Of a stretch of 47,211 nt of DNA, positions 1 through 47,211 are shown piece after piece. The notes beneath the pieces were generated by a model. That model was given only the letters and a program-made list of their open reading frames with translations, was not told the DNA's origin and ran no database searches. Both the position numbers and the translations under genes were made by a program. Positions within the stretch are counted from its first letter, which is position 1, and every line of letters begins with the position of its first letter. The stretch comes from a virus, in the IMG/VR virus record IMGVR_UViG_3300047318_000379, positions 1 to 47,211 of that record; one strand, written 5' to 3'.

Positions 1-1421
1 AAATACCCAGTTTCACCAGGTTCTATAATTTCTACGTACCTAATCAGATTACGGGCAATAATTTCAAAGTGTCTAGGATCAAGACCACCTCCGTAGATTC
101 CACGTAACTCTTCCGAAAGATATTTACGACCAGCGCCTAACCCACGAAGCTTAACGAGTTTACGGGGATTAATAACTCCTGTAGATAATCTATCACCTTG
201 TTGGATCGTATCACCTTCTGCTACAACAACTTTTTGATCAATAGGTACGAAGTGTTTTACTTCGTTAACGAATACATTATGGTCACCCAGGGGAGTTGTA
301 ATAACTTTACTAACTTTACCGTTAAGATTCGAGATAGTCGCTTCATCTTTAAAGTTCTCTGCAGGGTTGCGCATAAGGTTAGAAGCTTGTTCATAGGCAT
401 TACCTTTACGTTCACCAACCGTTGCCTTGTGCTTAGTTGATAACATAGCTTGGGTCAGAACTTCTGATACAGATTGAGCAGCGATAACTCCAACGTTCTC
501 CCCAATGATAGGCATCTTACCATTAGCCATAAGGCCGTAGCACTTTTTACAAACACCTTCATGAGCTTCACAAGTCATAGAGCTACGAATCTTGACATTT
601 TCTTTACCACTCATTTTTAAATCTGCGTAGTAAGCTTCACTTATCAAGCTATTAGTAACAGACTCGAATCTACCAATGATAGCCTTACTATCAGTGATTG
701 GTTTCATGATACCATTCTTTGTACCACAATCATCCATGGTGATAGTTTCATGGAACACGGTTGGGGATAGTCGTTTGAACAAAGCTCCAGGAAGAGCCGT
801 AGAGAGCTGCGCCATAACAGTAGAGCCTCGGCCCATGTAACTCATTGCCAAGTGCTCTGCAGGGCTCATACCTTCTGCAAAAGAGTGTTTGATAACGATA
901 GGAACCAGCTCACCCTTTAAGTTAGCGGACATGAGAGGAGTACTCGTACCTACGGCAAGTTGCTTTGGATTACCACGAGCTCCGGTGTTAGCCATCTTAG
1001 CAGCCATACTCCCTCTTGAGAGCAAGTACTTAAGATTTTGGTCTTCGATTCTTGTATTGTATTTAGAAGTCAAATCAACCAAATCACTATTAATTTGATT
1101 CTTGTTTTTGCCAGCATCTTTGATTTGCTGAACTTTGGTCGCAAACTCCTTGATGATAGCCTGTCGTTCATCCGAGGTATTTTCGTAGTCCATCAATGGA
1201 GTACTTGCACCAATCTCAGTTGCTTTGTTAAAAAACAGTTGACCAAGACTATTGATATGTTCGTGAGCGTTTTCTCCTCCATGCTCTAACAGCATATTGA
1301 CGAGATTACTCATACCCTTTTTATCAATAGTTTTATGAAGGTCAAAACGTTTTTTTGACTCATCTGTTGGCATAGAATGCTTTAGCAGTAGTGCCCCTGC
1401 GGTAGTTAGTTGATTGGTCAT
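1..1421 (-). CDS. rpoC: RNA polymerase beta' subunit, C-terminal piece (partial at window edge)
   Basis: Catalytic large-subunit fragment of a phage-encoded multisubunit RNA polymerase. Translation from the ATG at 1421 opens with TTAGALLLKHSMP, which lines up with bacterial beta' just after the active-site half. It then shows a GARGNPKQ segment, a bridge-helix region (SYMGRGSTVMAQLSTALPG), DDCGT followed by TCEAHEGVCKKCYG (the four cysteines of the second zinc site), and VGVIAAQS leading into the trigger loop (TQAMLSTKH). The trigger-loop His is kept, but the residues bacteria have as M-R-T-F read L-S-T-K. The reading frame is still open at base 1. There is no Shine-Dalgarno. A TTAAAATAG motif lies only a few bases before the ATG, so the message may be leaderless. 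It complements the middle piece at 10167-11339 and the N-terminal piece fused to beta at 23160-26573. Confidence 0.95.
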   Translation of the reverse strand, partial: MTNQLTTAGALLLKHSMPTDESKKRFDLHKTIDKKGMSNLVNMLLEHGGENAHEHINSLGQLFFNKATEIGASTPLMDYENTSDERQAIIKEFATKVQQIKDAGKNKNQINSDLVDLTSKYNTRIEDQNLKYLLSRGSMAAKMANTGARGNPKQLAVGTSTPLMSANLKGELVPIVIKHSFAEGMSPAEHLAMSYMGRGSTVMAQLSTALPGALFKRLSPTVFHETITMDDCGTKNGIMKPITDSKAIIGRFESVTNSLISEAYYADLKMSGKENVKIRSSMTCEAHEGVCKKCYGLMANGKMPIIGENVGVIAAQSVSEVLTQAMLSTKHKATVGERKGNAYEQASNLMRNPAENFKDEATISNLNGKVSKVITTPLGDHNVFVNEVKHFVPIDQKVVVAEGDTIQQGDRLSTGVINPRKLVKLRGLGAGRKYLSEELRGIYGGGLDPRHFEIIARNLIRYVEIIEPGETGY

Positions 1422-1425
1422 ATGT

Positions 1426-1436
1426 CTATTTTAAAG
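1426..1436 (-). promoter_or_regulatory. Candidate late-type promoter motif TTTAAAATAG upstream of beta' C-terminal gene
   Basis: Read on the minus strand this gap contains CCTTTAAAATAGAC immediately before the start codon at 1421. The same core recurs at 17931, 19825 and 28783, always in gaps upstream of minus-strand genes. A role as promoter is inferred from recurrence and placement only. Confidence 0.4.
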
Positions 1437-1468
1437 GTTACCTAATAATTTTACACTATAGTACTAAA

Positions 1469-1480
1469 TTTTGGTATAAG
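1469..1480 (+). promoter_or_regulatory. Phage promoter motif TTTTGGTATAAG
   Basis: Perfect copy of the recurrent plus-strand motif, containing an extended -10-like TGGTATAAG. It lies 67 bases before the ATG at 1547 in the gap between divergent genes. It is followed by GTGTAGAAG, also found after the copy at 28848. Confidence 0.7.
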
Positions 1481-1546
1481 AAATGTGTAGAAGCTTATTA
1501 TAAGAATCAACAACTTCTTAATTAACTATAATTAATAGGATAAAAA

Positions 1547-1909
1547 ATGTCCCTGATTAGTACCGCAATTTTTGAAGTTAAAACTTTTCCATTGGCTACT
1601 GTTGCGATGGTTCCAGTATCTGATGATGATGCTTCTTTCTACGCTTGGCGTTGTACGTGGCAAGAAGTAGAAGGTAAGGTTATGAAAGACGCTGGAGCGA
1701 CTTATTCCCATTCCAGGCTTGTCTTGTCAATGGCTATCGGAGCTATGAGCAACACTGTAGACATGGTAAATCCAATGATCTACCTGCGGCCAAAATCGTT
1801 CACGTATGTCAAAATAAGTAAAGAAATGTTCATGGATCTGCTATCACGTTCCAAAGGACTCATCCATTATCCGGAAGGATTTCATCCAGAAGATTTCGAA
1901 CCGGGTTAA
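1547..1909 (+). CDS. Unknown small protein (120 aa)
   Basis: Not recognised. A soluble-looking 120-aa protein with a central Trp/Cys-containing segment (YAWRCTWQEVEG) and an acidic C-terminus. The start is supported by AGGA a few bases upstream of the ATG and by the promoter motif at 1469. A terminator follows at 1948, so this is probably a single-gene transcription unit opposite the beta' gene. Confidence 0.75.
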   Translation: MSLISTAIFEVKTFPLATVAMVPVSDDDASFYAWRCTWQEVEGKVMKDAGATYSHSRLVLSMAIGAMSNTVDMVNPMIYLRPKSFTYVKISKEMFMDLLSRSKGLIHYPEGFHPEDFEPG

Positions 1910-1947
1910 ACCAAATAGATCATCAGGGCTTCCCCCGTGGAGCTTTT

Positions 1948-1974
1948 GCGGTGCTTTCATAGGCCGCTTTTTTT
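1948..1974 (+). terminator. Probable Rho-independent terminator
   Basis: GCGG (1948-1951) pairs with CCGC (1964-1967), followed by seven T. The stem is short and the loop 12 bases, but placement directly after the 1547-1909 gene supports it. Confidence 0.55.
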
Positions 1975-1993
1975 AGTTCATTAAAGTCTTTTC

Positions 1994-2005
1994 TTTTGGT
2001 AAAAG
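1994..2005 (+). promoter_or_regulatory. Variant promoter motif TTTTGGTAAAAG
   Basis: Matches the TTTTGGTATAAG motif at 11 of 12 bases; the mismatch is inside the -10-like hexamer. It lies 68 bases before the ATG at 2074, the same spacing as the copy at 1469 has to its gene. Confidence 0.4.
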
Positions 2006-2073
2006 ATACTTGTAAACCCTAACGGTGTTCTGATCATACACCGAATTCATCATAGTACTATGTAAGGAAATAA

Positions 2074-3342
2074 ATGTTAAACGAAAAACTAATATTGGCA
2101 GGTAAAGTCTTAAGCCCGATAACGCATGATAAGTATCGTAACAACTATAATAATTACCGCACCCTCATAGCTAAAGCCTTAAGAATAGGTCAAAGGGATA
2201 TTAAAGTCGAAGCTCTGATGCCAGGAACTACAGTGGAGTTCCTTACTTTTTATCTACACAGGGATTATCTTACTAGTAGTTTTATTACCTATCTTGAGAA
2301 TGGGTTTGGAAAAACTAATGTAATAGAAGATAAGACTGAAAATACAATCTATATTGCGTATGATAGCTGTCAACTAAATTTAGTATTGGTAGACAAAGAT
2401 TTTACTGCTCTAGAGAATTTTGTCTTCTACCATTCGTTTGGAAAGATGGGAGAAGTATTAGGCGCTATTGCTAAAAGAATGGGAATGAAATATACTGATG
2501 GAGGTTTATTCCTTCCAGTCTATCTTCAGGGTAAGCATTTGACTGACGTAAGTATTACTTCTAATTGGTATGAGTTAGTTGGGATATTAGGATTGCCCTA
2601 TTTGTATATGGATTCTGCTAACAACTTGGATTTGAACGTTTTTTGGAATTCTATCTCTCGTTCAAGGTATTTCTCAAAAGATGCTTTTCCAGTAACTCCA
2701 GAAGGTGAAGTAAGTACTTCCCCATTACTGGATTTCATAAAGCAAAAAGTTGCTACACTAAATCCAGCAGATATGTATGTGTACTCCACTGGTAAAACGC
2801 CTTGGTTAGCGGGTATTAAGAAATCATATCCTACAGTTCTAGATAGAGTTAGAACAGTTATTAGAGAGTCAATTAGGACCGATGCTTTACAAAATAAATT
2901 ACCTGACAGCTTGATCTCAGAAGCTTCTGGAGTAACAGAGGTATCAAGGGTACTTGCTCTGCGAAATAAAATTAAGTCATCATTTGTAAGCATAAACTCA
3001 TATGAAGACTTTATCTTAAGTAGTTCTTTTGATACAATTAAGAACAAGATTATTAGTGAAGCACAAGTGAGTTCCGGTGATCAAGTAAATACGATACCTA
3101 AGTTAGAAGTAAAAAATCGTAAACCTAAAAGGTTGGGTGACTTTAAACTGCCTCACGACGTTAAGGATTACCAGATGGTAAAGCTTGGAGGATTTTTAGT
3201 TAAAGTACTTGGTATATCTAAAGCTAATAATCGAGCAGAAGTTGTGGTTCAAGGTTGTGATGTAGACGAGTACGCTTATCTAATAAATGGACACTACACA
3301 TTCATTCCTTTAGAAGATCCTCCTTCAGTGCAATCTAAATAA
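2074..3342 (+). CDS. Possible nucleotidyltransferase-fold phage protein (422 aa)
   Basis: Function uncertain. Residues about 45-150 resemble a nucleotidyltransferase-like family of large viruses: an MPGTTVEF start, a strand pattern QLNLVLV, then FYHSFGKMGEVLGAIAKRMG and KYTDGGL, where relatives read S-x-x-x-x-G-x-L-I-G-R-I-A-x-K-M-G and K-Y-G-x-x-G-L. Relatives usually have Asp where this protein has Asn in QLNL, so catalysis may be altered. The remainder is not recognised and the C-terminal 60 residues look like a small beta domain. AAGGA precedes the ATG. Flanked by the variant promoter at 1994 and a strong terminator at 3355, so it is transcribed apart from the repair operon that follows. 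Confidence 0.6.
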   Translation: MLNEKLILAGKVLSPITHDKYRNNYNNYRTLIAKALRIGQRDIKVEALMPGTTVEFLTFYLHRDYLTSSFITYLENGFGKTNVIEDKTENTIYIAYDSCQLNLVLVDKDFTALENFVFYHSFGKMGEVLGAIAKRMGMKYTDGGLFLPVYLQGKHLTDVSITSNWYELVGILGLPYLYMDSANNLDLNVFWNSISRSRYFSKDAFPVTPEGEVSTSPLLDFIKQKVATLNPADMYVYSTGKTPWLAGIKKSYPTVLDRVRTVIRESIRTDALQNKLPDSLISEASGVTEVSRVLALRNKIKSSFVSINSYEDFILSSSFDTIKNKIISEAQVSSGDQVNTIPKLEVKNRKPKRLGDFKLPHDVKDYQMVKLGGFLVKVLGISKANNRAEVVVQGCDVDEYAYLINGHYTFIPLEDPPSVQSK

Positions 3343-3354
3343 AAGACTGAAGTC

Positions 3355-3383
3355 AAAGACAAGTTTATAGCTTGTCTTTTTTT
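3355..3383 (+). terminator. Rho-independent terminator
   Basis: Perfect 9-bp stem AAAGACAAG / CTTGTCTTT with a 7-base loop, ending in a run of eight T, just after the stop at 3342. Confidence 0.85.
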
Positions 3384-3397
3384 AGCTTGATCAAGCT
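3384..3397. promoter_or_regulatory. 14-bp perfect palindrome, possible operator
   Basis: AGCTTGATCAAGCT is a perfect palindrome between the terminator and the start of the repair operon. It overlaps the TTTAAAATA element by two bases. Its position suggests a repressor or activator site, but nothing else supports that. Confidence 0.35.
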
Positions 3398-3405
3398 TTA
3401 AAATA
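3396..3405 (+). promoter_or_regulatory. Candidate TTAAAATA promoter element before repair operon
   Basis: CTTTAAAATA on the plus strand, eight bases before the ATG at 3414, which lacks a Shine-Dalgarno. The core matches the motif found upstream of minus-strand genes. If functional, transcription would start at or next to the start codon. Confidence 0.3.
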
Positions 3406-3413
3406 ACAATACT

Positions 3414-4412
3414 ATGCCACTTTCTCATAACCAACAAATTTTATTAACCCGCCAACGCCACGAAGCTGAGCGTATGGGGTTGCACTGGGACTATCGTATA
3501 GTCGTTGGTGGCAAAGCGTATTCTTGGGCAACTAAAAAAGAAATGCCTGAACCGGGCAAAGCCATTATTTTACATGAGCAACCCATCCATACTTCTCATT
3601 ATGCTCTAAGTCCTAAAGTGATCATCCCTTCAGGTCAGTATGGTGCAGGTGTTACAACTTTGGATTGGGTACGTAAAGGTAAAGTTGTTAACCAAGAAGA
3701 GAGCGTTGATAAATTTGTTGTCGAAACTACTGAAGGCGATAGATTCTTATTTAAAAGAACTCCCCAATATTCAAATAAAGCTTGGTTGTTTAAGAATCTT
3801 AAGAAACCTGACGCTATAGAGAAGAAAGCGGAAGATGGGCGTATATGGTTATACCATGGTAGCACTCCCGCTAGAATTGAAGCCATTCTTAAAAACGGTC
3901 TAGATCCTAAACTTCAAGGATCGAGGATGGGTGCACCCGACTTGCTAAATAATGAAAAAGTAATGTCTCTTACTGCAAATAAGGATGTTGCAAAAATCTA
4001 TTCTTCTCCAGATTCTATTATCAAACTAGTATTAGGTGGAAAAAGTCCAGAGCCTCTTCTAGTCAGAGTTAACACTGGAAATAGATTAAAAGAGGTGACT
4101 CCAGATTGGGATCACAACGAATGGCACTACAATGATAAGGTTTCTATTAAGGACATCCTAACAAGTGATATGCCTGAATATAGAAAAATTGAAGAAAACA
4201 AATACGTAGAAAAAGTAGCTGCTAGGATTGAAGGTTTCTGTGACACTCCTGGGGCTATTTACCATAGTAAATTTAAGGGTAATAACGTAGGTATGAGTGT
4301 GACTCTACCAAGTCATGTTGTAATACCGAAGCATGCTATGGAAGGCATAGAGTTGGAAATGCACGATGCCATAGAAAAGATACTCGGAAAATATTTTAAA
4401 AAGAAAAACTAA
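3414..4412 (+). CDS. LigD-type 3'-phosphoesterase domain fused to ADP-ribosyltransferase-like domain
   Basis: Residues 1-125 match the 3'-phosphoesterase domain of bacterial ligase D, which trims 3'-phosphate or ribonucleotide ends before sealing. Visible are RHEAERMGLHWDYR (H16, H24, D26, R28 in the metal/phosphate-binding pattern H-x-H-x-D-x-R), SWATKKEMPEPG and IIPSGQYGAG. Residues about 140-240 (IWLYHGSTPARIEAILKNGL, then MSLTANKDVAKIYSS) look like an ADP-ribosyltransferase or RNA 2'-phosphotransferase-type fold. At residues 262-269 an internal NKYVEKVA repeats the peptide that begins the downstream proteins, followed by a 63-residue tail. No Shine-Dalgarno. The stop overlaps the next ATG (TAATG), so it is coupled to the helicase. 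The PE assignment is strong, the ART one moderate. Confidence 0.8.
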   Translation: MPLSHNQQILLTRQRHEAERMGLHWDYRIVVGGKAYSWATKKEMPEPGKAIILHEQPIHTSHYALSPKVIIPSGQYGAGVTTLDWVRKGKVVNQEESVDKFVVETTEGDRFLFKRTPQYSNKAWLFKNLKKPDAIEKKAEDGRIWLYHGSTPARIEAILKNGLDPKLQGSRMGAPDLLNNEKVMSLTANKDVAKIYSSPDSIIKLVLGGKSPEPLLVRVNTGNRLKEVTPDWDHNEWHYNDKVSIKDILTSDMPEYRKIEENKYVEKVAARIEGFCDTPGAIYHSKFKGNNVGMSVTLPSHVVIPKHAMEGIELEMHDAIEKILGKYFKKKN

Positions 4413-6535
4413 TGGCACTTAATGATAAATATACAATGAGGGAACACCAGCTTCACGCCGTAGAAACAGCGGTGAAGCGTAATGGTAATATCATCCTCTC
4501 ACACCCGGTAGGGTCTGGTAAGACTGGCTCCTCTATTGCTGTATTTGAGAAACTAAAACTAGATGGTTTAGCAAACCGTGCACTAGTTGTGACACCCGCA
4601 TCACTACGTACTAACTATGGGGAGAATGGGGTAAAGAAATTTACCGACTCTGATTATCGTGTGTATGGTAATAAACAAGAGGTTTCATCGGACCAGACTG
4701 GATTATTTTGTGAGCCAAAAAGCGAAGGCCCAGAATACGGTTTGGTAAGTTATGAGATGTTCAGGGAAGATCCTGAGAAATACATCAAAGGGCATAACGC
4801 TGATACCGTTATTTTTGATGAAGTACATCGTATTAAGAATGATGAGAGTAAAACCTTTAAAGCATTAAAGGATTCTCGTGGCATGTTCCGCAATTTTATT
4901 GCGATGACAGGATCTATCACATCAAATACTCCGGCTGACGTTGTTCCTCTTATAGATGCAATGACTGCTGGCAATCACCAACTTGGTTCTAAAGCATCCT
5001 TCGAGAATCGTTTCGTTAAAAAAGATGCTAAAGGTAAGATTGAAGTTATCAATCCTATCCTTGTTCGTTCGCTTATCGCTCCTTATGTTCATAACGTTAC
5101 CGAAGAGCAGCTTGAAGAAGGCACGGGTATAAAACGTCCAGATAAGTACGTCCATGAAATTAACATCCCATTATCAGGTCAGCATGAAGAATACTACAGA
5201 TATGTTATCAAACAACTTGATCCTATTACTAAAGCCAAATTATCACATGGCTTAGGAAAACTAGGTAAGGCTGAACTTGACCAGATCTTCTCTAAAATGC
5301 TTAAAGCTCGTCAAGTAGCAAACTCTATGCACATGTTAGACACTAACATGACTTTAGAAGAATCCGCAGAGAAATCCGTAAAGATAAAACGTTTATTGGA
5401 TGATGTCGAAGAGCATTTAAATACTGTGCCCGATGCACAAGTCGTAGTTCATTCCGAGCTAATACAAGGTGGTCTTGACGTTCTTCAAGCTGGTCTTAAG
5501 AAGCGTGGTATAGAATATGGACTATTCATTGGTAAAGGTAACAAAGGTGTTACTGAGAAAAGCCGTCAACAAGACGTAGATGACTACAATGCTGGTAAAA
5601 AGAAAGTTCTTCTTATCTCTGCTGCTGGAGGCGAAGGTCTGGACTTGCCTAATACTACTTTAGTGGCATCGCTGGATGGACATTGGAATCCAGAGAAAAT
5701 TAATCAAGTAGAAGCTCGTGGTATTCGTATGGGAGGTCTTTCCCACCGTCCTGAATCAGAACGTAAGGTTATCGTTAACCGTTATATTACTAAGCTTCCG
5801 GTATCGAATATAGATACAATGAGAAACACTAAAAATCTCCTGTCCCCCACAGAATTTGCTATGCGTATTTTTAAAGGGGAGAAGGCGTTTTTTAATCCAC
5901 ATAAAGCAATGCCAACCGTAGACCAACTTATGTACGCCGTAGCTAAAAGCAAAGCCCAAGGTAATGAACAACTAAAAGGTTTGTTTGAAAAAACCTCTGC
6001 TTATAGTTTTAACAGTGACAGAAATATTCTCAATTCGTATTTAGACCGTTTCCAAGATAAACTTCTTACAGGAGATTACCAAGATAAATGGATAGACGAA
6101 GCAGAAGAAAATCGTTATATCAATCGTCTAAAAAGGTATTACGCAAGTGCCAATAGGAAGGGAGTCGTTGCAGTTACTCCTAAGGATTATGATAAGTATA
6201 AAGACCGTACTAGACAGTCTCAGGCCCTTAGAAATTTCGGCATGGGTATGGGTCTTGGAGCGGGCATTGGTGGTTTATACGGAACAGCTTATACAACTAA
6301 GCTTTTAGGATTTAAAAAGGCATTGAAACTAGGAGCGGGAGTAGGGACTATTGCAGGAGCAATAACAGGAGGTGTAATGGCTAGAAACGGTGATAAGCCC
6401 CATGTTACTACCACTGCAGCAATAGCTAAGAAACGTCTAAAACTAGAAGATGACAATCTACTTAAAATATTACGCGGTGAAGCAGTTAAAGAAGAACAGA
6501 CTAAAGTAACCGAACATTATATTAAGTTGAAATAA
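4412..6535 (+). CDS. SNF2-type superfamily 2 helicase/translocase with C-terminal glycine-zipper segment
   Basis: A 707-aa ATPase expected to move along or remodel DNA. Seen are the Q-like region REHQLHAVE, Walker A HPVGSGKT (K37), DEVH box (D136), an SF2 motif III AMTGS, and a C-terminal RecA lobe with SAAGGEGLDLP and the arginine-finger region QVEARGIRMGG (about residue 431). The unusual part is the tail, about residues 606-660, rich in Gly/Ala (GMGMGLGAGIGGLYG and KLGAGVGTIAGAITGGVMA). It looks like one or two membrane-inserting glycine zippers, as in the tagged proteins next door. Overlaps its neighbour upstream by one base and is followed one base later by the tagged gene at 6537. Role in DNA repair is inferred from operon context. 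Confidence 0.85.
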   Translation: MALNDKYTMREHQLHAVETAVKRNGNIILSHPVGSGKTGSSIAVFEKLKLDGLANRALVVTPASLRTNYGENGVKKFTDSDYRVYGNKQEVSSDQTGLFCEPKSEGPEYGLVSYEMFREDPEKYIKGHNADTVIFDEVHRIKNDESKTFKALKDSRGMFRNFIAMTGSITSNTPADVVPLIDAMTAGNHQLGSKASFENRFVKKDAKGKIEVINPILVRSLIAPYVHNVTEEQLEEGTGIKRPDKYVHEINIPLSGQHEEYYRYVIKQLDPITKAKLSHGLGKLGKAELDQIFSKMLKARQVANSMHMLDTNMTLEESAEKSVKIKRLLDDVEEHLNTVPDAQVVVHSELIQGGLDVLQAGLKKRGIEYGLFIGKGNKGVTEKSRQQDVDDYNAGKKKVLLISAAGGEGLDLPNTTLVASLDGHWNPEKINQVEARGIRMGGLSHRPESERKVIVNRYITKLPVSNIDTMRNTKNLLSPTEFAMRIFKGEKAFFNPHKAMPTVDQLMYAVAKSKAQGNEQLKGLFEKTSAYSFNSDRNILNSYLDRFQDKLLTGDYQDKWIDEAEENRYINRLKRYYASANRKGVVAVTPKDYDKYKDRTRQSQALRNFGMGMGLGAGIGGLYGTAYTTKLLGFKKALKLGAGVGTIAGAITGGVMARNGDKPHVTTTAAIAKKRLKLEDDNLLKILRGEAVKEEQTKVTEHYIKLK

Positions 6536-6536
6536 C

Positions 6537-7508
6537 ATGAATAAATATCTAGAAAAAATAGCCAGAGAGTATACTCAGCAAGAAAATGTGGAGACTGGTG
6601 CAGGGGATAAAATTGGTCTAGGGATTACTTCTGCAGTAAGTGCAGGAATAGTCTCTAAAAAAATTGCTCCTTTCGTTGCGAAACCTGTATCTGCTTTTAT
6701 AAGTAAGGGTACCCCTCGTATTCCAACAGATGCTTTAGACGCAATTACAGATAAAGTACTATCTGCTACTAATTCTACAATGAATCCTTTTGAATTAAGT
6801 AAGCATATGCCTTCAAATCTTTTGATAGGAGCAGCTGGTCAAATGAAGCCCGGAGTGTATACACCAGATGAAATGAATAAAATTAGATGGACAGCAGATA
6901 AGGCTGAAAAACTTAAAGATATCTTCATGGGAGCTCCAGCTCGTTTAGTAGGAATCAACCTACCTAAATATACTGGAGCACTTTCAAGTAGAGAGCCTTT
7001 CATTAAAAATTATATTGCTGACAGCAGACCAATCTCATTAGCAGCTATTGCTGGTGACTTCCTTGGTCAACTTGGAGGTCAACCTGTTAAAAGCACCGTA
7101 AATACTGATTCCTTAGCTCAACATCTAGGTCATGCAACTGACCTTTCTAAAGGAGCTACTAAGCTTAAAAGCAGATTAGGTCTTATTTCTAAAACTATGA
7201 TGACCCCTGCTGCTGTAGTTGCAGGAGGAATGCTTGCAAGTGAAAAAACTAGGGATTACGCTTGGGCAGTTCCTGTGGTAACGGCAGTTCCTGGTATTAG
7301 AAATGAATTGGCATCAAGTATAAATGCTATGAAACTTTTAAAGGGACAGGGCGTTAGTAGAAAAGCAGTCATTCCTATTGCAGCTGCTAATTTGTTAAAA
7401 AGTTTGATTAAACCTGGTTTGACTTCTGGCACTATAGCTGGTATTAATCATCTAAGGGAAAAAGGGGAAGAAGTTAACCCAGAAGAATGGTTAGTGGATA
7501 GAGGATAA
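6537..7508 (+). CDS. Tagged glycine/alanine-rich protein, candidate internal virion protein (323 aa)
   Basis: Starts with MNKYLEKIAREY, the short peptide shared with three following genes. The body is not recognised. It has Gly/Ala-rich hydrophobic stretches (about residues 24-59 and 222-240) and no catalytic motif I can identify. The shared N-terminus resembles the capsid-targeting sequence of T4 internal proteins (pattern M-x-x-Y-x-E-x-I-A). An A-R-E tripeptide right after it would fit the A-x-E type of sites cut by prohead proteases in some large phages. Its stop overlaps the next start (ATAATG). Confidence 0.8.
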   Translation: MNKYLEKIAREYTQQENVETGAGDKIGLGITSAVSAGIVSKKIAPFVAKPVSAFISKGTPRIPTDALDAITDKVLSATNSTMNPFELSKHMPSNLLIGAAGQMKPGVYTPDEMNKIRWTADKAEKLKDIFMGAPARLVGINLPKYTGALSSREPFIKNYIADSRPISLAAIAGDFLGQLGGQPVKSTVNTDSLAQHLGHATDLSKGATKLKSRLGLISKTMMTPAAVVAGGMLASEKTRDYAWAVPVVTAVPGIRNELASSINAMKLLKGQGVSRKAVIPIAAANLLKSLIKPGLTSGTIAGINHLREKGEEVNPEEWLVDRG

Positions 7509-8164
7509 TGAATAAATATTTAGAAAAAATTGCCAAAGCATACTCTGGTGAAAAAGTGGAAATAGAACCAGGCGTATACTACCATTTAGATAAGCATGAA
7601 CTGAAACCTACTACCGCTCATATGGCAGAGTATATGGATAAAAGGGATACTCGTAGTCGATTAGGGGTTGGAGCCGTGTACGGGGCAGTCGGAGGCTTTA
7701 TGGGTGCAGCTATGGGAGATGGCTACCATGGAACACGTCTTCGTCAAGAGGCTCCCCTAACAACTACGAACTATTCTAAGTTTGGTATAGCTGACCTTGA
7801 ATGGGAAAATACTAGACCCGTTCCGGACTTTAATACTAATAGTAGAGATCCGATAGGAGACTATAACCGGAAACTTAGAGATTGGCGGGATAGGCAACCA
7901 CAATGGCACGACTTTACTGAAACTCGACCTTCAGAATTCAAACCAAGATTAACTAACTTAGTTAATAAGTATGGTCATACTCCTACGAAGCGCATCACAA
8001 CTGGATTAGGTGGAGTTGCTGGTGCTTTAGTCATGGGTGGACTTGGCTATGCGGTAGGAGGATTACTTCCGGAAGAAAGACCTATAATTAAAAACCAATA
8101 CTTAGAGAAGTTAGAAAATAGGCACGAACATCATATTAACGAATTAGAGGGCTGGAATGACTAA
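7508..8164 (+). CDS. Tagged protein with two glycine-zipper segments (218 aa)
   Basis: Begins MNKYLEKIAKAYSGE. Two Gly-rich hydrophobic segments (GVGAVYGAVGGFMGAAMG near residues 50-68 and GLGGVAGALVMGGLGYAVGG near 165-186) flank a polar, Trp-containing middle of about 95 residues. Such segments are typical of membrane-inserting or pore-forming phage ejection proteins, but no named family is recognised. It overlaps the gene upstream by one base and the one downstream by eight. Confidence 0.78.
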   Translation: MNKYLEKIAKAYSGEKVEIEPGVYYHLDKHELKPTTAHMAEYMDKRDTRSRLGVGAVYGAVGGFMGAAMGDGYHGTRLRQEAPLTTTNYSKFGIADLEWENTRPVPDFNTNSRDPIGDYNRKLRDWRDRQPQWHDFTETRPSEFKPRLTNLVNKYGHTPTKRITTGLGGVAGALVMGGLGYAVGGLLPEERPIIKNQYLEKLENRHEHHINELEGWND

Positions 8165-8435
8165 TAAGTATCTAGAAAAGATCGCCCTCTTTAGACCTAA
8201 ACGTCAACCTTTAACCAAATTCAAAAAAGAAGAGTTCCAAGGCCGTTTTACAGAAATGTTTGACAAGGCTGTAAAGGGTAGAAAACTGAATGCTGAGAAG
8301 GTTAAGAACTATCGTTGGAAGAACAGCATTGGCATGGTTAATAAAGAAGGTTTACTAAGTAGGCTCTTGGTTCCAAGCAAAGCTAATCCGGGCAAACATC
8401 TGGAACTGAAACATCCAGACTATAAGAAGAAATGA
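8157..8435 (+). CDS. Small very basic tagged protein (92 aa)
   Basis: Starts MTNKYLEKIALF, with one residue inserted before the common peptide. The rest is strongly basic (many Lys/Arg, few acids) and probably binds DNA or packs with it, as small basic internal proteins of other phages do. No domain recognised. It overlaps both neighbours (8 and 4 bases), so it is translated as part of the same operon. Confidence 0.75.
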   Translation: MTNKYLEKIALFRPKRQPLTKFKKEEFQGRFTEMFDKAVKGRKLNAEKVKNYRWKNSIGMVNKEGLLSRLLVPSKANPGKHLELKHPDYKKK

Positions 8436-8917
8436 ACAAATACCTAACGAAGATAGCACAACAACTTAAGGAAGAGGCTCACCCCTCTTCTCTAGGTATT
8501 GACCTTGATAAAGGAACGGACCCTGAACTACACAAATGGCTCATAGCAGTCACCTTATTTTCTAAGCCAATTCAGCGTAGTGTTGCTGCTCGTACTTCTA
8601 TGCAGTTATCTTCGGAAGGTATTGATAGCCCGGAAGCTATTGGTAAAGCTGGCTATTCAAATCTATTAGAATCTCTACAGAGGGGTCACTATTCTCGCTA
8701 TGATGAGAGCACTGCTAAAACCCTTCTTATACAAGCCAAACAGCTGCATGACCAGTATGGATCTATCTCTGATTTCGTAGCCCGAAGAACACCGGAAGAG
8801 ATACGAAAAGAAATCATAAACCTAAGAGGTATTGGTCCTATGGGTAGTAAACTTTTCGTAGAAGGACTTGAGCCACATTTACAAAAGTTTCAAAAACCAG
8901 TCGAACATCCTGTATAA
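8432..8917 (+). CDS. Endonuclease III-like HhH DNA repair protein with N-terminal tag (161 aa)
   Basis: Tag MNKYLTKIA, then an all-helical domain (residues about 25-150) with the layout of the HhH-GPD/endonuclease III superfamily: LHKWLIAVTLFSKPIQRSVAA near the start and the helix-hairpin-helix LRGIGPMGSKLFVEG near residues 136-151. Family members remove damaged bases or act as AP lyases. I do not see the C-terminal Fe-S cysteines of canonical endonuclease III, and catalytic Lys/Asp residues cannot be placed with confidence. It sits just before a DNA ligase, consistent with excision repair. Confidence 0.7.
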   Translation: MNKYLTKIAQQLKEEAHPSSLGIDLDKGTDPELHKWLIAVTLFSKPIQRSVAARTSMQLSSEGIDSPEAIGKAGYSNLLESLQRGHYSRYDESTAKTLLIQAKQLHDQYGSISDFVARRTPEEIRKEIINLRGIGPMGSKLFVEGLEPHLQKFQKPVEHPV

Positions 8918-8944
8918 TAGAAGATTACGAAAGATATTTACTAA

Positions 8945-9829
8945 ATGTTCGCACGCCAACCTTATAAAGAACAAGAAGACTGGACGACTCTTAAAGATCC
9001 AGTAGCCACTGTTAAATATGATGGAGCTCACTATTTTTTAGCTGTTAAAGATGACGGGGCTTTAACTTTCCATTCCAGACGACCTAGTGTTAAAGGAGGC
9101 TTCCCTGAAAGAACCGAAAAGCTTCCGCACCTTACTACTAAAAAATTCCCAGAGCTTTCGGGTAATGTGTATTCAGTAGAGTTAATTCACACAGGTCATA
9201 AAAAGGAAAATAAAGAATCTCATCCAGCAGTGAGTGGACTTCTCAATTCTTTAGCTCCAAAATCAATCGCTGACCAAAAAGAAAAAGGCCCTATCAGGGC
9301 TGTTCTGATTGATGTTATAAACCCACCTTTACCTACGTATAAAGATAAGCTCTTACATATGAAAGATGTGGAGAAGAAGATTGGCAAACCAGATTTAGTC
9401 TTTGTTCCTGAACCAGCCATTACAAAAGAAGCTATCGTAAAACTTATTACTAAAACCAAAGTTCATGGTCACGAAGGAGTTATTATTACTTCTTTAACTA
9501 CCCCTGAAGCAACGAATCCCCGTATCAAAATTAAACATAAAAATACGTATAACCTTCGAGTAACAAAGATTCAGCAAGAGATAGATATGCACGGCAAACC
9601 TAAAGAACAGGCAGGAGCTTTAATTGTAGAAGATGCTATTGGAAGAGAAGTGGCTTCAGTAGGTACGGGTCTTAGCAGAGAATTAAAACAAGAAATCTGG
9701 AAAAACAAAGGTGACTGGATTGGTCGCTTGATCCAAGTGGAGACTATGGGTACCGTCAAAGAAAAGGGTAGACTTAGAGCGCCTGTCTATAATGGAGATG
9801 CAGATGGGGACATTGATTTAGTAGAGTAG
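8945..9829 (+). CDS. ATP-dependent DNA ligase (294 aa)
   Basis: Seals nicks through a covalent lysyl-AMP. Motif I is KYDG (K24). Further motifs are HSRRP, VYSVELIHTG (motif III), EGVIITS (motif IV) and KIKHK (motif V). An OB-fold-like tail follows from about residue 205 (GALIVEDAIGREVASVG). It is short, like viral minimal ligases. There is no clear Shine-Dalgarno. Together with the separately encoded LigD-type phosphoesterase at 3414, the operon supplies two of ligase D's activities in trans. A promoter motif begins one base after the stop. Confidence 0.9.
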   Translation: MFARQPYKEQEDWTTLKDPVATVKYDGAHYFLAVKDDGALTFHSRRPSVKGGFPERTEKLPHLTTKKFPELSGNVYSVELIHTGHKKENKESHPAVSGLLNSLAPKSIADQKEKGPIRAVLIDVINPPLPTYKDKLLHMKDVEKKIGKPDLVFVPEPAITKEAIVKLITKTKVHGHEGVIITSLTTPEATNPRIKIKHKNTYNLRVTKIQQEIDMHGKPKEQAGALIVEDAIGREVASVGTGLSRELKQEIWKNKGDWIGRLIQVETMGTVKEKGRLRAPVYNGDADGDIDLVE

Positions 9830-9830
9830 A

Positions 9831-9842
9831 TTTTGGTATAAG
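9831..9842 (+). promoter_or_regulatory. Phage promoter motif TTTTGGTATAAG
   Basis: Perfect motif starting two bases after the ligase stop codon ends, followed three bases later by AGTA, then ATACTTATAT. The copy at 36349 has the same downstream sequence. It drives the small gene at 9876. Confidence 0.7.
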
Positions 9843-9875
9843 GATAGTATCTACAACTATACTTATATCTTGATC

Positions 9876-10124
9876 ATGATTAACCCTCCCATAGCAATAG
9901 GAAATACTCCTGTGTTGGTCCTTAAGGATCAATTTGTTACGATCCACAAGAAACCTTTTAAAGCATTTAGAGGTTTGAAGAAATTTCAGTACAACTACAC
10001 AACTCAAATGGTTCGCATCGTGGTAACAAAGTTTAACAACACTACCACTATCGAATATCCTCTCAAGGGTCAAAGCACTACAAGGCTTCAACAGTTGGAA
10101 GAAGAATTTCGAAAAATTCATTAG
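9876..10124 (+). CDS. Unknown small protein (82 aa)
   Basis: Not recognised. Basic, beta-rich looking protein (VTIHKKPFKAFRGLKKFQYNY). ATG 9876 is preferred; a TTG six bases upstream is in frame. No Shine-Dalgarno is visible in a leader of about 25 bases. It forms a single-gene unit between the promoter at 9831 and the terminator at 10136. Confidence 0.65.
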   Translation: MINPPIAIGNTPVLVLKDQFVTIHKKPFKAFRGLKKFQYNYTTQMVRIVVTKFNNTTTIEYPLKGQSTTRLQQLEEEFRKIH

Positions 10125-10135
10125 TCACAAAAATT

Positions 10136-10162
10136 AAAGCCCGGTTTCATCCGGGCTTTTTT
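10136..10162. terminator. Bidirectional Rho-independent terminator
   Basis: Perfect 9-bp stem AAAGCCCGG / CCGGGCTTT with a 6-base loop. Six T follow on the plus strand and A-rich sequence precedes, so it can serve both the plus gene ending at 10124 and the minus operon ending at 10167. Confidence 0.9.
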
Positions 10163-10166
10163 AGTT

Positions 10167-11339
10167 TTATCCTTTGATTCTTATCGGAGTATTCTCTTTG
10201 ATCCTACCTTCTTTCAAAGCTTTCAGAGCATCAAGTTCAGTGTCAAATTCCACGGTCTTTTGAGCTTCATCCGGTTCTGTCATATATACCGATCCGATAA
10301 TAGCTTCATGTCCAGGAGCAACCATAGAATTACCTAAACCTCTACGGTAGTCATGGATATGGTGTTCTGGTAGAAGTTTCTTTTTAGCTTCCTCAACTGC
10401 TTCAGGTGTCATTGGCACTTGTATAGTCAGAGCATCTCCATCGTAGTCACCAGCGTATAAAGGAAGGTGCAATGGATTCAATCCAATAGTCTTACCCTTA
10501 ATAGGAACAGCAAAGTGAGCAGTAACGTTAGTCCTCATCAGCGTAGGTGCTCGGTTAAGTATGATAGGAACCTGCTTAATCAATTTACTAAGAGAAGCTT
10601 GTGCAGCTGGGTTTCTGGACTCTACGGCATTTTTAGCAGAAACATAGTCAAAGCCTTGTTTAGTTAAATCACGAAGTAAGTGGAACTGAAAAGTTGTCCA
10701 CAGCATATCTTCGGGAATAGCAGCTTCGTTAAAACCAAGATTAGGCTCTGCGTAAATGGTTCCACGACCAGAGAAGTCTTGTTTCTTACTTAGGAGTTTT
10801 GAGTGGAACAATCCACCCTTCGGACCTGAAGTACCGCTAATTTGCTTTATATAGCCCTTCAAGCTTTTCCCACGACTTGCGCCACTGATTGCATCACCTA
10901 GACCGAAAACAGCCTTAGCGCCTGCGTAGAGGTCTCTACGGGCATCCATGAGCTGGTTGTTAGGATATATATCTTTGTTGTACTTAAGAGGCTCATTTAC
11001 AAGCATGTGATCTCTATACAACATATTTACATCGGCGTAAGTAATGTTGTTATTACCTTCAACCATTGTAGGTCTAGTCAAAGGCGGAGCCACTGGTATA
11101 TTTCGTAAAATATACGCTTGCTGTGGTTTAAGCTCCGACTTACGAAGTCCTTCTAGATACTTAAGCTTTTTTACTAAGTCATCTTTTTTACTAGGACTCT
11201 TAGTTGTTTTAATTTCTTGCTTAATACCTTCGAATTGTTTATTAATGTCTACTTTACCAAGTAACATCTCAAAGGCAGGACCGCCTGCAATAAGAAGGTT
11301 TGTATCAGCATCTGGTTTTTGAGTCGTTGGTTTTGCCAT
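10167..11339 (-). CDS. rpoC: RNA polymerase beta' subunit, middle (active-site) piece
   Basis: A 390-aa polypeptide equal to roughly E. coli beta' residues 170-560. After a short leader it reads GGPAFEMLLGKVDINKQ, then RNIPVAPPLTRP, KGGLFHSKLLSKKQDFSGR (RNAP lid/rudder area), ILNRAPTL and the catalytic loop YAGDYDGDALTIQVP. The three Mg-binding Asp are kept, while the Asn before them in bacterial NADFDGD is Ala and the Ala is Gly. It ends at the position of bacterial VRITE, here IRIKG. There is no clamp N-terminus; that part is fused to beta. Last gene of the minus-strand late block, two bases after the papain-like gene and just before a terminator. Confidence 0.96.
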   Translation of the reverse strand: MAKPTTQKPDADTNLLIAGGPAFEMLLGKVDINKQFEGIKQEIKTTKSPSKKDDLVKKLKYLEGLRKSELKPQQAYILRNIPVAPPLTRPTMVEGNNNITYADVNMLYRDHMLVNEPLKYNKDIYPNNQLMDARRDLYAGAKAVFGLGDAISGASRGKSLKGYIKQISGTSGPKGGLFHSKLLSKKQDFSGRGTIYAEPNLGFNEAAIPEDMLWTTFQFHLLRDLTKQGFDYVSAKNAVESRNPAAQASLSKLIKQVPIILNRAPTLMRTNVTAHFAVPIKGKTIGLNPLHLPLYAGDYDGDALTIQVPMTPEAVEEAKKKLLPEHHIHDYRRGLGNSMVAPGHEAIIGSVYMTEPDEAQKTVEFDTELDALKALKEGRIKENTPIRIKG

Positions 11340-11341
11340 AG

Positions 11342-11836
11342 TTACTTTCGTACTTCAAATTTCAATTTAAGAATCTTAGATAAATCATAAGGGGAAACCA
11401 TTTTCCCAGGAGAATTCCATCCAGCGTTTATCAATATGTCTTGTACATATTCGGAACAGACTTTATCTTTTAATGAACTTACTCTTTCTTTAATTCTAAA
11501 TAAGTTGTATATTCCTAGAAGTATAAATGAAATGATACCATAATTTACCCTTACCCTTAAGGATTCTAGTATATCAGTTCTTACTTTATTTCTATCAACA
11601 GGACATTCAAATACATCAAAATTAATGTCTGCAAATTGACTCAGAGGAATTAAGTGATTATGCCCAGAATTAATCTCTGCCATCCAAAGTCCACCGTTAA
11701 GCCAGATAGATATACCTGTATGAGTATAGGGGCTACGGGTAAATATTTCTGTTAATTTGGATATAATACCAGAATGCTTTCTGATATTTATAATATCCCC
11801 TGTTTTTATTTTCTTACGTGCTTCAGTATAGTTCAT
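11342..11836 (-). CDS. Permuted NlpC/P60 (papain-like) peptidase/amidase
   Basis: 164 aa. Layout of the circularly permuted YiiX-type group: GDIINIRKHSG at the start, the His motif SPYTHTGISI, MAEINSG with an acidic residue, and a C-terminal VCSEYVQDILINAGW carrying the likely catalytic Cys. A hydrophobic segment (ISFILLGIYNLF) lies between. Family members cut peptidoglycan or other amide bonds. Its place beside tail-fibre genes suggests a tail- or virion-associated wall enzyme, but that is inference. Confidence 0.75.
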   Translation of the reverse strand: MNYTEARKKIKTGDIINIRKHSGIISKLTEIFTRSPYTHTGISIWLNGGLWMAEINSGHNHLIPLSQFADINFDVFECPVDRNKVRTDILESLRVRVNYGIISFILLGIYNLFRIKERVSSLKDKVCSEYVQDILINAGWNSPGKMVSPYDLSKILKLKFEVRK

Positions 11837-11857
11837 AATTATTATAAAATTACTACT

Positions 11858-12523
11858 TTAAGTTTCTCCAAAAGCTGGAGGCCATCCCGTTGAGAAGTTA
11901 TAAATTGAAGGGCTTGCTGAAGCTTCCATAATTGCTTTATGAGTTTCGGCTTGTTTAAAAACAGCTGCTTCTTGATCTTCTAATGCTTGTACTATATCAT
12001 GAATTAACTGGATAGTTATAGGAATAAAACTATTATCCATAGTCTTCCAATAAACAGGCCCAGAAGCAGTTTGTAAAATAGTTGTCCCAGGGGATCCTGC
12101 GATGGCTAATTTAAATGCTTTATTATCCAAGGTAAGATACTGAGTTCTACTAACTATATCTGTTTGAAACCATTTACCAGCGACTGGCACTCCAGTGCCA
12201 ATTGTTCTACGTAAACGTTCAACTTTTATTTCTTCCCACTTATCTAATTTAGCCTGCGTTTTGAGAGCAGTTATTTCCTCAGCAGATCTTGGGATAATTT
12301 GCCAAGCTTGGAACCATACCCCTTCTATAGTTAGATGCGGAGCAATTTCTACGGCGTATTCTGTAACAGGATTACAATCTGGAAGAGTCGGTGTAATTTC
12401 TGCAAAACCCAGTCCTTCTATCATTTCATCAGTTAGTACACTGGGGGCGGACCAGTTAGGACGTAAAATTCTTACATCTGAATGCGAGCGTGCTATTTCT
12501 AAAGTATTTGTATCTATCCACAT
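11858..12523 (-). CDS. Tail-fibre-associated protein with DUF4376-type domain
   Basis: The C-terminal half (WEEIKVERLRRTIG, KWFQTDIVSRTQYLTL, then AETHKAIMEA) matches the phage tail domain DUF4376, found in tail fibre or fibre-assembly proteins. The N-terminal part (about 95 residues) is not recognised. Two in-frame starts exist. The ATG at 12532 abuts the GGAG with no spacing, while that at 12523 has nine bases and follows the upstream stop directly, so it is preferred. Confidence 0.8.
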   Translation of the reverse strand: MWIDTNTLEIARSHSDVRILRPNWSAPSVLTDEMIEGLGFAEITPTLPDCNPVTEYAVEIAPHLTIEGVWFQAWQIIPRSAEEITALKTQAKLDKWEEIKVERLRRTIGTGVPVAGKWFQTDIVSRTQYLTLDNKAFKLAIAGSPGTTILQTASGPVYWKTMDNSFIPITIQLIHDIVQALEDQEAAVFKQAETHKAIMEASASPSIYNFSTGWPPAFGET

Positions 12524-12524
12524 A

Positions 12525-13382
12525 TTATACATCTCCTGTTAAAGTTGAAGGGAAGGCTCGGCCTGCTCCCCAGATAATTCTTACTGCACCATTACCTCCT
12601 GCATTTGGACCGCTATTAGATAAACTACTATTAGTACCGCCACCTCCAGCTCCATATAATCCACCGGCACCAATAACACCTCCAGAATTGAAGCCTCCAT
12701 TAGAACCTCCAGAGCCTCCATTAATATTGGTAGCAGTAGTTCCACCGGTACCATTGGCACCTTGGCCTAGTAGCCCAACTCCTCCACCTCCTCCAAATAG
12801 AGATGTACCTCCACCTCCTGCCCCACCAGTTCCGGCACTTCCCCCGGATGCACCGTCTGCACTCCCCCCAACTCCACCTGTTCCAGCGTATCCGCCAGCT
12901 CCACCTCCTCCACCTGTCCAATTGGGAGCATTAGTGTAATCAAGGGTACCGACTCCTCCATTACCCCCATTACCTCCACCAGTTCCAACAAAAGTACCAC
13001 CAGCGCCACCTCCCCCCGCTTCATTAAGTCCACCTCCCCCTAAACCACCCATAACAGTTGAGGTATTAATAAAATAGGAGTTGGTACCATTGATACCAGA
13101 TATAGATCCATTCGTAGGCTTACCCCCGGTTCCAACTACTACAGTATAAGAAGTTCCAGGAACTACATCGATATTATTTTTCCAACCTAGGCCCCCTCCC
13201 CCTCCACCTCCGCCCGCACCAGCTGTGTTAGATCCTGCACCACTACCGCCTCCTCCAACGCAAACTACACAAACAGAGGTAACTCCTGCAGGGCATACCC
13301 AAGAGAAAGTTCCTGGGGTTGTATGAGCGACTTGACTGGGAGCAGCTATTATGTCTACTGAACCCATACTTGTACTAAACAT
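12525..13382 (-). CDS. Glycine-rich phage adhesin/tail protein (285 aa)
   Basis: Starts with a short beta region ending TFSWVCPAGVTSVCVVCVGGGGSG, the typical opening of glycine-rich phage tail proteins. About 200 residues follow with repeated runs of 3-8 Gly, then INGGSGGSNGGF and a C-terminal GGNGAVRIIWG. Such Gly-rich segments form polyglycine bundles in receptor-binding adhesins of T4-like phages. Likely host-recognition tip protein. Its start overlaps the stop of the large fibre gene upstream. Confidence 0.82.
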   Translation of the reverse strand: MFSTSMGSVDIIAAPSQVAHTTPGTFSWVCPAGVTSVCVVCVGGGGSGAGSNTAGAGGGGGGGGLGWKNNIDVVPGTSYTVVVGTGGKPTNGSISGINGTNSYFINTSTVMGGLGGGGLNEAGGGGAGGTFVGTGGGNGGNGGVGTLDYTNAPNWTGGGGGAGGYAGTGGVGGSADGASGGSAGTGGAGGGGTSLFGGGGGVGLLGQGANGTGGTTATNINGGSGGSNGGFNSGGVIGAGGLYGAGGGGTNSSLSNSGPNAGGNGAVRIIWGAGRAFPSTLTGDV

Positions 13383-16300
13383 TAATAATTACTCCCGCCT
13401 GTACGACCATAAGTGTTAGTACCATCACAAGTAAACACATAGATATCAACTTTACCATTAACACTTGTAGCACTAGGAGCAGTTCCCCCAGCCCATTTGA
13501 TTGTAGAACCTCCTGCCCAAGTTAGAGTATGTACACCCCCGTAGGCAACTAGAAGGGTGTATCCTTTACCTGCTATAGAAGTCGGTAAAGTAATAGTAGC
13601 ATTGGCGTTAGTAGTAAGTTTCTGTATAGTACCATTAGACAATGAAACTGTGAAGGAGGATCCTGCCGCTGGAGCATACAAAGTTTCTATATAATCCGTA
13701 ATAGTAGGATTTGTCAGAGTTGGGTTAGCAGAGTTTGCCTTTAAATTCAATGCTGTTTGCTGTGCTGTACTAACTGGTTTATTAGCATCACTCGTATTAT
13801 CCACATTACCAAGTATAGTGATGTTTGCAGTACCATCGAATGATATTCCGTTAATAGTGCGTGCAGTAGCAAATTTAGTTGCTGTGGCTGAATTTCCACC
13901 GATATTCAAAACAGTAGCCGTACCTGTCAAACTTGTCCCAGGACCTATAAAATCAGTACCGGTGACTGTGCCAGTTGCTGAGATGTTGCCTGTAACCGTA
14001 GCAAGTCCTTGGGCCAGTCGCAGCACTTCAGCCGTAGTTACAAGAGAGGCAGATCCTTTGGATGACACGTTGAAACGTAAGTCTCCACTGTAACCCCCAG
14101 TGTTGTAACTCAGAATCGACGCTTGTTTATTCGTTGACGTACCATAGAACGAGACCCCATCATTAGCGTTGATTCCATCCGAACCACTGGCTAGTACCAG
14201 TTTAGTATCCGGCAAGTTCATACCAATACCTAAACGTCCAGACGCATCCAGACGCATCTTCTCAGCGTTGTTGGTGACAAAGACAACAACACCATCTAAT
14301 GCGGAACCACCCCGATGGAAATTAAAGCCTGCTGCTAAGCCTGGGCCAGCACCTACATATTCCATACCAAATGAGGCATGTGACGAGTTGATTGTAGTGC
14401 CAATACCATTTTTAGCGGTAAGCTGGAAATTAGCGTCAGAAGCACCACGGGCCAGGATTGCTCGCGTGGAGCCAGCAGTGCTATTAGTGATATCCAAAAT
14501 ATTGGCAGCACCACCAATCTGCAAGCTACCACTAAGCGCACCTCCAGTCAGAGGTAGAGTGTTTTCAACGTAGGCCATGGTCATGACAGACCAGCCGGTG
14601 CCACCAGCAGCAGCCCACTTGTGCAGAATACGCTGTTGAGATTTATTGAAGTATAGAGCATTAAATCCACCACCAGTTGCGTCAGCGTAGGTAGAAAGAT
14701 CAATAATATCAGCGAAAGCACCTGAGGTGTCATTCTCAAATCCAAAACGGAAGCGACCTCCGGAAGCATATCCAAGTCCTGTTAATGGATTGCTTATAGT
14801 ACGAGAATCTAAGGAAGCTACTGATGTACCTGCCCAACCTGGTGCCTTTATTGAGGGGGTGTACCCTAAAGCTGTGGTTACATTAGCAAGGGTCAAACTA
14901 GTGACGTTGACAGCCGTTGTAGCAGTAGCAGCGTTACCACCGATACTTAATCCAGCAGCAGTACCTGTAAGGCCGGTGCCAGCGCCTGCAAAAGAGAGGG
15001 CTGACAAGGCTCCTGTCGAAGGTACGAAGGACAGATTGTTGGAGACATACTGAGGTAGTCCGTTACCACTTGAGCGGTTGAACGAGAGAAATACAGGACT
15101 GGCGTACGCATTATCCAGATTAACGTCTATCAATCCAGTAGAATTGGATTTGCCTGTAATGTTGATAGCCCAACTACCTGAAGCCCCAGTACCAGTTAAC
15201 GTAGGAGCGTATAGGTTGAAGTTTTGGCTTGCCAGAATAGTGCGCCAAGCAGTCCATGAACCCCCTCCAAGTGCCGTATTACCGGAGCGTGTGTACATTG
15301 CACCATCAGTATAGGCAGTGTAAGTCTGAGTGATAGTGTCACTACCCGCCACACACGAAACAAATAGCTGACCGTAATTACCTCCTGGAGAAGAGTTAAT
15401 ACCAGCACTACCAGTTTTGTAGAATCCAGGAGTAAGAATGGTGTTAAGGTCCAATCCATCCGCTAGTATGGCACCAGCAAGACTTCCGTCATGCCATAGC
15501 TTACGCCAAGAACCCCAAATATCACCTGATGAGTATCCAGTTACCTTACGTATTGTGTAATCTTCGGTAGGACCGTTGGAAGAGAACAGTTGGAAGGTAC
15601 CTGCATCAGAGCTTGATCCAGATGCTCGTCTGGCTTCAAGTGTAACACCGGAAAGTACTGGAAAATTGGTACTACCGGAGGAATTAACTAGAAGATCAAA
15701 ACCAATACCACGATCAACGTTTGCATCTATGGCACTTGTGCCTAGTATTGATAACTTTGAGGCTGAAGCTGCCGCACCTGCCGATGTAATATATCCTGGA
15801 CCATTGGTAAGCTGGTTCAAGTTGGTCAGCGTTGCAGAATTCCAAATTTGATTGTTGTTGTAGTACCCAACGCCCAGCTTGCTGCTGAAACTACCTTCTA
15901 AGCCAAACATCGAAGTGGCCATCTGAAGATTGCCCATACCAACTGCTTGCACAGCTGCTCTTACTGTATAAGTGGAGGCATGGTTATGGTAAATCTCCAA
16001 ACCAGTACCTGCTACAGAAATACGTAACAGAGGATGATTTGAAGTGTTGTCTGCCAAGGCTACAGCCGTGAGAGTCCATGCACCACCTGACTGAGTAACA
16101 ATATATGTAGCACCAGTATAAGTGCCAGTACTCAAAGTCATAAGGTTAATGCGATACCCATAACCGTTTACCAGCAAATTTCCACCAGTAGGCAAAGGCA
16201 AGGTTACAAAAGTAGCTGTGGGAATACTATAGTCGTTATACGCTTGTGATTGATTACTGGCTTGAAGCGGAGTATAGCCAAGTGCAGAAGTAACATTTCC

Positions 16301-16471
16301 ACTAGTAATTCCAGTAAGTGAACCAGACCATTTAGCACCATCCCAGTATAGAGGACATTTATCGGTAGTTGACCATATACTACTACCGCTTCCATAGCTA
16401 GGAACTGGGGTAGCGGCATTGGTACTCACTGCCATCGGAGATAGCAGAAAATAATCTAATTCGATTGTCAT
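13382..16471 (-). CDS. Large tail fibre protein with pyocin-knob-like domains (1029 aa)
   Basis: Long repetitive fibre: ALGYTPLQ/ALGYTPS repeats, several GTGLTGTA and GNAATATT segments, and two knob-like modules (around GSWRKLWHDG and GGSWTAWRTI) as in pyocin/fibre 'knob' domains. A C-terminal NGTIQKLTTNANATITLP-type cap resembles fibre tail domains. It probably forms a trimeric receptor-binding fibre. The middle (about 13.9-16.3 kb) is GC-richer than the flanks, consistent with modular exchange. Overlaps the next gene by one base. Confidence 0.88.
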   Translation of the reverse strand: MTIELDYFLLSPMAVSTNAATPVPSYGSGSSIWSTTDKCPLYWDGAKWSGSLTGITSGNVTSALGYTPLQASNQSQAYNDYSIPTATFVTLPLPTGGNLLVNGYGYRINLMTLSTGTYTGATYIVTQSGGAWTLTAVALADNTSNHPLLRISVAGTGLEIYHNHASTYTVRAAVQAVGMGNLQMATSMFGLEGSFSSKLGVGYYNNNQIWNSATLTNLNQLTNGPGYITSAGAAASASKLSILGTSAIDANVDRGIGFDLLVNSSGSTNFPVLSGVTLEARRASGSSSDAGTFQLFSSNGPTEDYTIRKVTGYSSGDIWGSWRKLWHDGSLAGAILADGLDLNTILTPGFYKTGSAGINSSPGGNYGQLFVSCVAGSDTITQTYTAYTDGAMYTRSGNTALGGGSWTAWRTILASQNFNLYAPTLTGTGASGSWAINITGKSNSTGLIDVNLDNAYASPVFLSFNRSSGNGLPQYVSNNLSFVPSTGALSALSFAGAGTGLTGTAAGLSIGGNAATATTAVNVTSLTLANVTTALGYTPSIKAPGWAGTSVASLDSRTISNPLTGLGYASGGRFRFGFENDTSGAFADIIDLSTYADATGGGFNALYFNKSQQRILHKWAAAGGTGWSVMTMAYVENTLPLTGGALSGSLQIGGAANILDITNSTAGSTRAILARGASDANFQLTAKNGIGTTINSSHASFGMEYVGAGPGLAAGFNFHRGGSALDGVVVFVTNNAEKMRLDASGRLGIGMNLPDTKLVLASGSDGINANDGVSFYGTSTNKQASILSYNTGGYSGDLRFNVSSKGSASLVTTAEVLRLAQGLATVTGNISATGTVTGTDFIGPGTSLTGTATVLNIGGNSATATKFATARTINGISFDGTANITILGNVDNTSDANKPVSTAQQTALNLKANSANPTLTNPTITDYIETLYAPAAGSSFTVSLSNGTIQKLTTNANATITLPTSIAGKGYTLLVAYGGVHTLTWAGGSTIKWAGGTAPSATSVNGKVDIYVFTCDGTNTYGRTGGSNY

Positions 16472-16473
16472 TA

Positions 16474-17550
16474 TTATGCAATCCAGTCTACAACATAGTT
16501 AGTCCCTACTAAAGGAGCGGTGTTAAAAATTACCTTGAAAGTGTTATTAGTATCGTACTGAATGCTTGGTCTAACCATTGAGAACGGGGTTGCCGATTGT
16601 GAAACGAAAACCGGGAATCCTCTTTTATTCTGATTATGAGTAACTGTAAAAGTCGTAGTAGCATTATCTCCGGTAAGAGTTGTTGCAGCTGCTGTTCTAG
16701 CTACAGTAGCATCAACAGTAACTCCAGGAATCCCTACGCTGATACCCCCTCCACCTGCAGGAATGACTGTTATCTGATTACCAGATACACTAATGCCATT
16801 ACCTGCAGTATACAGGGAAGAAGCAGAAAACTGATTCCAAATAAGATTTGTGGACCCTAAGGTAATAGGGTTAGAATTAGCTAATAACCAACTAGTAGAT
16901 GCAAGAATAGCGCCTTCTTCAACAACAACGTGTGTACCAGAGTTAAGTTGGGTTCCATTAATGGCATCAGCTCGTCTGCCCCAAGCTCCAGCGGAGACAG
17001 TATAAATACCATTACCACTTGCAGTAGTCTGATTCTTTACAAGAACTGAATCTCCAGAAGTTAGAGTAACAGCCCAATCTCCTCCTGCTTGAGTAGTAAG
17101 ACCAGATAAGGTAATGTTTGCAGTAGTTGCAAAACGAACAGATGGTTTAGAATCAATACCAGCTTGTGCAGCCTGAACTTGAGATAAAACCCACTGTCGA
17201 GTTGCTGCATCGCTGTTAGATACTGGATCTGCAACGTTTGTAATAAGTTGGTTGTTCATACTCACAGATGCAGTTGGTGCTGCCATCTGATCTAATCGAT
17301 TTGTACGAACTTGAGTATCGAAGTTTACTGCCAAGGCACTTAGTGGAATAACACCTGATAGCTTAGTAGCATCCATAGTGATCCAAGCATTGTTTGCCTG
17401 GTTACGCATACGAGGCGCATCCAATGTTGTGTCAAAATACATTTGACGAGGTAATGGAGTACCAGGAGGAGACGCTAATGGCTCAAGAGATGCACGGACA
17501 AGCGAGTTACCCGCTAAGTCGATATCTACTAAAATTAATTCACTTGACAC
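16474..17550 (-). CDS. Tail fibre protein (358 aa), GTG start
   Basis: The central domain is a widespread phage fibre module: GIDSKPSVRFATTANITLSG, GDSVLVKNQT, SGNGIYTVSAGAWGRRADA, GTHVVVEEG and LIWNQFSAS. The N-terminal 100 residues (RQMYFDTTLDAPRMRNQANNAW, DAATRQWVLSQ) are also fibre-like. It starts at GTG with AAAGGA upstream. Structural, tail-attached. Confidence 0.88.
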   Translation of the reverse strand: MSSELILVDIDLAGNSLVRASLEPLASPPGTPLPRQMYFDTTLDAPRMRNQANNAWITMDATKLSGVIPLSALAVNFDTQVRTNRLDQMAAPTASVSMNNQLITNVADPVSNSDAATRQWVLSQVQAAQAGIDSKPSVRFATTANITLSGLTTQAGGDWAVTLTSGDSVLVKNQTTASGNGIYTVSAGAWGRRADAINGTQLNSGTHVVVEEGAILASTSWLLANSNPITLGSTNLIWNQFSASSLYTAGNGISVSGNQITVIPAGGGGISVGIPGVTVDATVARTAAATTLTGDNATTTFTVTHNQNKRGFPVFVSQSATPFSMVRPSIQYDTNNTFKVIFNTAPLVGTNYVVDWIA

Positions 17551-17562
17551 TTTATAATTCCT

Positions 17563-17910
17563 TTAATTTAAAATTGCTTGCCCGGATACTGGGACTGAAA
17601 ATGAGATAACAACTTGACTATCGCTTGGGTAGTTTACAGAACCTCTTATAGACCTACCCGTGCCATCTACAGTTACTATCGTAGGTTTTTTATTCATAGC
17701 GTGATTTACGACCCATACTGCATTTGCAGAATTTTGATCAAAAGTAAATCCAGGATTTGTGGGACCGGGGTTTCCAGTATCACCCTTCTCACCTCTTTCT
17801 CCCTTATCTCCTTTTATGCCTGTTTTTCCAGGCGGACCAACTTCTTGCAAAACACTTACTACAGAGCTTTGGTCTGAAGGGTCAAATCTATTTGGGTTTC
17901 TGTTAGTCAT
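17563..17910 (-). CDS. Collagen-like short tail protein (115 aa)
   Basis: Gly-X-Y repeats (GPPGKTGIKGDKGERGEKGD) at residues about 25-50, then a C-terminal domain of the type W-x-V-x-H-x-M-x-K-K-P, common after collagen stalks in tail proteins. Likely trimeric accessory fibre. A second collagen-like protein lies at 22660-23160. Confidence 0.82.
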   Translation of the reverse strand: MTNRNPNRFDPSDQSSVVSVLQEVGPPGKTGIKGDKGERGEKGDTGNPGPTNPGFTFDQNSANAVWVVNHAMNKKPTIVTVDGTGRSIRGSVNYPSDSQVVISFSVPVSGQAILN

Positions 17911-17930
17911 TGTTTATTTCCACTAATACG

Positions 17931-17941
17931 CTATTTTAAGC
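17931..17941 (-). promoter_or_regulatory. Candidate late-type promoter motif CTTAAAATAG
   Basis: Minus-strand GGCTTAAAATAGCG, overlapping the stop of the upstream gene and about 20 bases before the ATG at 17910. Same core as at 1426, 19825 and 28783. Confidence 0.4.
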
Positions 17942-18371
17942 CTATGTACTTGGCTACGGTAAGTAATTTACTAACAAAGGAATGTCCCCAAACGGAATTA
18001 GCAACGTCTTCAGGAGTAAAGGTTATACCCCCACCTTCCCCTCCACCTACGCTTGTAACGGCGTATGCTGCCGAAGAAAGTCTATCCACAAAAACTCCAG
18101 CAACAGGAACAATTTGAGCATTGACGTTTCCTCCGCTGATAGAATAGTTACCAGCAGAGGGGAATCTTAGACGATAGGAATTTACAAAACTCACGATAGG
18201 GAACTTAGCTCCACCGCCTAAGTCTCCCTCTTGATACTTAATAATCGGTGGATAAATTACTCCAGTAGCCGAAGCTTCCAGTTGACGTAATGTATTATGA
18301 AAATCAATAACATCCGTTATACTGGAAGTCGAATCTACAATTCGATTGTTCCAATCTACTGTAATAGTCAT
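17931..18371 (-). CDS. Tail-associated protein (146 aa)
   Basis: ITVDWNNRIVDSTSSITDVIDFHNTLRQLE opens a small domain often seen in phage tail/fibre clusters, with LRFPSAGNYSISG further on. The C-terminus (EDVANSVWGH) is typical of a domain that precedes collagen or fibre parts. Precise role unknown. The ATG overlaps the stop of the 477-aa gene upstream. Confidence 0.7.
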   Translation of the reverse strand: MTITVDWNNRIVDSTSSITDVIDFHNTLRQLEASATGVIYPPIIKYQEGDLGGGAKFPIVSFVNSYRLRFPSAGNYSISGGNVNAQIVPVAGVFVDRLSSAAYAVTSVGGGEGGGITFTPEDVANSVWGHSFVSKLLTVAKYIGLK

Positions 18372-19804
18372 TACACATCCGGATCTCTTATGGCGTTAGC
18401 AGAACCTCCACTTGAACCTACTGCGAACGTAGTTTCGAAAGGTTTAATAGGAGTTACTCCACTTCCTAAGCGTACTTTAACCCTAGCAGTAAATCCAGAA
18501 CCGAAAATAAAACTTGCGCTTTCACTAGTGCTTGTAGCTACCTTATCGATGAATGGTACGAATGCGCTCGATCCATTAGAGTACCCAACACCAAGAGTTC
18601 CTGAAATCGTAAAGACTGATCCAGTCCAGCTTAAATAAGAGTATCTTGTGCCAGACACACGAATAACCCCGGTGCTAGGTGTATCTGATTTAATAGAACC
18701 AGTAACAGTAATAGTACTCATACCTGAGGTATGTGCTCCATTAAGAGTATATTCATTCTGAATAATGTCAGTTCCGTTATCACGACCACAAAGAATAGTA
18801 TCCCCAACAGATAATGCACCGATAGTAATACCGACCATATTTGGAGGAATCTGAGTAGCACCAGTATTGTCGATAAGTTGATAGTTCTGAGCTTCTGCAG
18901 GTAAAACACCAGTGATCTTCCAACCTTGAGCAATAAACCATTTACCACCCGCCAGCGTACCGAAAGGAGCTGCGGCGTTAGGAGTGAAGGTACTCAATGC
19001 ACGGAACATCCATCCAGGAATACCGCCGATAGAGACAGCAGAGTTTTCCGAAGAAATGGCCATACAGTATTGGTAAGCTTGGGCTAAGGTACACCCACCT
19101 GTTAAAGCGATAGTTCCTGAATAACTGCGGGAGCCATTACCATTACCTAAGTCTAAAGTGGTAGCACCAACAGTAATTGTAACCACGCTAGACAATGCTG
19201 AAGCAGCGGCAAAGCTCAATGCGATGTTTGAATCTAACGCAGTTGAGATAGCGGCTGGCTGTTCAGAACCTGCAGTTAGATTTGCTGCGAAGTCTGCATA
19301 GGTTTGACCGAAAGCACGAGAGAATACTCGAATGTCGCCTGGACTACCCCCGGCACCACCTGCGATAAGTGTCCCTGCAGTTTTAGCTTTGACAAGTATT
19401 TGAATATGTCCATTAGACCAAAACTTAGTGATTTTTGCATCATTCTGAACAACATACATTGGAGATGAAGCTACAAGCGGTGAACCGATTGACTTGACGC
19501 CAGTGTATAAATCGTTACCACTGTTTTGTTCAATAGAACCAAAATTCAAAAATTGTGCAGCTGTATCATCAATATTAAATGTACCTAGAAGAGTAACAGA
19601 CATCGGCTTGTTACCAGCACGGGGTCCTGCAATCTTAGAAGGATTACTAGATAAAATACTAACGTTGTCATCACCACTAGATGTGGCATTATCTGCCAAG
19701 TCTTGTAGCCATGCATGTAATTGTAGAGCTGAATATACAGTGGTACCTGCTACGTGACGAATATCACCAGTGGCGTTTACACTGAAATCGGTATCGATTG
19801 CCAT
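18371..19804 (-). CDS. Virion structural protein, tail cluster (477 aa)
   Basis: Beta-rich, Ser/Thr/Gly-rich sequence without Cys clusters or catalytic motifs. It begins MAIDTDFSVNATGDIRHV and contains YSALQLHAWLQDLADN, a segment that echoes the FHNTLRQLE of the next gene. Looks like a baseplate/fibre protein. AAGGA upstream of the ATG and a TTAAAATAG motif at 19825. Confidence 0.72.
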   Translation of the reverse strand: MAIDTDFSVNATGDIRHVAGTTVYSALQLHAWLQDLADNATSSGDDNVSILSSNPSKIAGPRAGNKPMSVTLLGTFNIDDTAAQFLNFGSIEQNSGNDLYTGVKSIGSPLVASSPMYVVQNDAKITKFWSNGHIQILVKAKTAGTLIAGGAGGSPGDIRVFSRAFGQTYADFAANLTAGSEQPAAISTALDSNIALSFAAASALSSVVTITVGATTLDLGNGNGSRSYSGTIALTGGCTLAQAYQYCMAISSENSAVSIGGIPGWMFRALSTFTPNAAAPFGTLAGGKWFIAQGWKITGVLPAEAQNYQLIDNTGATQIPPNMVGITIGALSVGDTILCGRDNGTDIIQNEYTLNGAHTSGMSTITVTGSIKSDTPSTGVIRVSGTRYSYLSWTGSVFTISGTLGVGYSNGSSAFVPFIDKVATSTSESASFIFGSGFTARVKVRLGSGVTPIKPFETTFAVGSSGGSANAIRDPDV

Positions 19805-19824
19805 GAAAATTCCTTATTTATAAT

Positions 19825-19835
19825 CTATTTTAAGA
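19825..19835 (-). promoter_or_regulatory. Candidate late-type promoter motif CTTAAAATAG plus TATAAATA
   Basis: Minus strand reads GTCTTAAAATAGAT and continues into TATAAATA, which equals the T4 late promoter consensus. It sits about 20 bases before the start at 19804 and overlaps the stop of the upstream gene. Confidence 0.45.
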
Positions 19836-20231
19836 CTCATCTGAAAGCTGATTAACGAAAATTGAAACAGATGATATTGATGCTGTCGTTTGGGTTTCGT
19901 AAGGTTGATAGAAAGGAGATGCACTTGCCTTCCTAACCTTGATACGTATTGAGTTCTTTGCATCCCCTGAATTATAAACCGGGATTGTTATTACAACAGT
20001 TGAAGTTGCTGCTGTTTGTATTGCGATTTGAGTCCCGGTTGACGCGACTTCGGTTTCACATATAGAACCAACTACCACGTTAGTAAGTGTCAATGTAAAG
20101 TTACCAATAGTTTCAGTCGGTAATCGTGCCCTCCCCCACCCTTGATTATTCCAGGTGTTGATACCAAGCTCGGTTGTATAACTATGTAAATCGACGGTGC
20201 ACATTGGATTAACGATAAAAGCCATTGTCAT
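19830..20231 (-). CDS. Unknown tail-cluster protein (133 aa)
   Basis: Not recognised. Beta-rich, starting MTMAFIVNPMCTVDLHSY. The ATGA overlap with the 664-aa gene upstream shows translational coupling. Probably a small structural protein by position. Confidence 0.65.
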   Translation of the reverse strand: MTMAFIVNPMCTVDLHSYTTELGINTWNNQGWGRARLPTETIGNFTLTLTNVVVGSICETEVASTGTQIAIQTAATSTVVITIPVYNSGDAKNSIRIKVRKASASPFYQPYETQTTASISSVSIFVNQLSDES

Positions 20232-22222
20232 GTTAATTGAAACTCCGGATCATAGAATAGTTGAGCGTTACCTGATCCAGAAGGTTCATTACATAGGACT
20301 ACCTCTACTGAAATCTCACTATTTATTAGAACTGGATATGAAGTAACTACAGTAAGTTTTTTTGGAATGTATGACGACCATACCCCCGGAATACTCCATG
20401 CTGCTGTTGAAGTAACTGGCGCAGTTACATAGTAAGTAGATTCTCGTCTGGGCACATTACTTGAATCTACATAGGAAACTACAATACCCATTTGGTTAGC
20501 ATTTATGGTTCGAGTTGAATCTACTAAAAATTCCGTTACAATAGTTCGAACCCCTGTTGCAAGTCTATTAATTTTGGTCATCTTTGGACCAATAAAGGGA
20601 TTAGGTGGAGTTAATACGCCTCCTTGAAACCAATCCATTCTCATAGACCAAGGTGTACCCTCTATTTGTGTAGCAGAAAAATATGGGTAATTTGCAGTGT
20701 AATCCCATTCTGCAATGCCACTAGGGGTTTCATATCGTAACGATCTACCTGCATCTCCGCTACTACCGAGTACAGCACACATTTGGTTCGATCTATATTT
20801 ACTTGGTGCGCTCTGGAAACCTAATGCGGAACTTGGCAATTTAATACCAACATTTCTATTTAAAATAACTTGCACAGTACTTTGAATCCAACCTCCAGTA
20901 AACCATTTTAATGGTAATCCCCCTTGTGTACCAGCCCCATTAGTTGAAAATCTATTATTTTCAAATTTTAACAATGCAGTTGGACCACTGCTCGAAACAA
21001 AGGCTATAGCATCTACAGTTGCCTGAGACCCTGTTAAATTATACTGAAAATCACAATCCTCAAAGGTCCAATATCCGGAGGAATTCCCCATAGCAAGAAA
21101 AGGACTTACTAAGTTTGTCCTAGTCTGTAAAAATTTAAAATTACATGAGGTTACTACATAGGTATTTGTACTTGGACAATTTATATTAAATCTAGAATTG
21201 TTTCCGACAGGCAACGCCTTTTCTGCGAATTCCACGTTATGTAATCTGGTATATCCAGAACTTTCAACATCCAGTGTTGCGCTTGCTTGAGATAAATCTA
21301 TCTCAATTCTAAAACCACCACGCATTAATGCAATAAAAGAAGTTCCCTCAGTTTGGCCACTATTTGCACTGTAGTCTGGCCTAAAGTGCACATACGCAAA
21401 AGCTGGTGCAGAGAAATTTACCTGAAATACCCCTACCCCGGAATCTCCTGTCCACTTTGTGTTGGTGTCAAATATCAATGTTAGAGGAAACCCCATAGCA
21501 CTTCCAGTACCGCGTGACCAATTATTGGTTGACATATCTAGGGTTCTACCGGATCCTGTTCTACACCAAATCGTATCTCTATACGTGATAGTAGATGTCC
21601 ACACTAAAGGTTTTGCAACTGCGATACCATAATTGCTTGGGGTGTACACATTACCATTTCCTAAGTTAGTTATTCCATTACATAGCCATCCCCAGCACCC
21701 ACTAATACCACCTGAAAAGTTTGTAAAAGTAGGTGCACTAGACCATCCTGCAGATGCAAAACCTACACTACTATTTGTAGCAAAATTTAAGGTGGTAGAT
21801 CCTACTCTCATCATAATATCAACCCGTGCAACTGCATCTCCACGAAGGGTTGGTCCACGAGCATATATTAGAGTACTTATCCTTGGGGTCCCATAGGCAA
21901 CAGAGACACTAACGAGTGTAACACAATCATTAAGAGCAGTTGCTAGGTTATCAGCCGTTAAAAGAGTAGTTGCACCGTTTACAAAATTAGATGAACCTGC
22001 AGAACGAGAAGCCGAAGCGGTGAAGTTAATCCCACAAACAGAGACAGTGTTTCCAGTTGAAGAGATAGCGTTAATGACTATAGATCCAGTGGAAGATACA
22101 GAAGAAGGAGTCAAAGTATTTCCATCACCTTCTTGAGGCACTCCCCAAGTAGGTACGTCTACCCCTATTCTGTTTGTGGTTAAAGTTCCATACGCCAAGT
22201 GATCTACGTAGTAATCAGCCAT
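20228..22222 (-). CDS. Large virion/tail protein, possible beta-helix (664 aa)
   Basis: Rich in Ser, Thr, Asn, Gly with many short beta-strand-like repeats (for example FEDCDFQYNLTGSQ, FENNRFSTNGAGT). These look like rungs of a right-handed beta-helix, as in tailspikes and baseplate wedges. The C-terminal 130 residues form a separate beta domain. No enzymatic residues can be identified. GGAA precedes the ATG. Confidence 0.7.
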   Translation of the reverse strand: MADYYVDHLAYGTLTTNRIGVDVPTWGVPQEGDGNTLTPSSVSSTGSIVINAISSTGNTVSVCGINFTASASRSAGSSNFVNGATTLLTADNLATALNDCVTLVSVSVAYGTPRISTLIYARGPTLRGDAVARVDIMMRVGSTTLNFATNSSVGFASAGWSSAPTFTNFSGGISGCWGWLCNGITNLGNGNVYTPSNYGIAVAKPLVWTSTITYRDTIWCRTGSGRTLDMSTNNWSRGTGSAMGFPLTLIFDTNTKWTGDSGVGVFQVNFSAPAFAYVHFRPDYSANSGQTEGTSFIALMRGGFRIEIDLSQASATLDVESSGYTRLHNVEFAEKALPVGNNSRFNINCPSTNTYVVTSCNFKFLQTRTNLVSPFLAMGNSSGYWTFEDCDFQYNLTGSQATVDAIAFVSSSGPTALLKFENNRFSTNGAGTQGGLPLKWFTGGWIQSTVQVILNRNVGIKLPSSALGFQSAPSKYRSNQMCAVLGSSGDAGRSLRYETPSGIAEWDYTANYPYFSATQIEGTPWSMRMDWFQGGVLTPPNPFIGPKMTKINRLATGVRTIVTEFLVDSTRTINANQMGIVVSYVDSSNVPRRESTYYVTAPVTSTAAWSIPGVWSSYIPKKLTVVTSYPVLINSEISVEVVLCNEPSGSGNAQLFYDPEFQLT

Positions 22223-22658
22223 TTAAAATTCCATTATTAAAATATGTTTTTCTTAGTGCCAAGTTTTCTTCTTCAGTAACTGGAGTTCTTAATACATCAG
22301 ATATAATTGTTGCAGTGACAGAAGGAACTTTTGAAGCGATATAATTAATTGAAGAAATTACATCGGGTCTTGTCAAATCAACCCATTTTCTAATTGCAAC
22401 ATCTTGTATAATAGCTTTTACAACTGGATCAGTACTTGTTAGTATTGCTACTTTAGCACTTCCAAATCTATCAAAGAAAGGTCCAATATCAATTAGATGA
22501 TCAGTTGGATGTAATTCTGGAATGTAAGGAGGTTCAACAGTTTCAATAGTATAATCAAATTGAGAAAATGGAAATTCACTAAATTCAATTAAAATATCAG
22601 CTTGAAATCTGTATGCGATTTCGTGAGTTGTTTTATTTGTAATAATATAATTTGTCAT
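22215..22658 (-). CDS. Unknown protein in tail cluster (147 aa)
   Basis: Not recognised. Mixed alpha/beta, acidic (TVEPPYIPELHPTDHL, RKWVDLTRPDVISSI). It overlaps the following gene by eight bases. Position suggests a tail-assembly or baseplate accessory protein. Confidence 0.65.
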   Translation of the reverse strand: MTNYIITNKTTHEIAYRFQADILIEFSEFPFSQFDYTIETVEPPYIPELHPTDHLIDIGPFFDRFGSAKVAILTSTDPVVKAIIQDVAIRKWVDLTRPDVISSINYIASKVPSVTATIISDVLRTPVTEEENLALRKTYFNNGILNG

Positions 22659-22659
22659 A

Positions 22660-23160
22660 TTAACTGTAATTTAAAGAAACTCTATTATCCCATATATTGA
22701 CGAAATTTGCATTACCATTAGCCCACTCTTCAGTAATGTCCCCATCGTTTCCGACGATTACTCTTCTTATTCTCCAAAGTGGTAATGAGTTAGCAGTGCC
22801 TACAGCTGCTTCTGCTTTATAAAGTAAATTGTCATTTACAAAATCTACTCTTGTTGAATACACTTCATCTTCTCCTGCTTGAGGTCCAGTTGGCCCTATT
22901 CCACCTTGAGGTCCTACAGGCCCCGCAGACCCTTGAGGCCCAGGACTTGCTTGGACATATACATCTTTTACATAGGTATTTACTGTAACCTTTGCTATAT
23001 TGGAATGTTGGTTTATTCCAATTCTAGACTGTCTAGGTAATACTACATTATTAATTTTAACTGTTGAAGCAGAGATAGTAGCATGTGAAGTTTTAGATCT
23101 AGGAGTTAATCCCACTGTCGGATTACTTCCTACTAATCTATCAGGGTTTCTATTTGCCAT
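22660..23160 (-). CDS. Collagen-like tail protein (166 aa)
   Basis: Contains Gly-X-Y repeats (GPQGSAGPVGPQGGIGPTG) around residues 95-113, flanked by an N-terminal part starting MANRNPDRLVG that resembles the start of the 115-aa collagen-like protein (MTNRNPNRFD). The shared N-terminus may be an attachment point. Its ATG overlaps the beta stop codon (ATGA). Confidence 0.8.
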   Translation of the reverse strand: MANRNPDRLVGSNPTVGLTPRSKTSHATISASTVKINNVVLPRQSRIGINQHSNIAKVTVNTYVKDVYVQASPGPQGSAGPVGPQGGIGPTGPQAGEDEVYSTRVDFVNDNLLYKAEAAVGTANSLPLWRIRRVIVGNDGDITEEWANGNANFVNIWDNRVSLNYS

Positions 23161-26100
23161 CAGATTTCTTCTTCGTGCTCTATCTCTTCTGGAGTATCAT
23201 CTTCTACTAGTTCATTAGCATGAACGTTTATAGTCTTAACATGCTTCCCAGTAGTAGTATCATGTAAATGAAATATTCCCTCTTTTTCGTGAATTATTCC
23301 AAGTGCTCCATGAGCCAGGTCTTCAAACTCCTTAGTCTTCAAACCAAGTAGCGATTTAACTGGACGCTCAAACACTGGATTAACAATGGATTCAGCTAAT
23401 TTATAGTGAGTCCATTTATTACCACGAATTCCTCCGGTAAGAGCTGCATCAAATAAACCACCTCTTTCTGGCTCTAAGTTTTTAGTACTCAGCATCAAAG
23501 GCTCTTTGATCTGACCATTACTCATTGCAATAATATCATGGTCGGTCATTGGACTAGCCGTAATATGGCCGTTCTCAATCGTTGTCTTTACACCAGAAGC
23601 ATTCAGATAATCAAAGAACTTCTTAGTTGCAAAAGTCATCTTCGGTTTAGGTAAAGGCTGACCTGTAGCAAACTTACTCCAAAACTCAGAATTCTCTTCG
23701 CTCTTAAGCGTTGCAATTTCTTTCAAATTCTTACGAGCATCTGAACCCATAAGACCAAGCATCTCCATGTAGCCAACGCTCTTCGATCCTTCTTCTCCAC
23801 CCTTAGTAGGTTGCAGAGTATTATCGTATCCGCCAACAGAACGTGCAGAGTAGTTCTGATCACTAGTCTTGTACAGCTTAATAAAGTACTGAGGACCAGT
23901 TAATACTTTTCCTAAATCTTTTCCAGTCTTAGGATCGACAAACATCTCACTGTCTTCAATACCATGATGAGCAAGTTCCTTATGTAATTCCCCAATGTTC
24001 GAACTCTTAGAGAAGTTATGAATAAGGTAAGGCTTGCCAGTTTTCTCAGCAATTTTACCCGCTACAGTTTCCATCAATTGACCAAGGTTAATACGAGAAG
24101 TAACAGAAGCTGGGTTCAACACAATATCTGCTGGCTTACCTGATTCTTTGTTAAAAGGCATTTCATTGTCGTTAAGAATAAGCGACACAATACCTTTGTT
24201 TCCATGGAAACCAGTAAGTTTATCTCCGACTTCAAGATGCTTTATAGAGCGCATAAGAATACGAATAGCCTTGCCTTCAGTATGCGCATCAACTACAACT
24301 CCCGGTTCATCATGGGTCCATGCTTCACTAACAGGGCGATATGGTAAAACTAATGTCTTATGCAAACGACCCAACATTTTATCTTCAGGAGTAGGTTCAC
24401 GTTTTTCCAAAACAATATAGATAGGATCCCCGTGAAGGAACTCTGCACCAAGTCTAGGGAATCCTTGGTCATCTAGTTTTGCCAATTGTTCCTTAGTATA
24501 CTTACCAGGAAAATATCTGCTGATAAGAGATTTTTTAAGAACACTAGTTGGTTGCACATCATAATCAATCTTATACGCATGATGACTAGACAATCCATCT
24601 GCACAACTTTTAGAAATGACTAGTCCATCCTCGTGATTGTATCCCTTGTATGGCATATACGCCACAGTAAGGTTTTTGCCCAAAGATAGTATGCCGTGCT
24701 TGGTGTAGTTATTATCTACAAGTACTTGATTTTCTTTAACCTTCTGTCCAACTTTTACTAAAGGAGCTTCATCATCGTAAAAACCCTTCATGTTAAAAGG
24801 AAGATTTTTTACTAAGGTAATTACATGAATCTTACCTTCTTTGTCCTTGACTGTAACTTTTTCAGAAGAGATGGATTCCACAACACCATCAACAGGGGAA
24901 ATGGACGAAGATACAGTTTGTGCTAAAGAAGTCACAAAAGGTTTGCCTGCATGATCTACCGTTTGTACTAAAGGTACTTCTCTATGAACTAATGACAACG
25001 CTTGAGGAATAGCTTTACCAGCCATAGTCAAACGGCCTGGGTGATTAGAATTCAGGAATGGTACGAGGTTAGTTGTAACAGTATAGATATCGGTAGTATC
25101 CGCCAACCAGTAGTCCACCTTCTTAACGTCAGTATCTCCAAGCACACCCTTGATTTGAGCCTGTACTTTAGTCTTTCCCTGTTGATGCGGAAATCCAATA
25201 GTAGAGTTCATCATCTCATGAACAGACAGAAAATGCTCTTTACCTTGATTGTCGAGAACACGAGTATACAGATTACCTTCTTTGTCACGACGAGCACTAA
25301 TAGTAAAACGTTGGTCAATACCAGCGTGTCCTGATTCAGGAGTACGACTAGGATCAATGATACCTAAGTGAGACGGATCGATATCTCTAGCAGTCATAGG
25401 GACGCCTCGGTCACTGCCGATACCTCCTTCAAGCCCGCCGAGTACAGTTACTTTACCTACATTCTCTAGCGATTCAATAGGATTCGTTTCAGTAGGTGTA
25501 GTGACTAAGTTTGAATCTACGATATAACTGGTGAAGAGCTTATTAAAAGGCTTTGCTACGATAGTATTTCGGATTTTGATCGGGTCACCAGATTTCTCCG
25601 CTTTATCAATAGCATAGCTAATACGATTCTTAAGGGTAGAAGTTAACAGCTTTTCTTTTTTGAAACGTGTTTCTAAGAAGTCTGGTAAGTTCTGTACTGC
25701 TTTAAATTGCAAACTGTCTCGGTTATCTTCTTCACGTTTTCCAGCGTGAACGTCTACTAAGTTTCTCAGGGCTAAAAGAATAGCCTCATGAGTTACTGAT
25801 GAGATAGGCTTACCTAGAGTAACCTTGGTCGTAGAAACATTCAGCTGTGAGTTTTCCAGAGATTGTCTAAGAGCGAGAATCTTGTCCTCCTCTCCTGCTG
25901 CAGGATCTTTCTTAAAGACAAGTTTTTGGTAAAGATCGTTAACAACTTTAGCTTCTTTACCTGCACTGGCTTTGAGGTTATCGTTCCAAACTTCTAATGG
26001 AATATAGTTAGAAACTTCTCTTGGGCCAATTCCAAATACACGGCTTAACACAGGGGCTAAGAGAATGCGTGAGCTTTTAACTTCTAAATAGAAAAGACCG

Positions 26101-26573
26101 GTCTGAGGTTCCAGAGTTACTGAAAAGCTGCTACCAGTACCAGTGTTAAAGTGAGTCTCTAACTCTCCAGTATCTTTTGAACGAGTGTAGGCTCCAGGAC
26201 GTAACTGGAGCTGATTAGCTACGGCGTAGTTGGAACCTTTATACAGTAAAGTATGTTTACCGGAAATGTAAAACGAATCCATTAAAGAAAAGTTCTTCTG
26301 GACATCCATTATATTACCGGTTTCTTTTTCAGTAAGAGTAAGAGTTCCACGAATAGGATACGTCAAACTCTTGTTCTGTAAGATAGCGTCTTTCTCATCA
26401 GCGGCAGTGTAGTTCTTACGATCCACTTGAATATCGGAAACTGACAGTACATATTTTTTAGTTTCTAGTGGAAACTGAGAATAAATACCCGCAATGAGAC
26501 TCGCATCAACGTTATCGTTAATGATTTTTGGGGATGTAAAAATTCGTTGAAGTTCTTCTTTTTGCTTAGGCAT
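23160..26573 (-). CDS. rpoB: RNA polymerase beta subunit fused to N-terminal part of beta' (1137 aa)
   Basis: Residues 1 to about 1000 are a complete beta subunit: MPYKGYNHEDGLVIS (catalytic Glu-Asp pair), LEVGDKLTGFHGNKGIVS (both active-site Lys), DIVLNPASVTSRINLGQ, and the C-terminal KSVGYMEMLGLMG...TLKSEEN. A normal beta would stop soon after. Here the protein continues (from about residue 1004, base 23564) with ITASPMTDHDIIAMSNGQIK, PERGGLF at residues 1035-1041 and WTHYKLAESIVNPVFERPVK. These align with the beta' N-terminus (L-A-S-P...G-E-V-K-K-P...K-P-E-R-D-G-L-F...M-G-H-I-E-L-A). The zinc-binding domain normally between the last two is absent. An acidic tail closes it. AGGA precedes the ATG. 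Confidence 0.96.
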   Translation of the reverse strand: MPKQKEELQRIFTSPKIINDNVDASLIAGIYSQFPLETKKYVLSVSDIQVDRKNYTAADEKDAILQNKSLTYPIRGTLTLTEKETGNIMDVQKNFSLMDSFYISGKHTLLYKGSNYAVANQLQLRPGAYTRSKDTGELETHFNTGTGSSFSVTLEPQTGLFYLEVKSSRILLAPVLSRVFGIGPREVSNYIPLEVWNDNLKASAGKEAKVVNDLYQKLVFKKDPAAGEEDKILALRQSLENSQLNVSTTKVTLGKPISSVTHEAILLALRNLVDVHAGKREEDNRDSLQFKAVQNLPDFLETRFKKEKLLTSTLKNRISYAIDKAEKSGDPIKIRNTIVAKPFNKLFTSYIVDSNLVTTPTETNPIESLENVGKVTVLGGLEGGIGSDRGVPMTARDIDPSHLGIIDPSRTPESGHAGIDQRFTISARRDKEGNLYTRVLDNQGKEHFLSVHEMMNSTIGFPHQQGKTKVQAQIKGVLGDTDVKKVDYWLADTTDIYTVTTNLVPFLNSNHPGRLTMAGKAIPQALSLVHREVPLVQTVDHAGKPFVTSLAQTVSSSISPVDGVVESISSEKVTVKDKEGKIHVITLVKNLPFNMKGFYDDEAPLVKVGQKVKENQVLVDNNYTKHGILSLGKNLTVAYMPYKGYNHEDGLVISKSCADGLSSHHAYKIDYDVQPTSVLKKSLISRYFPGKYTKEQLAKLDDQGFPRLGAEFLHGDPIYIVLEKREPTPEDKMLGRLHKTLVLPYRPVSEAWTHDEPGVVVDAHTEGKAIRILMRSIKHLEVGDKLTGFHGNKGIVSLILNDNEMPFNKESGKPADIVLNPASVTSRINLGQLMETVAGKIAEKTGKPYLIHNFSKSSNIGELHKELAHHGIEDSEMFVDPKTGKDLGKVLTGPQYFIKLYKTSDQNYSARSVGGYDNTLQPTKGGEEGSKSVGYMEMLGLMGSDARKNLKEIATLKSEENSEFWSKFATGQPLPKPKMTFATKKFFDYLNASGVKTTIENGHITASPMTDHDIIAMSNGQIKEPLMLSTKNLEPERGGLFDAALTGGIRGNKWTHYKLAESIVNPVFERPVKSLLGLKTKEFEDLAHGALGIIHEKEGIFHLHDTTTGKHVKTINVHANELVEDDTPEEIEHEEEI

Positions 26574-26620
26574 TGTTTTAATTTTCCTAGAATTCAGTAG
26601 TTAGATTGGATAAGGTAATT

Positions 26621-26938
26621 TTAACCGACCCTAACCGTAGACTGAGGTTCTTTGAGTTCCAAATACTGAATGATAAGAAAGTACTTGTCCATAAAGGTGA
26701 ATTTATCTTTTGCAAGGACAACGATTTCTTTACCTGCCAAACCTTTAGTTTCTATAATCTCAGCCTCTGCTACAGAACCTGGATCATCCATATCTAACTT
26801 AATGTATCTAACTCGGTAGTTATCAAGATTCAATCCAGTGTCTTGACTGCCAGGACCGAATCCTGGCAATGAAATTGTCTCTACCCTACTAGGCATACTC
26901 GCTACAGCTAGGGATGCTGCACTATTACTTGAACTCAT
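26621..26938 (-). CDS. Unknown protein between portal and RNAP beta (105 aa)
   Basis: Not recognised. Ser/Ala-rich N-terminus followed by a beta-rich domain (YRVRYIKLDMDDPG). Co-directional with portal (3 bases downstream of its stop) and beta, so part of the late operon. Could be a head completion or decoration protein, but nothing specific shows it. Confidence 0.6.
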   Translation of the reverse strand: MSSSNSAASLAVASMPSRVETISLPGFGPGSQDTGLNLDNYRVRYIKLDMDDPGSVAEAEIIETKGLAGKEIVVLAKDKFTFMDKYFLIIQYLELKEPQSTVRVG

Positions 26939-26941
26939 TTA

Positions 26942-28750
26942 TTATTCCGATTTCTTTTGTGGTTTGTTTTCAGATTTAGGTTTATCAGAAGAGGCTTGCG
27001 CCCCTCCTTCAGGTTTACCTCCGGGTCCTCCAGGTTCAGCTCCGTTTGTCCCTTCCTCTCCAGGCATACCTTGAGCAGCTTGGTTTTCTTGGAAGTTAGC
27101 AACTAGAGTAGAAACAAGAACATACATTGGATAGTCAGTTACTTCTAACTGTCCAAGTACTGTTACCTGTGTCATAGGATCTGCTTGGTACAATTGTTGT
27201 GCCACTGCTTGAGCCTTAGCCAATGCATTTCTATAGTCGTTGTCTTTATCGAAGCGATCCACAACTTCCTTACTTGCCAAGAACACAGCTTGCTCTACGG
27301 CAAATTTAGTCTCTACATCTTTGACAGCTTTAGAAATAGCATCTTTCTGAACAGATTCTAGAACTTTGTTGTAGTCCATACCGAAAGACTCATATAGGTC
27401 ACTAGGAGCAGCGCCACCAGTTTGAACCAAATTCAGAAGAGCCTGACGTAAGTTATCATCATCAGTAAGTTTGAACGGAACAAGAGTAATATCGCAAGTT
27501 TCGATACCGATGTATTTGGATACGTGTAGCATAACCCAATTCACAAGAGCCATCATCTGGTCTGTATATGTGGTCATAGTGTTTTGCAGTAGGCGTAAAC
27601 CAACCGTAGAACTCTGCCAGTTAGTAACACCGGTTAACAATTCACGAGAAACACCTAAGCTCAGAAGAATTGATTCCTCTGCTTGTTGAATTTCTTGAGA
27701 TACTAATAGATTTTTACCTTCACCACTAACTGCTTGATACCCAATCGGCATAGGCGCAATTAATACATGATTCTTGTCACGACGATGTTTAGCCAGAGCT
27801 TCAGTCATATTACCTACAAAGCTTCTCATACTAATAGCAACCACTGGATCACTATTAGCAGTTTGAGCTTGAGGAAATACTACTCGTAATGGATTCATGT
27901 GATCCGTACTAATAGCTTCATTAGCTTTACGAAGAGTAGCCTGATAATAAACCAACGGGAATAACGAAATCAAAGGAGGTACTGCAATACCATTAATAGA
28001 ATGGCCAGCACTTACATTCTTTAAATGGAAGATATGATTTTCATCAAACTTAAAATCTTGGTTATTTTTAACGGCCTCAATAAGTCCCCAAGGTACACTA
28101 TTCACAAACAGCTTATCTCCCTGTTGTACTCTACGTTTAATATCGTTAGGAATTTTATAGTAGTATTCGTTTTCACCAGTGATCGGGTTGTTGTTAACCA
28201 CGATATGAGTAGGATCCCATTTGACCAAATTCATATCCGCTACATTCATAGATTTAGTGTCAGTACGTTTAAACTCACCACTGAATTTACAAGCTGGACA
28301 GGTTCCATGGAAGCCGAATTTCTTGAAGGAAATAAACGATGCTTTTTTAGCAGTATAAACTGTGGAACACGCTGGACAAATCAATGAACGAATGATTGGA
28401 AAGTAAATAGATATAAATACATTACCGATAGTATAGTATTCAAATCCAATATCATATAGTTGTTGTTTAAGTTTGAAACTCTTAAAGACTTCTTTATAAC
28501 GTTCTTTAACTCGTTCACTTTTCGTATCAACGATAAAGTCAGTAATAGGATAAGTAGATAGTTTACGGATAACCTCAGTTGTGACTGGGCTCTGCATCGT
28601 AATATACCTAGCCCAACGAATAACGTCATGAAGGTTGCGAGGCAGGAACTGATTAGATACAGTAAAAAATGGGTTTGTATTTGGAGCATAACTTCCGCCC
28701 CCTGGCATACCCCCGGCACCGGGCATTAATGGTGGATTGATATCATTCAT
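26942..28750 (-). CDS. Portal protein with inserted zinc ribbon (602 aa)
   Basis: Forms the dodecameric DNA channel at the head vertex. Portal-like features: early helix NLHDVIRWARYITMQSP, VTTEVIRKLSTYPITDFIVD, a central NEAISTDHMNPLRVVFPQ, then QEIQQAEESILLSLGVSRELL and LRLLQNTMTTYTDQ as in large-phage portals, with a long helical, Gly/Pro-rich tail. Unusual: CPAC at residues 125-128 and CPAC at 151-154, spaced 22, a zinc-ribbon pattern. First gene of the 18-kb minus-strand late block, preceded by a TTAAAATAG motif. No strong Shine-Dalgarno. Confidence 0.82.
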   Translation of the reverse strand: MNDINPPLMPGAGGMPGGGSYAPNTNPFFTVSNQFLPRNLHDVIRWARYITMQSPVTTEVIRKLSTYPITDFIVDTKSERVKERYKEVFKSFKLKQQLYDIGFEYYTIGNVFISIYFPIIRSLICPACSTVYTAKKASFISFKKFGFHGTCPACKFSGEFKRTDTKSMNVADMNLVKWDPTHIVVNNNPITGENEYYYKIPNDIKRRVQQGDKLFVNSVPWGLIEAVKNNQDFKFDENHIFHLKNVSAGHSINGIAVPPLISLFPLVYYQATLRKANEAISTDHMNPLRVVFPQAQTANSDPVVAISMRSFVGNMTEALAKHRRDKNHVLIAPMPIGYQAVSGEGKNLLVSQEIQQAEESILLSLGVSRELLTGVTNWQSSTVGLRLLQNTMTTYTDQMMALVNWVMLHVSKYIGIETCDITLVPFKLTDDDNLRQALLNLVQTGGAAPSDLYESFGMDYNKVLESVQKDAISKAVKDVETKFAVEQAVFLASKEVVDRFDKDNDYRNALAKAQAVAQQLYQADPMTQVTVLGQLEVTDYPMYVLVSTLVANFQENQAAQGMPGEEGTNGAEPGGPGGKPEGGAQASSDKPKSENKPQKKSE

Positions 28751-28782
28751 GTAAGTTAGATCTTTATGAGAATTAGTACTTC

Positions 28783-28793
28783 CTATTTTAAAG
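28783..28793 (-). promoter_or_regulatory. Candidate late-type promoter motif TTTAAAATAG upstream of portal
   Basis: Minus strand CCTTTAAAATAGGA, about 30 bases before the portal ATG in the only sizeable gap at the head of the late block. Confidence 0.45.
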
Positions 28794-28847
28794 GAAAGAC
28801 TGAACTAAGTCAATTTACTATCAATTATTTCAATAAATAGATATGAA

Positions 28848-28859
28848 TTTTGGTATAAG
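28848..28859 (+). promoter_or_regulatory. Phage promoter motif TTTTGGTATAAG
   Basis: Perfect motif followed by AGTGTAGAAG. Lies between the divergent portal and Ala-rich genes and gives a leader of about 75 bases to the ATG at 28943. Confidence 0.7.
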
Positions 28860-28942
28860 TATAGTGTAGAAGAATGACTGTAACAAGTGATTCGGATACA
28901 TACAACTTTAATAATTATGTACAACCAGCGAAGGAGATTCAA

Positions 28943-29524
28943 ATGAAGAACCCTAAAGCCCCACGCAAGATGGTTAAATCCGGTGACACCAAAGGCGCAG
29001 GCGGTCCAGCAGCACCGGCCCCAGCTCCAGCAGCAGCTCCAGCAGCAGCTCCAGCTGTTGTAGCAGGTGCAGTAGCAGGCGGCGAAGGTACGACCACCGT
29101 ACTTGAAAAGGTTGTTACCGACAACGCCGAAGCACTCCGTGCAGCCGAAGCCCAAGCCCTCAAACGGGCAGGTGAAACGATCTTGGCTGAAAACGCAGCA
29201 GCAGCAGCAACGGCAGCAGCGGCGGCGGCAGCGGCAGCAGCATCCCAAGCAGCTCAAGCAGCTCAAGCAGCTCAAGGAACGGCTCCAGCAGTGGCAGCAG
29301 CGGCAACAACTATGGCTGTGGCTCCAGCAGCAACGACGGCAGTTGCCTCCAAAGTCGATGCTGTCAAGCAAGCACTGACCGGCAGCAAAGTTCGTAAGGG
29401 CTTGAACATCGCAGGCACGGCGATGGGTTGGATCGGTGGCCTGTTCGCAATCGGTGCAGGCGTTTACATGGTCGCCAACCGTGACAGCGATAAGCTGGAC
29501 AACCCGGTCAGCAATCGCCGGTAA
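28943..29524 (+). CDS. Ala/Pro-rich protein with C-terminal membrane anchor (193 aa)
   Basis: Start at ATG 28943 chosen for its AAGGAG with six-base spacing; an in-frame ATG at 28874 has no such site. Basic N-terminus (MKNPKAPRKMVKSG), then Ala/Pro-rich and poly-Ala stretches and one membrane segment near the C-terminus (GWIGGLFAIGAGVYMVA). GC-rich with host-like codons, unlike neighbours, which suggests high expression or a foreign source. A poly-Ala/Pro linker ending in a membrane anchor recalls inner-membrane proteins that span the periplasm, but no family is recognised. Confidence 0.78.
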   Translation: MKNPKAPRKMVKSGDTKGAGGPAAPAPAPAAAPAAAPAVVAGAVAGGEGTTTVLEKVVTDNAEALRAAEAQALKRAGETILAENAAAAATAAAAAAAAAASQAAQAAQAAQGTAPAVAAAATTMAVAPAATTAVASKVDAVKQALTGSKVRKGLNIAGTAMGWIGGLFAIGAGVYMVANRDSDKLDNPVSNRR

Positions 29525-29551
29525 AAGTAACACCCATGTGGCAAAAGGGAA

Positions 29552-29583
29552 GCGCACCTCGTACAGGTGCGCATTTCTCTTTA
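29552..29583 (+). terminator. Probable terminator hairpin
   Basis: Perfect 8-bp GC-rich stem GCGCACCT / AGGTGCGC with a 5-base loop, followed by a T-rich but interrupted tract (ATTTCTCTTT). It lies after the Ala-rich gene. Confidence 0.65.
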
Positions 29584-29614
29584 ACTTTCAACCGCAAATT
29601 ATCACAGAAAATTC

Positions 29615-30019
29615 ATGGGTGAAAAAATAAGAAGTTCACTAGCAGAGCAATTAGAGCCTATCTTGCAAGGGGTTCCGAAAGCCTACTCAGTGGAATCAAA
29701 TCAAAGGCCTGTAGGGGCCATAGGGGACAAAGAGATTCATTCAGATGGAGGGGTACCTGCTAGACGTAACGAACGTCGAGCGTGCAATGATTCGTTAAAT
29801 GGAGAATGGCCGTTTACTGAGGAGCAGAGACAAGATTTGTTCGATGCGCAAAAGAACAAACTTGAAGTTGAAACCAGAAAGATCGAAGAGGAAACTCGTA
29901 ATCTCAAAAATGAAAAGTTACTTACTCGGTCAGTTGGATTCGCTCTGTTCGGAGTAGCAGCTAGTGCATTTGCAGTAGTTGCACACGCTCTGATGTCAGG
30001 CAGATCAGATAATAATTAG
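29615..30019 (+). CDS. Tail-anchored coiled-coil membrane protein (134 aa)
   Basis: The N-terminal 70 residues are polar and unrecognised. A charged coiled-coil-like helix follows (RKIEEETRNLKNEK) and then one C-terminal membrane segment (VGFALFGVAASAFAVVAHALM). No Shine-Dalgarno is seen. Two tail-anchored proteins in a row suggest a shared envelope function, for example lysis or membrane organisation. Confidence 0.65.
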   Translation: MGEKIRSSLAEQLEPILQGVPKAYSVESNQRPVGAIGDKEIHSDGGVPARRNERRACNDSLNGEWPFTEEQRQDLFDAQKNKLEVETRKIEEETRNLKNEKLLTRSVGFALFGVAASAFAVVAHALMSGRSDNN

Positions 30020-30030
30020 TAGATTAAAGT

Positions 30031-30064
30031 AAGGTCCTAGTGTAAACTAGGGTCTTACTATTTT
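30031..30064 (+). terminator. Probable Rho-independent terminator
   Basis: 10-bp stem AAGGTCCTAG / CTAGGGTCTT (two G-T wobbles), 6-base loop, followed within four bases by TTTTT. Confidence 0.6.
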
Positions 30065-30078
30065 TAGGATAATAAGAT

Positions 30079-30402
30079 ATGAATATAGATTTTTCTTTTA
30101 ACAACAGTTTGATCAGTGGATACTTCGATGGATCAGATAAGTATATTCCAACTATGGAATTGATTTATCTGCATGAGCATCCTCTAGTGAAGGATTCTTT
30201 TTTAAATGAACTAGAACGTATGATATATCAGACTTCTGAACTTTTACAGAAGAAGAATATGAAAGGTACGATTCTAGATAAGTTCGTTGAATCCACAATA
30301 AAACTAGGGGCAGAATTGCCCAATGTTAATGAACAAACCGCCCCTATTATTTTGACTCACTTACGTGATATCTATCAGTTGTGTAAAAGCTTACTGAATT
30401 AA
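30079..30402 (+). CDS. Unknown small protein (107 aa)
   Basis: Not recognised. Mostly helical, acidic (LIYLHEHPLVKDSFLNELERM). AGGA precedes the ATG. Its last 12 bases overlap the last codons of the convergent gene on the other strand. Confidence 0.68.
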   Translation: MNIDFSFNNSLISGYFDGSDKYIPTMELIYLHEHPLVKDSFLNELERMIYQTSELLQKKNMKGTILDKFVESTIKLGAELPNVNEQTAPIILTHLRDIYQLCKSLLN

Positions 30403-31581
30403 AGCGACTTGCAGTACAACCAAGCTTCCGGTGTTAGTATCGGAAGCATGTGCTCCAACTCTCTCTAGAACAATACTAAGTTTATCTTTGGTTACAGTCC
30501 ACGCATTAGAAACCAATCCTGCAAAAGCCGAGTTAGGCATGAGGGCTGTAGTAAAGGTAACAGTTTGAGTGGCATTACCTGCACCAGTAACAGCTATAAC
30601 TTCATTATTCGTTGTAGTTGCAGCATTAGCGATAATATCCCCATTACCAAAAGCTGAGTATCTTAAACGTAAAACTATGTTACCTGCTGATACTGTAGAT
30701 ACAAATGTAACTTTTACCTTGATAGGCTTATACGGGTTAAGTGCAATGGTACTGCCAACTAGCGGTAATGCAACTCCTGTAGTGGATGCATCTGGGAAAG
30801 CGAACGAAGGCATCTCATTCGTCATACCTGCAGTTGCTCCTCCTGAGGTCAGAGCTACTGGGGTAACTCTAGAATGAAGACCCTTAATATAAGGAGCATT
30901 GGCATGTGCCCAAATATAAGGTACGCTAGAACCTTGAGTAAGCGTAATGTTATAGATAGCAAACTTACCTGCGGTAGTACCTGGAGCAACTTCAGTACCC
31001 GTAGTTGCAGCAGTACCAGTATTTAAACTTAACTGCAATTCACCATGAGTAAGATTGGAAGGTAAATACGCATTGGTAGAATCCATATTTGGTAATTGAC
31101 TGGTAGCCAAAGTAACTGTCGTAAGTTCTACGAAAGTACCTTCAATAGTGTATACAATGGATGTGCCACCTGTAACTGGGGCAGTTAATGTGAAATCCGA
31201 GGTCTTAGTAATCTGTGCCAACTTCATTATTACGTCAGCAATGCTTGTGCTAGTTTGACGAGATTCATATACAGCGCCTGGACCTACCCGGATAACGTTA
31301 GTGCTAGGGTTGGATACCGCCAGACCGGTTAATGCACGGGGAGCAGCAGAATCAAGAGGTACAGAATACAAATCAGCTAGGGCTGCAGCAAGATTTACAG
31401 AACCGAGATACGAAGCACGTCTTGCTGCATCTGCTCCCCCGCTACGGTTAGCTTTAAGGTTAGTCTCGATATCCTGTAGTGGACGGTTGTCTACAGTATA
31501 GAAATAGGGATCAGTTGCAGTGTAGTATCGAATGGATGTAAAATTACCATCGTTCTGCGGTACGAAATCTGGAGTTGCCAT
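30391..31581 (-). CDS. Virion structural protein candidate (396 aa)
   Basis: Thr/Ala/Gly-rich, beta-rich protein without Cys. The N-terminus (TATDPYFYTVDNRPLQDIETNLKANR) is of a type seen in large-phage baseplate/neck proteins, followed by repeats resembling tail-tube or fibre domains. Encoded alone on the minus strand between plus-strand units. AGGAAA lies before the ATG. Exact role unknown. Confidence 0.68.
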   Translation of the reverse strand: MATPDFVPQNDGNFTSIRYYTATDPYFYTVDNRPLQDIETNLKANRSGGADAARRASYLGSVNLAAALADLYSVPLDSAAPRALTGLAVSNPSTNVIRVGPGAVYESRQTSTSIADVIMKLAQITKTSDFTLTAPVTGGTSIVYTIEGTFVELTTVTLATSQLPNMDSTNAYLPSNLTHGELQLSLNTGTAATTGTEVAPGTTAGKFAIYNITLTQGSSVPYIWAHANAPYIKGLHSRVTPVALTSGGATAGMTNEMPSFAFPDASTTGVALPLVGSTIALNPYKPIKVKVTFVSTVSAGNIVLRLRYSAFGNGDIIANAATTTNNEVIAVTGAGNATQTVTFTTALMPNSAFAGLVSNAWTVTKDKLSIVLERVGAHASDTNTGSLVVLQVALIQ

Positions 31582-31614
31582 AATTTAAAAGTTTTCCTGT
31601 TATTGGGTAATTGG

Positions 31615-31623
31615 TGGTATAAT
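31615..31623 (+). promoter_or_regulatory. Extended -10 promoter TGGTATAAT
   Basis: A perfect extended -10 (TGnTATAAT), related to the TTTTGGTATAAG family but with T at the last base and no T-run before it. It lies 59 bases before the ATG at 31674 and heads the operon containing the SNF2 helicase. Confidence 0.6.
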
Positions 31624-31673
31624 TAACTTACACTAGTTTAATACATTTGCCAGCATTTGGTCAAGGATTAATA

Positions 31674-32060
31674 ATGAAACTATTCACATGGGCTAACACA
31701 CTTCTTATTGCGTGTTTAGCCTTTATAAAAACAAAGGTGGATATAGTATCCCCGTATTTAGGTACGCCCAAACTAACCGGCTTTGATAACTTAGATATTT
31801 TATCTGTTTGGGTAAATGCTAAGTATTCTGGATGTAATATTGTTTTGTTAACCGATATAAACGTAGAAGCTAAAGACTTAGAGTTTTGGGCTCGTATTCC
31901 TAAGGGTCAAGCTATGGAATTTCTGAAAGATATAGTAATTCTACGTTGTAAAGACAAAACAGAAATCAAAAAACTGATTCCAAGTATAGGATCTAAATTT
32001 GCACTTGCGTATGGATTCTCTAACGGAAAACTAATACTCTCAAACAAGGATGCAGAATGA
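31674..32060 (+). CDS. Unknown protein with N-terminal membrane/signal segment (128 aa)
   Basis: ATG 31674 is chosen for AAGGA upstream. The first 25 residues (MKLFTWANTLLIACLAFIKT) form a hydrophobic segment that could anchor the protein or be a signal. The remainder (ILSVWVNAKYSGCNIVLLTD) is an alpha/beta domain that I cannot assign. Its stop overlaps the next ATG (ATGA). Confidence 0.65.
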   Translation: MKLFTWANTLLIACLAFIKTKVDIVSPYLGTPKLTGFDNLDILSVWVNAKYSGCNIVLLTDINVEAKDLEFWARIPKGQAMEFLKDIVILRCKDKTEIKKLIPSIGSKFALAYGFSNGKLILSNKDAE

Positions 32061-32332
32061 AAGGTTACGCCTATCTAGATATAGATGGTAAGGTTGTTTA
32101 TAAGCCACAAGACTATATCGAAGAAGTTAATCCAGCCTTCTTCTCTCAAAATTCTAATTTCATAGTACGTAAGTGGAAGTTTGATACTGAAAGCTACTCT
32201 TCAATGGAAACTATGTTAGCAGCATTTGCAGATTTGAATTTGAGTCCTTCTGCTGTGCACAATTTTTTACAGAGTATAGACTTTTCCCGAGAACACTTTA
32301 AAAAACTAAAAGAAGATGTTAATAAAGTTTAA
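32057..32332 (+). CDS. Unknown small protein (91 aa)
   Basis: Not recognised. ATGA-coupled to the gene before and overlapping the helicase start by 17 bases, so probably translated with it. It could be a helicase partner by position only. Confidence 0.65.
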   Translation: MKGYAYLDIDGKVVYKPQDYIEEVNPAFFSQNSNFIVRKWKFDTESYSSMETMLAAFADLNLSPSAVHNFLQSIDFSREHFKKLKEDVNKV

Positions 32333-34058
32333 TGTTTTAAAAACCCGTGTTATTTTTATCCATGAAAATGTATCTGAATACAAAACTTTAATGTCTTTTC
32401 CTGCCTTCCTAAAAGAAGGTCCTCATCATTATCTTCCAGCAAAAATTGCAGTCGTGTACAACGTAGTTACTCGTCTTCAATCTGCAGTCAAAAAGATTCA
32501 AATTGATAAAGATGTGCACGACTTCATGAATCAAGAACTGAAGTTGAAGCCATTACCAGAATTTTTTAAGTATCATACTTCTCCTATGCCCTACCAAGAT
32601 ATAGCACTGAGGTTCATCTATACTTGTGAAAGTGGGGGTTTGCTCTTAGATCCAGGTATGGGTAAGAGCAAAGTGGTTCTTGACTATATTCACCTCATGG
32701 GTTTTAAGAAAAGTATCATCGTATGTCCTCTGCCTCTTCTGTTTGTATGGGAAGACGAGGTTGCTAGCCATCGTCCAGAGCTATCTATTCACTTAGTAGA
32801 GACTACTGATTGGGATAAGGAGTGGGAAAAAGGTAAAGATAAGCATATATTCTGTCTCAACTACTCTAAAGCAGTTATATTTGAACAGCAACTGGCTAAA
32901 CAAGGATTTGAGTTCATCCACTTAGACGAGTTTCTTATAAAAGATCCCACTACTTCCAGAACTCAGTCTATTACTAAGTTATCTAAAAGCATTCCATACC
33001 GTTGTGGAGGCTCTGGAACGCTGGTTAATAACTCTGTTTTTGATGTCTTTGCTCCAATCAGGTTTCTTGAGCCTAGTTTGGTTGGTTGGAATTACACAAA
33101 TTTTCAAAATCGTCATGCAGTAAGGGTTGCTAAAAATCCAAAGATGATTGTAGGGTACCGTAAAAAGGAAGAGGCACGTTCTATTCTCGAAAGTTGTTCA
33201 ATAGTTATGACCAAAGATGAATGGTTAAAGCTTCCTGATAAGAAATTTCATGATATTTACGTTCAGCCTAGTGAAAAACAGAGAGATTTCTATCAGTGTT
33301 TACAGAGGAATTACATTGCTGAGATGCAAGGTGAGACTGTGGAGATTGATAACACCTTAGTTATGCTTAGTAAGCTATACCAAGTAGCACAAGGGTTCGT
33401 TTATGTGTCCGATAAAAAAGAAGAAGAGGAAGAGTCCTTAGATTTATTAGCAGAAGACACTAAAAAGAAGCGTAAAAAGTCTTCTCGCAGAACTTTGATA
33501 TTCGATGAACAGCCAAAAGTTGCTGCTATGGTAAATCTTATAAAGAATACTCTTAAAGAGAAGAGATCTATTATCTGGTTTAACTGCTCCGCAGAGTTTG
33601 AACTCATATCAAAAGCCTTAGAGGATAATGGGTGGACCTACCGAACTATTAAAGGTGGTACTAAAAACTTAGGAAGTATCGTTCGAGAATATAATAATGA
33701 TCCGAGTATCCAGTTTTTAGTATGCCAAGCTCGAAGTGTAAATTACGGTATTACTATTCTAGGTACATCCGTTGAAAAAATGGAAGATATGAATATGGAA
33801 GTTATGCCGGGAATTAGTCCGGGTGTACACACACAGATATTCTATTCTTGTAATTTTTCACTTGAGGTATTTTTACAACAACAAGATCGTATTCATCGTA
33901 TCGGTCAAAAACATCAATGTGATTATTACCGTCTCTGGTTAAACTGCACCGTTGAACATATAATTAAAGATGCGCTTACTGATAAGATGTGCATTCGTAA
34001 AGAAATGCTAGTAGATATTGCTGAGAAACTTAAACAACTTGATAATAATTTGGTATAA
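32316..34058 (+). CDS. SWI2/SNF2-family DNA helicase/translocase (580 aa)
   Basis: SF2 ATPase. N-terminal domain of about 95 residues, then YQDIALRFI (Q-like motif), Walker A LLLDPGMGKSK (about 109-119), DEFL box (about 204), GGSGTLVNN (motif III) and the SNF2 signature QQQDRIHRIGQ (about 520). A charged insertion (KKEEEEESLDLL...KKKRKKSSRR, about 367-390) sits between the lobes. Phage SNF2 proteins act in replication initiation, recombination or transcription control. The stop codon lies inside the next promoter motif. Confidence 0.9.
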   Translation: MLIKFNVLKTRVIFIHENVSEYKTLMSFPAFLKEGPHHYLPAKIAVVYNVVTRLQSAVKKIQIDKDVHDFMNQELKLKPLPEFFKYHTSPMPYQDIALRFIYTCESGGLLLDPGMGKSKVVLDYIHLMGFKKSIIVCPLPLLFVWEDEVASHRPELSIHLVETTDWDKEWEKGKDKHIFCLNYSKAVIFEQQLAKQGFEFIHLDEFLIKDPTTSRTQSITKLSKSIPYRCGGSGTLVNNSVFDVFAPIRFLEPSLVGWNYTNFQNRHAVRVAKNPKMIVGYRKKEEARSILESCSIVMTKDEWLKLPDKKFHDIYVQPSEKQRDFYQCLQRNYIAEMQGETVEIDNTLVMLSKLYQVAQGFVYVSDKKEEEEESLDLLAEDTKKKRKKSSRRTLIFDEQPKVAAMVNLIKNTLKEKRSIIWFNCSAEFELISKALEDNGWTYRTIKGGTKNLGSIVREYNNDPSIQFLVCQARSVNYGITILGTSVEKMEDMNMEVMPGISPGVHTQIFYSCNFSLEVFLQQQDRIHRIGQKHQCDYYRLWLNCTVEHIIKDALTDKMCIRKEMLVDIAEKLKQLDNNLV

Positions 34059-34059
34059 G
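34048..34059 (+). promoter_or_regulatory. Phage promoter motif ATTTGGTATAAG
   Basis: 11 of 12 match to the family, overlapping the helicase stop. It is followed by an inverted repeat TAAGAG / CTCTTA. A host-like TATAAT (34107-34112) also lies downstream before the ATG at 34126. Confidence 0.6.
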
Positions 34060-34125
34060 AAAAAAGTAAGAGGATAATTTCTCTTATAAGTATTTATTTA
34101 CATTACTATAATTAGGGAGCTTTAT

Positions 34126-34338
34126 ATGTTGGATTGCACTACCTGTGAGCGTCGCCATAAGGCGCAAGAAGAAGGTTTTTGCAGTGAATTCACTGTCATG
34201 CCCCAGCTCGATAAATGTGCCATGCACCTTTCGAGCAAGACAACTATTGGCGGTGTGCCGGTTGTTAGCAAGCCTTCGGGAACTTATCTCCATCTTCCGA
34301 AAGGTGATGAAAACAAAACCACCGGTAAAACGGTGTAA
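34126..34338 (+). CDS. Small Cys-containing protein (70 aa)
   Basis: MLDCTTCERRH, then GFCSEF and DKCAM give four cysteines (C4, C7, C19, C30) and nearby His, a plausible zinc site. The C-terminus is polar. Not otherwise recognised. GGGAG precedes the ATG. GC-richer than neighbours and codon-matched to the next gene. Confidence 0.65.
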   Translation: MLDCTTCERRHKAQEEGFCSEFTVMPQLDKCAMHLSSKTTIGGVPVVSKPSGTYLHLPKGDENKTTGKTV

Positions 34339-34375
34339 GTTCTTTACCCTCTAATTCTTTACCTGAAAGAAGTCA

Positions 34376-35056
34376 ATGACTACTGCAATTGAATCGCAAG
34401 TCCAAAATACCGCTGATCAAGCGGTGGTTCAACCAGTTCTGCTCACCAAGGATGAGATCATTGCCACCAGCGTTCTTGAAGCAGTTGAACGTTATAAAGC
34501 AAAACATCCTGGTAAGACTGACGCTGAAATTGAAGCCTTCCGCACAGTCGTCGGAATCAGCATCCGAGCATCGCTGGATGATACCCGTGCAACCAATTCC
34601 CACGCTGAGCGGGAAGTTCGCCAGGCTGCTCTCAATGAGCTGATTGATGCGAATGGCATCGGTTTCAAGATCACACGTCTGAAAGAAACTCTCGACCTCG
34701 GCACGGTTACTATCGGTGGCATCTACCGTCCTGACTATGTGTACTCACAGCTGGTCGAAAAGAACAGCAAAATGGTCACCTCGAACAAAGGAGGTTACAC
34801 CTTTGCTTACATCCTGGGCATCGGTGCTAAAGGTCGTCTGTTCGCTACGGTGGCTCTGGCCATCTGCCGTGACGACGAAAACTTCGATATCCTGGCGGGC
34901 AAGGAACTCGCAGTGGATCGTTTGCTGAACGGCGTGACACTCGAAGTAGAACTGACCCACGGAGGTATGTTCACCAACAAGCTCAGCCCTGACCAGCTGT
35001 ACAACCTCGTTTGCGAATACGCAGACAAATACCTGCCGGCGACTAAACAAGACTAA
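34376..35056 (+). CDS. Unknown GC-rich protein (226 aa)
   Basis: Function unknown. The N-terminal half is helical and charged (HAEREVRQAALNELIDANG). The C-terminal half is alpha/beta (GGYTFAYILGIGAKGRLFATVALAICRDD). Codons mostly end in C/G, sharply unlike the surrounding AT-rich genes. This suggests optimisation for high expression or recent acquisition. GAAG precedes the ATG. Confidence 0.72.
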   Translation: MTTAIESQVQNTADQAVVQPVLLTKDEIIATSVLEAVERYKAKHPGKTDAEIEAFRTVVGISIRASLDDTRATNSHAEREVRQAALNELIDANGIGFKITRLKETLDLGTVTIGGIYRPDYVYSQLVEKNSKMVTSNKGGYTFAYILGIGAKGRLFATVALAICRDDENFDILAGKELAVDRLLNGVTLEVELTHGGMFTNKLSPDQLYNLVCEYADKYLPATKQD

Positions 35057-35076
35057 TCAAAAAAACGGAGCGTTTA

Positions 35077-35637
35077 ATGTTCAAGGTTTTTACTAGTGTT
35101 TACCATGCCATTCGTAATTGGCTTTTTGCGGGTGTACAAGATCAGTATCTCAAGGTCAAGCCCACCCCGATGGCCAAGACTGTGGTTGAAGAAATTCCTG
35201 AAAGACTTCGTGCAGACGACGTTCCTGATTTTGGCGTCGATCAGGAAAAGATGTTGCAGATGGCAGTGAAGAATTTTACCGATGATTCCTTGCGGATCAA
35301 ATGGCTGAAAACTATTCACCGTCTGCGGTTCGGTACGAGGTTTGGTTGGATTGGAGAATCCAATGGACCCTCCCCAATTGACACCAGGTTTACTCCTTCT
35401 AAAGGGGATATTGGTTTCAAACTACATGATTTCGGTGAGCGTGGATTAAGGGATCATAATCACTTTGCTTTGCTTGAAGGTAAGTTGATATCTACTAACC
35501 AATCTACGGGACGTGCACAAGTTTCAACACCGGAGGAGATACTGGATATTCTTAGGTCAGTTACCACTGTTCCTTTGAATCTATCTTCACTCCCTCCAAA
35601 GCCAAAAAAAGAGGGTCACTTGACACTCGTCAGTTAA
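35077..35637 (+). CDS. Unknown protein (186 aa)
   Basis: Not recognised. Basic N-terminus with an aromatic helix (VYHAIRNWLFAGVQDQYL) that may touch membrane, then RADDVPDFGVDQEKMLQMAVKNF and an Arg/Gly-rich middle. Composition changes from GC-richer at the start to AT-rich at the end. Last gene before the terminator at 35658. CGGAG precedes the ATG. Confidence 0.65.
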   Translation: MFKVFTSVYHAIRNWLFAGVQDQYLKVKPTPMAKTVVEEIPERLRADDVPDFGVDQEKMLQMAVKNFTDDSLRIKWLKTIHRLRFGTRFGWIGESNGPSPIDTRFTPSKGDIGFKLHDFGERGLRDHNHFALLEGKLISTNQSTGRAQVSTPEEILDILRSVTTVPLNLSSLPPKPKKEGHLTLVS

Positions 35638-35657
35638 ATGCAGTAAAATCATAGGAG

Positions 35658-35687
35658 AAGCCAGGGTAACAACCTGGCTTTTCTTTT
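35658..35687 (+). terminator. Rho-independent terminator
   Basis: Perfect 8-bp stem AAGCCAGG / CCTGGCTT, 7-base loop, followed by TTCTTTTT. Confidence 0.85.
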
Positions 35688-35706
35688 TAACGTAAAGGAG
35701 ACTTAA

Positions 35707-36342
35707 ATGGCGAAAGCTATGAAACTAATCCGACGATGTATGCAGATCACATCTGTTTTGTTATTAACTGCGTGTGCCAGCACACAATTACCCATAGTGC
35801 CAGAAGCACAACCTAAACCGGTTGTTCAACATGTGGAGCAGGCCAAGATCCTACCAGACCTTGTATCTACTTCAGTTGATATGGAAGTTTCCAAGAACTT
35901 TGCTTTGGAAAGCATCCCGACTGATGATACATCTAAAAGTCTATCCACTTCTTACAAAGTGCCCTTGTCTATTAGCGATCGGATCGTTAAAGCAGCAGAT
36001 CGGAATGCATACTCGGATTTCCCAAGCAGAAACGACATCTTGGCAATAATCGCAGTCGAATCGAGTCTTAATCCTTCAGCCTCAAATCGAGGTAATGAAG
36101 GGTTAATGCAGATTCGTAAAAAATCTCACCTATCTAAACTTCTAGGTAGGAACCTCTACAACATCGAGGTTAATATCGAAATCGGTTCAGCCGTTCTTCG
36201 AGAGTATTTTTTGCAGCTTAAAAGTAAGAAAGCTGCAGTACTTGCATACAATGTCGGGATAGGTAACTATATTCGTAAAAGAATACGAATGGAGTATTAC
36301 CTGAAGTACAGTAAACATCTAAAGATCATATCAAAGATGTAG
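35707..36342 (+). CDS. Lipoprotein lytic transglycosylase (211 aa)
   Basis: Cleaves peptidoglycan glycan strands. Basic N-terminus, hydrophobic core and lipobox LTAC (C23) mark an outer-membrane or periplasmic lipoprotein. The SLT domain occupies about residues 95-205: IIAVESSLNPSASNRG (catalytic E118), GLMQI and VLAYNVGIGNYI. The stretch 30-90 is a Pro/Thr-rich linker. AAGGAG precedes the ATG. Role in lysis or in superinfection-related wall remodelling is inferred. The lipobox supports a Gram-negative host. Confidence 0.9.
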   Translation: MAKAMKLIRRCMQITSVLLLTACASTQLPIVPEAQPKPVVQHVEQAKILPDLVSTSVDMEVSKNFALESIPTDDTSKSLSTSYKVPLSISDRIVKAADRNAYSDFPSRNDILAIIAVESSLNPSASNRGNEGLMQIRKKSHLSKLLGRNLYNIEVNIEIGSAVLREYFLQLKSKKAAVLAYNVGIGNYIRKRIRMEYYLKYSKHLKIISKM

Positions 36343-36348
36343 TATATA

Positions 36349-36360
36349 TTTTGGTATAAG
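36349..36360 (+). promoter_or_regulatory. Phage promoter motif TTTTGGTATAAG
   Basis: Perfect motif beginning six bases after the transglycosylase stop, followed by AGTA and CATACTTATAT as at 9831. Confidence 0.75.
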
Positions 36361-36401
36361 AATAGTACGAAAAACCATACTTATATAGGAGGGTACTTCT
36401 A

Positions 36402-36524
36402 ATGGTTTTAAAAGCTATTCTATTTGGTCTAGCGGCCATTGTAGTAGTTGGCTTTATTATAACCGGGATCTTGTGCAGTATTTTCGGGTTCGGTAAAGAA
36501 CTAGTCAAAGCTACAGAAAAGTAA
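36402..36524 (+). CDS. 40-aa single-span membrane peptide (holin-like minigene)
   Basis: ATG at 36402 with AGGAGGG eight bases upstream, one of the strongest ribosome sites in the window. The product is a 40-residue protein with one long membrane segment (LFGLAAIVVVGFIITGILCSIF) and a short charged end (GKELVKATEK). It has its own promoter (36349) and terminator (36532). It follows the lytic transglycosylase, so a holin, antiholin or membrane-modifying peptide is plausible. No homology is claimed. Confidence 0.72.
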   Translation: MVLKAILFGLAAIVVVGFIITGILCSIFGFGKELVKATEK

Positions 36525-36531
36525 CACGATG

Positions 36532-36562
36532 AAAGACGAGGGTTGTATTCCTCGTCTTTTTT
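36532..36562 (+). terminator. Rho-independent terminator
   Basis: Perfect 10-bp stem AAAGACGAGG / CCTCGTCTTT with an 8-base loop and a T tract, eight bases after the minigene stop. Confidence 0.9.
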
Positions 36563-36630
36563 AGTTTCATCAAGCCTTAACATTGCTAAAATCCTAAAAG
36601 TAAGCTAAACTTTTGTGAAGGATTTATGTT

Positions 36631-36960
36631 ATGCGAACACTACCAGAAGAAGAAAAAGACAATGTTGAGCTTCCTCCAAAGAAGATTGACATTCTAGGTA
36701 AAAAGTTTACTATTAAGCTTCTACAACCAGACGAGCAAGAAAACTGTGATGGGTATATGAACCTGTCTGAACAGATTATAGCTATAAGGTTACAGCCTGC
36801 AAATGATTATAACCATGATACTGGGTTTCATGAGATGGTACATGCAGTCGATGAGATTCTTAGTATTGGATTAAAAGAAAAACAAGTACATCAGTTATCC
36901 GCAGGGTTAATTGCCGTGCTTAAACAAAATCCAGACTTTATAGCATGGTTATTAAAATGA
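36631..36960 (+). CDS. Zincin-like metallopeptidase-fold protein (109 aa)
   Basis: Contains TGFHEMVHAVDE (HExxH zinc motif, about residues 70-78) preceded by a beta-hairpin (GYMNLSEQIIAIRL). This layout occurs in small phage zincins and ImmA/IrrE-like proteins. The substrate is unknown. AAGGA precedes the ATG. Its end overlaps the hydrolase start (ATGA). Confidence 0.8.
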   Translation: MRTLPEEEKDNVELPPKKIDILGKKFTIKLLQPDEQENCDGYMNLSEQIIAIRLQPANDYNHDTGFHEMVHAVDEILSIGLKEKQVHQLSAGLIAVLKQNPDFIAWLLK

Positions 36961-37583
36961 GTGAGAACTTAAAAAAAGAGGTTTGGTTTATACACGGGGC
37001 AAATGCAACATGTGAGTCTTTTAACTATTTGAAGAAGATCCTTGAAGAAGACCCAGAATTTGATAATTGTGATATGGTAAACATTTCGTATGATTGCCAA
37101 GAGAAACTTTCAGATGTAGTAAAAGTATTAGCAGTATCAGCACCAAAAGATAAACCGTTATACATAGTAGGTCATTCTCTAGGAGGAGTATTAGCTGTTG
37201 CAATTTCACAACGAATTAAACACTTTGATTTACCAGTCAGTATAAGAGGTGTTATTACATTAGCTAGCCCTTTCGGTGGTAACGAAAGTGCCGATTACCT
37301 AAGATGGCTATACCCACATTACCCTCTATTCAAAAGCGTTTCAACTCAAAACAGATTAATAGTTGATCTGAAAGCAGCTGGTGCAGTAGTACCAACTCTA
37401 TCTCTTGTAACCACTTCTGGAAATAATCCTCTTTATCCCACAGCAAATGATGGGGTAGTCACCGTGAACTCTCAGAGAGCTCTACCTAAAGCAAATTATA
37501 TAGAAATGCAGTGTAATCATTTTGAAGTGCTATTAAATGATGACGCTATAGAACATATAAAACTCTTCCTCAAAAATAAATAA
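36957..37583 (+). CDS. Alpha/beta-hydrolase, lipase/esterase-like (208 aa)
   Basis: Oxyanion-hole HG in WFIHGANATCES, nucleophile elbow GHSLGG (S74), ASPFGG after it, likely acid in ANDGVVTVNS and His in CNHFEVLL. This is a complete Ser-His-Asp lipase-type triad (PGAP1/LipA-like arrangement). It could act on membrane lipids or acylated wall components during lysis or on a host surface; the substrate is not shown. Start at 36957 preferred because it gives an ATGA overlap; an in-frame ATG at 36945 exists. Confidence 0.82.
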   Translation: MSENLKKEVWFIHGANATCESFNYLKKILEEDPEFDNCDMVNISYDCQEKLSDVVKVLAVSAPKDKPLYIVGHSLGGVLAVAISQRIKHFDLPVSIRGVITLASPFGGNESADYLRWLYPHYPLFKSVSTQNRLIVDLKAAGAVVPTLSLVTTSGNNPLYPTANDGVVTVNSQRALPKANYIEMQCNHFEVLLNDDAIEHIKLFLKNK

Positions 37584-37596
37584 ACTTACTTTGTTT

Positions 37597-37608
37597 TTCT
37601 GGTATAAG
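37597..37608 (+). promoter_or_regulatory. Promoter motif TTCTGGTATAAG fused to a terminator
   Basis: 10-11 of 12 match, keeping TGGTATAAG, followed three bases later by AGTA. The last three bases of the motif are the start of the terminator stem at 37606. Confidence 0.65.
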
Positions 37609-37632
37609 CCTAGTACATCACTAGGCTTTTTT
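37606..37632 (+). terminator. Rho-independent terminator overlapping promoter
   Basis: Perfect 9-bp stem AAGCCTAGT / ACTAGGCTT, 5-base loop, six T. It ends the hydrolase unit. The expected start point of the overlapping promoter falls in the loop. Confidence 0.85.
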
Positions 37633-37635
37633 ATT

Positions 37636-38403
37636 ATGGAAAATACAGATACAAGACCACTACTTAAGTCTATGCTCGAAAGAAGTTCAATAGACTGGGG
37701 CGAAGCTCCGAAATACACAGAAGAATACAGAAAGCTGAGATGGCCTGGAACTCAACCTCCAGAACACCCTGAGTATGAAAATCTTATTGCGGATACCGCC
37801 CGAAGAACACCTGTCGTAAGACCGAATCCGGCCTGGAAAACACGTATACATTATGAGCTACGTAAAAAAGAACAGGGAAACTGGAACTCTAGAAGGGATG
37901 CACGATATCCACAAGACAGGTATAATTTTACACCTGATACTGTAAGAGGATTAATGCAAGACATTAAAGGTTGCATGAATCTGAATATACCTTTCAAAAC
38001 TAAAACGTACAGATATGATCCTAAGACGACTACACTATACGTTGGTGAGAAAGGTGAAATACATTACAGCTTAGAAACTGGATGCATTAAGTCTTTTACT
38101 TATGCCGGTCTTTATGATAAACGACTTAGTTTAATGTTGAGAAGATTCGGTATACGAGTAATACGTAAAGGTAATAGATTAGTTTTTAAAGAAGAGGTTT
38201 ACGAGAATGAAGAAACTATAAACTTAACTGATACCTATTATGTTCCAGCCCCTAAGATGCCGGAAGAAATGCTTCGTAACAGACTTGCTAGTTACCGATT
38301 AATACCTCACTCTCCATTCGTAATTATTAACGATAATTTACTTAGAGAATATTCGAGTATGATAATTTTACCCATGGCAAATAATTATGAAAACATCTTA
38401 TAA
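37636..38403 (+). CDS. Unknown protein (255 aa)
   Basis: Not recognised. N-terminal 100 residues polar and Arg/Pro-rich (KLRWPGTQPPEHPEYE), then an alpha/beta segment with several Tyr/Arg and a beta C-terminus. ATG 37636 directly follows the T tract of the terminator. There is no proper Shine-Dalgarno; AGG in the hairpin arm is the only candidate. Its end overlaps the next start by 17 bases. Confidence 0.68.
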   Translation: MENTDTRPLLKSMLERSSIDWGEAPKYTEEYRKLRWPGTQPPEHPEYENLIADTARRTPVVRPNPAWKTRIHYELRKKEQGNWNSRRDARYPQDRYNFTPDTVRGLMQDIKGCMNLNIPFKTKTYRYDPKTTTLYVGEKGEIHYSLETGCIKSFTYAGLYDKRLSLMLRRFGIRVIRKGNRLVFKEEVYENEETINLTDTYYVPAPKMPEEMLRNRLASYRLIPHSPFVIINDNLLREYSSMIILPMANNYENIL

Positions 38404-38905
38404 AACTATACTTGATATTCAAATTGCAACAAAATCTCAAGTGGATGATATTCACGATGAAGATGACTTGATTAAATTAAGTCTTTCAGTTATTACAATT
38501 CATCTTGCAAAGCTGGTTCCGATATTAACAAAACTATCCATTAATAAGGATACGAAAGTTAAACCAGAAACTCTTCTTAAAGAATTAGGTAAAGTAATAG
38601 AATACACTTTTATCTTATGTAATTCGTGTAATTTCGATATTCCCAAAGATGAATTTTTAGCTGACTACGCAGAATCAATTCCTTTATCCGTAAAGAACGA
38701 TTCCGTATTAACAGTAATGGGAATGATTGGTGCTGTGGCCGATTTGTTCCATATTATCTATGTTGATTATGATATTCCTCCTTGGAGTAATGAGGCCTTG
38801 GCTTTGGACCTTGAAGATGTAATCAGTACAATTATCGTAGGCATGAAACATCTTGGAGATAAACATGGATTTACTCCGGATGATGTATTAGCACAGTTCT
38901 CTTAA
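38387..38905 (+). CDS. Unknown helical protein (172 aa)
   Basis: Not recognised. Acidic and almost wholly helical (DIHDEDDLIKLSLSVITIHLAKL; GKVIEYTFILCNSCNF), similar in style to small phage nucleotide-metabolism or MazG-like proteins, but the metal-binding E-x-x-E/E-x-x-D pattern is not clear. Overlaps the gene before. Confidence 0.65.
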   Translation: MKTSYKTILDIQIATKSQVDDIHDEDDLIKLSLSVITIHLAKLVPILTKLSINKDTKVKPETLLKELGKVIEYTFILCNSCNFDIPKDEFLADYAESIPLSVKNDSVLTVMGMIGAVADLFHIIYVDYDIPPWSNEALALDLEDVISTIIVGMKHLGDKHGFTPDDVLAQFS

Positions 38906-38945
38906 CGAACAAATTTGATTTGGTGAAACACCCAGAAAGGTAGTA

Positions 38946-40580
38946 ATGTACGAAGGTAATATCCTGGAATACTTTCCAATAACAGAACATATTAAAGGGC
39001 CTCGTAAAGGTCAATCTGCAGTACTCTTGGAAATAGAGAAAGCTTTCAAAGCCGGAAAGAAGTTTATTCTTTTCGAAGGCCCAGTTGGTTGTGGTAAGAG
39101 TGGCATTGCAGTAGCACTTGCACGAGCGTTTAAAAGCTCTCACGTTATCACTCCAAGAAAATCTCTGCAAAACCAATACTATGATGACTTCGCTGAAGAT
39201 CTCGTACTGATGAAAGGTAGAAGTTCGTATCCTTGTACTTTTGAGTCTACCCCTGCTAACTACAAGCGTGTCATAAAGCTTGTTACTGCTGGACAGATAA
39301 AGCAACCGGGTATGAACGAGGAGAATTGTGGTAGTGGTCCTTGTCGTAATAGTCCACCAATTTGGAAATTGTGCAATGAGACGGTTGGTGAATGTCCCTA
39401 TTCTGTTGCTATTAAAGTAGCTCAGGAACATCACAGTGTTGTACATAATATTCACTCCTTTATCTTTCAAACCTCTTTTACTGAAAAGTTCGAACAACGA
39501 GAGATAATGATTATTGATGAAGCCCATGAGATTGAAGGTGCCGTGCGTGGGTTCATCTCTAAGAAGTTCACGGTAAAGATTGCACTAGAAGAAAGTGATC
39601 GTCCAAAGCTTGGTAATGATATTAGTTCCTGGTGTGATTTCTTTATGGAAGATAGGTTCCTCCCTAAATTAACTGCTGGGGAGCAAGCACTGGAGAAAAG
39701 TGATCCTGAATGGATTAGTCCTAAAGATGAATATATTTTCAAGATAAAGGAACTTGAAAAACAAAAAGAATACTTCGGGGATAGATTCGTTGTAAAGGCC
39801 CTGGTCAATATGGTTGTCGGTAGACCTATCTCGACTAGCTTTGAGTTCATCCCCGAGTCTTTAGGCAATGCTGCTACAAAGCTACTATTCTCTTACGGCA
39901 AGCATGTCTTGCTTATGAGTGGTACCATCTATGACAAAAAGGTGTTCTGCAAGAACCTAGGTATTAATCAGGAAGATACTTACTTCATCCGTATACCTTC
40001 GACTTTTCCAGCTGAAACTCGGCCTATCTATGCGAAGCCTGAATACCAAGTGGATACTTCATTTCAAATGTGGAGAGAAAACTTTGGGGATATGATTGCG
40101 AAGATGTCAAAGATTATGAGTATCTTTCATGATGCCAAAGGTCTCATACACGCTCCTAGCTATGAAGCTGCACAAGAGATCGTTCAGGCACTTCCCGGTA
40201 ATCGAGCAGTGACTCATACCAGTCAAGACTTTCAGCAAAAATTAGAAGAGTTCTATGCTAGTAAAGAGGCTAAGGTTTTTGTAAGCCCTGTTTGTCAGCA
40301 AGGTGTGGACTTTAAGCATGACCGGGCTAGATTCCAAATCATTACAAGGGTTCCGTATCAAAACACTAGTGACGAATTTGTAAACTTTAAGGTAGAAAAC
40401 GATTTTCCCTGGTATAATTATCAAGCTCTAATAGTTTTCGGTCAGCAGATTGGTCGTATCAATCGTTCGGAAGATGACTATGGTGCGACGTTCCTATTGG
40501 ATTCTAGATTCAATAGATTTATAACTCGTAACCTTAAGGTAATTCCTAAATGGTTACAAAACGCAATTCAATGGAGATAA
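38946..40580 (+). CDS. XPD/DinG-type Fe-S superfamily 2 helicase (544 aa)
   Basis: 5'-3' DNA helicase type. Walker A EGPVGCGKSG (about 44-53), DEAH (about 191-194), SGTIYD motif, and QQIGRINRSEDDYG (motif VI, about 500). Between Walker A and DEAH is a Cys-rich insertion (PCTF, NCGSGPC, LCNE, ECPY), the position and form of the 4Fe-4S cluster domain of XPD/DinG. Such enzymes unwind forks, R-loops or repair intermediates. AAAGG precedes the ATG. Confidence 0.9.
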   Translation: MYEGNILEYFPITEHIKGPRKGQSAVLLEIEKAFKAGKKFILFEGPVGCGKSGIAVALARAFKSSHVITPRKSLQNQYYDDFAEDLVLMKGRSSYPCTFESTPANYKRVIKLVTAGQIKQPGMNEENCGSGPCRNSPPIWKLCNETVGECPYSVAIKVAQEHHSVVHNIHSFIFQTSFTEKFEQREIMIIDEAHEIEGAVRGFISKKFTVKIALEESDRPKLGNDISSWCDFFMEDRFLPKLTAGEQALEKSDPEWISPKDEYIFKIKELEKQKEYFGDRFVVKALVNMVVGRPISTSFEFIPESLGNAATKLLFSYGKHVLLMSGTIYDKKVFCKNLGINQEDTYFIRIPSTFPAETRPIYAKPEYQVDTSFQMWRENFGDMIAKMSKIMSIFHDAKGLIHAPSYEAAQEIVQALPGNRAVTHTSQDFQQKLEEFYASKEAKVFVSPVCQQGVDFKHDRARFQIITRVPYQNTSDEFVNFKVENDFPWYNYQALIVFGQQIGRINRSEDDYGATFLLDSRFNRFITRNLKVIPKWLQNAIQWR

Positions 40581-40581
40581 T

Positions 40582-40836
40582 ATGTTTTACGTGGGTTTGT
40601 ATTTAATTCTTGCTTTTGTACTATTTATATTCTTCTTAATTCACGAAAGAGTAACTCGTCCTTACGCAGAAGTTGCTGTAGGAGATTTGCTCATGATGCT
40701 TTTATACTCATTAGCTCCAGTAGTAAATCTTCTCATACTTCTAGATATAGTTTGGAAGGAGATTAGTAAAATCAACTTTTTGGATATAGTAATTTTTAAA
40801 GCAAAGAAAATGCCTAGGAGGATAACTGACGAATGA
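40582..40836 (+). CDS. Small membrane protein, two spans (84 aa)
   Basis: Hydrophobic segment 1 (GLYLILAFVLFIFFLI) and segment 2 (LLMMLLYSLAPVVNLLILLDIVW), basic C-terminus. GGAG precedes the ATG, which follows the helicase stop by one base. Similar in size and pattern to the protein at 41051. Confidence 0.7.
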   Translation: MFYVGLYLILAFVLFIFFLIHERVTRPYAEVAVGDLLMMLLYSLAPVVNLLILLDIVWKEISKINFLDIVIFKAKKMPRRITDE

Positions 40837-41054
40837 CATTCTTTGAACAACCTAAGTTTAAGCAACAGCCTGAACCTGAACCTGAAGATAGGAAACAAGA
40901 TAAAGTGCCACCTCAAATTATTACTATTGATGGTTCCAACCTTATTAAAGAAGTTCCTGATAACAAAGATATACCTGAGGGCAAAATAGATATTATTACG
41001 ATGTTCTATTCTGTCCCTTTTAATTATGATCCTCAAACTGGAGAAATGAAATGA
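40833..41054 (+). CDS. Small polar protein (73 aa)
   Basis: Gln/Glu/Pro-rich N-terminus (FKQQPEPEPEDRKQD) followed by a short beta-like C-terminal part. Not recognised. ATGA overlap with the gene before and with the one after; AGGAGG lies 11 bases upstream. Confidence 0.65.
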   Translation: MTFFEQPKFKQQPEPEPEDRKQDKVPPQIITIDGSNLIKEVPDNKDIPEGKIDIITMFYSVPFNYDPQTGEMK

Positions 41055-41332
41055 GTTTAGTAACTTGGTTTTTTTGCTTGGCAGTATGTGCAGTATTTGG
41101 TTCTAAAGCAATTGCCGCTTTAAGGCATTATTGCATCCAAGATAAATCTAATAAAAGTTCGGTGAAAGTTATCGATCTATGTATGGCTTCTGTACTGGGG
41201 CTTATTCCTATTATTAACTTTATCTGTGGGGTACTTGCTATAGTAATATCCCTAGTAGTAATTTTCTTAGAATGCATTGAATTCAAAAAGGGTTACTTGC
41301 ATAAGAATCTGTTTGGCGGCGATGACGACTAA
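41051..41332 (+). CDS. Small membrane protein, two spans (93 aa)
   Basis: Segment 1 at the N-terminus (LVTWFFCLAVCAVFGSKAIAAL) and segment 2 (VLGLIPIINFICGVLAIVISLVVIF). The second half resembles the second half of the 84-aa protein (x-P-V/I-I/V-N-L/F), so the two may be diverged paralogues. Overlaps the deaminase start by 11 bases. Confidence 0.7.
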   Translation: MSLVTWFFCLAVCAVFGSKAIAALRHYCIQDKSNKSSVKVIDLCMASVLGLIPIINFICGVLAIVISLVVIFLECIEFKKGYLHKNLFGGDDD

Positions 41333-41786
41333 CGATAAGCATAAGAAGTTCATGGCAGATGCTAGGGCATTTGCTGAGAATCATTCTAAGGATAGGAGCA
41401 CAAAAGTTGGTGCTCTTATTCTAGGTCCAGACAATGAACCTCTAAGCTGGGGATTTAATGGATTTCCAAGGGGTGCAGATGACGATAAGGAAGAACGACA
41501 TGAGAGGCCGCTTAAATATCAGTTTACAGAGCATGCGGAAAGGAACGCGATCTATAACGCTGCTAGATCTGGCATTAGGCTTCTTGGGAGTCGTATTTAT
41601 GTTACTAATCTCCCCTGTTGTGTTGATTGTGCTAGGGCTATTGTACAGTCCGGTATTAAAGAAGTATATATGGAAGCGTCTGCATTCGATGATTCTAATC
41701 CTAGAGCAGCGGCTTGGAAAGAAAGCACGGATCTGGCCAAGGAAATATTAGAGGAGTGCGGAGTGGAGTATTTCGTACTTTCATAA
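41322..41786 (+). CDS. Deoxycytidylate (dCMP) deaminase family (154 aa)
   Basis: Converts dCMP to dUMP for thymidylate supply. Zinc motif HAERNAIYNAARSG (catalytic H-A-E) and LPCCVDCARAIVQSGI (P-C-x-x-C), with SKDRSTKVGALIL at the front, as in phage dCMP deaminases. ATG 41322 is chosen because it starts right before the conserved domain. It works with guanylate kinase downstream in nucleotide supply. Confidence 0.88.
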   Translation: MTTNDKHKKFMADARAFAENHSKDRSTKVGALILGPDNEPLSWGFNGFPRGADDDKEERHERPLKYQFTEHAERNAIYNAARSGIRLLGSRIYVTNLPCCVDCARAIVQSGIKEVYMEASAFDDSNPRAAAWKESTDLAKEILEECGVEYFVLS

Positions 41787-41797
41787 AGCCCCTTCAA

Positions 41798-41809
41798 TTT
41801 TGGTATAAG
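41798..41809 (+). promoter_or_regulatory. Phage promoter motif TTTTGGTATAAG
   Basis: Perfect motif 11 bases after the deaminase stop, followed by TAGTTG and then AAGGAG before the ATG at 41834. Confidence 0.72.
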
Positions 41810-41833
41810 GTAGTTGTTAAGGAGTATTGGTCT

Positions 41834-42637
41834 ATGAAAATAACCCTACCTCTTTTCTTAGGTAAGTCGTCTGAAGAAAACGGCTACTTCTTCTTAGCAA
41901 TGGATGAAGAAGTCGTGAAGTACATTAAGCATTGCACCACTAGAAATTTAACTTTCTGGTGTTACAGTACAAGTTTGCCAGACTTTTTAGATTTGGGTGA
42001 GGTACCTGAATCTATACTCAACGATGTCGTTAATTTCGTTGGGGGACCAGTTGAAGTTACGACCCTAGTAACTACAGGCAAAAGAAGTAAGAGGGATTCC
42101 GTCGTTATTCCAACCTCACAAGAAGTACATGGAGAACAAAATGTCAAATCAACTGACATACCAAAAGAAGCAAAACGGAAAAGGCGAAACGAAACCGAAA
42201 GCAGCAGTAGCAGCTCAGGAGAACTCGGAAGTCAACGCAGGGTACCGATCCCGCAAAACCCAAACACGGAAGACAGCTCTTCTTCGACAACGAAAGACCC
42301 AGGAAGTTCTTGCGAAGAAAGAATTGGGGGTGGACAGCAAGCCAAAACCTCTGATGGACATTCAGACTTACGAGGATTATCCAGTACTGCAAGGAGCGGA
42401 ACTGGATCTTCAGATGAGACACGGCAGTCCTTGCCAGGACGAATGTCTGAGCTCGGAATACTGGACAACAGTTGGGGTAGAGAGCGACGGGTTCATGAGG
42501 ACTCTACCGATACCATTAAGGATGACGGTGGACTCGATGGAGATGTTGGGGCAGGATTAAAACCTAAACGGAAACGACGGACAAAATTAGAAATGGAAGA
42601 GGCTAGAAGGTTAGCCTCTTTACAAAGTCTTATTTAA
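41834..42637 (+). CDS. Unknown protein with disordered tail overlapping another ORF (267 aa)
   Basis: AAGGAG and the promoter at 41798 support ATG 41834. The N-terminal 85 residues form an ordinary alpha/beta domain (PLFLGKSSEENGYFFLAMDE). From about residue 105 the protein is low-complexity, rich in Ser, Arg, Gly, Glu (ESSSSSSGELGSQ; KRKRRTKLEMEEARRLASL at the end). That tail is read in a second frame by the ORF at 42141-42560. Not recognised. Confidence 0.68.
   Translation: MKITLPLFLGKSSEENGYFFLAMDEEVVKYIKHCTTRNLTFWCYSTSLPDFLDLGEVPESILNDVVNFVGGPVEVTTLVTTGKRSKRDSVVIPTSQEVHGEQNVKSTDIPKEAKRKRRNETESSSSSSGELGSQRRVPIPQNPNTEDSSSSTTKDPGSSCEERIGGGQQAKTSDGHSDLRGLSSTARSGTGSSDETRQSLPGRMSELGILDNSWGRERRVHEDSTDTIKDDGGLDGDVGAGLKPKRKRRTKLEMEEARRLASLQSLI
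42141..42560 (+). CDS. Overlapping +1-frame gene nested in 41834-42637 (139 aa)
   Basis: Open for 139 codons wholly inside another gene. GGAG is placed six bases before its ATG. The product begins MSNQLTYQKKQNGKGE, is Lys/Gln-rich at first and then acidic (MDIQTYEDYPVLQGAELDLQ). It is less low-complexity than the host frame over the same bases. No homologue is recognised; it could also be a chance frame. Confidence 0.5.
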   Translation: MSNQLTYQKKQNGKGETKPKAAVAAQENSEVNAGYRSRKTQTRKTALLRQRKTQEVLAKKELGVDSKPKPLMDIQTYEDYPVLQGAELDLQMRHGSPCQDECLSSEYWTTVGVESDGFMRTLPIPLRMTVDSMEMLGQD

Positions 42638-42664
42638 TTTCAGGAATATCTAGTATTTAATAGC

Positions 42665-42765
42665 ATTGTGTGGAATTGGCAGAACTGGCCCGGCGAATCT
42701 AAATCATCTACTCCACCGCCTCCTCCAACGCGGTAATGATTTAGACTAGGGTTTAATCCCACAAT
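42665..42765 (+). ncRNA. Structured tRNA-like element between convergent genes
   Basis: About 100 bases with nested pairing: ATTGTG(T)GGA with TCCCACAAT closing the ends, TCTAAATCAT (42698) with ATGATTTAGA (42736), and ACCGC with GCGGT inside. GGAATTGGCAGA resembles a tRNA-Leu-type D arm and GGGTTTAATCCC a T arm one base short. A canonical anticodon arm cannot be drawn, so this is a tRNA relic, a novel small RNA or a two-way terminator. Confidence 0.4.
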
Positions 42766-42785
42766 TTAAAGCAGTATAAGAGGTT

Positions 42786-43562
42786 CTATGAACCTTGGAG
42801 TTTTTCTCGTAACATTTCAAGACCTTCTTTCTTGTATTCACGAAGCTGGTCTTTACTGATGCCGAGTTGTTTTGCAATGTTAGCATGAGTTACCTCTTCT
42901 CCATCGAGAGTACCGAAAGACATTTCGATAATCTCTTTGTGAGGAGATGGTAATTGATTTATCATTGAGTGTATACGTTCCCGATCCATCCTTACTTCGA
43001 CTTCTGTTCCGATAGGATCGATTTCAAAGGATGGATCATCACTCATATCATCAAGATAATAAGTAAGATATCTGGTCTGATGTAGTTCCCTCAGATCTTT
43101 TTCAGCTATATCAGGAAACTGTTTTTTTAAATCATCAAAAGTTACTTCTACTTCTCTAGTTTCTATAAATTTTTGGATTCTAGCAGAAGCTTGCTGTTTC
43201 CAGATGGGAAGAGAAACGATTCGCATTTTACTCATTTCTTTTAATATGCGTTGTACAACCCACCACCCTGCATACGACAAAAATCTGACTTGTCTATTAG
43301 GCTTAAACTTTTCCAATCCTACTATCAGTCCTTCATTAGCTGCCGCAATAAGTTCTTCGAAAAGATCTGGATCATTTTTAGAATAATTTTTAGCTTGTTT
43401 AAAGCAAAAACGAAGATTCGCTTTAATTATTTTGTCTTTTATTTTTTCACGTTCAACCAAAGATAAGCCTTCATCTTGTAGTTCCATAAAAGCGTCGTAC
43501 TCTTCCTCTCTGGACATCATGGGATGTTTACATATATCTGTGTAGTAGGCGGATAAATCCAT
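42786..43562 (-). CDS. Sigma-70-family RNA polymerase sigma factor (258 aa)
   Basis: Region 1.2 (AYYTDICKHPMMSREEEYDAF), region 2 (LIAAANEGLIVGLEKFKP, FLSYAGWWVVQRILKEM with the WW pair that opens the -10), region 3-like linker, and region 4 (LPSPHKEIIEMSFG, THANIAKQLGISKDQLREYKKEGLEMLREKL helix-turn-helix). Shorter than bacterial primary sigmas and without region 1.1. The residues that read the -10 and extended -10 in E. coli are mostly changed (for example L-P-I-W-K where E. coli has I-P-V-H-M). It may direct either host RNAP or the phage's own beta/beta' enzyme. Convergent with the overlapping gene pair. Confidence 0.93.
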   Translation of the reverse strand: MDLSAYYTDICKHPMMSREEEYDAFMELQDEGLSLVEREKIKDKIIKANLRFCFKQAKNYSKNDPDLFEELIAAANEGLIVGLEKFKPNRQVRFLSYAGWWVVQRILKEMSKMRIVSLPIWKQQASARIQKFIETREVEVTFDDLKKQFPDIAEKDLRELHQTRYLTYYLDDMSDDPSFEIDPIGTEVEVRMDRERIHSMINQLPSPHKEIIEMSFGTLDGEEVTHANIAKQLGISKDQLREYKKEGLEMLREKLQGS

Positions 43563-43604
43563 TAGTATCTATAAGGACGCTTGATCATCCTTCTTTCTCG
43601 TAGT

Positions 43605-43633
43605 ATTATATTACATGTCTTTATATAAGTAAA
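43605..43633 (-). promoter_or_regulatory. Sigma-70-like promoter of the sigma gene
   Basis: Minus strand TTTACT, 17-base spacer, TATAAT: host-type -35/-10, unlike the phage motif classes. It is about 45 bases before the ATG at 43562 and would let host RNAP make the phage sigma early. Confidence 0.6.
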
Positions 43634-43634
43634 C

Positions 43635-44156
43635 ATGGAAATAACTACTAGAAAAGAAGCCTCGGAAAAAGAACTTAAGTGGTTTTTTACAGGAGAAGCT
43701 TGTAAACATGGGCACATTGATAAAAGATTAGTGTCAAATGGAGGTTGCTACGCTTGTTCTAAAGAAAGATACTATAAGTGGCATAGTAACAATAAAGAAC
43801 TTAGGAGTGAGAATTTTAAACAATGGGCTAACGCTAACAAAGATAAACGTAGCTCATATATGAAGACCTATTTAAAATCGTGGAAACAAAAAAATAGTGG
43901 TAAAGTAAATGCCACAGCAGTTTCTCGTAAAAAATGGATTACTTTAAGAACGCCTTCTTGGGCAGATTTAGAAAAAATAGAAGAGATCTACATAAAATCT
44001 TCGCATGTCTCAAAAGAAACTGGTATACTACACCATGTAGATCACATAGTACCACTTCAAAATAAACTAGTCTGCGGACTACATGTTGAGTGGAACCTCC
44101 AAATAATTACAGCAGAAGAGAACCTGCGTAAAAACAATAAATTCGAAATAATATGA
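43635..44156 (+). CDS. HNH endonuclease with N-terminal zinc knuckle (173 aa)
   Basis: N-terminal CKHGH...CYAC zinc-binding part (residues about 23-43), a basic helical middle, then the HNH core LHHVDHIVPLQ, CGLHVEWNLQIITAEENLRK (about 132-167). Typical of phage free-standing HNH endonucleases, which can be homing enzymes. No Shine-Dalgarno is visible. ATGA-coupled to guanylate kinase. Confidence 0.88.
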   Translation: MEITTRKEASEKELKWFFTGEACKHGHIDKRLVSNGGCYACSKERYYKWHSNNKELRSENFKQWANANKDKRSSYMKTYLKSWKQKNSGKVNATAVSRKKWITLRTPSWADLEKIEEIYIKSSHVSKETGILHHVDHIVPLQNKLVCGLHVEWNLQIITAEENLRKNNKFEII

Positions 44157-44788
44157 AACTCTTAACCCTAACAGGTCCAAGTTGCTCTGGTAAGACCACT
44201 CTTCTTAGTGAACTCGTAGCAAATCACAATTTCAAAGCCTTGGTATCTCATACTACTCGACCCTATAGGTTGGGGGAAATCAATGGCAAAGATTACCACT
44301 TTGTAGATGATCAGAAATTTGAAGATTTGAAGAATGCCGGTAAGCTCATGGAGAACGTAGAATTCAATGGGTATAAATACGGTCTTAGTGCTACTGAGGT
44401 AGCTGAGGCAATTGCAGAGAAGAAAAATTCTGTAGTTATTGTAGAACCTATTGGACTTAAGCAAATTACTACATACGCAGAGTCACATGGTATAGAACTT
44501 GTACGAATATATATAGGCGGTACTATTAGAGTCCTCTTAGATAGGTATCTACAACGTTCATCCCAGGAAGACTTATCTGATGCAACTGTCTCAGCACGTC
44601 ACGCTCGACGTATTGAATCTATGTTTTACAACGAAGTAAACGAATGGCCTAACAAAACAATACCTGTTGCTGAGAAGGGATTCGTTGTTCAAAAATCACT
44701 GTACGACCTGAAGATACAGGAGTATAATGAAGATAATCAAGAACAAAGCATTAATCTTATTAAACAGGTATACGATGGTAAAAGTTGA
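44153..44788 (+). CDS. gmk: Guanylate kinase (211 aa)
   Basis: Phosphorylates (d)GMP. P-loop TGPSCSGKTTL (about 6-16), GMP-binding SHTTRPYRLGEINGKDYHFV with its Arg and Tyr, and FNGYKYGLS. Full family length and order. ATGA overlap with the HNH gene. With dCMP deaminase it serves dNTP supply for replication. Confidence 0.92.
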   Translation: MKLLTLTGPSCSGKTTLLSELVANHNFKALVSHTTRPYRLGEINGKDYHFVDDQKFEDLKNAGKLMENVEFNGYKYGLSATEVAEAIAEKKNSVVIVEPIGLKQITTYAESHGIELVRIYIGGTIRVLLDRYLQRSSQEDLSDATVSARHARRIESMFYNEVNEWPNKTIPVAEKGFVVQKSLYDLKIQEYNEDNQEQSINLIKQVYDGKS

Positions 44789-44972
44789 AATGGTGGCTGA
44801 TGAAGCCAAAGGTGTAATCAAGCTGGCGTTCGAGAGTAGTGACGACGCCGGTCTTGACGTAGTAGATGCAGTACGTGTTGCTATGATGGGTGAGCATCTT
44901 AAACGTGGTGGTTACGTTAATAGTAAGCGTTGGGTAGTAGAAATTAAGACAGAAGCCATGTCATCAAATTAG
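44775..44972 (+). CDS. Unknown small protein (65 aa)
   Basis: Not recognised. Starts MVKVEMVADEAKG; short alpha/beta with DAVRVAMMGEHLKRGGYV. ATG 44775 lies inside the end of the kinase gene with AGG upstream. An in-frame ATG 48 bases earlier has no ribosome site. Confidence 0.6.
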   Translation: MVKVEMVADEAKGVIKLAFESSDDAGLDVVDAVRVAMMGEHLKRGGYVNSKRWVVEIKTEAMSSN

Positions 44973-44976
44973 AAAT

Positions 44977-44988
44977 CTTTGGTATAAC
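44977..44988 (+). promoter_or_regulatory. Promoter motif CTTTGGTATAAC, possibly leaderless
   Basis: 10 of 12 match, keeping TTTGGTATAA. Four bases later comes the ATG at 44993, which would place the start point at the start codon. Confidence 0.5.
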
Positions 44989-44992
44989 AAAT

Positions 44993-45169
44993 ATGGACAC
45001 GAATAATTTAGGACTAGAGAAATCTGGAACTATACAATTAACTGAAGACGATATCAATTTAGCTAGGTCCGGAATGGTATCAGAACGAGTCAGGCAAACC
45101 TGGGGTTTGACTTTGGAACAGTTACAGGAAGTGGTTAATAATAACGACTACAATCTAATCACTAAATAA
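44993..45169 (+). CDS. Unknown small protein (58 aa)
   Basis: 58 codons: begins MDTNNLGLEKSG and ends LITK. Helical and acidic, with RVRQTWGLTLEQLQEVV reminiscent of a short helix-turn-helix-like segment. No Shine-Dalgarno; the promoter motif ends four bases upstream, so translation from a leaderless message is possible. Confidence 0.55.
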   Translation: MDTNNLGLEKSGTIQLTEDDINLARSGMVSERVRQTWGLTLEQLQEVVNNNDYNLITK

Positions 45170-45188
45170 CATTATTTTTAGGAATACA

Positions 45189-46064
45189 ATGAATCTGGAA
45201 AAATTAAAAGATCTGGCACAAGCACTTCCTGAAGCAGTTCGTCAAAATGCTTTGGACTTAGTAACTCGTATGGGTGAAGTTATTGAAGGTATCGGTGATG
45301 AGCCAGTCAAATGGCGTGCTTCTACTGCTAAGCTTATGCAGGCGGTATCGGATCGTAGTAAAGCTCCAAAGGGTGCAACCATTGGTGATATTATCGTTGG
45401 AGAAGAAGTTCTGGCTGCTCCAGCTAAAGTTATCGTACTACGTTCATGGGATGCTCGTCAAATGTGGTCCCCTGATCAGAATGAAGCGAAAATGCTTTGT
45501 TCGTCGCCGGATGCAGAGGTAGGTTATATCGGTAATAAATGCCGTGAATGTCCTCACTCGAAATTCGATGAAGAAACCAAAAAGACCGAGTGCAATAAGA
45601 TCAAAACTATGATGTTGCTGAAGGCAGACTTCAGCGATATCTTCCTCATTAACTTTGCTAAGACCAATTACAAGACTGGTACTGAATGGCAAATGATGAT
45701 GAAAAAAGCTGGTGTTGCTCCGTATCGTCGTATCTATGGCCTGAAGAGTGAAACCAGTAAGCAGTACAAGAACGTAGAAACTATCGCAATTGAAACCTAC
45801 ACTGGTGATGAGCGTGATACCCCTGCCGATTGTCTGGCATTTGTGACTGAATTGTTTACTCAGGTTGGCGCAGATCGTAAGGAGATGGTTGATAATTTCC
45901 ACAAGATTATCATCTCCCGTAAGCAAGATCCCTCCATGTTGACTTCGTCAGGTGGTGCTGATTCTGAAGTAGTGCTGATTGGTACTGATTCTGCTAGTGA
46001 AGCAGCTCCAGCTAAACCGGCTGGAAAGAGTGAAAGTACTTTGGCAAAGAAGTATAGTGTTTAA
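45189..46064 (+). CDS. Cys-rich possible single-stranded DNA-binding protein (291 aa)
   Basis: Central motif LCSSPDAEVGYIGNKCRECPHSKF...TEC (four Cys, zinc-ribbon-like, about residues 99-131), followed by a beta-rich region (KADFSDIFLINFAKTNYKTG) that could be an OB fold, and an Ala/Pro/Ser-rich tail ending LAKKYSV. Such Cys-plus-OB proteins are common in phage replication clusters and are often called ssDNA-binding. There is no acidic tail. TAGGA precedes the ATG. GC-richer than neighbours, suggesting high expression. Confidence 0.6.
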   Translation: MNLEKLKDLAQALPEAVRQNALDLVTRMGEVIEGIGDEPVKWRASTAKLMQAVSDRSKAPKGATIGDIIVGEEVLAAPAKVIVLRSWDARQMWSPDQNEAKMLCSSPDAEVGYIGNKCRECPHSKFDEETKKTECNKIKTMMLLKADFSDIFLINFAKTNYKTGTEWQMMMKKAGVAPYRRIYGLKSETSKQYKNVETIAIETYTGDERDTPADCLAFVTELFTQVGADRKEMVDNFHKIIISRKQDPSMLTSSGGADSEVVLIGTDSASEAAPAKPAGKSESTLAKKYSV

Positions 46065-46073
46065 TTAAATATA

Positions 46074-46103
46074 GGGGCGTTGGCAAGGCTAAGTCAACGT
46101 CCC
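46074..46103 (+). promoter_or_regulatory. Hairpin in leader of 46119 gene
   Basis: GGGGCGTTG pairs with CAACGTCCC (one G-T), 12-base loop. No T tract follows, so it is more likely an mRNA-stabilising or translation-control hairpin than a terminator. Confidence 0.45.
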
Positions 46104-46118
46104 TAAAAAGGATTCATA

Positions 46119-46718
46119 GTGTCAGAAGAACTAGAGCAAGCAAGCACAGAAGACAGTGCTGAAGTAAATGAGATTGCCGAAATCAAAATTAGCCCTGCAA
46201 CACCTTTACCAGATTATATTAAGGCATGTATAGATTTGGTCAAAGCACCAGATCCTATTAAAGCCTCAGAACCAAACGTTAAATGTTTCTACGGAAATGA
46301 TGGTCGGGTATTTTTCGGAATCGTATTTTTCGAAACTACTGATTCTTTTTTAGTAGGAGCAAGTGCTCGATTGGTAATGCAAGATGAAGGTGAGATCGTC
46401 TGTGAACCTCTTCACCCAATGCCAGTTGCTAGAATTTTCAAAGCAAGTTTTTCAATGGTTACAGGACCATTACTCAAGTATAAATATCACTACTATTTGT
46501 ATTTGAAAACTAAGGGACTCTCTATACTGCCTGACTATATGACAGGAGAGACTCTTGAAAAAGTATCAGATTTCATACAAGCAAACGCCAGTGTTACTAA
46601 GGAAACTAAAAAGAAACCTTTAGTAGATACTGTAAAAGAAGAGCTTGAGAGAAAAGGGGTACAGGGGGTGAGTCCGGATGCATTCCACCCCTTTATTTTG
46701 AGTGAAAAGATTCATTAA
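46119..46718 (+). CDS. Unknown protein, GTG start (199 aa)
   Basis: Not recognised. Acidic N-terminus (EELEQASTEDSAEVNE), then a beta-rich domain with FYGNDGRVFFGIVFFETTDSF and a helical C-terminus. AAGGA precedes GTG by seven bases. TAATG overlap with the nuclease gene suggests a partner in recombination. Confidence 0.65.
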   Translation: MSEELEQASTEDSAEVNEIAEIKISPATPLPDYIKACIDLVKAPDPIKASEPNVKCFYGNDGRVFFGIVFFETTDSFLVGASARLVMQDEGEIVCEPLHPMPVARIFKASFSMVTGPLLKYKYHYYLYLKTKGLSILPDYMTGETLEKVSDFIQANASVTKETKKKPLVDTVKEELERKGVQGVSPDAFHPFILSEKIH

Positions 46719-47211
46719 TGAGCACACCAGCAATACTAACAAGAATAAACGATGCTGAGAAAAACCTAGAAGATTCTGGTGGATTAAAGTTTGATAAGTA
46801 CGGACTGGGCGCATGGAGTCCTTCTAAGCTCAAGATGTTAGAGAAATGTCCGTATCAGTTTTATTTGAAGTACGTCCTTAAAGTGAAGCCTGACGACGAT
46901 TTCGTTCAGGATACTTCTATGGCCGATGTAGGAACTGTAGCACATAGAATCTTGGAACATGTCGTGCTTGGTAAGAGCATCGAGGATTCCTATACTGCTA
47001 CTAAGAAAGAACATTGTAATCTTGCCCTAGAGGATGTGAAAAAAGGTCATGCTGTTTTGACTTTGGATCAATGGGAAAATTCCATTATTCCTCTGGAGGC
47101 CAATATCATTACTTTCAAAGAACGTTTGGAAAACTTTGCTCGTAACAATAAGATTAAACGTATGCTTACAGAGCTTCGTCTTGGTGTTACTAAGGATTGG
47201 AAACCAACAAC
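46718..47211 (+). CDS. PD-(D/E)XK nuclease, RecB/Cas4-like (partial, runs off right edge)
   Basis: The visible 164 residues hold WSPSKLKMLEKCPYQFYLKYV (the Ser-x-x-x-x-x-x-x-x-C-P start of this nuclease group) and ADVGTVAHRILEHV (Gly...His motif I). The catalytic D...E-x-K motifs would lie beyond base 47211. Probably a recombination or DNA-end-processing exonuclease. Confidence 0.82.
   Translation, partial: MSTPAILTRINDAEKNLEDSGGLKFDKYGLGAWSPSKLKMLEKCPYQFYLKYVLKVKPDDDFVQDTSMADVGTVAHRILEHVVLGKSIEDSYTATKKEHCNLALEDVKKGHAVLTLDQWENSIIPLEANIITFKERLENFARNNKIKRMLTELRLGVTKDWKPT

Follow-up and report, generated by a model that had tools for sequence, protein, structure and literature searches.

In bacterial and archaeal LigD (POL-PE-LIG), DNA is healed at its 3' ends and then sealed, and the 3'-phosphoesterase domain (PE), like the standalone archaeal PE, has the same fold and active site as a protein that we found encoded by a large phage. 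The protein belongs to an operon at positions 3414-9829 of the window, i.e., the whole stretch of viral DNA that was analyzed (47,211 nucleotides, IMG/VR record IMGVR_UViG_3300047318_000379). In fused relatives of the phage proteins, the PE-LIG order is colinear with residues ~324-740 of PRK09632. Unlike LigD, the phage system showed neither Ku nor an over-threshold POL in 18 records, keeps PE and LIG on separate chains in most cases, has an SNF2 partner and carries a head motif between its modules.

Other described systems resemble the locus in part. T4 internal proteins, with their capsid-targeting sequence, and P1 Dar have in common with it a short N-terminal signal or propeptide also found in head proteins, a variable cargo and an expected co-ejection. 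Here, in contrast, the motif is phi-x-K-x-A/S, the cargo includes conserved DNA-repair enzymes, and packaging and cleavage are predicted. Encapsulin cargo loading, as for EncFtn, also combines an HK97-fold shell with a short peptide on the cargo, and in three relatives (L010, L014, L019) the tag is immediately followed by EncFtn/rubrerythrin-like domains; unlike an encapsulin, however, the shell would be a true phage head with DNA, the peptide is N-terminal or internal, and cargo binding to the shell is putative. Finally, the SWI2/SNF2 proteins of RNAP-encoding jumbo phages, as well as RapA, recall the SNF2 ATPase of the operon, with a gene adjoining RNAP beta' and a virion-associated member in phage Arash, but the SNF2 genes described here are neighbours of PE and ligase genes or form fusions with them.

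Operon organization and enzymatic core

Seven ORFs on the + strand span positions 3414-9829, in agreement with the first-pass annotation, which had proposed a single operon of mostly overlapping genes. Adjoining ORFs overlap or lie 1 nt apart, the sole wider gap being the 27 nt upstream of the ligase gene. Terminator-like hairpins, recognized by consensus match only, are found on both flanks: an 11-pair stem followed by a T run upstream of the operon (3355-3379, + strand), and a bidirectional hairpin closing the unit, with a 9-pair stem and T runs on both strands (10136-10159). Promoter-like sites were not more frequent than in shuffled sequences. The operon is real, and its core consists of a LigD-type PE, an SNF2 ATPase and an ATP-dependent ligase.

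PE occupies residues 1-129 of a polyprotein of 332 amino acids, PE-ART-X (3414-4412, + strand). It matched the Pfam family LigD_N at 3.6e-7, slightly below the family cut-off, and its AF2 model showed a pLDDT of ~97 across these residues. The nearest solved structures are LigD PEs, and the seven top PDB folds for the model are likewise all LigD PE, with Foldseek matches including 3p43 and 3n9b. Moreover, the active-site residues Q14, H16, H24, D26, R28, S37, H59 and Y63 are kept in 16/16 sequences and correspond to Q40, H42, H48, D50, R52, S61, H84 and Y88 of the Pae PE, whose roles have been described (PMC8656161). Judged by this active-site set and by its predicted fold, PE is a member of the LigD 3'-phosphoesterase superfamily.

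The SNF2 ATPase (4412-6535, + strand, 707 amino acids) has its core in residues 1 to ~475, with Pfam matches to SNF2-rel_dom (7e-18) and Helicase_C (4e-11). Walker A (GSGKT34), the DExH box (DEVH136) and motif VI (Q432xxxRxxR) are intact, and by these motifs the protein is a superfamily-2 ATPase of the SNF2 type. A FEKTS motif is found at residue 525, followed by a C-terminal region (~600-660) that is glycine-zipper-like, although these matches are weak. The ligase (8945-9829, + strand) is a minimal enzyme made of nucleotidyltransferase and OB parts, which matched phrog_114 (1.2e-24) and DNA_ligase_OB_2 (1.8e-4). Its motifs I, III, IV and V (K24-x-D26-G27, E79, E177-G178, K195) are invariant in 19/19 relatives; with these motifs and its OB part, it is by sequence an ATP-dependent DNA ligase.

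We compared 14 close contigs, the window included, from related large phages, most of them uncultured. PE and ligase lie at most 5 kb apart on the same strand in all 14, where a ligase this close would be expected for about 1.6 of the 14 PE genes, which excludes a chance clustering of the two genes; SNF2 is also near them in 10 contigs, the window among them. The genes are also fused in several relatives, as PE-SNF2 (L007/L008, L012) or PE-LIG (L006, L020, L023, L026, L028/L029, L031), and L021 encodes SNF2-PE-LIG as one ORF of 1271 amino acids, while in the window PE and ligase are separate chains. The wide scattering in relatives that would speak against a joint function is therefore not seen for PE and ligase, and the initial idea of a LigD-like healing and sealing module divided among chains is supported by this linkage and by the intact catalytic motifs. 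Searches of viral contigs with single components (ligase, ART segment or HhH protein) gave no close relatives.

A peptide common to head proteins and operon products

The tag MNKYLEKIA, found at the start of operon proteins, fits the motif phi-x-K-x-A/S. Head-assembly proteins of the lineage contained 266 such motifs against 45.8 ± 6.4 in shuffles (5.8-fold enrichment), while tail proteins were near background (18 against 12.5 ± 3.5); the motif classes were picked after inspecting the sequences and the exact statistics are somewhat optimistic, but the contrast between head and tail is very large. The same trend was observed in Arash, with 50 motifs in virion proteins (22.3 ± 4.2 in shuffles) and 8 in the other proteins (12.2 ± 2.8). 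The motif is common to the major capsid protein (MCP), scaffold-like and protease-like head proteins, and in the MCP it lies near residue 25 in 12/12 relatives inspected. At the sequence level, the lineage has a short signal common to its head-assembly proteins, as in T4 capsid targeting.

Results also showed that the tag is concentrated around the enzymes. It opens 17 of the 39 genes that follow PE up to the ligase, compared to 7/292 elsewhere (Fisher 9e-13), and in 13/14 PE proteins the motif is found 7-20 residues past the last conserved PE residue. In PE-ART-X, it occurs as IEKKA at residue 135 and as the tag KYVEKVA at 263. Most SNF2s of relatives start with the tag, while the SNF2 of the window is without it at its N terminus; the ligase is tagged in three of the 14 contigs (L012, L018, L039) and untagged in the other 11, including the window. 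The four tags of the window differ from one another at synonymous positions; therefore, a recent DNA duplication was rejected as their origin.

The best match of the window SNF2 in the cultured relative Arash is gp217 (29% identity, 1e-40), to which the SNF2s of relatives are 37-42% identical. In Arash virions, gp217 was detected with 38 unique peptides and 1148 spectra, among the most abundant virion proteins, while the DNA ligase gp177 and the UDG gp168 had only 2-3 unique peptides (PMC10585845) and may be contaminants. PE was undetected in Arash; as this phage encodes gp217 without a detectable PE, SNF2 has a role independent of PE. The link first proposed between repair genes and tagged virion-like proteins is in line with these data, since the tag goes with head-assembly proteins and the SNF2 family is represented in virions.

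A candidate healing kit and its alternatives

On balance, we consider it probable that the operon encodes a kit for healing DNA breaks and that at least part of this kit is loaded into the head and enters the host along with the genome. The kit would work like LigD, split over chains and in absence of Ku, and is probably processed by a protease. PE would remove a 3'-phosphate or terminal ribonucleotides and so restore 3'-OH ends, leaving the nick to be sealed by the minimal ATP ligase, and the SNF2 motor, moving along or clearing DNA, would give access to ends or nicks. Several parts carry the capsid-protein peptide; therefore, the phage probably packs at least part of the kit. The phi-[E/T]-K-x-A/S peptide would be the head signal recruiting proteins into the prohead core, probably cleaved by the head maturation protease like the capsid-targeting sequence of T4, and cleavage at the same sites within PE-ART-X could release its modules. 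The kit would repair nicks and end damage that the genome already carries when packaged or suffers as it enters the cell. We infer the packaging of PE and ligase, cleavage at the motif, the enzyme activities and this purpose; the ligase, being mostly untagged, may instead be made after infection.

A post-infection module, with enzymes active only in the infected cell and a tag meaning something else (e.g., a chaperone or compartment signal), would agree with the untagged state of most ligases and with the fact that large phages commonly have their own ATP ligase (PMC7824862). We find it quite improbable considering that the motif is common to MCP, scaffold-like and protease-like head proteins, that an SNF2 relative is present in virions and that the same unit encodes further tagged proteins. 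SNF2 could also assist the virion RNA polymerase as a RapA-like partner, acting in recycling or DNA loading and not in repair, with PE and ligase as replication/repair genes placed by chance in the RNAP cluster. Indeed, gp217 directly follows the RNAP beta' gene gp216 in Arash, both products being abundant in virions, the module lies between two beta' genes in the window and L007, SNF2 is distant from PE in G010 and G012, and a RapA-like role was proposed for RNAP-linked SWI2/SNF2 in group 1 jumbo phages (PMC7824862). RNAP recycling, however, does not predict that SNF2 and PE are fused in two distinct sets of contigs (L007/L008 and L012), nor the SNF2-PE-LIG protein of L021, and this role without repair seems to us unlikely.

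It is somewhat less doubtful, but still rather unlikely, that the operon is an injected counter-defence set like P1 Dar or T4 internal proteins, whose cargo (ART-like, HhH, PE) targets host defence and not DNA damage as such. The cargo behind PE indeed differs among relatives (ART-like, ferritin-like, t92, ParB-like), and T4 internal proteins are diverse, with only the targeting sequence in common (PMC3012670). On the contrary, the conserved part here is a chain of healing and sealing enzymes rather than variable inhibitors, and the two explanations merge if the kit mends nicks made by host nucleases. A joining of the phage's own genome ends on entry (circularization) would fit a ligase combined with 3'-end healing. 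Ku (PF02735) was found in 0/18 records, many of them fragmentary, with a positive B. subtilis control, and the LigD POL/AEP domain (TIGR02778) in 0/18 above the cut-off, with three sub-threshold local matches. Ku-dependent end joining, for which a check for a Ku-like gene had been suggested, is thus not sustained, and with no Ku and no over-threshold POL in these 18 records NHEJ proper was rejected. Moreover, blunt-end joining by a minimal ligase should be inefficient, and circularization appears very improbable.

We also consider, with more doubt than for the healing kit itself, that the peptide could be a general cargo code for the HK97-fold head, similar to that of encapsulins, delivering a Ku-independent PE-SNF2-ligase machine together with swappable cargo such as ferritin-like proteins. 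Should the kit prove to be packaged, genome repair on entry could be tested directly, and the peptide would provide a sequence rule to predict head-loaded proteins in the lineage. Three different PE queries detected no LigD-type PE in 50,697 phage records, nor did a search of predicted viral structures, and targeted searches of the open literature found no description of a phage LigD-type PE. Under this wider reading, the phage protein would be the first LigD-type phosphoesterase known from a virus, and the kit the first for end healing and sealing to be delivered by a virion.

Variable putative cargo of the operon

The ART-like stretch (residues ~145-262 of PE-ART-X), followed by the tag and a C-terminal piece of ~63 residues, showed a sub-threshold PARP match (E 0.03) and no resolved fold in the AF2 model. 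In L039, an ART-like stretch is again found behind PE, with KptA/PARP matches of 0.01-0.03, also sub-threshold, and the two stretches are 29% identical over 70 amino acids. A KptA/Tpt1 identity for the window stretch was unsupported, and so was a place for ART in the conserved core.

The same holds for base removal. The tagged HhH protein (8432-8917, + strand, MNKYLTKIA start) had no direct family match in profile searches and was tentatively assigned to the HhH-GPD superfamily via bridging bacterial homologues (L082-L084, 28-32% identity), of which L083 matches TIGR03252 (1.6e-5) and HhH-GPD (8e-4). HhH-GPD glycosylases use a catalytic Lys and Asp, as EndoIII does. Neither position is kept here, with GIGPMG where GxGxK is expected and PHLQ against PHMD in the bacterial relatives, followed by a truncation; the AF2 model is poor (pLDDT 48). 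As the protein is absent from relatives and its catalytic residues are missing, base-excision repair was rejected as a core function.

The other tagged proteins are t323 (6537-7508, + strand), with homologues in L012 and L007, and t218 (7508-8164, + strand), with glycine-rich hydrophobic segments and a weak homologue in L010, both starting with MNKYLEKIA, and t92 (8157-8435, + strand). The t92 module is also found fused behind PE in L016, and t92 of the window is 59% identical to the C-terminal part of that fusion.

The repair operon and its enzymes

The first-pass annotation had proposed a compact end-repair operon at 3414-9829, and this operon is real: seven genes run in one direction with junctions of a few bases, a 27-nt gap precedes the ligase gene (8945..9829), and terminator-like hairpins lie on both sides. 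The 47 kb virus record comes from a tailed phage whose multisubunit RNA polymerase is split. The beta' pieces (3..1421 and 10167..11339), the beta subunit (23160..26573) and the portal (26942..28750) are ~45-53% identical to those of the cultured Salmonella phage Arash. The operon lies between the two beta' genes both here and in L007, a 168 kb relative. Just upstream, a 422-aa gene (2074-3342) weakly matches phrog_24943 (DNA polymerase, E 0.0019), and a 27% homologue is also found just upstream of the phosphoesterase in contig L016.

We file the phosphoesterase domain (PE) of the 332-aa PE-ART protein (3414..4412, + strand) as LigD-type. It matches Pfam LigD_N (3.6e-7), the solved structures closest to it are LigD PEs of archaea and Pseudomonas, and its AF2 model is confident up to residue 129, where it ends sharply. 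Moreover, the residues assigned to the active site of P. aeruginosa LigD PE (PMC8656161) are kept in 16/16 homologues. Ligase catalytic motifs are kept in 19/19, and the ATPase motifs of the SNF2 protein (4412..6535) are intact. The HhH protein (8432..8917) gave no direct profile match and is connected to the HhH-GPD superfamily by bacterial chromosomal homologues at 28-32% identity; as the catalytic Lys and Asp positions are not conserved, its sequence makes binding likelier than base excision. These homologues (L082 2983-3411, L083 2893-3543, L084 2821-3519) form a small HhH-GPD-related family with a GHYSRYDE motif on Pseudomonas and Prescottella chromosomes.

Linkage and fusion of PE, ligase and SNF2

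PE and ligase queries retrieved 39 viral loci, several being same-contig copies or near-identical strains; conservation was counted over the window and the contigs nearest to it in sequence, 14 distinct ones in all. Results showed that in each of the 14 the ligase follows the PE gene on its strand, at most 4.6 kb away (~1.6 expected by chance), and that a same-family SNF2 lies within ~6 kb in 10. It is elsewhere on the contig in L018 and L039, and was not found on contigs L016 and L019, both probably fragments. Among more distant relatives, PE and ligase are fused in six contig groups, and L021 in addition carries SNF2-PE-ligase in one ORF; L007/L008 and L012 have PE fused to SNF2. The operon core is a module for healing and sealing DNA ends, coherent in its evolution. 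A homologue of the Arash capsid protein gp226 (32-58% identity) is encoded in all 17 PE-bearing records tested; therefore, the module is confined to a single phage lineage. Neither the HhH protein nor the window's ART is part of the conserved set.

A long ORF across the PE and ligase matches of L022 (9911-11237) needs code 4 (TGA as amino acid) to stay open, which suggests a TGA-recoded relative. In addition, L003 has a PhoH-like ATPase, recognized by eye, between PE and SNF2 (10389-11084), and the L021 ORF (8225-12040) continues behind SNF2-PE-ligase with a metallopeptidase-like HEMGH motif and hydrophobic Gly-rich segments.

A head-protein motif and its probable cargo

Four window proteins begin with MNKYLEKIA, one having Thr for Glu and one an extra Thr. 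The tag recurs inside PE-ART (KYVEKVA), and looser forms stand where PE meets ART (IEKKA) and in SNF2 (FEKTS). Its general form is phi-x-K-x-[AS], typically [LM]-[EVT]-K-[QE]-A with S after it; this pattern is 5.8-fold above shuffles in homologues of Arash gp220-gp223 and of the capsid protein, and tail proteins have it close to background level. It sits at the same place, around residue 25, of the major capsid protein in 12/12 relatives inspected, and scaffold-like proteins hold many copies of it. In Arash, it is enriched among virion proteins (published mass spectrometry, at least 5 unique peptides; PMC10585845), not among other proteins. This distribution is what a head maturation protease site would show. 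Gene order and motif content, rather than a family match, point to gp222 as the protease and gp223 as the scaffold. Precedent for targeting sequences, and for propeptides that are processed, comes from T4 and SPN3US (PMC3012670, PMC10052503).

The motif stands 7-20 residues after the PE domain in 13/14 proteins of the lineage, and N-terminally in 17/39 genes lying behind PE as far as the ligase versus 7/292 others; the ligase itself is tagged in three relatives only (L012, L018, L039). What follows PE and the motif varies: an ART-like stretch in the window and again in L039, an EncFtn-like (PF22277, ~1e-6) or rubrerythrin-like domain in L010 (9989-10690), L014 (9989-10759) and L019 (9980-11023), a homologue of the tagged operon protein t92 (8157..8435) in L016, SNF2 in L007 and L012, and, by eye only, a ParB-like stretch in L002. 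Predicted cargo that varies behind an unchanging signal recalls T4 internal proteins, and ferritin-like domains behind a head tag, as predicted phage-head cargo, recall encapsulins.

Virion SNF2 and the class of the system

The window SNF2 best matches Arash gp217 (29%, 1e-40), to which SNF2s of relatives are 37-42% identical. In Arash virions, gp217 (38 unique peptides, 1148 spectra) reaches values comparable to those of the capsid protein (30, 1333) and beta' (40, 1210) (PMC10585845). As no PE was detectable in Arash, these data show that the SNF2 family is virion-borne and do not extend to PE. We infer packaging of PE and ligase, proteolytic release and a purpose in infection.

The operon had also been read as a ligase D-like system divided among chains. 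Split end healing and sealing stood, but LigD or NHEJ proper did not: Ku was found in 0/18 records, many of them fragments, and no LigD polymerase match exceeded threshold in the same number, so we rejected LigD and NHEJ as the class. We rather file the system as one that would work in the manner of LigD, but without Ku and spread over separate chains, and that bears head-cargo signals.

A second SNF2-type helicase (32316-34058) is 41% identical to Arash gp198, which is missing from the Arash virion list. We also noticed glycine-zipper-like hydrophobic segments in the C-terminal part of SNF2 (6200-6500) and in the tagged protein t218 (7508..8164; segments at 7640-8100), possibly membrane-inserting parts used in ejection.

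Follow-up and report, generated by a model that had tools for sequence, protein, structure and literature searches.

Why would four neighbouring genes with otherwise unrelated products open with the same short peptide? The question arose in a stretch of viral DNA that we call the window (the whole of IMG/VR record IMGVR_UViG_3300047318_000379, a linear fragment of 47,211 nucleotides). Four consecutive plus-strand ORFs in it begin with M(T)NKYL[E/T]KIA, namely MNKYLEKIAREY at 6537, MNKYLEKIAKAY at 7508, MTNKYLEKIALF at 8157 and MNKYLTKIAQQL at 8432. Beyond the first 9-10 residues the bodies of the four proteins are unrelated, in agreement with the original prediction, which had likened the shared peptide (the tag) to the T4 capsid-targeting sequence and proposed a delivery system for injected repair proteins.

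We started with the four proteins themselves. Tagged protein 1 (6537-7508, +; 323 aa, pI 9.7; tag MNKYLEKIA at 6537-6563, +) has a C-terminal domain (aa 154-297) that is found again in other tagged proteins from relatives (G010 49403, G006 128240, G012 32810 and G002 43656). Tagged protein 2 (7508-8164, +; 218 aa; tag MNKYLEKIA at 7508-7534, +) contains two Gly-rich hydrophobic stretches and is similar at its N terminus to the tagged protein G006 101091, while tagged protein 3 (8157-8435, +; 92 aa; tag MTNKYLEKIA at 8157-8186, +) is very basic, with a pI of 10.3. Tagged protein 4 (8432-8917, +; 161 aa; tag MNKYLTKIA at 8432-8458, +) had been predicted to be a repair enzyme. An HhH-like stretch, spotted by eye, and the fusion of its relatives to DNA ligase (453 aa, tagged) favour that assignment, but a Pfam search and phmmer against the PDB returned nothing for this protein. 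A tblastn search against known phages gave no match, a scan of viral contigs yielded no confirmed relative, and the AlphaFold model (mean pLDDT 49.7) was too poor for use.

The four ORFs overlap or abut, and they lie downstream of two ORFs on the same strand (3414-4412 and 4412-6535) and ahead of a DNA ligase gene at 8945. Searching the window for the tag revealed a fifth copy, overlooked at first. This one is internal: it lies within ORF 3414-4412 (+), which encodes a LigD 3'-phosphoesterase domain, an ADP-ribosyltransferase (ART)-like domain and a C-terminal module, in that order, with tag-type motifs between the modules. One of these is IEKKA (3816-3830, +), a match to the core motif described below, between the phosphoesterase and ART-like modules; the other is the internal tag NKYVEKVA (aa 262-269; 4197-4220, +; context ENKYVEKVAA). 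ORF 4412-6535 (+) encodes an SNF2-type helicase with a C-terminal Gly-zipper-like region, and a degenerate tag-like sequence, LFEKTSA, separates the two parts; in relatives, tags are found on or ahead of the helicase. The ATP-dependent DNA ligase (8945-9829, +) carries no tag in the window; the G012 ortholog (34839) does have one, and in G002 the enzyme is fused to the tagged HhH-like protein. The tag is absent from all remaining ORFs of the window. Further upstream, a 422-aa protein (2074-3342, +) gave a weak match to a DNA-polymerase PHROG (E 0.0019, aa 92-184) and has several diverged homologs in relatives.

Next, we asked whether the DNA or the peptide is conserved. Codons within the window tags vary synonymously (TAT/TAC, CTA/TTA, ATA/ATT/ATC, GCC/GCA), and the 70 non-redundant NKYLEKIA starts collected from the lineage are written as 63 different 24-mers. 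The conserved entity is therefore the peptide, and its amino-acid sequence is under selection, as had been proposed from the window alone. A search of IMG/VR with a degenerate pattern for ATG-NKYLEKIA found 53 stretches on 29 contigs, many of which carry several copies, while a permuted peptide of identical composition had no match there. The same pattern matched once in 257 Gb of cellular genomes, in an Acholeplasmataceae MAG, and we take this match to be chance. Among 126 N-terminal instances on unrelated bodies, Y was kept in 124, L in 123, E in 102, I in 103 and A in 120 (K was fixed by the search pattern). No paper with the peptide came up in a full-text literature search, which covered few subscription journals. 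The frequent tandem arrangement of tagged genes might instead suggest copied gene starts, that is, a mobile 5' end with an initiation signal and a peptide without function. We find this barely credible: one octapeptide is encoded by 63 different DNA versions, the free amino-acid variation that would favour it is not seen, internal and split tags exist, and the related family of another clade, described next, retains the core alone.

Variant tags indicate how the peptide is built. In at least six split tags, a start of NKYL or similar is followed by a short insert and then by the core (MNKYL-IS-IEKVA, MNKYL-NW-IEKEA, MSNKYLDKV-LEKQA, MNIFL-EQ-IEKNA, MSNRYIAH-LEKQS and MNKYLTQLQHNIS-MVKEA), so that the tag has two separable elements. 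Four of the nine credible internal tags in fusion proteins lie within 12 aa after another core motif (P about 2e-5). A LigD-type 3'-phosphoesterase domain is present in all relatives examined (G001, G002, G003, G005, G006, G010 and G012), where its partners vary (ART-like, SNF2 helicase and others) and a core motif or tag sits at the junction; in 8/8 proteins compared, the phosphoesterase domain is followed by a core motif or tag despite differing downstream modules. In a different clade (locus L148, 16743-17700), four neighbouring genes open with MNTLLKLA, MNALLKIA, MNGLLKLA and MSGLLKIA. Judged from these starts, MN-x-LLK[IL]A is a second, distinct N-terminal tag, which keeps just the LxK[IL]A core.

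To place the tag in a lineage, we compared RNA polymerase (RNAP) and major capsid protein (MCP) sequences. Homologs of the window RNAP beta subunit, at 60-75% identity, are encoded by 11 of the 12 tag-bearing records tested, and the nearest isolates by this protein are Salmonella phage Arash (about 53%) and Vibrio phages D69, D148 and D181 (52%). A search with the MCP retrieved 53 loci. Strict tags occur at 29 of the 32 loci with MCP identity of at least 60% and at 2 of the 21 loci below 60%. The three exceptions in the former group are one 6.6-kb fragment and two loci without a strict tag, L143 and L166, the first of which carries NVYLEKIA and NPYLEKAA instead. Arash has no NKYLEKIA tag, and a search for any other shared N-terminal tag in it found none. 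The near confinement of strict tags to the loci with closely related MCPs, together with their absence from Arash, argues that the tag is a derived trait of one clade. As a separate observation on the polymerase, the window encodes it in three pieces, all on the minus strand: beta (23160-26573; 1137 aa), an N-terminal beta' part (10167-11339; 390 aa) and a C-terminal beta' part truncated at the end of the contig (left edge to 1421). Arash has beta and the N-terminal beta' part in one protein, gp206 (1525 aa; alignment to the latter part at 1139-1524), so relatives differ in where the polymerase is split.

Where the tagged genes lie speaks to what the tag does. In six genomes they are on average 1.7-3.2 genes from virion anchors, compared with 20-63 for random genes. 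The average for G002 is 19.4 because one match counted as tagged (at 161601) lies within an unrelated 806-aa protein; we attribute this match to chance. Clustering with virion anchors is significant in each of seven genomes or large fragments (p <= 0.005). The tagged genes are mixed in with those for portal, RNAP, protease, scaffold-like proteins, MCP and tail, and are interspersed among orthologs of the Arash virion proteins gp216-gp238. Tags are carried by 4-9 proteins per genome. Among this candidate cargo, the members with recognisable domains are SNF2 helicase, PARP-like ART, DnaJ/Gly-zipper protein, LigD phosphoesterase and the fusion of ligase with the HhH-like protein; numerous small basic proteins are tagged as well. 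Delivery of repair proteins, as first proposed, is therefore too narrow a description: it fits the phosphoesterase, the ligase and the helicase, but not the ADP-ribosyltransferases, the DnaJ/Gly-zipper proteins or the small basic proteins.

Arash virions have been analysed by tandem MS, and the results (PMC10585845) allow a comparison with the tagged families. RNAP beta was the most detected protein and the most abundant by spectra. Gp96, an ortholog of the tagged ART of G001 (E 8e-11), was represented by 15 peptides and 816 spectra, and Gp217, an ortholog of the tagged helicase (41% identity), by 38 peptides and 1148 spectra (PMC10585845). Both proteins are untagged in Arash, the tagged copies being those of other genomes. 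The orthologous ART and helicase of Arash thus enter the virion although they lack NKYLEKIA, so there is a way in besides the tag. In the other Arash cargo, an N-terminal core motif was not significantly enriched (4/56 versus 6/203, p = 0.23), and we did not retain it as an Arash packaging signal outside the head proteins. The coverage column of Table 2 in the same report (Arash; L056-L059) is implausible, with 89.7% given for Gp183 on 2 unique peptides, and the idea of reading cleavage from MS coverage was dropped for this reason (PMC10585845).

Taken together, the genomic setting and the Arash virion data make head targeting by the tag well supported. The original prediction had named a tag on many non-virion metabolic proteins as one observation that would count against it; instead, tagged genes cluster with virion genes in 7/7 genomes, and two tagged families have orthologs that are abundant in Arash virions (PMC10585845). 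The same data bear on whether the peptide might send proteins elsewhere, for example to a phage nucleus or the membrane, an idea prompted by cargo that consists partly of DNA enzymes or Gly-zipper proteins. We consider it highly improbable, since no tag is found on RNAP, on sigma or on further early or metabolic genes and the tagged genes lie among virion genes, since orthologs of tagged families are present in virions (PMC10585845), and since capsid proteins carry the same motif.

This motif, [L/M/I/F]-[E/V/T]-K-x-A-[S/A/G], emerged as a short repeat when head proteins were compared. In eight head families, [LMIFYV]xKxA[SAG] occurs 200 times, compared with 15.6 in shuffled sequences. A control with R in place of K gave 2 occurrences versus 6.5 shuffled, a wrong-spacing control 21 versus 15.7, and counts for other spacings or residues were much closer to chance. 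Outside these, in 27 families that include tail, portal, RNAP and sigma, the motif was found 17 times against about 25. An unbiased residue-pair scan of head proteins placed K-x-A and L-x-K on top. The motif is dense in Arash head proteins and recurs in a scaffold-like protein, at the ends of the protease and at the MCP N terminus: gp223, the scaffold-like protein, has up to 15 copies, the MCP has it at aa 27-30 with K28, E29 and A30 invariant, and the protease has it at about aa 30-35 and again near its C terminus. This protease is the gp222 family, predicted to be the head maturation protease by HMM homology only (11/11 orthologs match the head-maturation-protease PHROG 18299, best E 1.7e-12); an AlphaFold model of a homolog (mean pLDDT 52) was too poor, and a PDB fold search gave nothing. 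The core motif also forms the latter half of the tag (L-E-K-I-A-[S/A/E/G]), with similar following residues. After the tag these are S, A, E and G, mirroring those after the head motif, but the position is less restricted than in head proteins, and in the four window tags it is occupied by R, K, L and Q.

Could known cleavage motifs explain the head motif? The T4 motif [LI]xE[AGS] shows no enrichment in the head families (57 versus 59.7 expected), nor do sites of the phiKZ/SPN3US type in head proteins (A.E 219 versus 202; [SA].E[SAG] 65 versus 83.6), and both explanations were rejected. The suggested likeness to T4 therefore stands in part: the peptide would work like the T4 capsid-targeting sequence, but it does not belong to the T4 system, a Lys-dependent motif being enriched in place of [LI]xE[AGS].

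The distribution of the core motif also helps to decide what the tag would bind. If the tag were a docking peptide for the virion RNAP, cargo would ride on the packaged polymerase, not the scaffold, into the head and later into the cell. RNAP beta' and beta are indeed often flanked by tagged genes, RNAP tops the Arash virion proteins by spectra (PMC10585845), and this beta subunit is encoded by 11/12 tag-bearing records. We nevertheless think this very unlikely, because the core motif is found in the MCP, the protease and scaffold-like proteins and is not enriched in RNAP, portal or sigma, and because many tagged genes adjoin MCP and tail genes. Alternatively, [LMIF]xKxA might serve solely for docking to a component of the scaffold or shell, so that the tag recruits cargo and is never cut. 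This accounts for the enrichment in head proteins, for the clustering of tagged genes and for the only partly restricted residue after the tag. It fits less well with up to 15 repeats in gp223, with the small residue favoured after Ala, with the placement of tags and core motifs at module junctions, or with the motif at the protease N- and C-terminal ends and the MCP N terminus, where T4 and SPN3US proteases cut (PMC9026906, PMC10052503), and we regard it as unlikely.

We favour the view, at a probability of roughly 0.7, that the peptide is a head-targeting propeptide that doubles as a site for the lineage's own maturation protease. Docking onto the scaffold core of the prohead during assembly would be the role of N-[K/R/I/V/P]-Y-L. 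The second element, L-E-K-I-A, would be one instance of a more general site, [L/M/I/F]-x-K-x-A-[S/A/G], that the head maturation protease reads. Tagged proteins, encoded beside the virion genes, would be trapped in the core during shell assembly. Motif placement suggests that the tag is then cut, most likely after Ala, although the exact scissile bond is inferred. The trimmed cargo would stay in the head with the DNA, ready for the next host, and by analogy with T4 and given the presence of RNAP in virions it may be ejected. Where cargo genes are fused, a tag between modules could allow one polyprotein to be packaged and then split.

A more ambitious proposal, to which we give a little less than even odds, is that this head-loading code evolved apart from that of T4: a bipartite signal, NKYL plus a Lys-dependent LxKxA|S site of new specificity, used on many cargo enzymes and between fusion modules, by which phosphoesterase, ligase, helicase and ADP-ribosyltransferases would be packaged as precursors or polyproteins, cut apart once in the head, and delivered together with the DNA and virion RNA polymerase. 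If true, the tag could be read from sequence to give a candidate list of head cargo for the whole lineage, which usually needs virion proteomics, and it would provide a second, independent capsid-targeting code for comparison with T4. It would also predict a new maturation-protease specificity, checkable by a single peptide assay, offer a possible route for loading chosen enzymes into phage heads, and suggest that ADP-ribosyltransferases and enzymes for DNA-end repair are delivered by these phages along with the genome.

Several known systems invite comparison. Encapsulin cargo-loading peptides likewise are short peptides that bring enzymes into an HK97-fold shell, but they bind the shell lining and are usually C-terminal; to our knowledge they do not serve as maturation sites.

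Arash shares the gene family and order, and its virion contains orthologous ART, helicase and RNAP (PMC10585845), but it lacks the NKYLEKIA tag, and the accessible part of that report does not describe the motif. SPN3US and phiKZ (proteases gp245 and gp175) are likewise large phages with a virion RNAP, many internal proteins, a maturation protease and several site copies in cleaved regions (PMC10052503, PMC5694885). Their protease cuts after a short motif ending in Glu (PMC10052503, PMC5694885), whereas A-x-E is not enriched in the head proteins here. The propeptides of those phages are for the most part long (111-254 aa), and many cargo proteins do not share one uniform short tag.

A close functional parallel is T4 (IPII/IPIII and Alt; protease gp21, core gp22), in which internal proteins attach to the scaffold core through a capsid-targeting sequence of 10 residues, with residues 4 and 7 serving targeting and 8 and 10 processing, and in which gp21 cuts at L/I-x-E and cleaves core proteins into multiple fragments (PMC9026906). 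The original prediction gave MKTYQEFIAEA as the start of T4 internal proteins, and this holds for IPII and IPIII. In both systems a short N-terminal peptide is common to unrelated, often basic proteins, which are internal in T4 and predicted to be so here, Tyr stands at position 4 with Glu6, Ile8 and Ala9 in register, and targeting and processing residues would overlap within about 10 aa; both also have an ADP-ribosyltransferase in the cargo, here candidate cargo, and a scaffold or scaffold-like protein with several copies of the site (PMC9026906). Unlike in T4, the head proteins here are enriched in KxA[SAG] and not in [LI]xE[AGS], the tag is Lys-dependent, more uniform and sometimes split or internal, the tagged cargo (4-9 proteins per genome) includes helicases, ligase and phosphoesterase, and the lineage has its own RNAP. 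Judged by these likenesses and differences, the system is of the capsid-targeting kind by function and stands outside the T4 system.

What the first reader, a model, noticed from the sequence alone, without database searches (positions are those of the whole stretch)
10167..11339. Beta' split into a free-standing middle piece that starts where the beta fusion ends
The 390-aa product covers about E. coli residues 170-560 only. It begins exactly after the part fused to beta and ends just before the part encoded at 1-1421. A ten-gene plus-strand block separates the last two pieces, so this is a true dispersed split rather than a frameshift or intein. One beta' is thus built from three polypeptides.
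Basis: partly seen in the sequence, partly recalled or inferred. Interest (0 to 1): 0.8.

Follow-up and report, generated by a model that had tools for sequence, protein, structure and literature searches.

The report
Phage RNA polymerase cut in three
A group of large phages encodes its own RNA polymerase whose biggest subunit was broken into three separately made proteins, and relatives still show the earlier states (one chain, two chains, barely split, widely separated), so we can see how such split enzymes arise.

Summary
Confirmed, and richer than reported. ORF 10167-11339(-) is the catalytic middle of RNA polymerase beta' (E. coli ~181-552, DxDGD kept). The first ~160 residues of beta' are fused to beta (23160-26573), and the rest (from ~553) is a third gene (3-1421, cut by the window edge). 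Nothing is spliced: no intein ends, no intron, neighbouring genes abut both junctions. The pieces are conserved in about 20 related contigs under strong purifying selection. In the nearest isolates (Salmonella phage Arash, Vibrio phages D69/D148/D181) beta+beta'N+middle is ONE ~1525-aa chain. In two more distant contigs all of beta+beta' is one 2026-aa chain. On a maximum-likelihood tree the split genomes form one clade (97/98), so the middle piece most likely arose once by fission. It was then pushed away by tail and virion genes: gaps run from a 4-nt overlap to 11.8 kb. The second split lies after the double-psi barrel, at the known cyanobacterial/jumbo-phage site; the first I found described nowhere. 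These genomes carry one RNA polymerase, a sigma-70-family factor and no detectable alpha. That three chains assemble into an active enzyme is inferred, not shown. New variant of a known kind.

The parts
10167..11339 (-). beta' middle piece, 390 aa (E. coli beta' ~181-552; DxDGD catalytic loop at residues 298-302, window ~10434-10448)
23160..26573 (-). beta fused to beta' N-terminal ~130 residues, 1137 aa (beta'N from about residue 1000, window ~23163-23575); beta catalytic lysines K785/K793; N-terminal Zn ribbon of beta' absent
3..1421 (-). beta' C-terminal piece, 473 aa, cut by the window edge; Zn site Cys 232/284/291/294, trigger-loop region
11342..23160 (-). twelve genes lying between the two halves of the former fusion: tail-fibre-like, collagen-like, head-decoration-like and unknown genes
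1547..10124 (+). plus-strand block (SNF2-type helicase, DNA ligase and others) between the middle and C-terminal pieces
10136..10159 (-). intrinsic (bidirectional-looking) terminator directly after the middle gene
42786..43562 (-). sigma-70-family factor, regions 2 and 4, 258 aa
1428..1433 (-). TAAAAT ending 6 nt before the ATG of the beta'C gene: candidate leaderless promoter -10 box shared by split relatives
1472..1480 (+). TGGTATAAG promoter-like motif of the opposite-strand genes (others at 9834, 28851, 34051, 36352, 37600, 41801)

Best explanation
The window comes from a ~165-187 kb tailed phage of a group that encodes one multisubunit RNA polymerase. Its core was ancestrally a beta-beta' fusion. 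In the window's lineage the fused chain has been cut twice: (1) after the beta' double-psi barrel, freeing beta'C, a cut shared with the fused relatives; (2) in a short unconserved linker between the clamp segment of beta' (left on the end of beta) and the rest, freeing the 390-aa catalytic middle piece. The enzyme most likely assembles from three chains (beta-beta'N, beta'mid with the Mg-binding DxDGD loop, beta'C with the bridge/trigger elements), using the ordinary beta/beta' interfaces in place of the peptide bonds, without alpha. The most likely partner for promoter recognition is the phage's own sigma-70-family factor. Fission probably began as a small frame change giving overlapping stop/start codons, as in L023/L038; the new gene boundary then took in tail-fibre cassettes that pushed the halves up to 11.8 kb apart, and several detached middle genes carry their own TAAAATA box just before the start codon. 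Shown by sequence: the three pieces, their conservation, the fused relatives, the single split clade, absence of splicing signals, absence of detectable alpha, presence of sigma. Inferred: assembly, activity, sigma use, and the role (late, possibly virion-packaged, because the RNAP genes sit in the structural strand next to portal).
For: Domain content and boundaries. Catalytic residues kept in all three pieces and dN/dS 0.01-0.06 for mid. Fused homologues in isolates: Arash gp206 1525 aa with separate gp216; D69_0261. Survey: L043/L044 one 2026-aa chain; L045 two chains; Arash-like fused and 17-19 split relatives with gaps -20, -4, 37, 69, 232 ... 8116, 11820. Trees: split rows one clade, 97/98 and in 98% of bootstraps; outermost rows fused. 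GTGA stop/start overlap in L023/L038. Inserted genes largely unrelated between relatives and often tail-fibre-like. No splicing signals. Single RNAP set, no alpha, sigma present.
Against: No biochemistry or proteomics. AlphaFold models of the middle piece (pLDDT 51, pTM 0.32) and of beta-beta'N (pLDDT 59, pTM 0.34) are too poor to support assembly. The rooting rests on two very long branches (L043, L045) whose order is unresolved. The window is a fragment. Alpha could be present but unrecognisable, and the host's alpha or sigma could take part. Which promoters the enzyme reads is unknown.
Confidence: 0.8

Rival explanations
1. The pieces are rejoined after transcription or translation (trans-splicing introns or split inteins), so the working enzyme is not a three-chain one.
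For: Group I introns with homing endonucleases interrupt the beta part in fused relatives D181 and L036, so intron traffic in this gene is real.
Against: Those introns sit at beta residue ~509-517, not at the split. At the split, neighbouring genes overlap or abut, leaving no room for intron halves; no Rfam intron hit at either junction; no intein-sized extension at either protein end, only 10-30 variable residues.
Confidence: 0.04
2. The three-chain state is ancestral and the fused chains of Arash-like phages are secondary fusions, in line with the proposal that split phage polymerases predate the cellular two-subunit form (Iyer et al. 2021, PMC7824862).
For: That proposal is published for phiKZ-type enzymes; our outgroups are long branches and the fused Arash-like group is not firmly a clade.
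Against: Split rows form one nested clade; both outermost rows keep beta'N and mid on one chain, one of them keeps everything on one chain; the split falls in a variable linker and the least separated members have overlapping reading frames, as expected of fission.
Confidence: 0.12
3. The pieces do not form a phage enzyme but bind to or replace parts of the host polymerase.
For: No alpha is encoded, and the phage sigma could serve the host core.
Against: Together the pieces cover a complete beta and beta' core with catalytic residues on every piece; alpha-less phage cores built only from beta/beta' pieces are known to be active (phiKZ and AR9 nvRNAP, PMC7598289, PMC8287921).
Confidence: 0.07
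4. The middle gene is a decaying relic.
For: It has moved far from its partner.
Against: Strong purifying selection, all catalytic residues invariant, no other copy.
Confidence: 0.01

Closest known systems
Unnamed ~180 kb phage group of Salmonella phage Arash (OQ632216) and Vibrio phages D69/D148/D181
   Same: Same enzyme at 50-53% identity; beta'C separate; portal - ~100 aa gene - beta gene order; own sigma factor; one RNAP set
   Different: beta, beta'N and beta'mid are one chain there (two chains in all, not three); D181/D148 have an intron-type interruption in beta (group I intron shown in D181)
Multisubunit RNAPs of phiKZ/AR9-type jumbo phages (vRNAP, nvRNAP)
   Same: Alpha-less core of several chains; beta' cut after the catalytic barrel at the site also used by cyanobacteria (PMC7598289, PMC8287921)
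   Different: There beta is cut in two or more and beta'N stays with the catalytic barrel; two RNAP sets; no recognisable sigma. Here beta is whole and fused to beta'N, beta' has an extra cut at ~160-181, one set, recognisable sigma
Cyanobacterial/plastid gamma (rpoC1) + beta' (rpoC2)
   Same: Same region for the mid/C split (one search aligns mid with gamma 187-549)
   Different: gamma keeps beta'N; beta is separate
crAss-like phage single-chain RNAP and bacterial rpoBC fusions
   Same: beta and beta' on one chain, as in L043/L044 and in part here
   Different: crAss enzyme has no detectable similarity to the cellular profiles (PMC7481178); ours is readily detected by Pfam
mReC phages (Weinheimer and Aylward 2020)
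   Same: Phages with cellular-like beta and beta' found in metagenomes
   Different: Their filter (each subunit 800 aa or more, NADxDGD) would drop this group: beta' is in pieces and the loop reads AGDYDGD

Membership tests
Multisubunit (double-psi barrel) RNA polymerase | beta' DxDGD loop, beta DPBB lysines and beta' bridge/trigger region all present | tested here: met
   mid D298/D300/D302, beta K785/K793, beta'C Rpb1_5 and four Zn cysteines
Multisubunit (double-psi barrel) RNA polymerase | alpha assembly dimer (cellular enzymes) | tested here: not met
   no PF01193 or PF01000 hit in Arash/D69/D181 or the long contigs; alpha is also absent from known phage enzymes
Multisubunit (double-psi barrel) RNA polymerase | transcription activity of the assembled chains | not testable with these tools
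   needs purified proteins
phiKZ/AR9-type jumbo phage RNAP | beta' split after the catalytic barrel | tested here: met
   mid ends at E. coli 552, C starts at 553
phiKZ/AR9-type jumbo phage RNAP | beta split into two or more chains | tested here: not met
   beta is one chain of ~1000 residues in relatives, intron-bearing ones aside
phiKZ/AR9-type jumbo phage RNAP | two RNAP sets per genome | tested here: not met
   one copy of each domain in the isolates and long contigs
phiKZ/AR9-type jumbo phage RNAP | no recognisable initiation factor | tested here: not met
   sigma-70-family factor in the window and most long records
mReC RNAP | beta and beta' each at least 800 aa with NADxDGD | tested here: not met
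   beta' in pieces, AGDYDGD; criteria from PMC7481178
Arash-like RNAP family | nested with the fused enzymes, same conserved gene order | tested here: met
Intein- or intron-split gene | intein halves or intron halves at the junction | tested here: not met

The most novel reading that the evidence does not exclude
The free-standing catalytic subunit is separately regulated: detached from the beta-beta'N gene and transcribed from its own leaderless late promoter or from a tail-gene operon, it is made with the virion proteins and co-packaged, so that polymerase activity is assembled only when all three chains and the phage sigma come together. In other words, fission produced a new control point rather than being neutral.
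Probability: 0.2. Interest if true: 0.8.

Novelty: new variant of a known kind. Interest (0 to 1): 0.64.

Why it matters
Split phage RNA polymerases have been read either as products of splitting (for example by intron traffic) or as relics older than the two-subunit cellular enzyme. Here one phage group holds a graded series: one chain, two chains, a 4-nt overlap, short gaps, then 12 kb apart. This gives a case where the direction can be tested, and it points to fission. It also suggests that the Mg-binding module of beta' can live as a 390-aa protein of its own, and that a polymerase gene boundary can become a landing place for tail-fibre genes. The combination of an alpha-less core with a recognisable sigma factor and sigma-like promoter motifs makes this a possible small test system for how a minimal core uses sigma.

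Tried and rejected
AlphaFold2 on the middle piece and on beta-beta'N gave low confidence, so no fold search was run on them. Intein, intron and frameshift explanations were tested and rejected. A relic was rejected by dN/dS. A second full-length beta' was searched for in the window and relatives and not found. Weak Rfam hits at 10075-10215 are just the terminator hairpin. The sigma-70 consensus scan found no excess of plain consensus promoters. Word enrichment then found the phage-specific motifs. Paper searches found no description of this architecture or of Arash, but only open-licence papers are held.

Full report
WHAT IS THERE. The window is a 47,211-base fragment of a tailed-phage genome in IMG/VR. 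Three minus-strand ORFs together encode one beta and one beta'. The 1137-aa ORF 23160-26573 matches RNA_pol_Rpb2_6 (2e-63) and, at residues 1004-1046, the start of Rpb1_1. The 390-aa ORF 10167-11339 matches the rest of Rpb1_1 and Rpb1_2. The ORF at 3-1421 matches Rpb1_5 and is cut by the window edge. Against bacterial rpoC, the beta'N tail ends by ~169, the middle piece begins at ~169 (first conserved GG at 181) and ends at 552, and the C piece begins at 553. The N-terminal zinc ribbon of beta' is missing in the aligned members of the group; the second zinc site is kept. The first split lies where beta' tolerates lineage-specific insertions: the same middle-piece residue aligns with E. coli 181, Mycobacterium ~257 and Thermus 457.

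IS IT SPLICED? No sign of it. The beta stop overlaps the next start codon (TGATG), the middle gene starts 2 nt after its neighbour, and a strong terminator follows its stop. Rfam finds no intron in the window or at the junctions at a permissive threshold. The protein ends carry only 10-30 variable residues. As a positive control, the same search finds group I introns (E 6e-26 and 6e-28) in the beta gene of the fused relatives D181 and L036, next to a homing endonuclease gene (annotated in D181, a same-sized ORF in L036), both at residue ~509-517.

RELATIVES. tblastn finds the same enzyme in Salmonella phage Arash and Vibrio phages D69, D148 and D181 at 50-53% identity. In Arash and D69, beta, beta'N and mid are one chain (1525-1527 aa) and beta'C is a separate gene; D181's first chain is interrupted by the intron. 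A profile search of IMG/VR gave some 40 loci. Their layouts form a series. L043/L044: everything in one 2026-aa chain. L045: two chains, 1437 + 591 aa. Arash-like L025-L036 and L041: fused as in Arash. Split clade: L024 overlaps by 20 nt, L023/L038/L042 by 4 nt (GTGA); then gaps of 37 (L021/L022), 69 (L005/L006), 232 (L008/L019), 270, 367, 653, 1271, 1901, 2089, 3525, 8116 nt (L003=L054), 11,820 nt (window), and about 11.6 kb in L004/L055 (worked out from contig coordinates).

TREE. On beta+mid, the split rows are one clade: SH-aLRT 97 with cellular and other phage outgroups; bootstrap/SH-aLRT 97/98 and 98% of bootstrap trees in the careful run. The outermost rows are fused. The window is sister to L054 (100/100). 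With that topology, adjacent versus dispersed (>500 nt) needs at least four changes, so dispersal probably happened repeatedly (deepest split order weakly supported). Caveat: L043 and L045 are very long branches.

WHAT FILLED THE GAP. The genes between the halves are largely unrelated from genome to genome and often tail-fibre-, collagen- or head-decoration-like. The new gene boundary seems to have become a site for host-recognition cassettes (inference).

IS IT FUNCTIONAL? dN/dS is 0.01-0.06 for the middle piece and 0.02-0.09 for beta-beta'N; catalytic residues are invariant. Each long record has a single set of RNAP domains. No alpha domain is found in any, though the models detect it in 13 of 14 control genomes. 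A sigma-70-family protein with regions 2 and 4 lies at 42786-43562 and in nearly all long relatives. phiKZ/AR9 enzymes also lack alpha but have no recognisable initiation factor (PMC7598289).

PROMOTER-LIKE SIGNALS. Two motifs separate by strand. TTCAATA-N~14-TTTGGTATAAG-N-A-NN-GTGTA has sigma-70-like spacing. Of 95 exact GGTATAAG sites, 66 are intergenic, against 7 of 110 for permuted controls. Of 72 intergenic sites with flanks, 69 lie on the strand opposite to the RNAP and structural genes, in both split and fused groups. On the RNAP/structural strand, STAAAATA is enriched. In the split clade it stands exactly 6 nt before the ATG of beta'C in 6 of 6 genomes with an ATG start at the listed position, and TAAAAT or TATAAT stands 5-9 nt before the ATG of mid in 8 of 18; 14 of 36 upstream regions in all, against 0.9 expected. 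This is the geometry of leaderless transcripts. So the RNAP genes appear to belong to the structural programme, and several detached middle genes have their own promoter candidate. Whether the phage enzyme reads either motif is unknown.

KNOWN WORK. The mid/C split equals the common split after the barrel in phiKZ-type vRNAP and nvRNAP and in cyanobacteria (PMC7598289). phiKZ nvRNAP keeps beta'N with the catalytic barrel and splits beta (PMC8287921; PMC7824862). Jumbo-phage vRNAP beta' also has a further small piece at its very C-terminus (SPN3US gp244), so a beta' of three chains is not wholly without precedent, but those cuts are elsewhere. Intron mobility has been proposed as a cause of split genes, while Iyer et al. 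argued against splitting and for a pre-LUCA origin (PMC7824862). The present series supports splitting, at least in this group; introns at another site of the same gene in sister genomes make the intron route plausible but do not show it. Weinheimer and Aylward's filter would have removed this group (PMC7481178).

LIMITS. Assembly, activity, sigma use and virion packaging are inferred. The AlphaFold models were too poor to use. The paper library is incomplete.

Noticed in passing
window + strand 1472, 9834, 28851, 34051, 36352, 37600, 41801; also L006, L011, L054 and others: Phage-wide promoter-like motif TTCAATA-N~14-TTTGGTATAAG-N-A-NN-GTGTA, almost only on the strand opposite to RNAP/structural genes, shared by split and fused groups.
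   Followed up: partly
window 1428-1433 (-); L006, L007, L008, L019, L022 upstream of beta'C; L004, L007, L009, L017, L018, L054 upstream of mid: TAAAATA (TATAAT in L054) box 5-8 nt before the start codon, suggesting leaderless transcripts for RNAP genes in the split clade.
   Followed up: partly
L013 6533-6813 and L036 7190-7471: Group I intron plus homing endonuclease gene at the same place in the beta part of the fused RNAP gene of Vibrio phage D181 and an IMG/VR contig; D181's record annotates the exons as separate hypothetical proteins.
   Followed up: yes
L043/L044 6719-12799: A 2026-aa single-chain beta-beta' RNA polymerase in phage contigs, detectably related to the three-chain enzyme.
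   Followed up: partly
window 42786-43562: Sigma-70-family factor in phages that also encode an alpha-less RNAP core; also in Arash gp196, D69_0246 and most long relatives.
   Followed up: partly
window 26621-28750: Conserved order portal - ~100 aa protein of unknown function - RNAP beta gene in window, Arash, D69, L008 and L009; the ~100 aa gene is a candidate RNAP- or portal-associated factor.
   Followed up: no
window 4412-6535 and 32316-34058: SNF2/SF2-type helicases, the first near beta'C; a Swi2/Snf2 helicase neighbouring beta'C genes is described for phiKZ-type phages (PMC7824862).
   Followed up: no
L063 (Cobetia phage Carin-5) 7642-14467: Separate beta and beta' genes next to a gene annotated as sigma factor in another phage lineage, a second case of phage RNAP plus sigma.
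   Followed up: no
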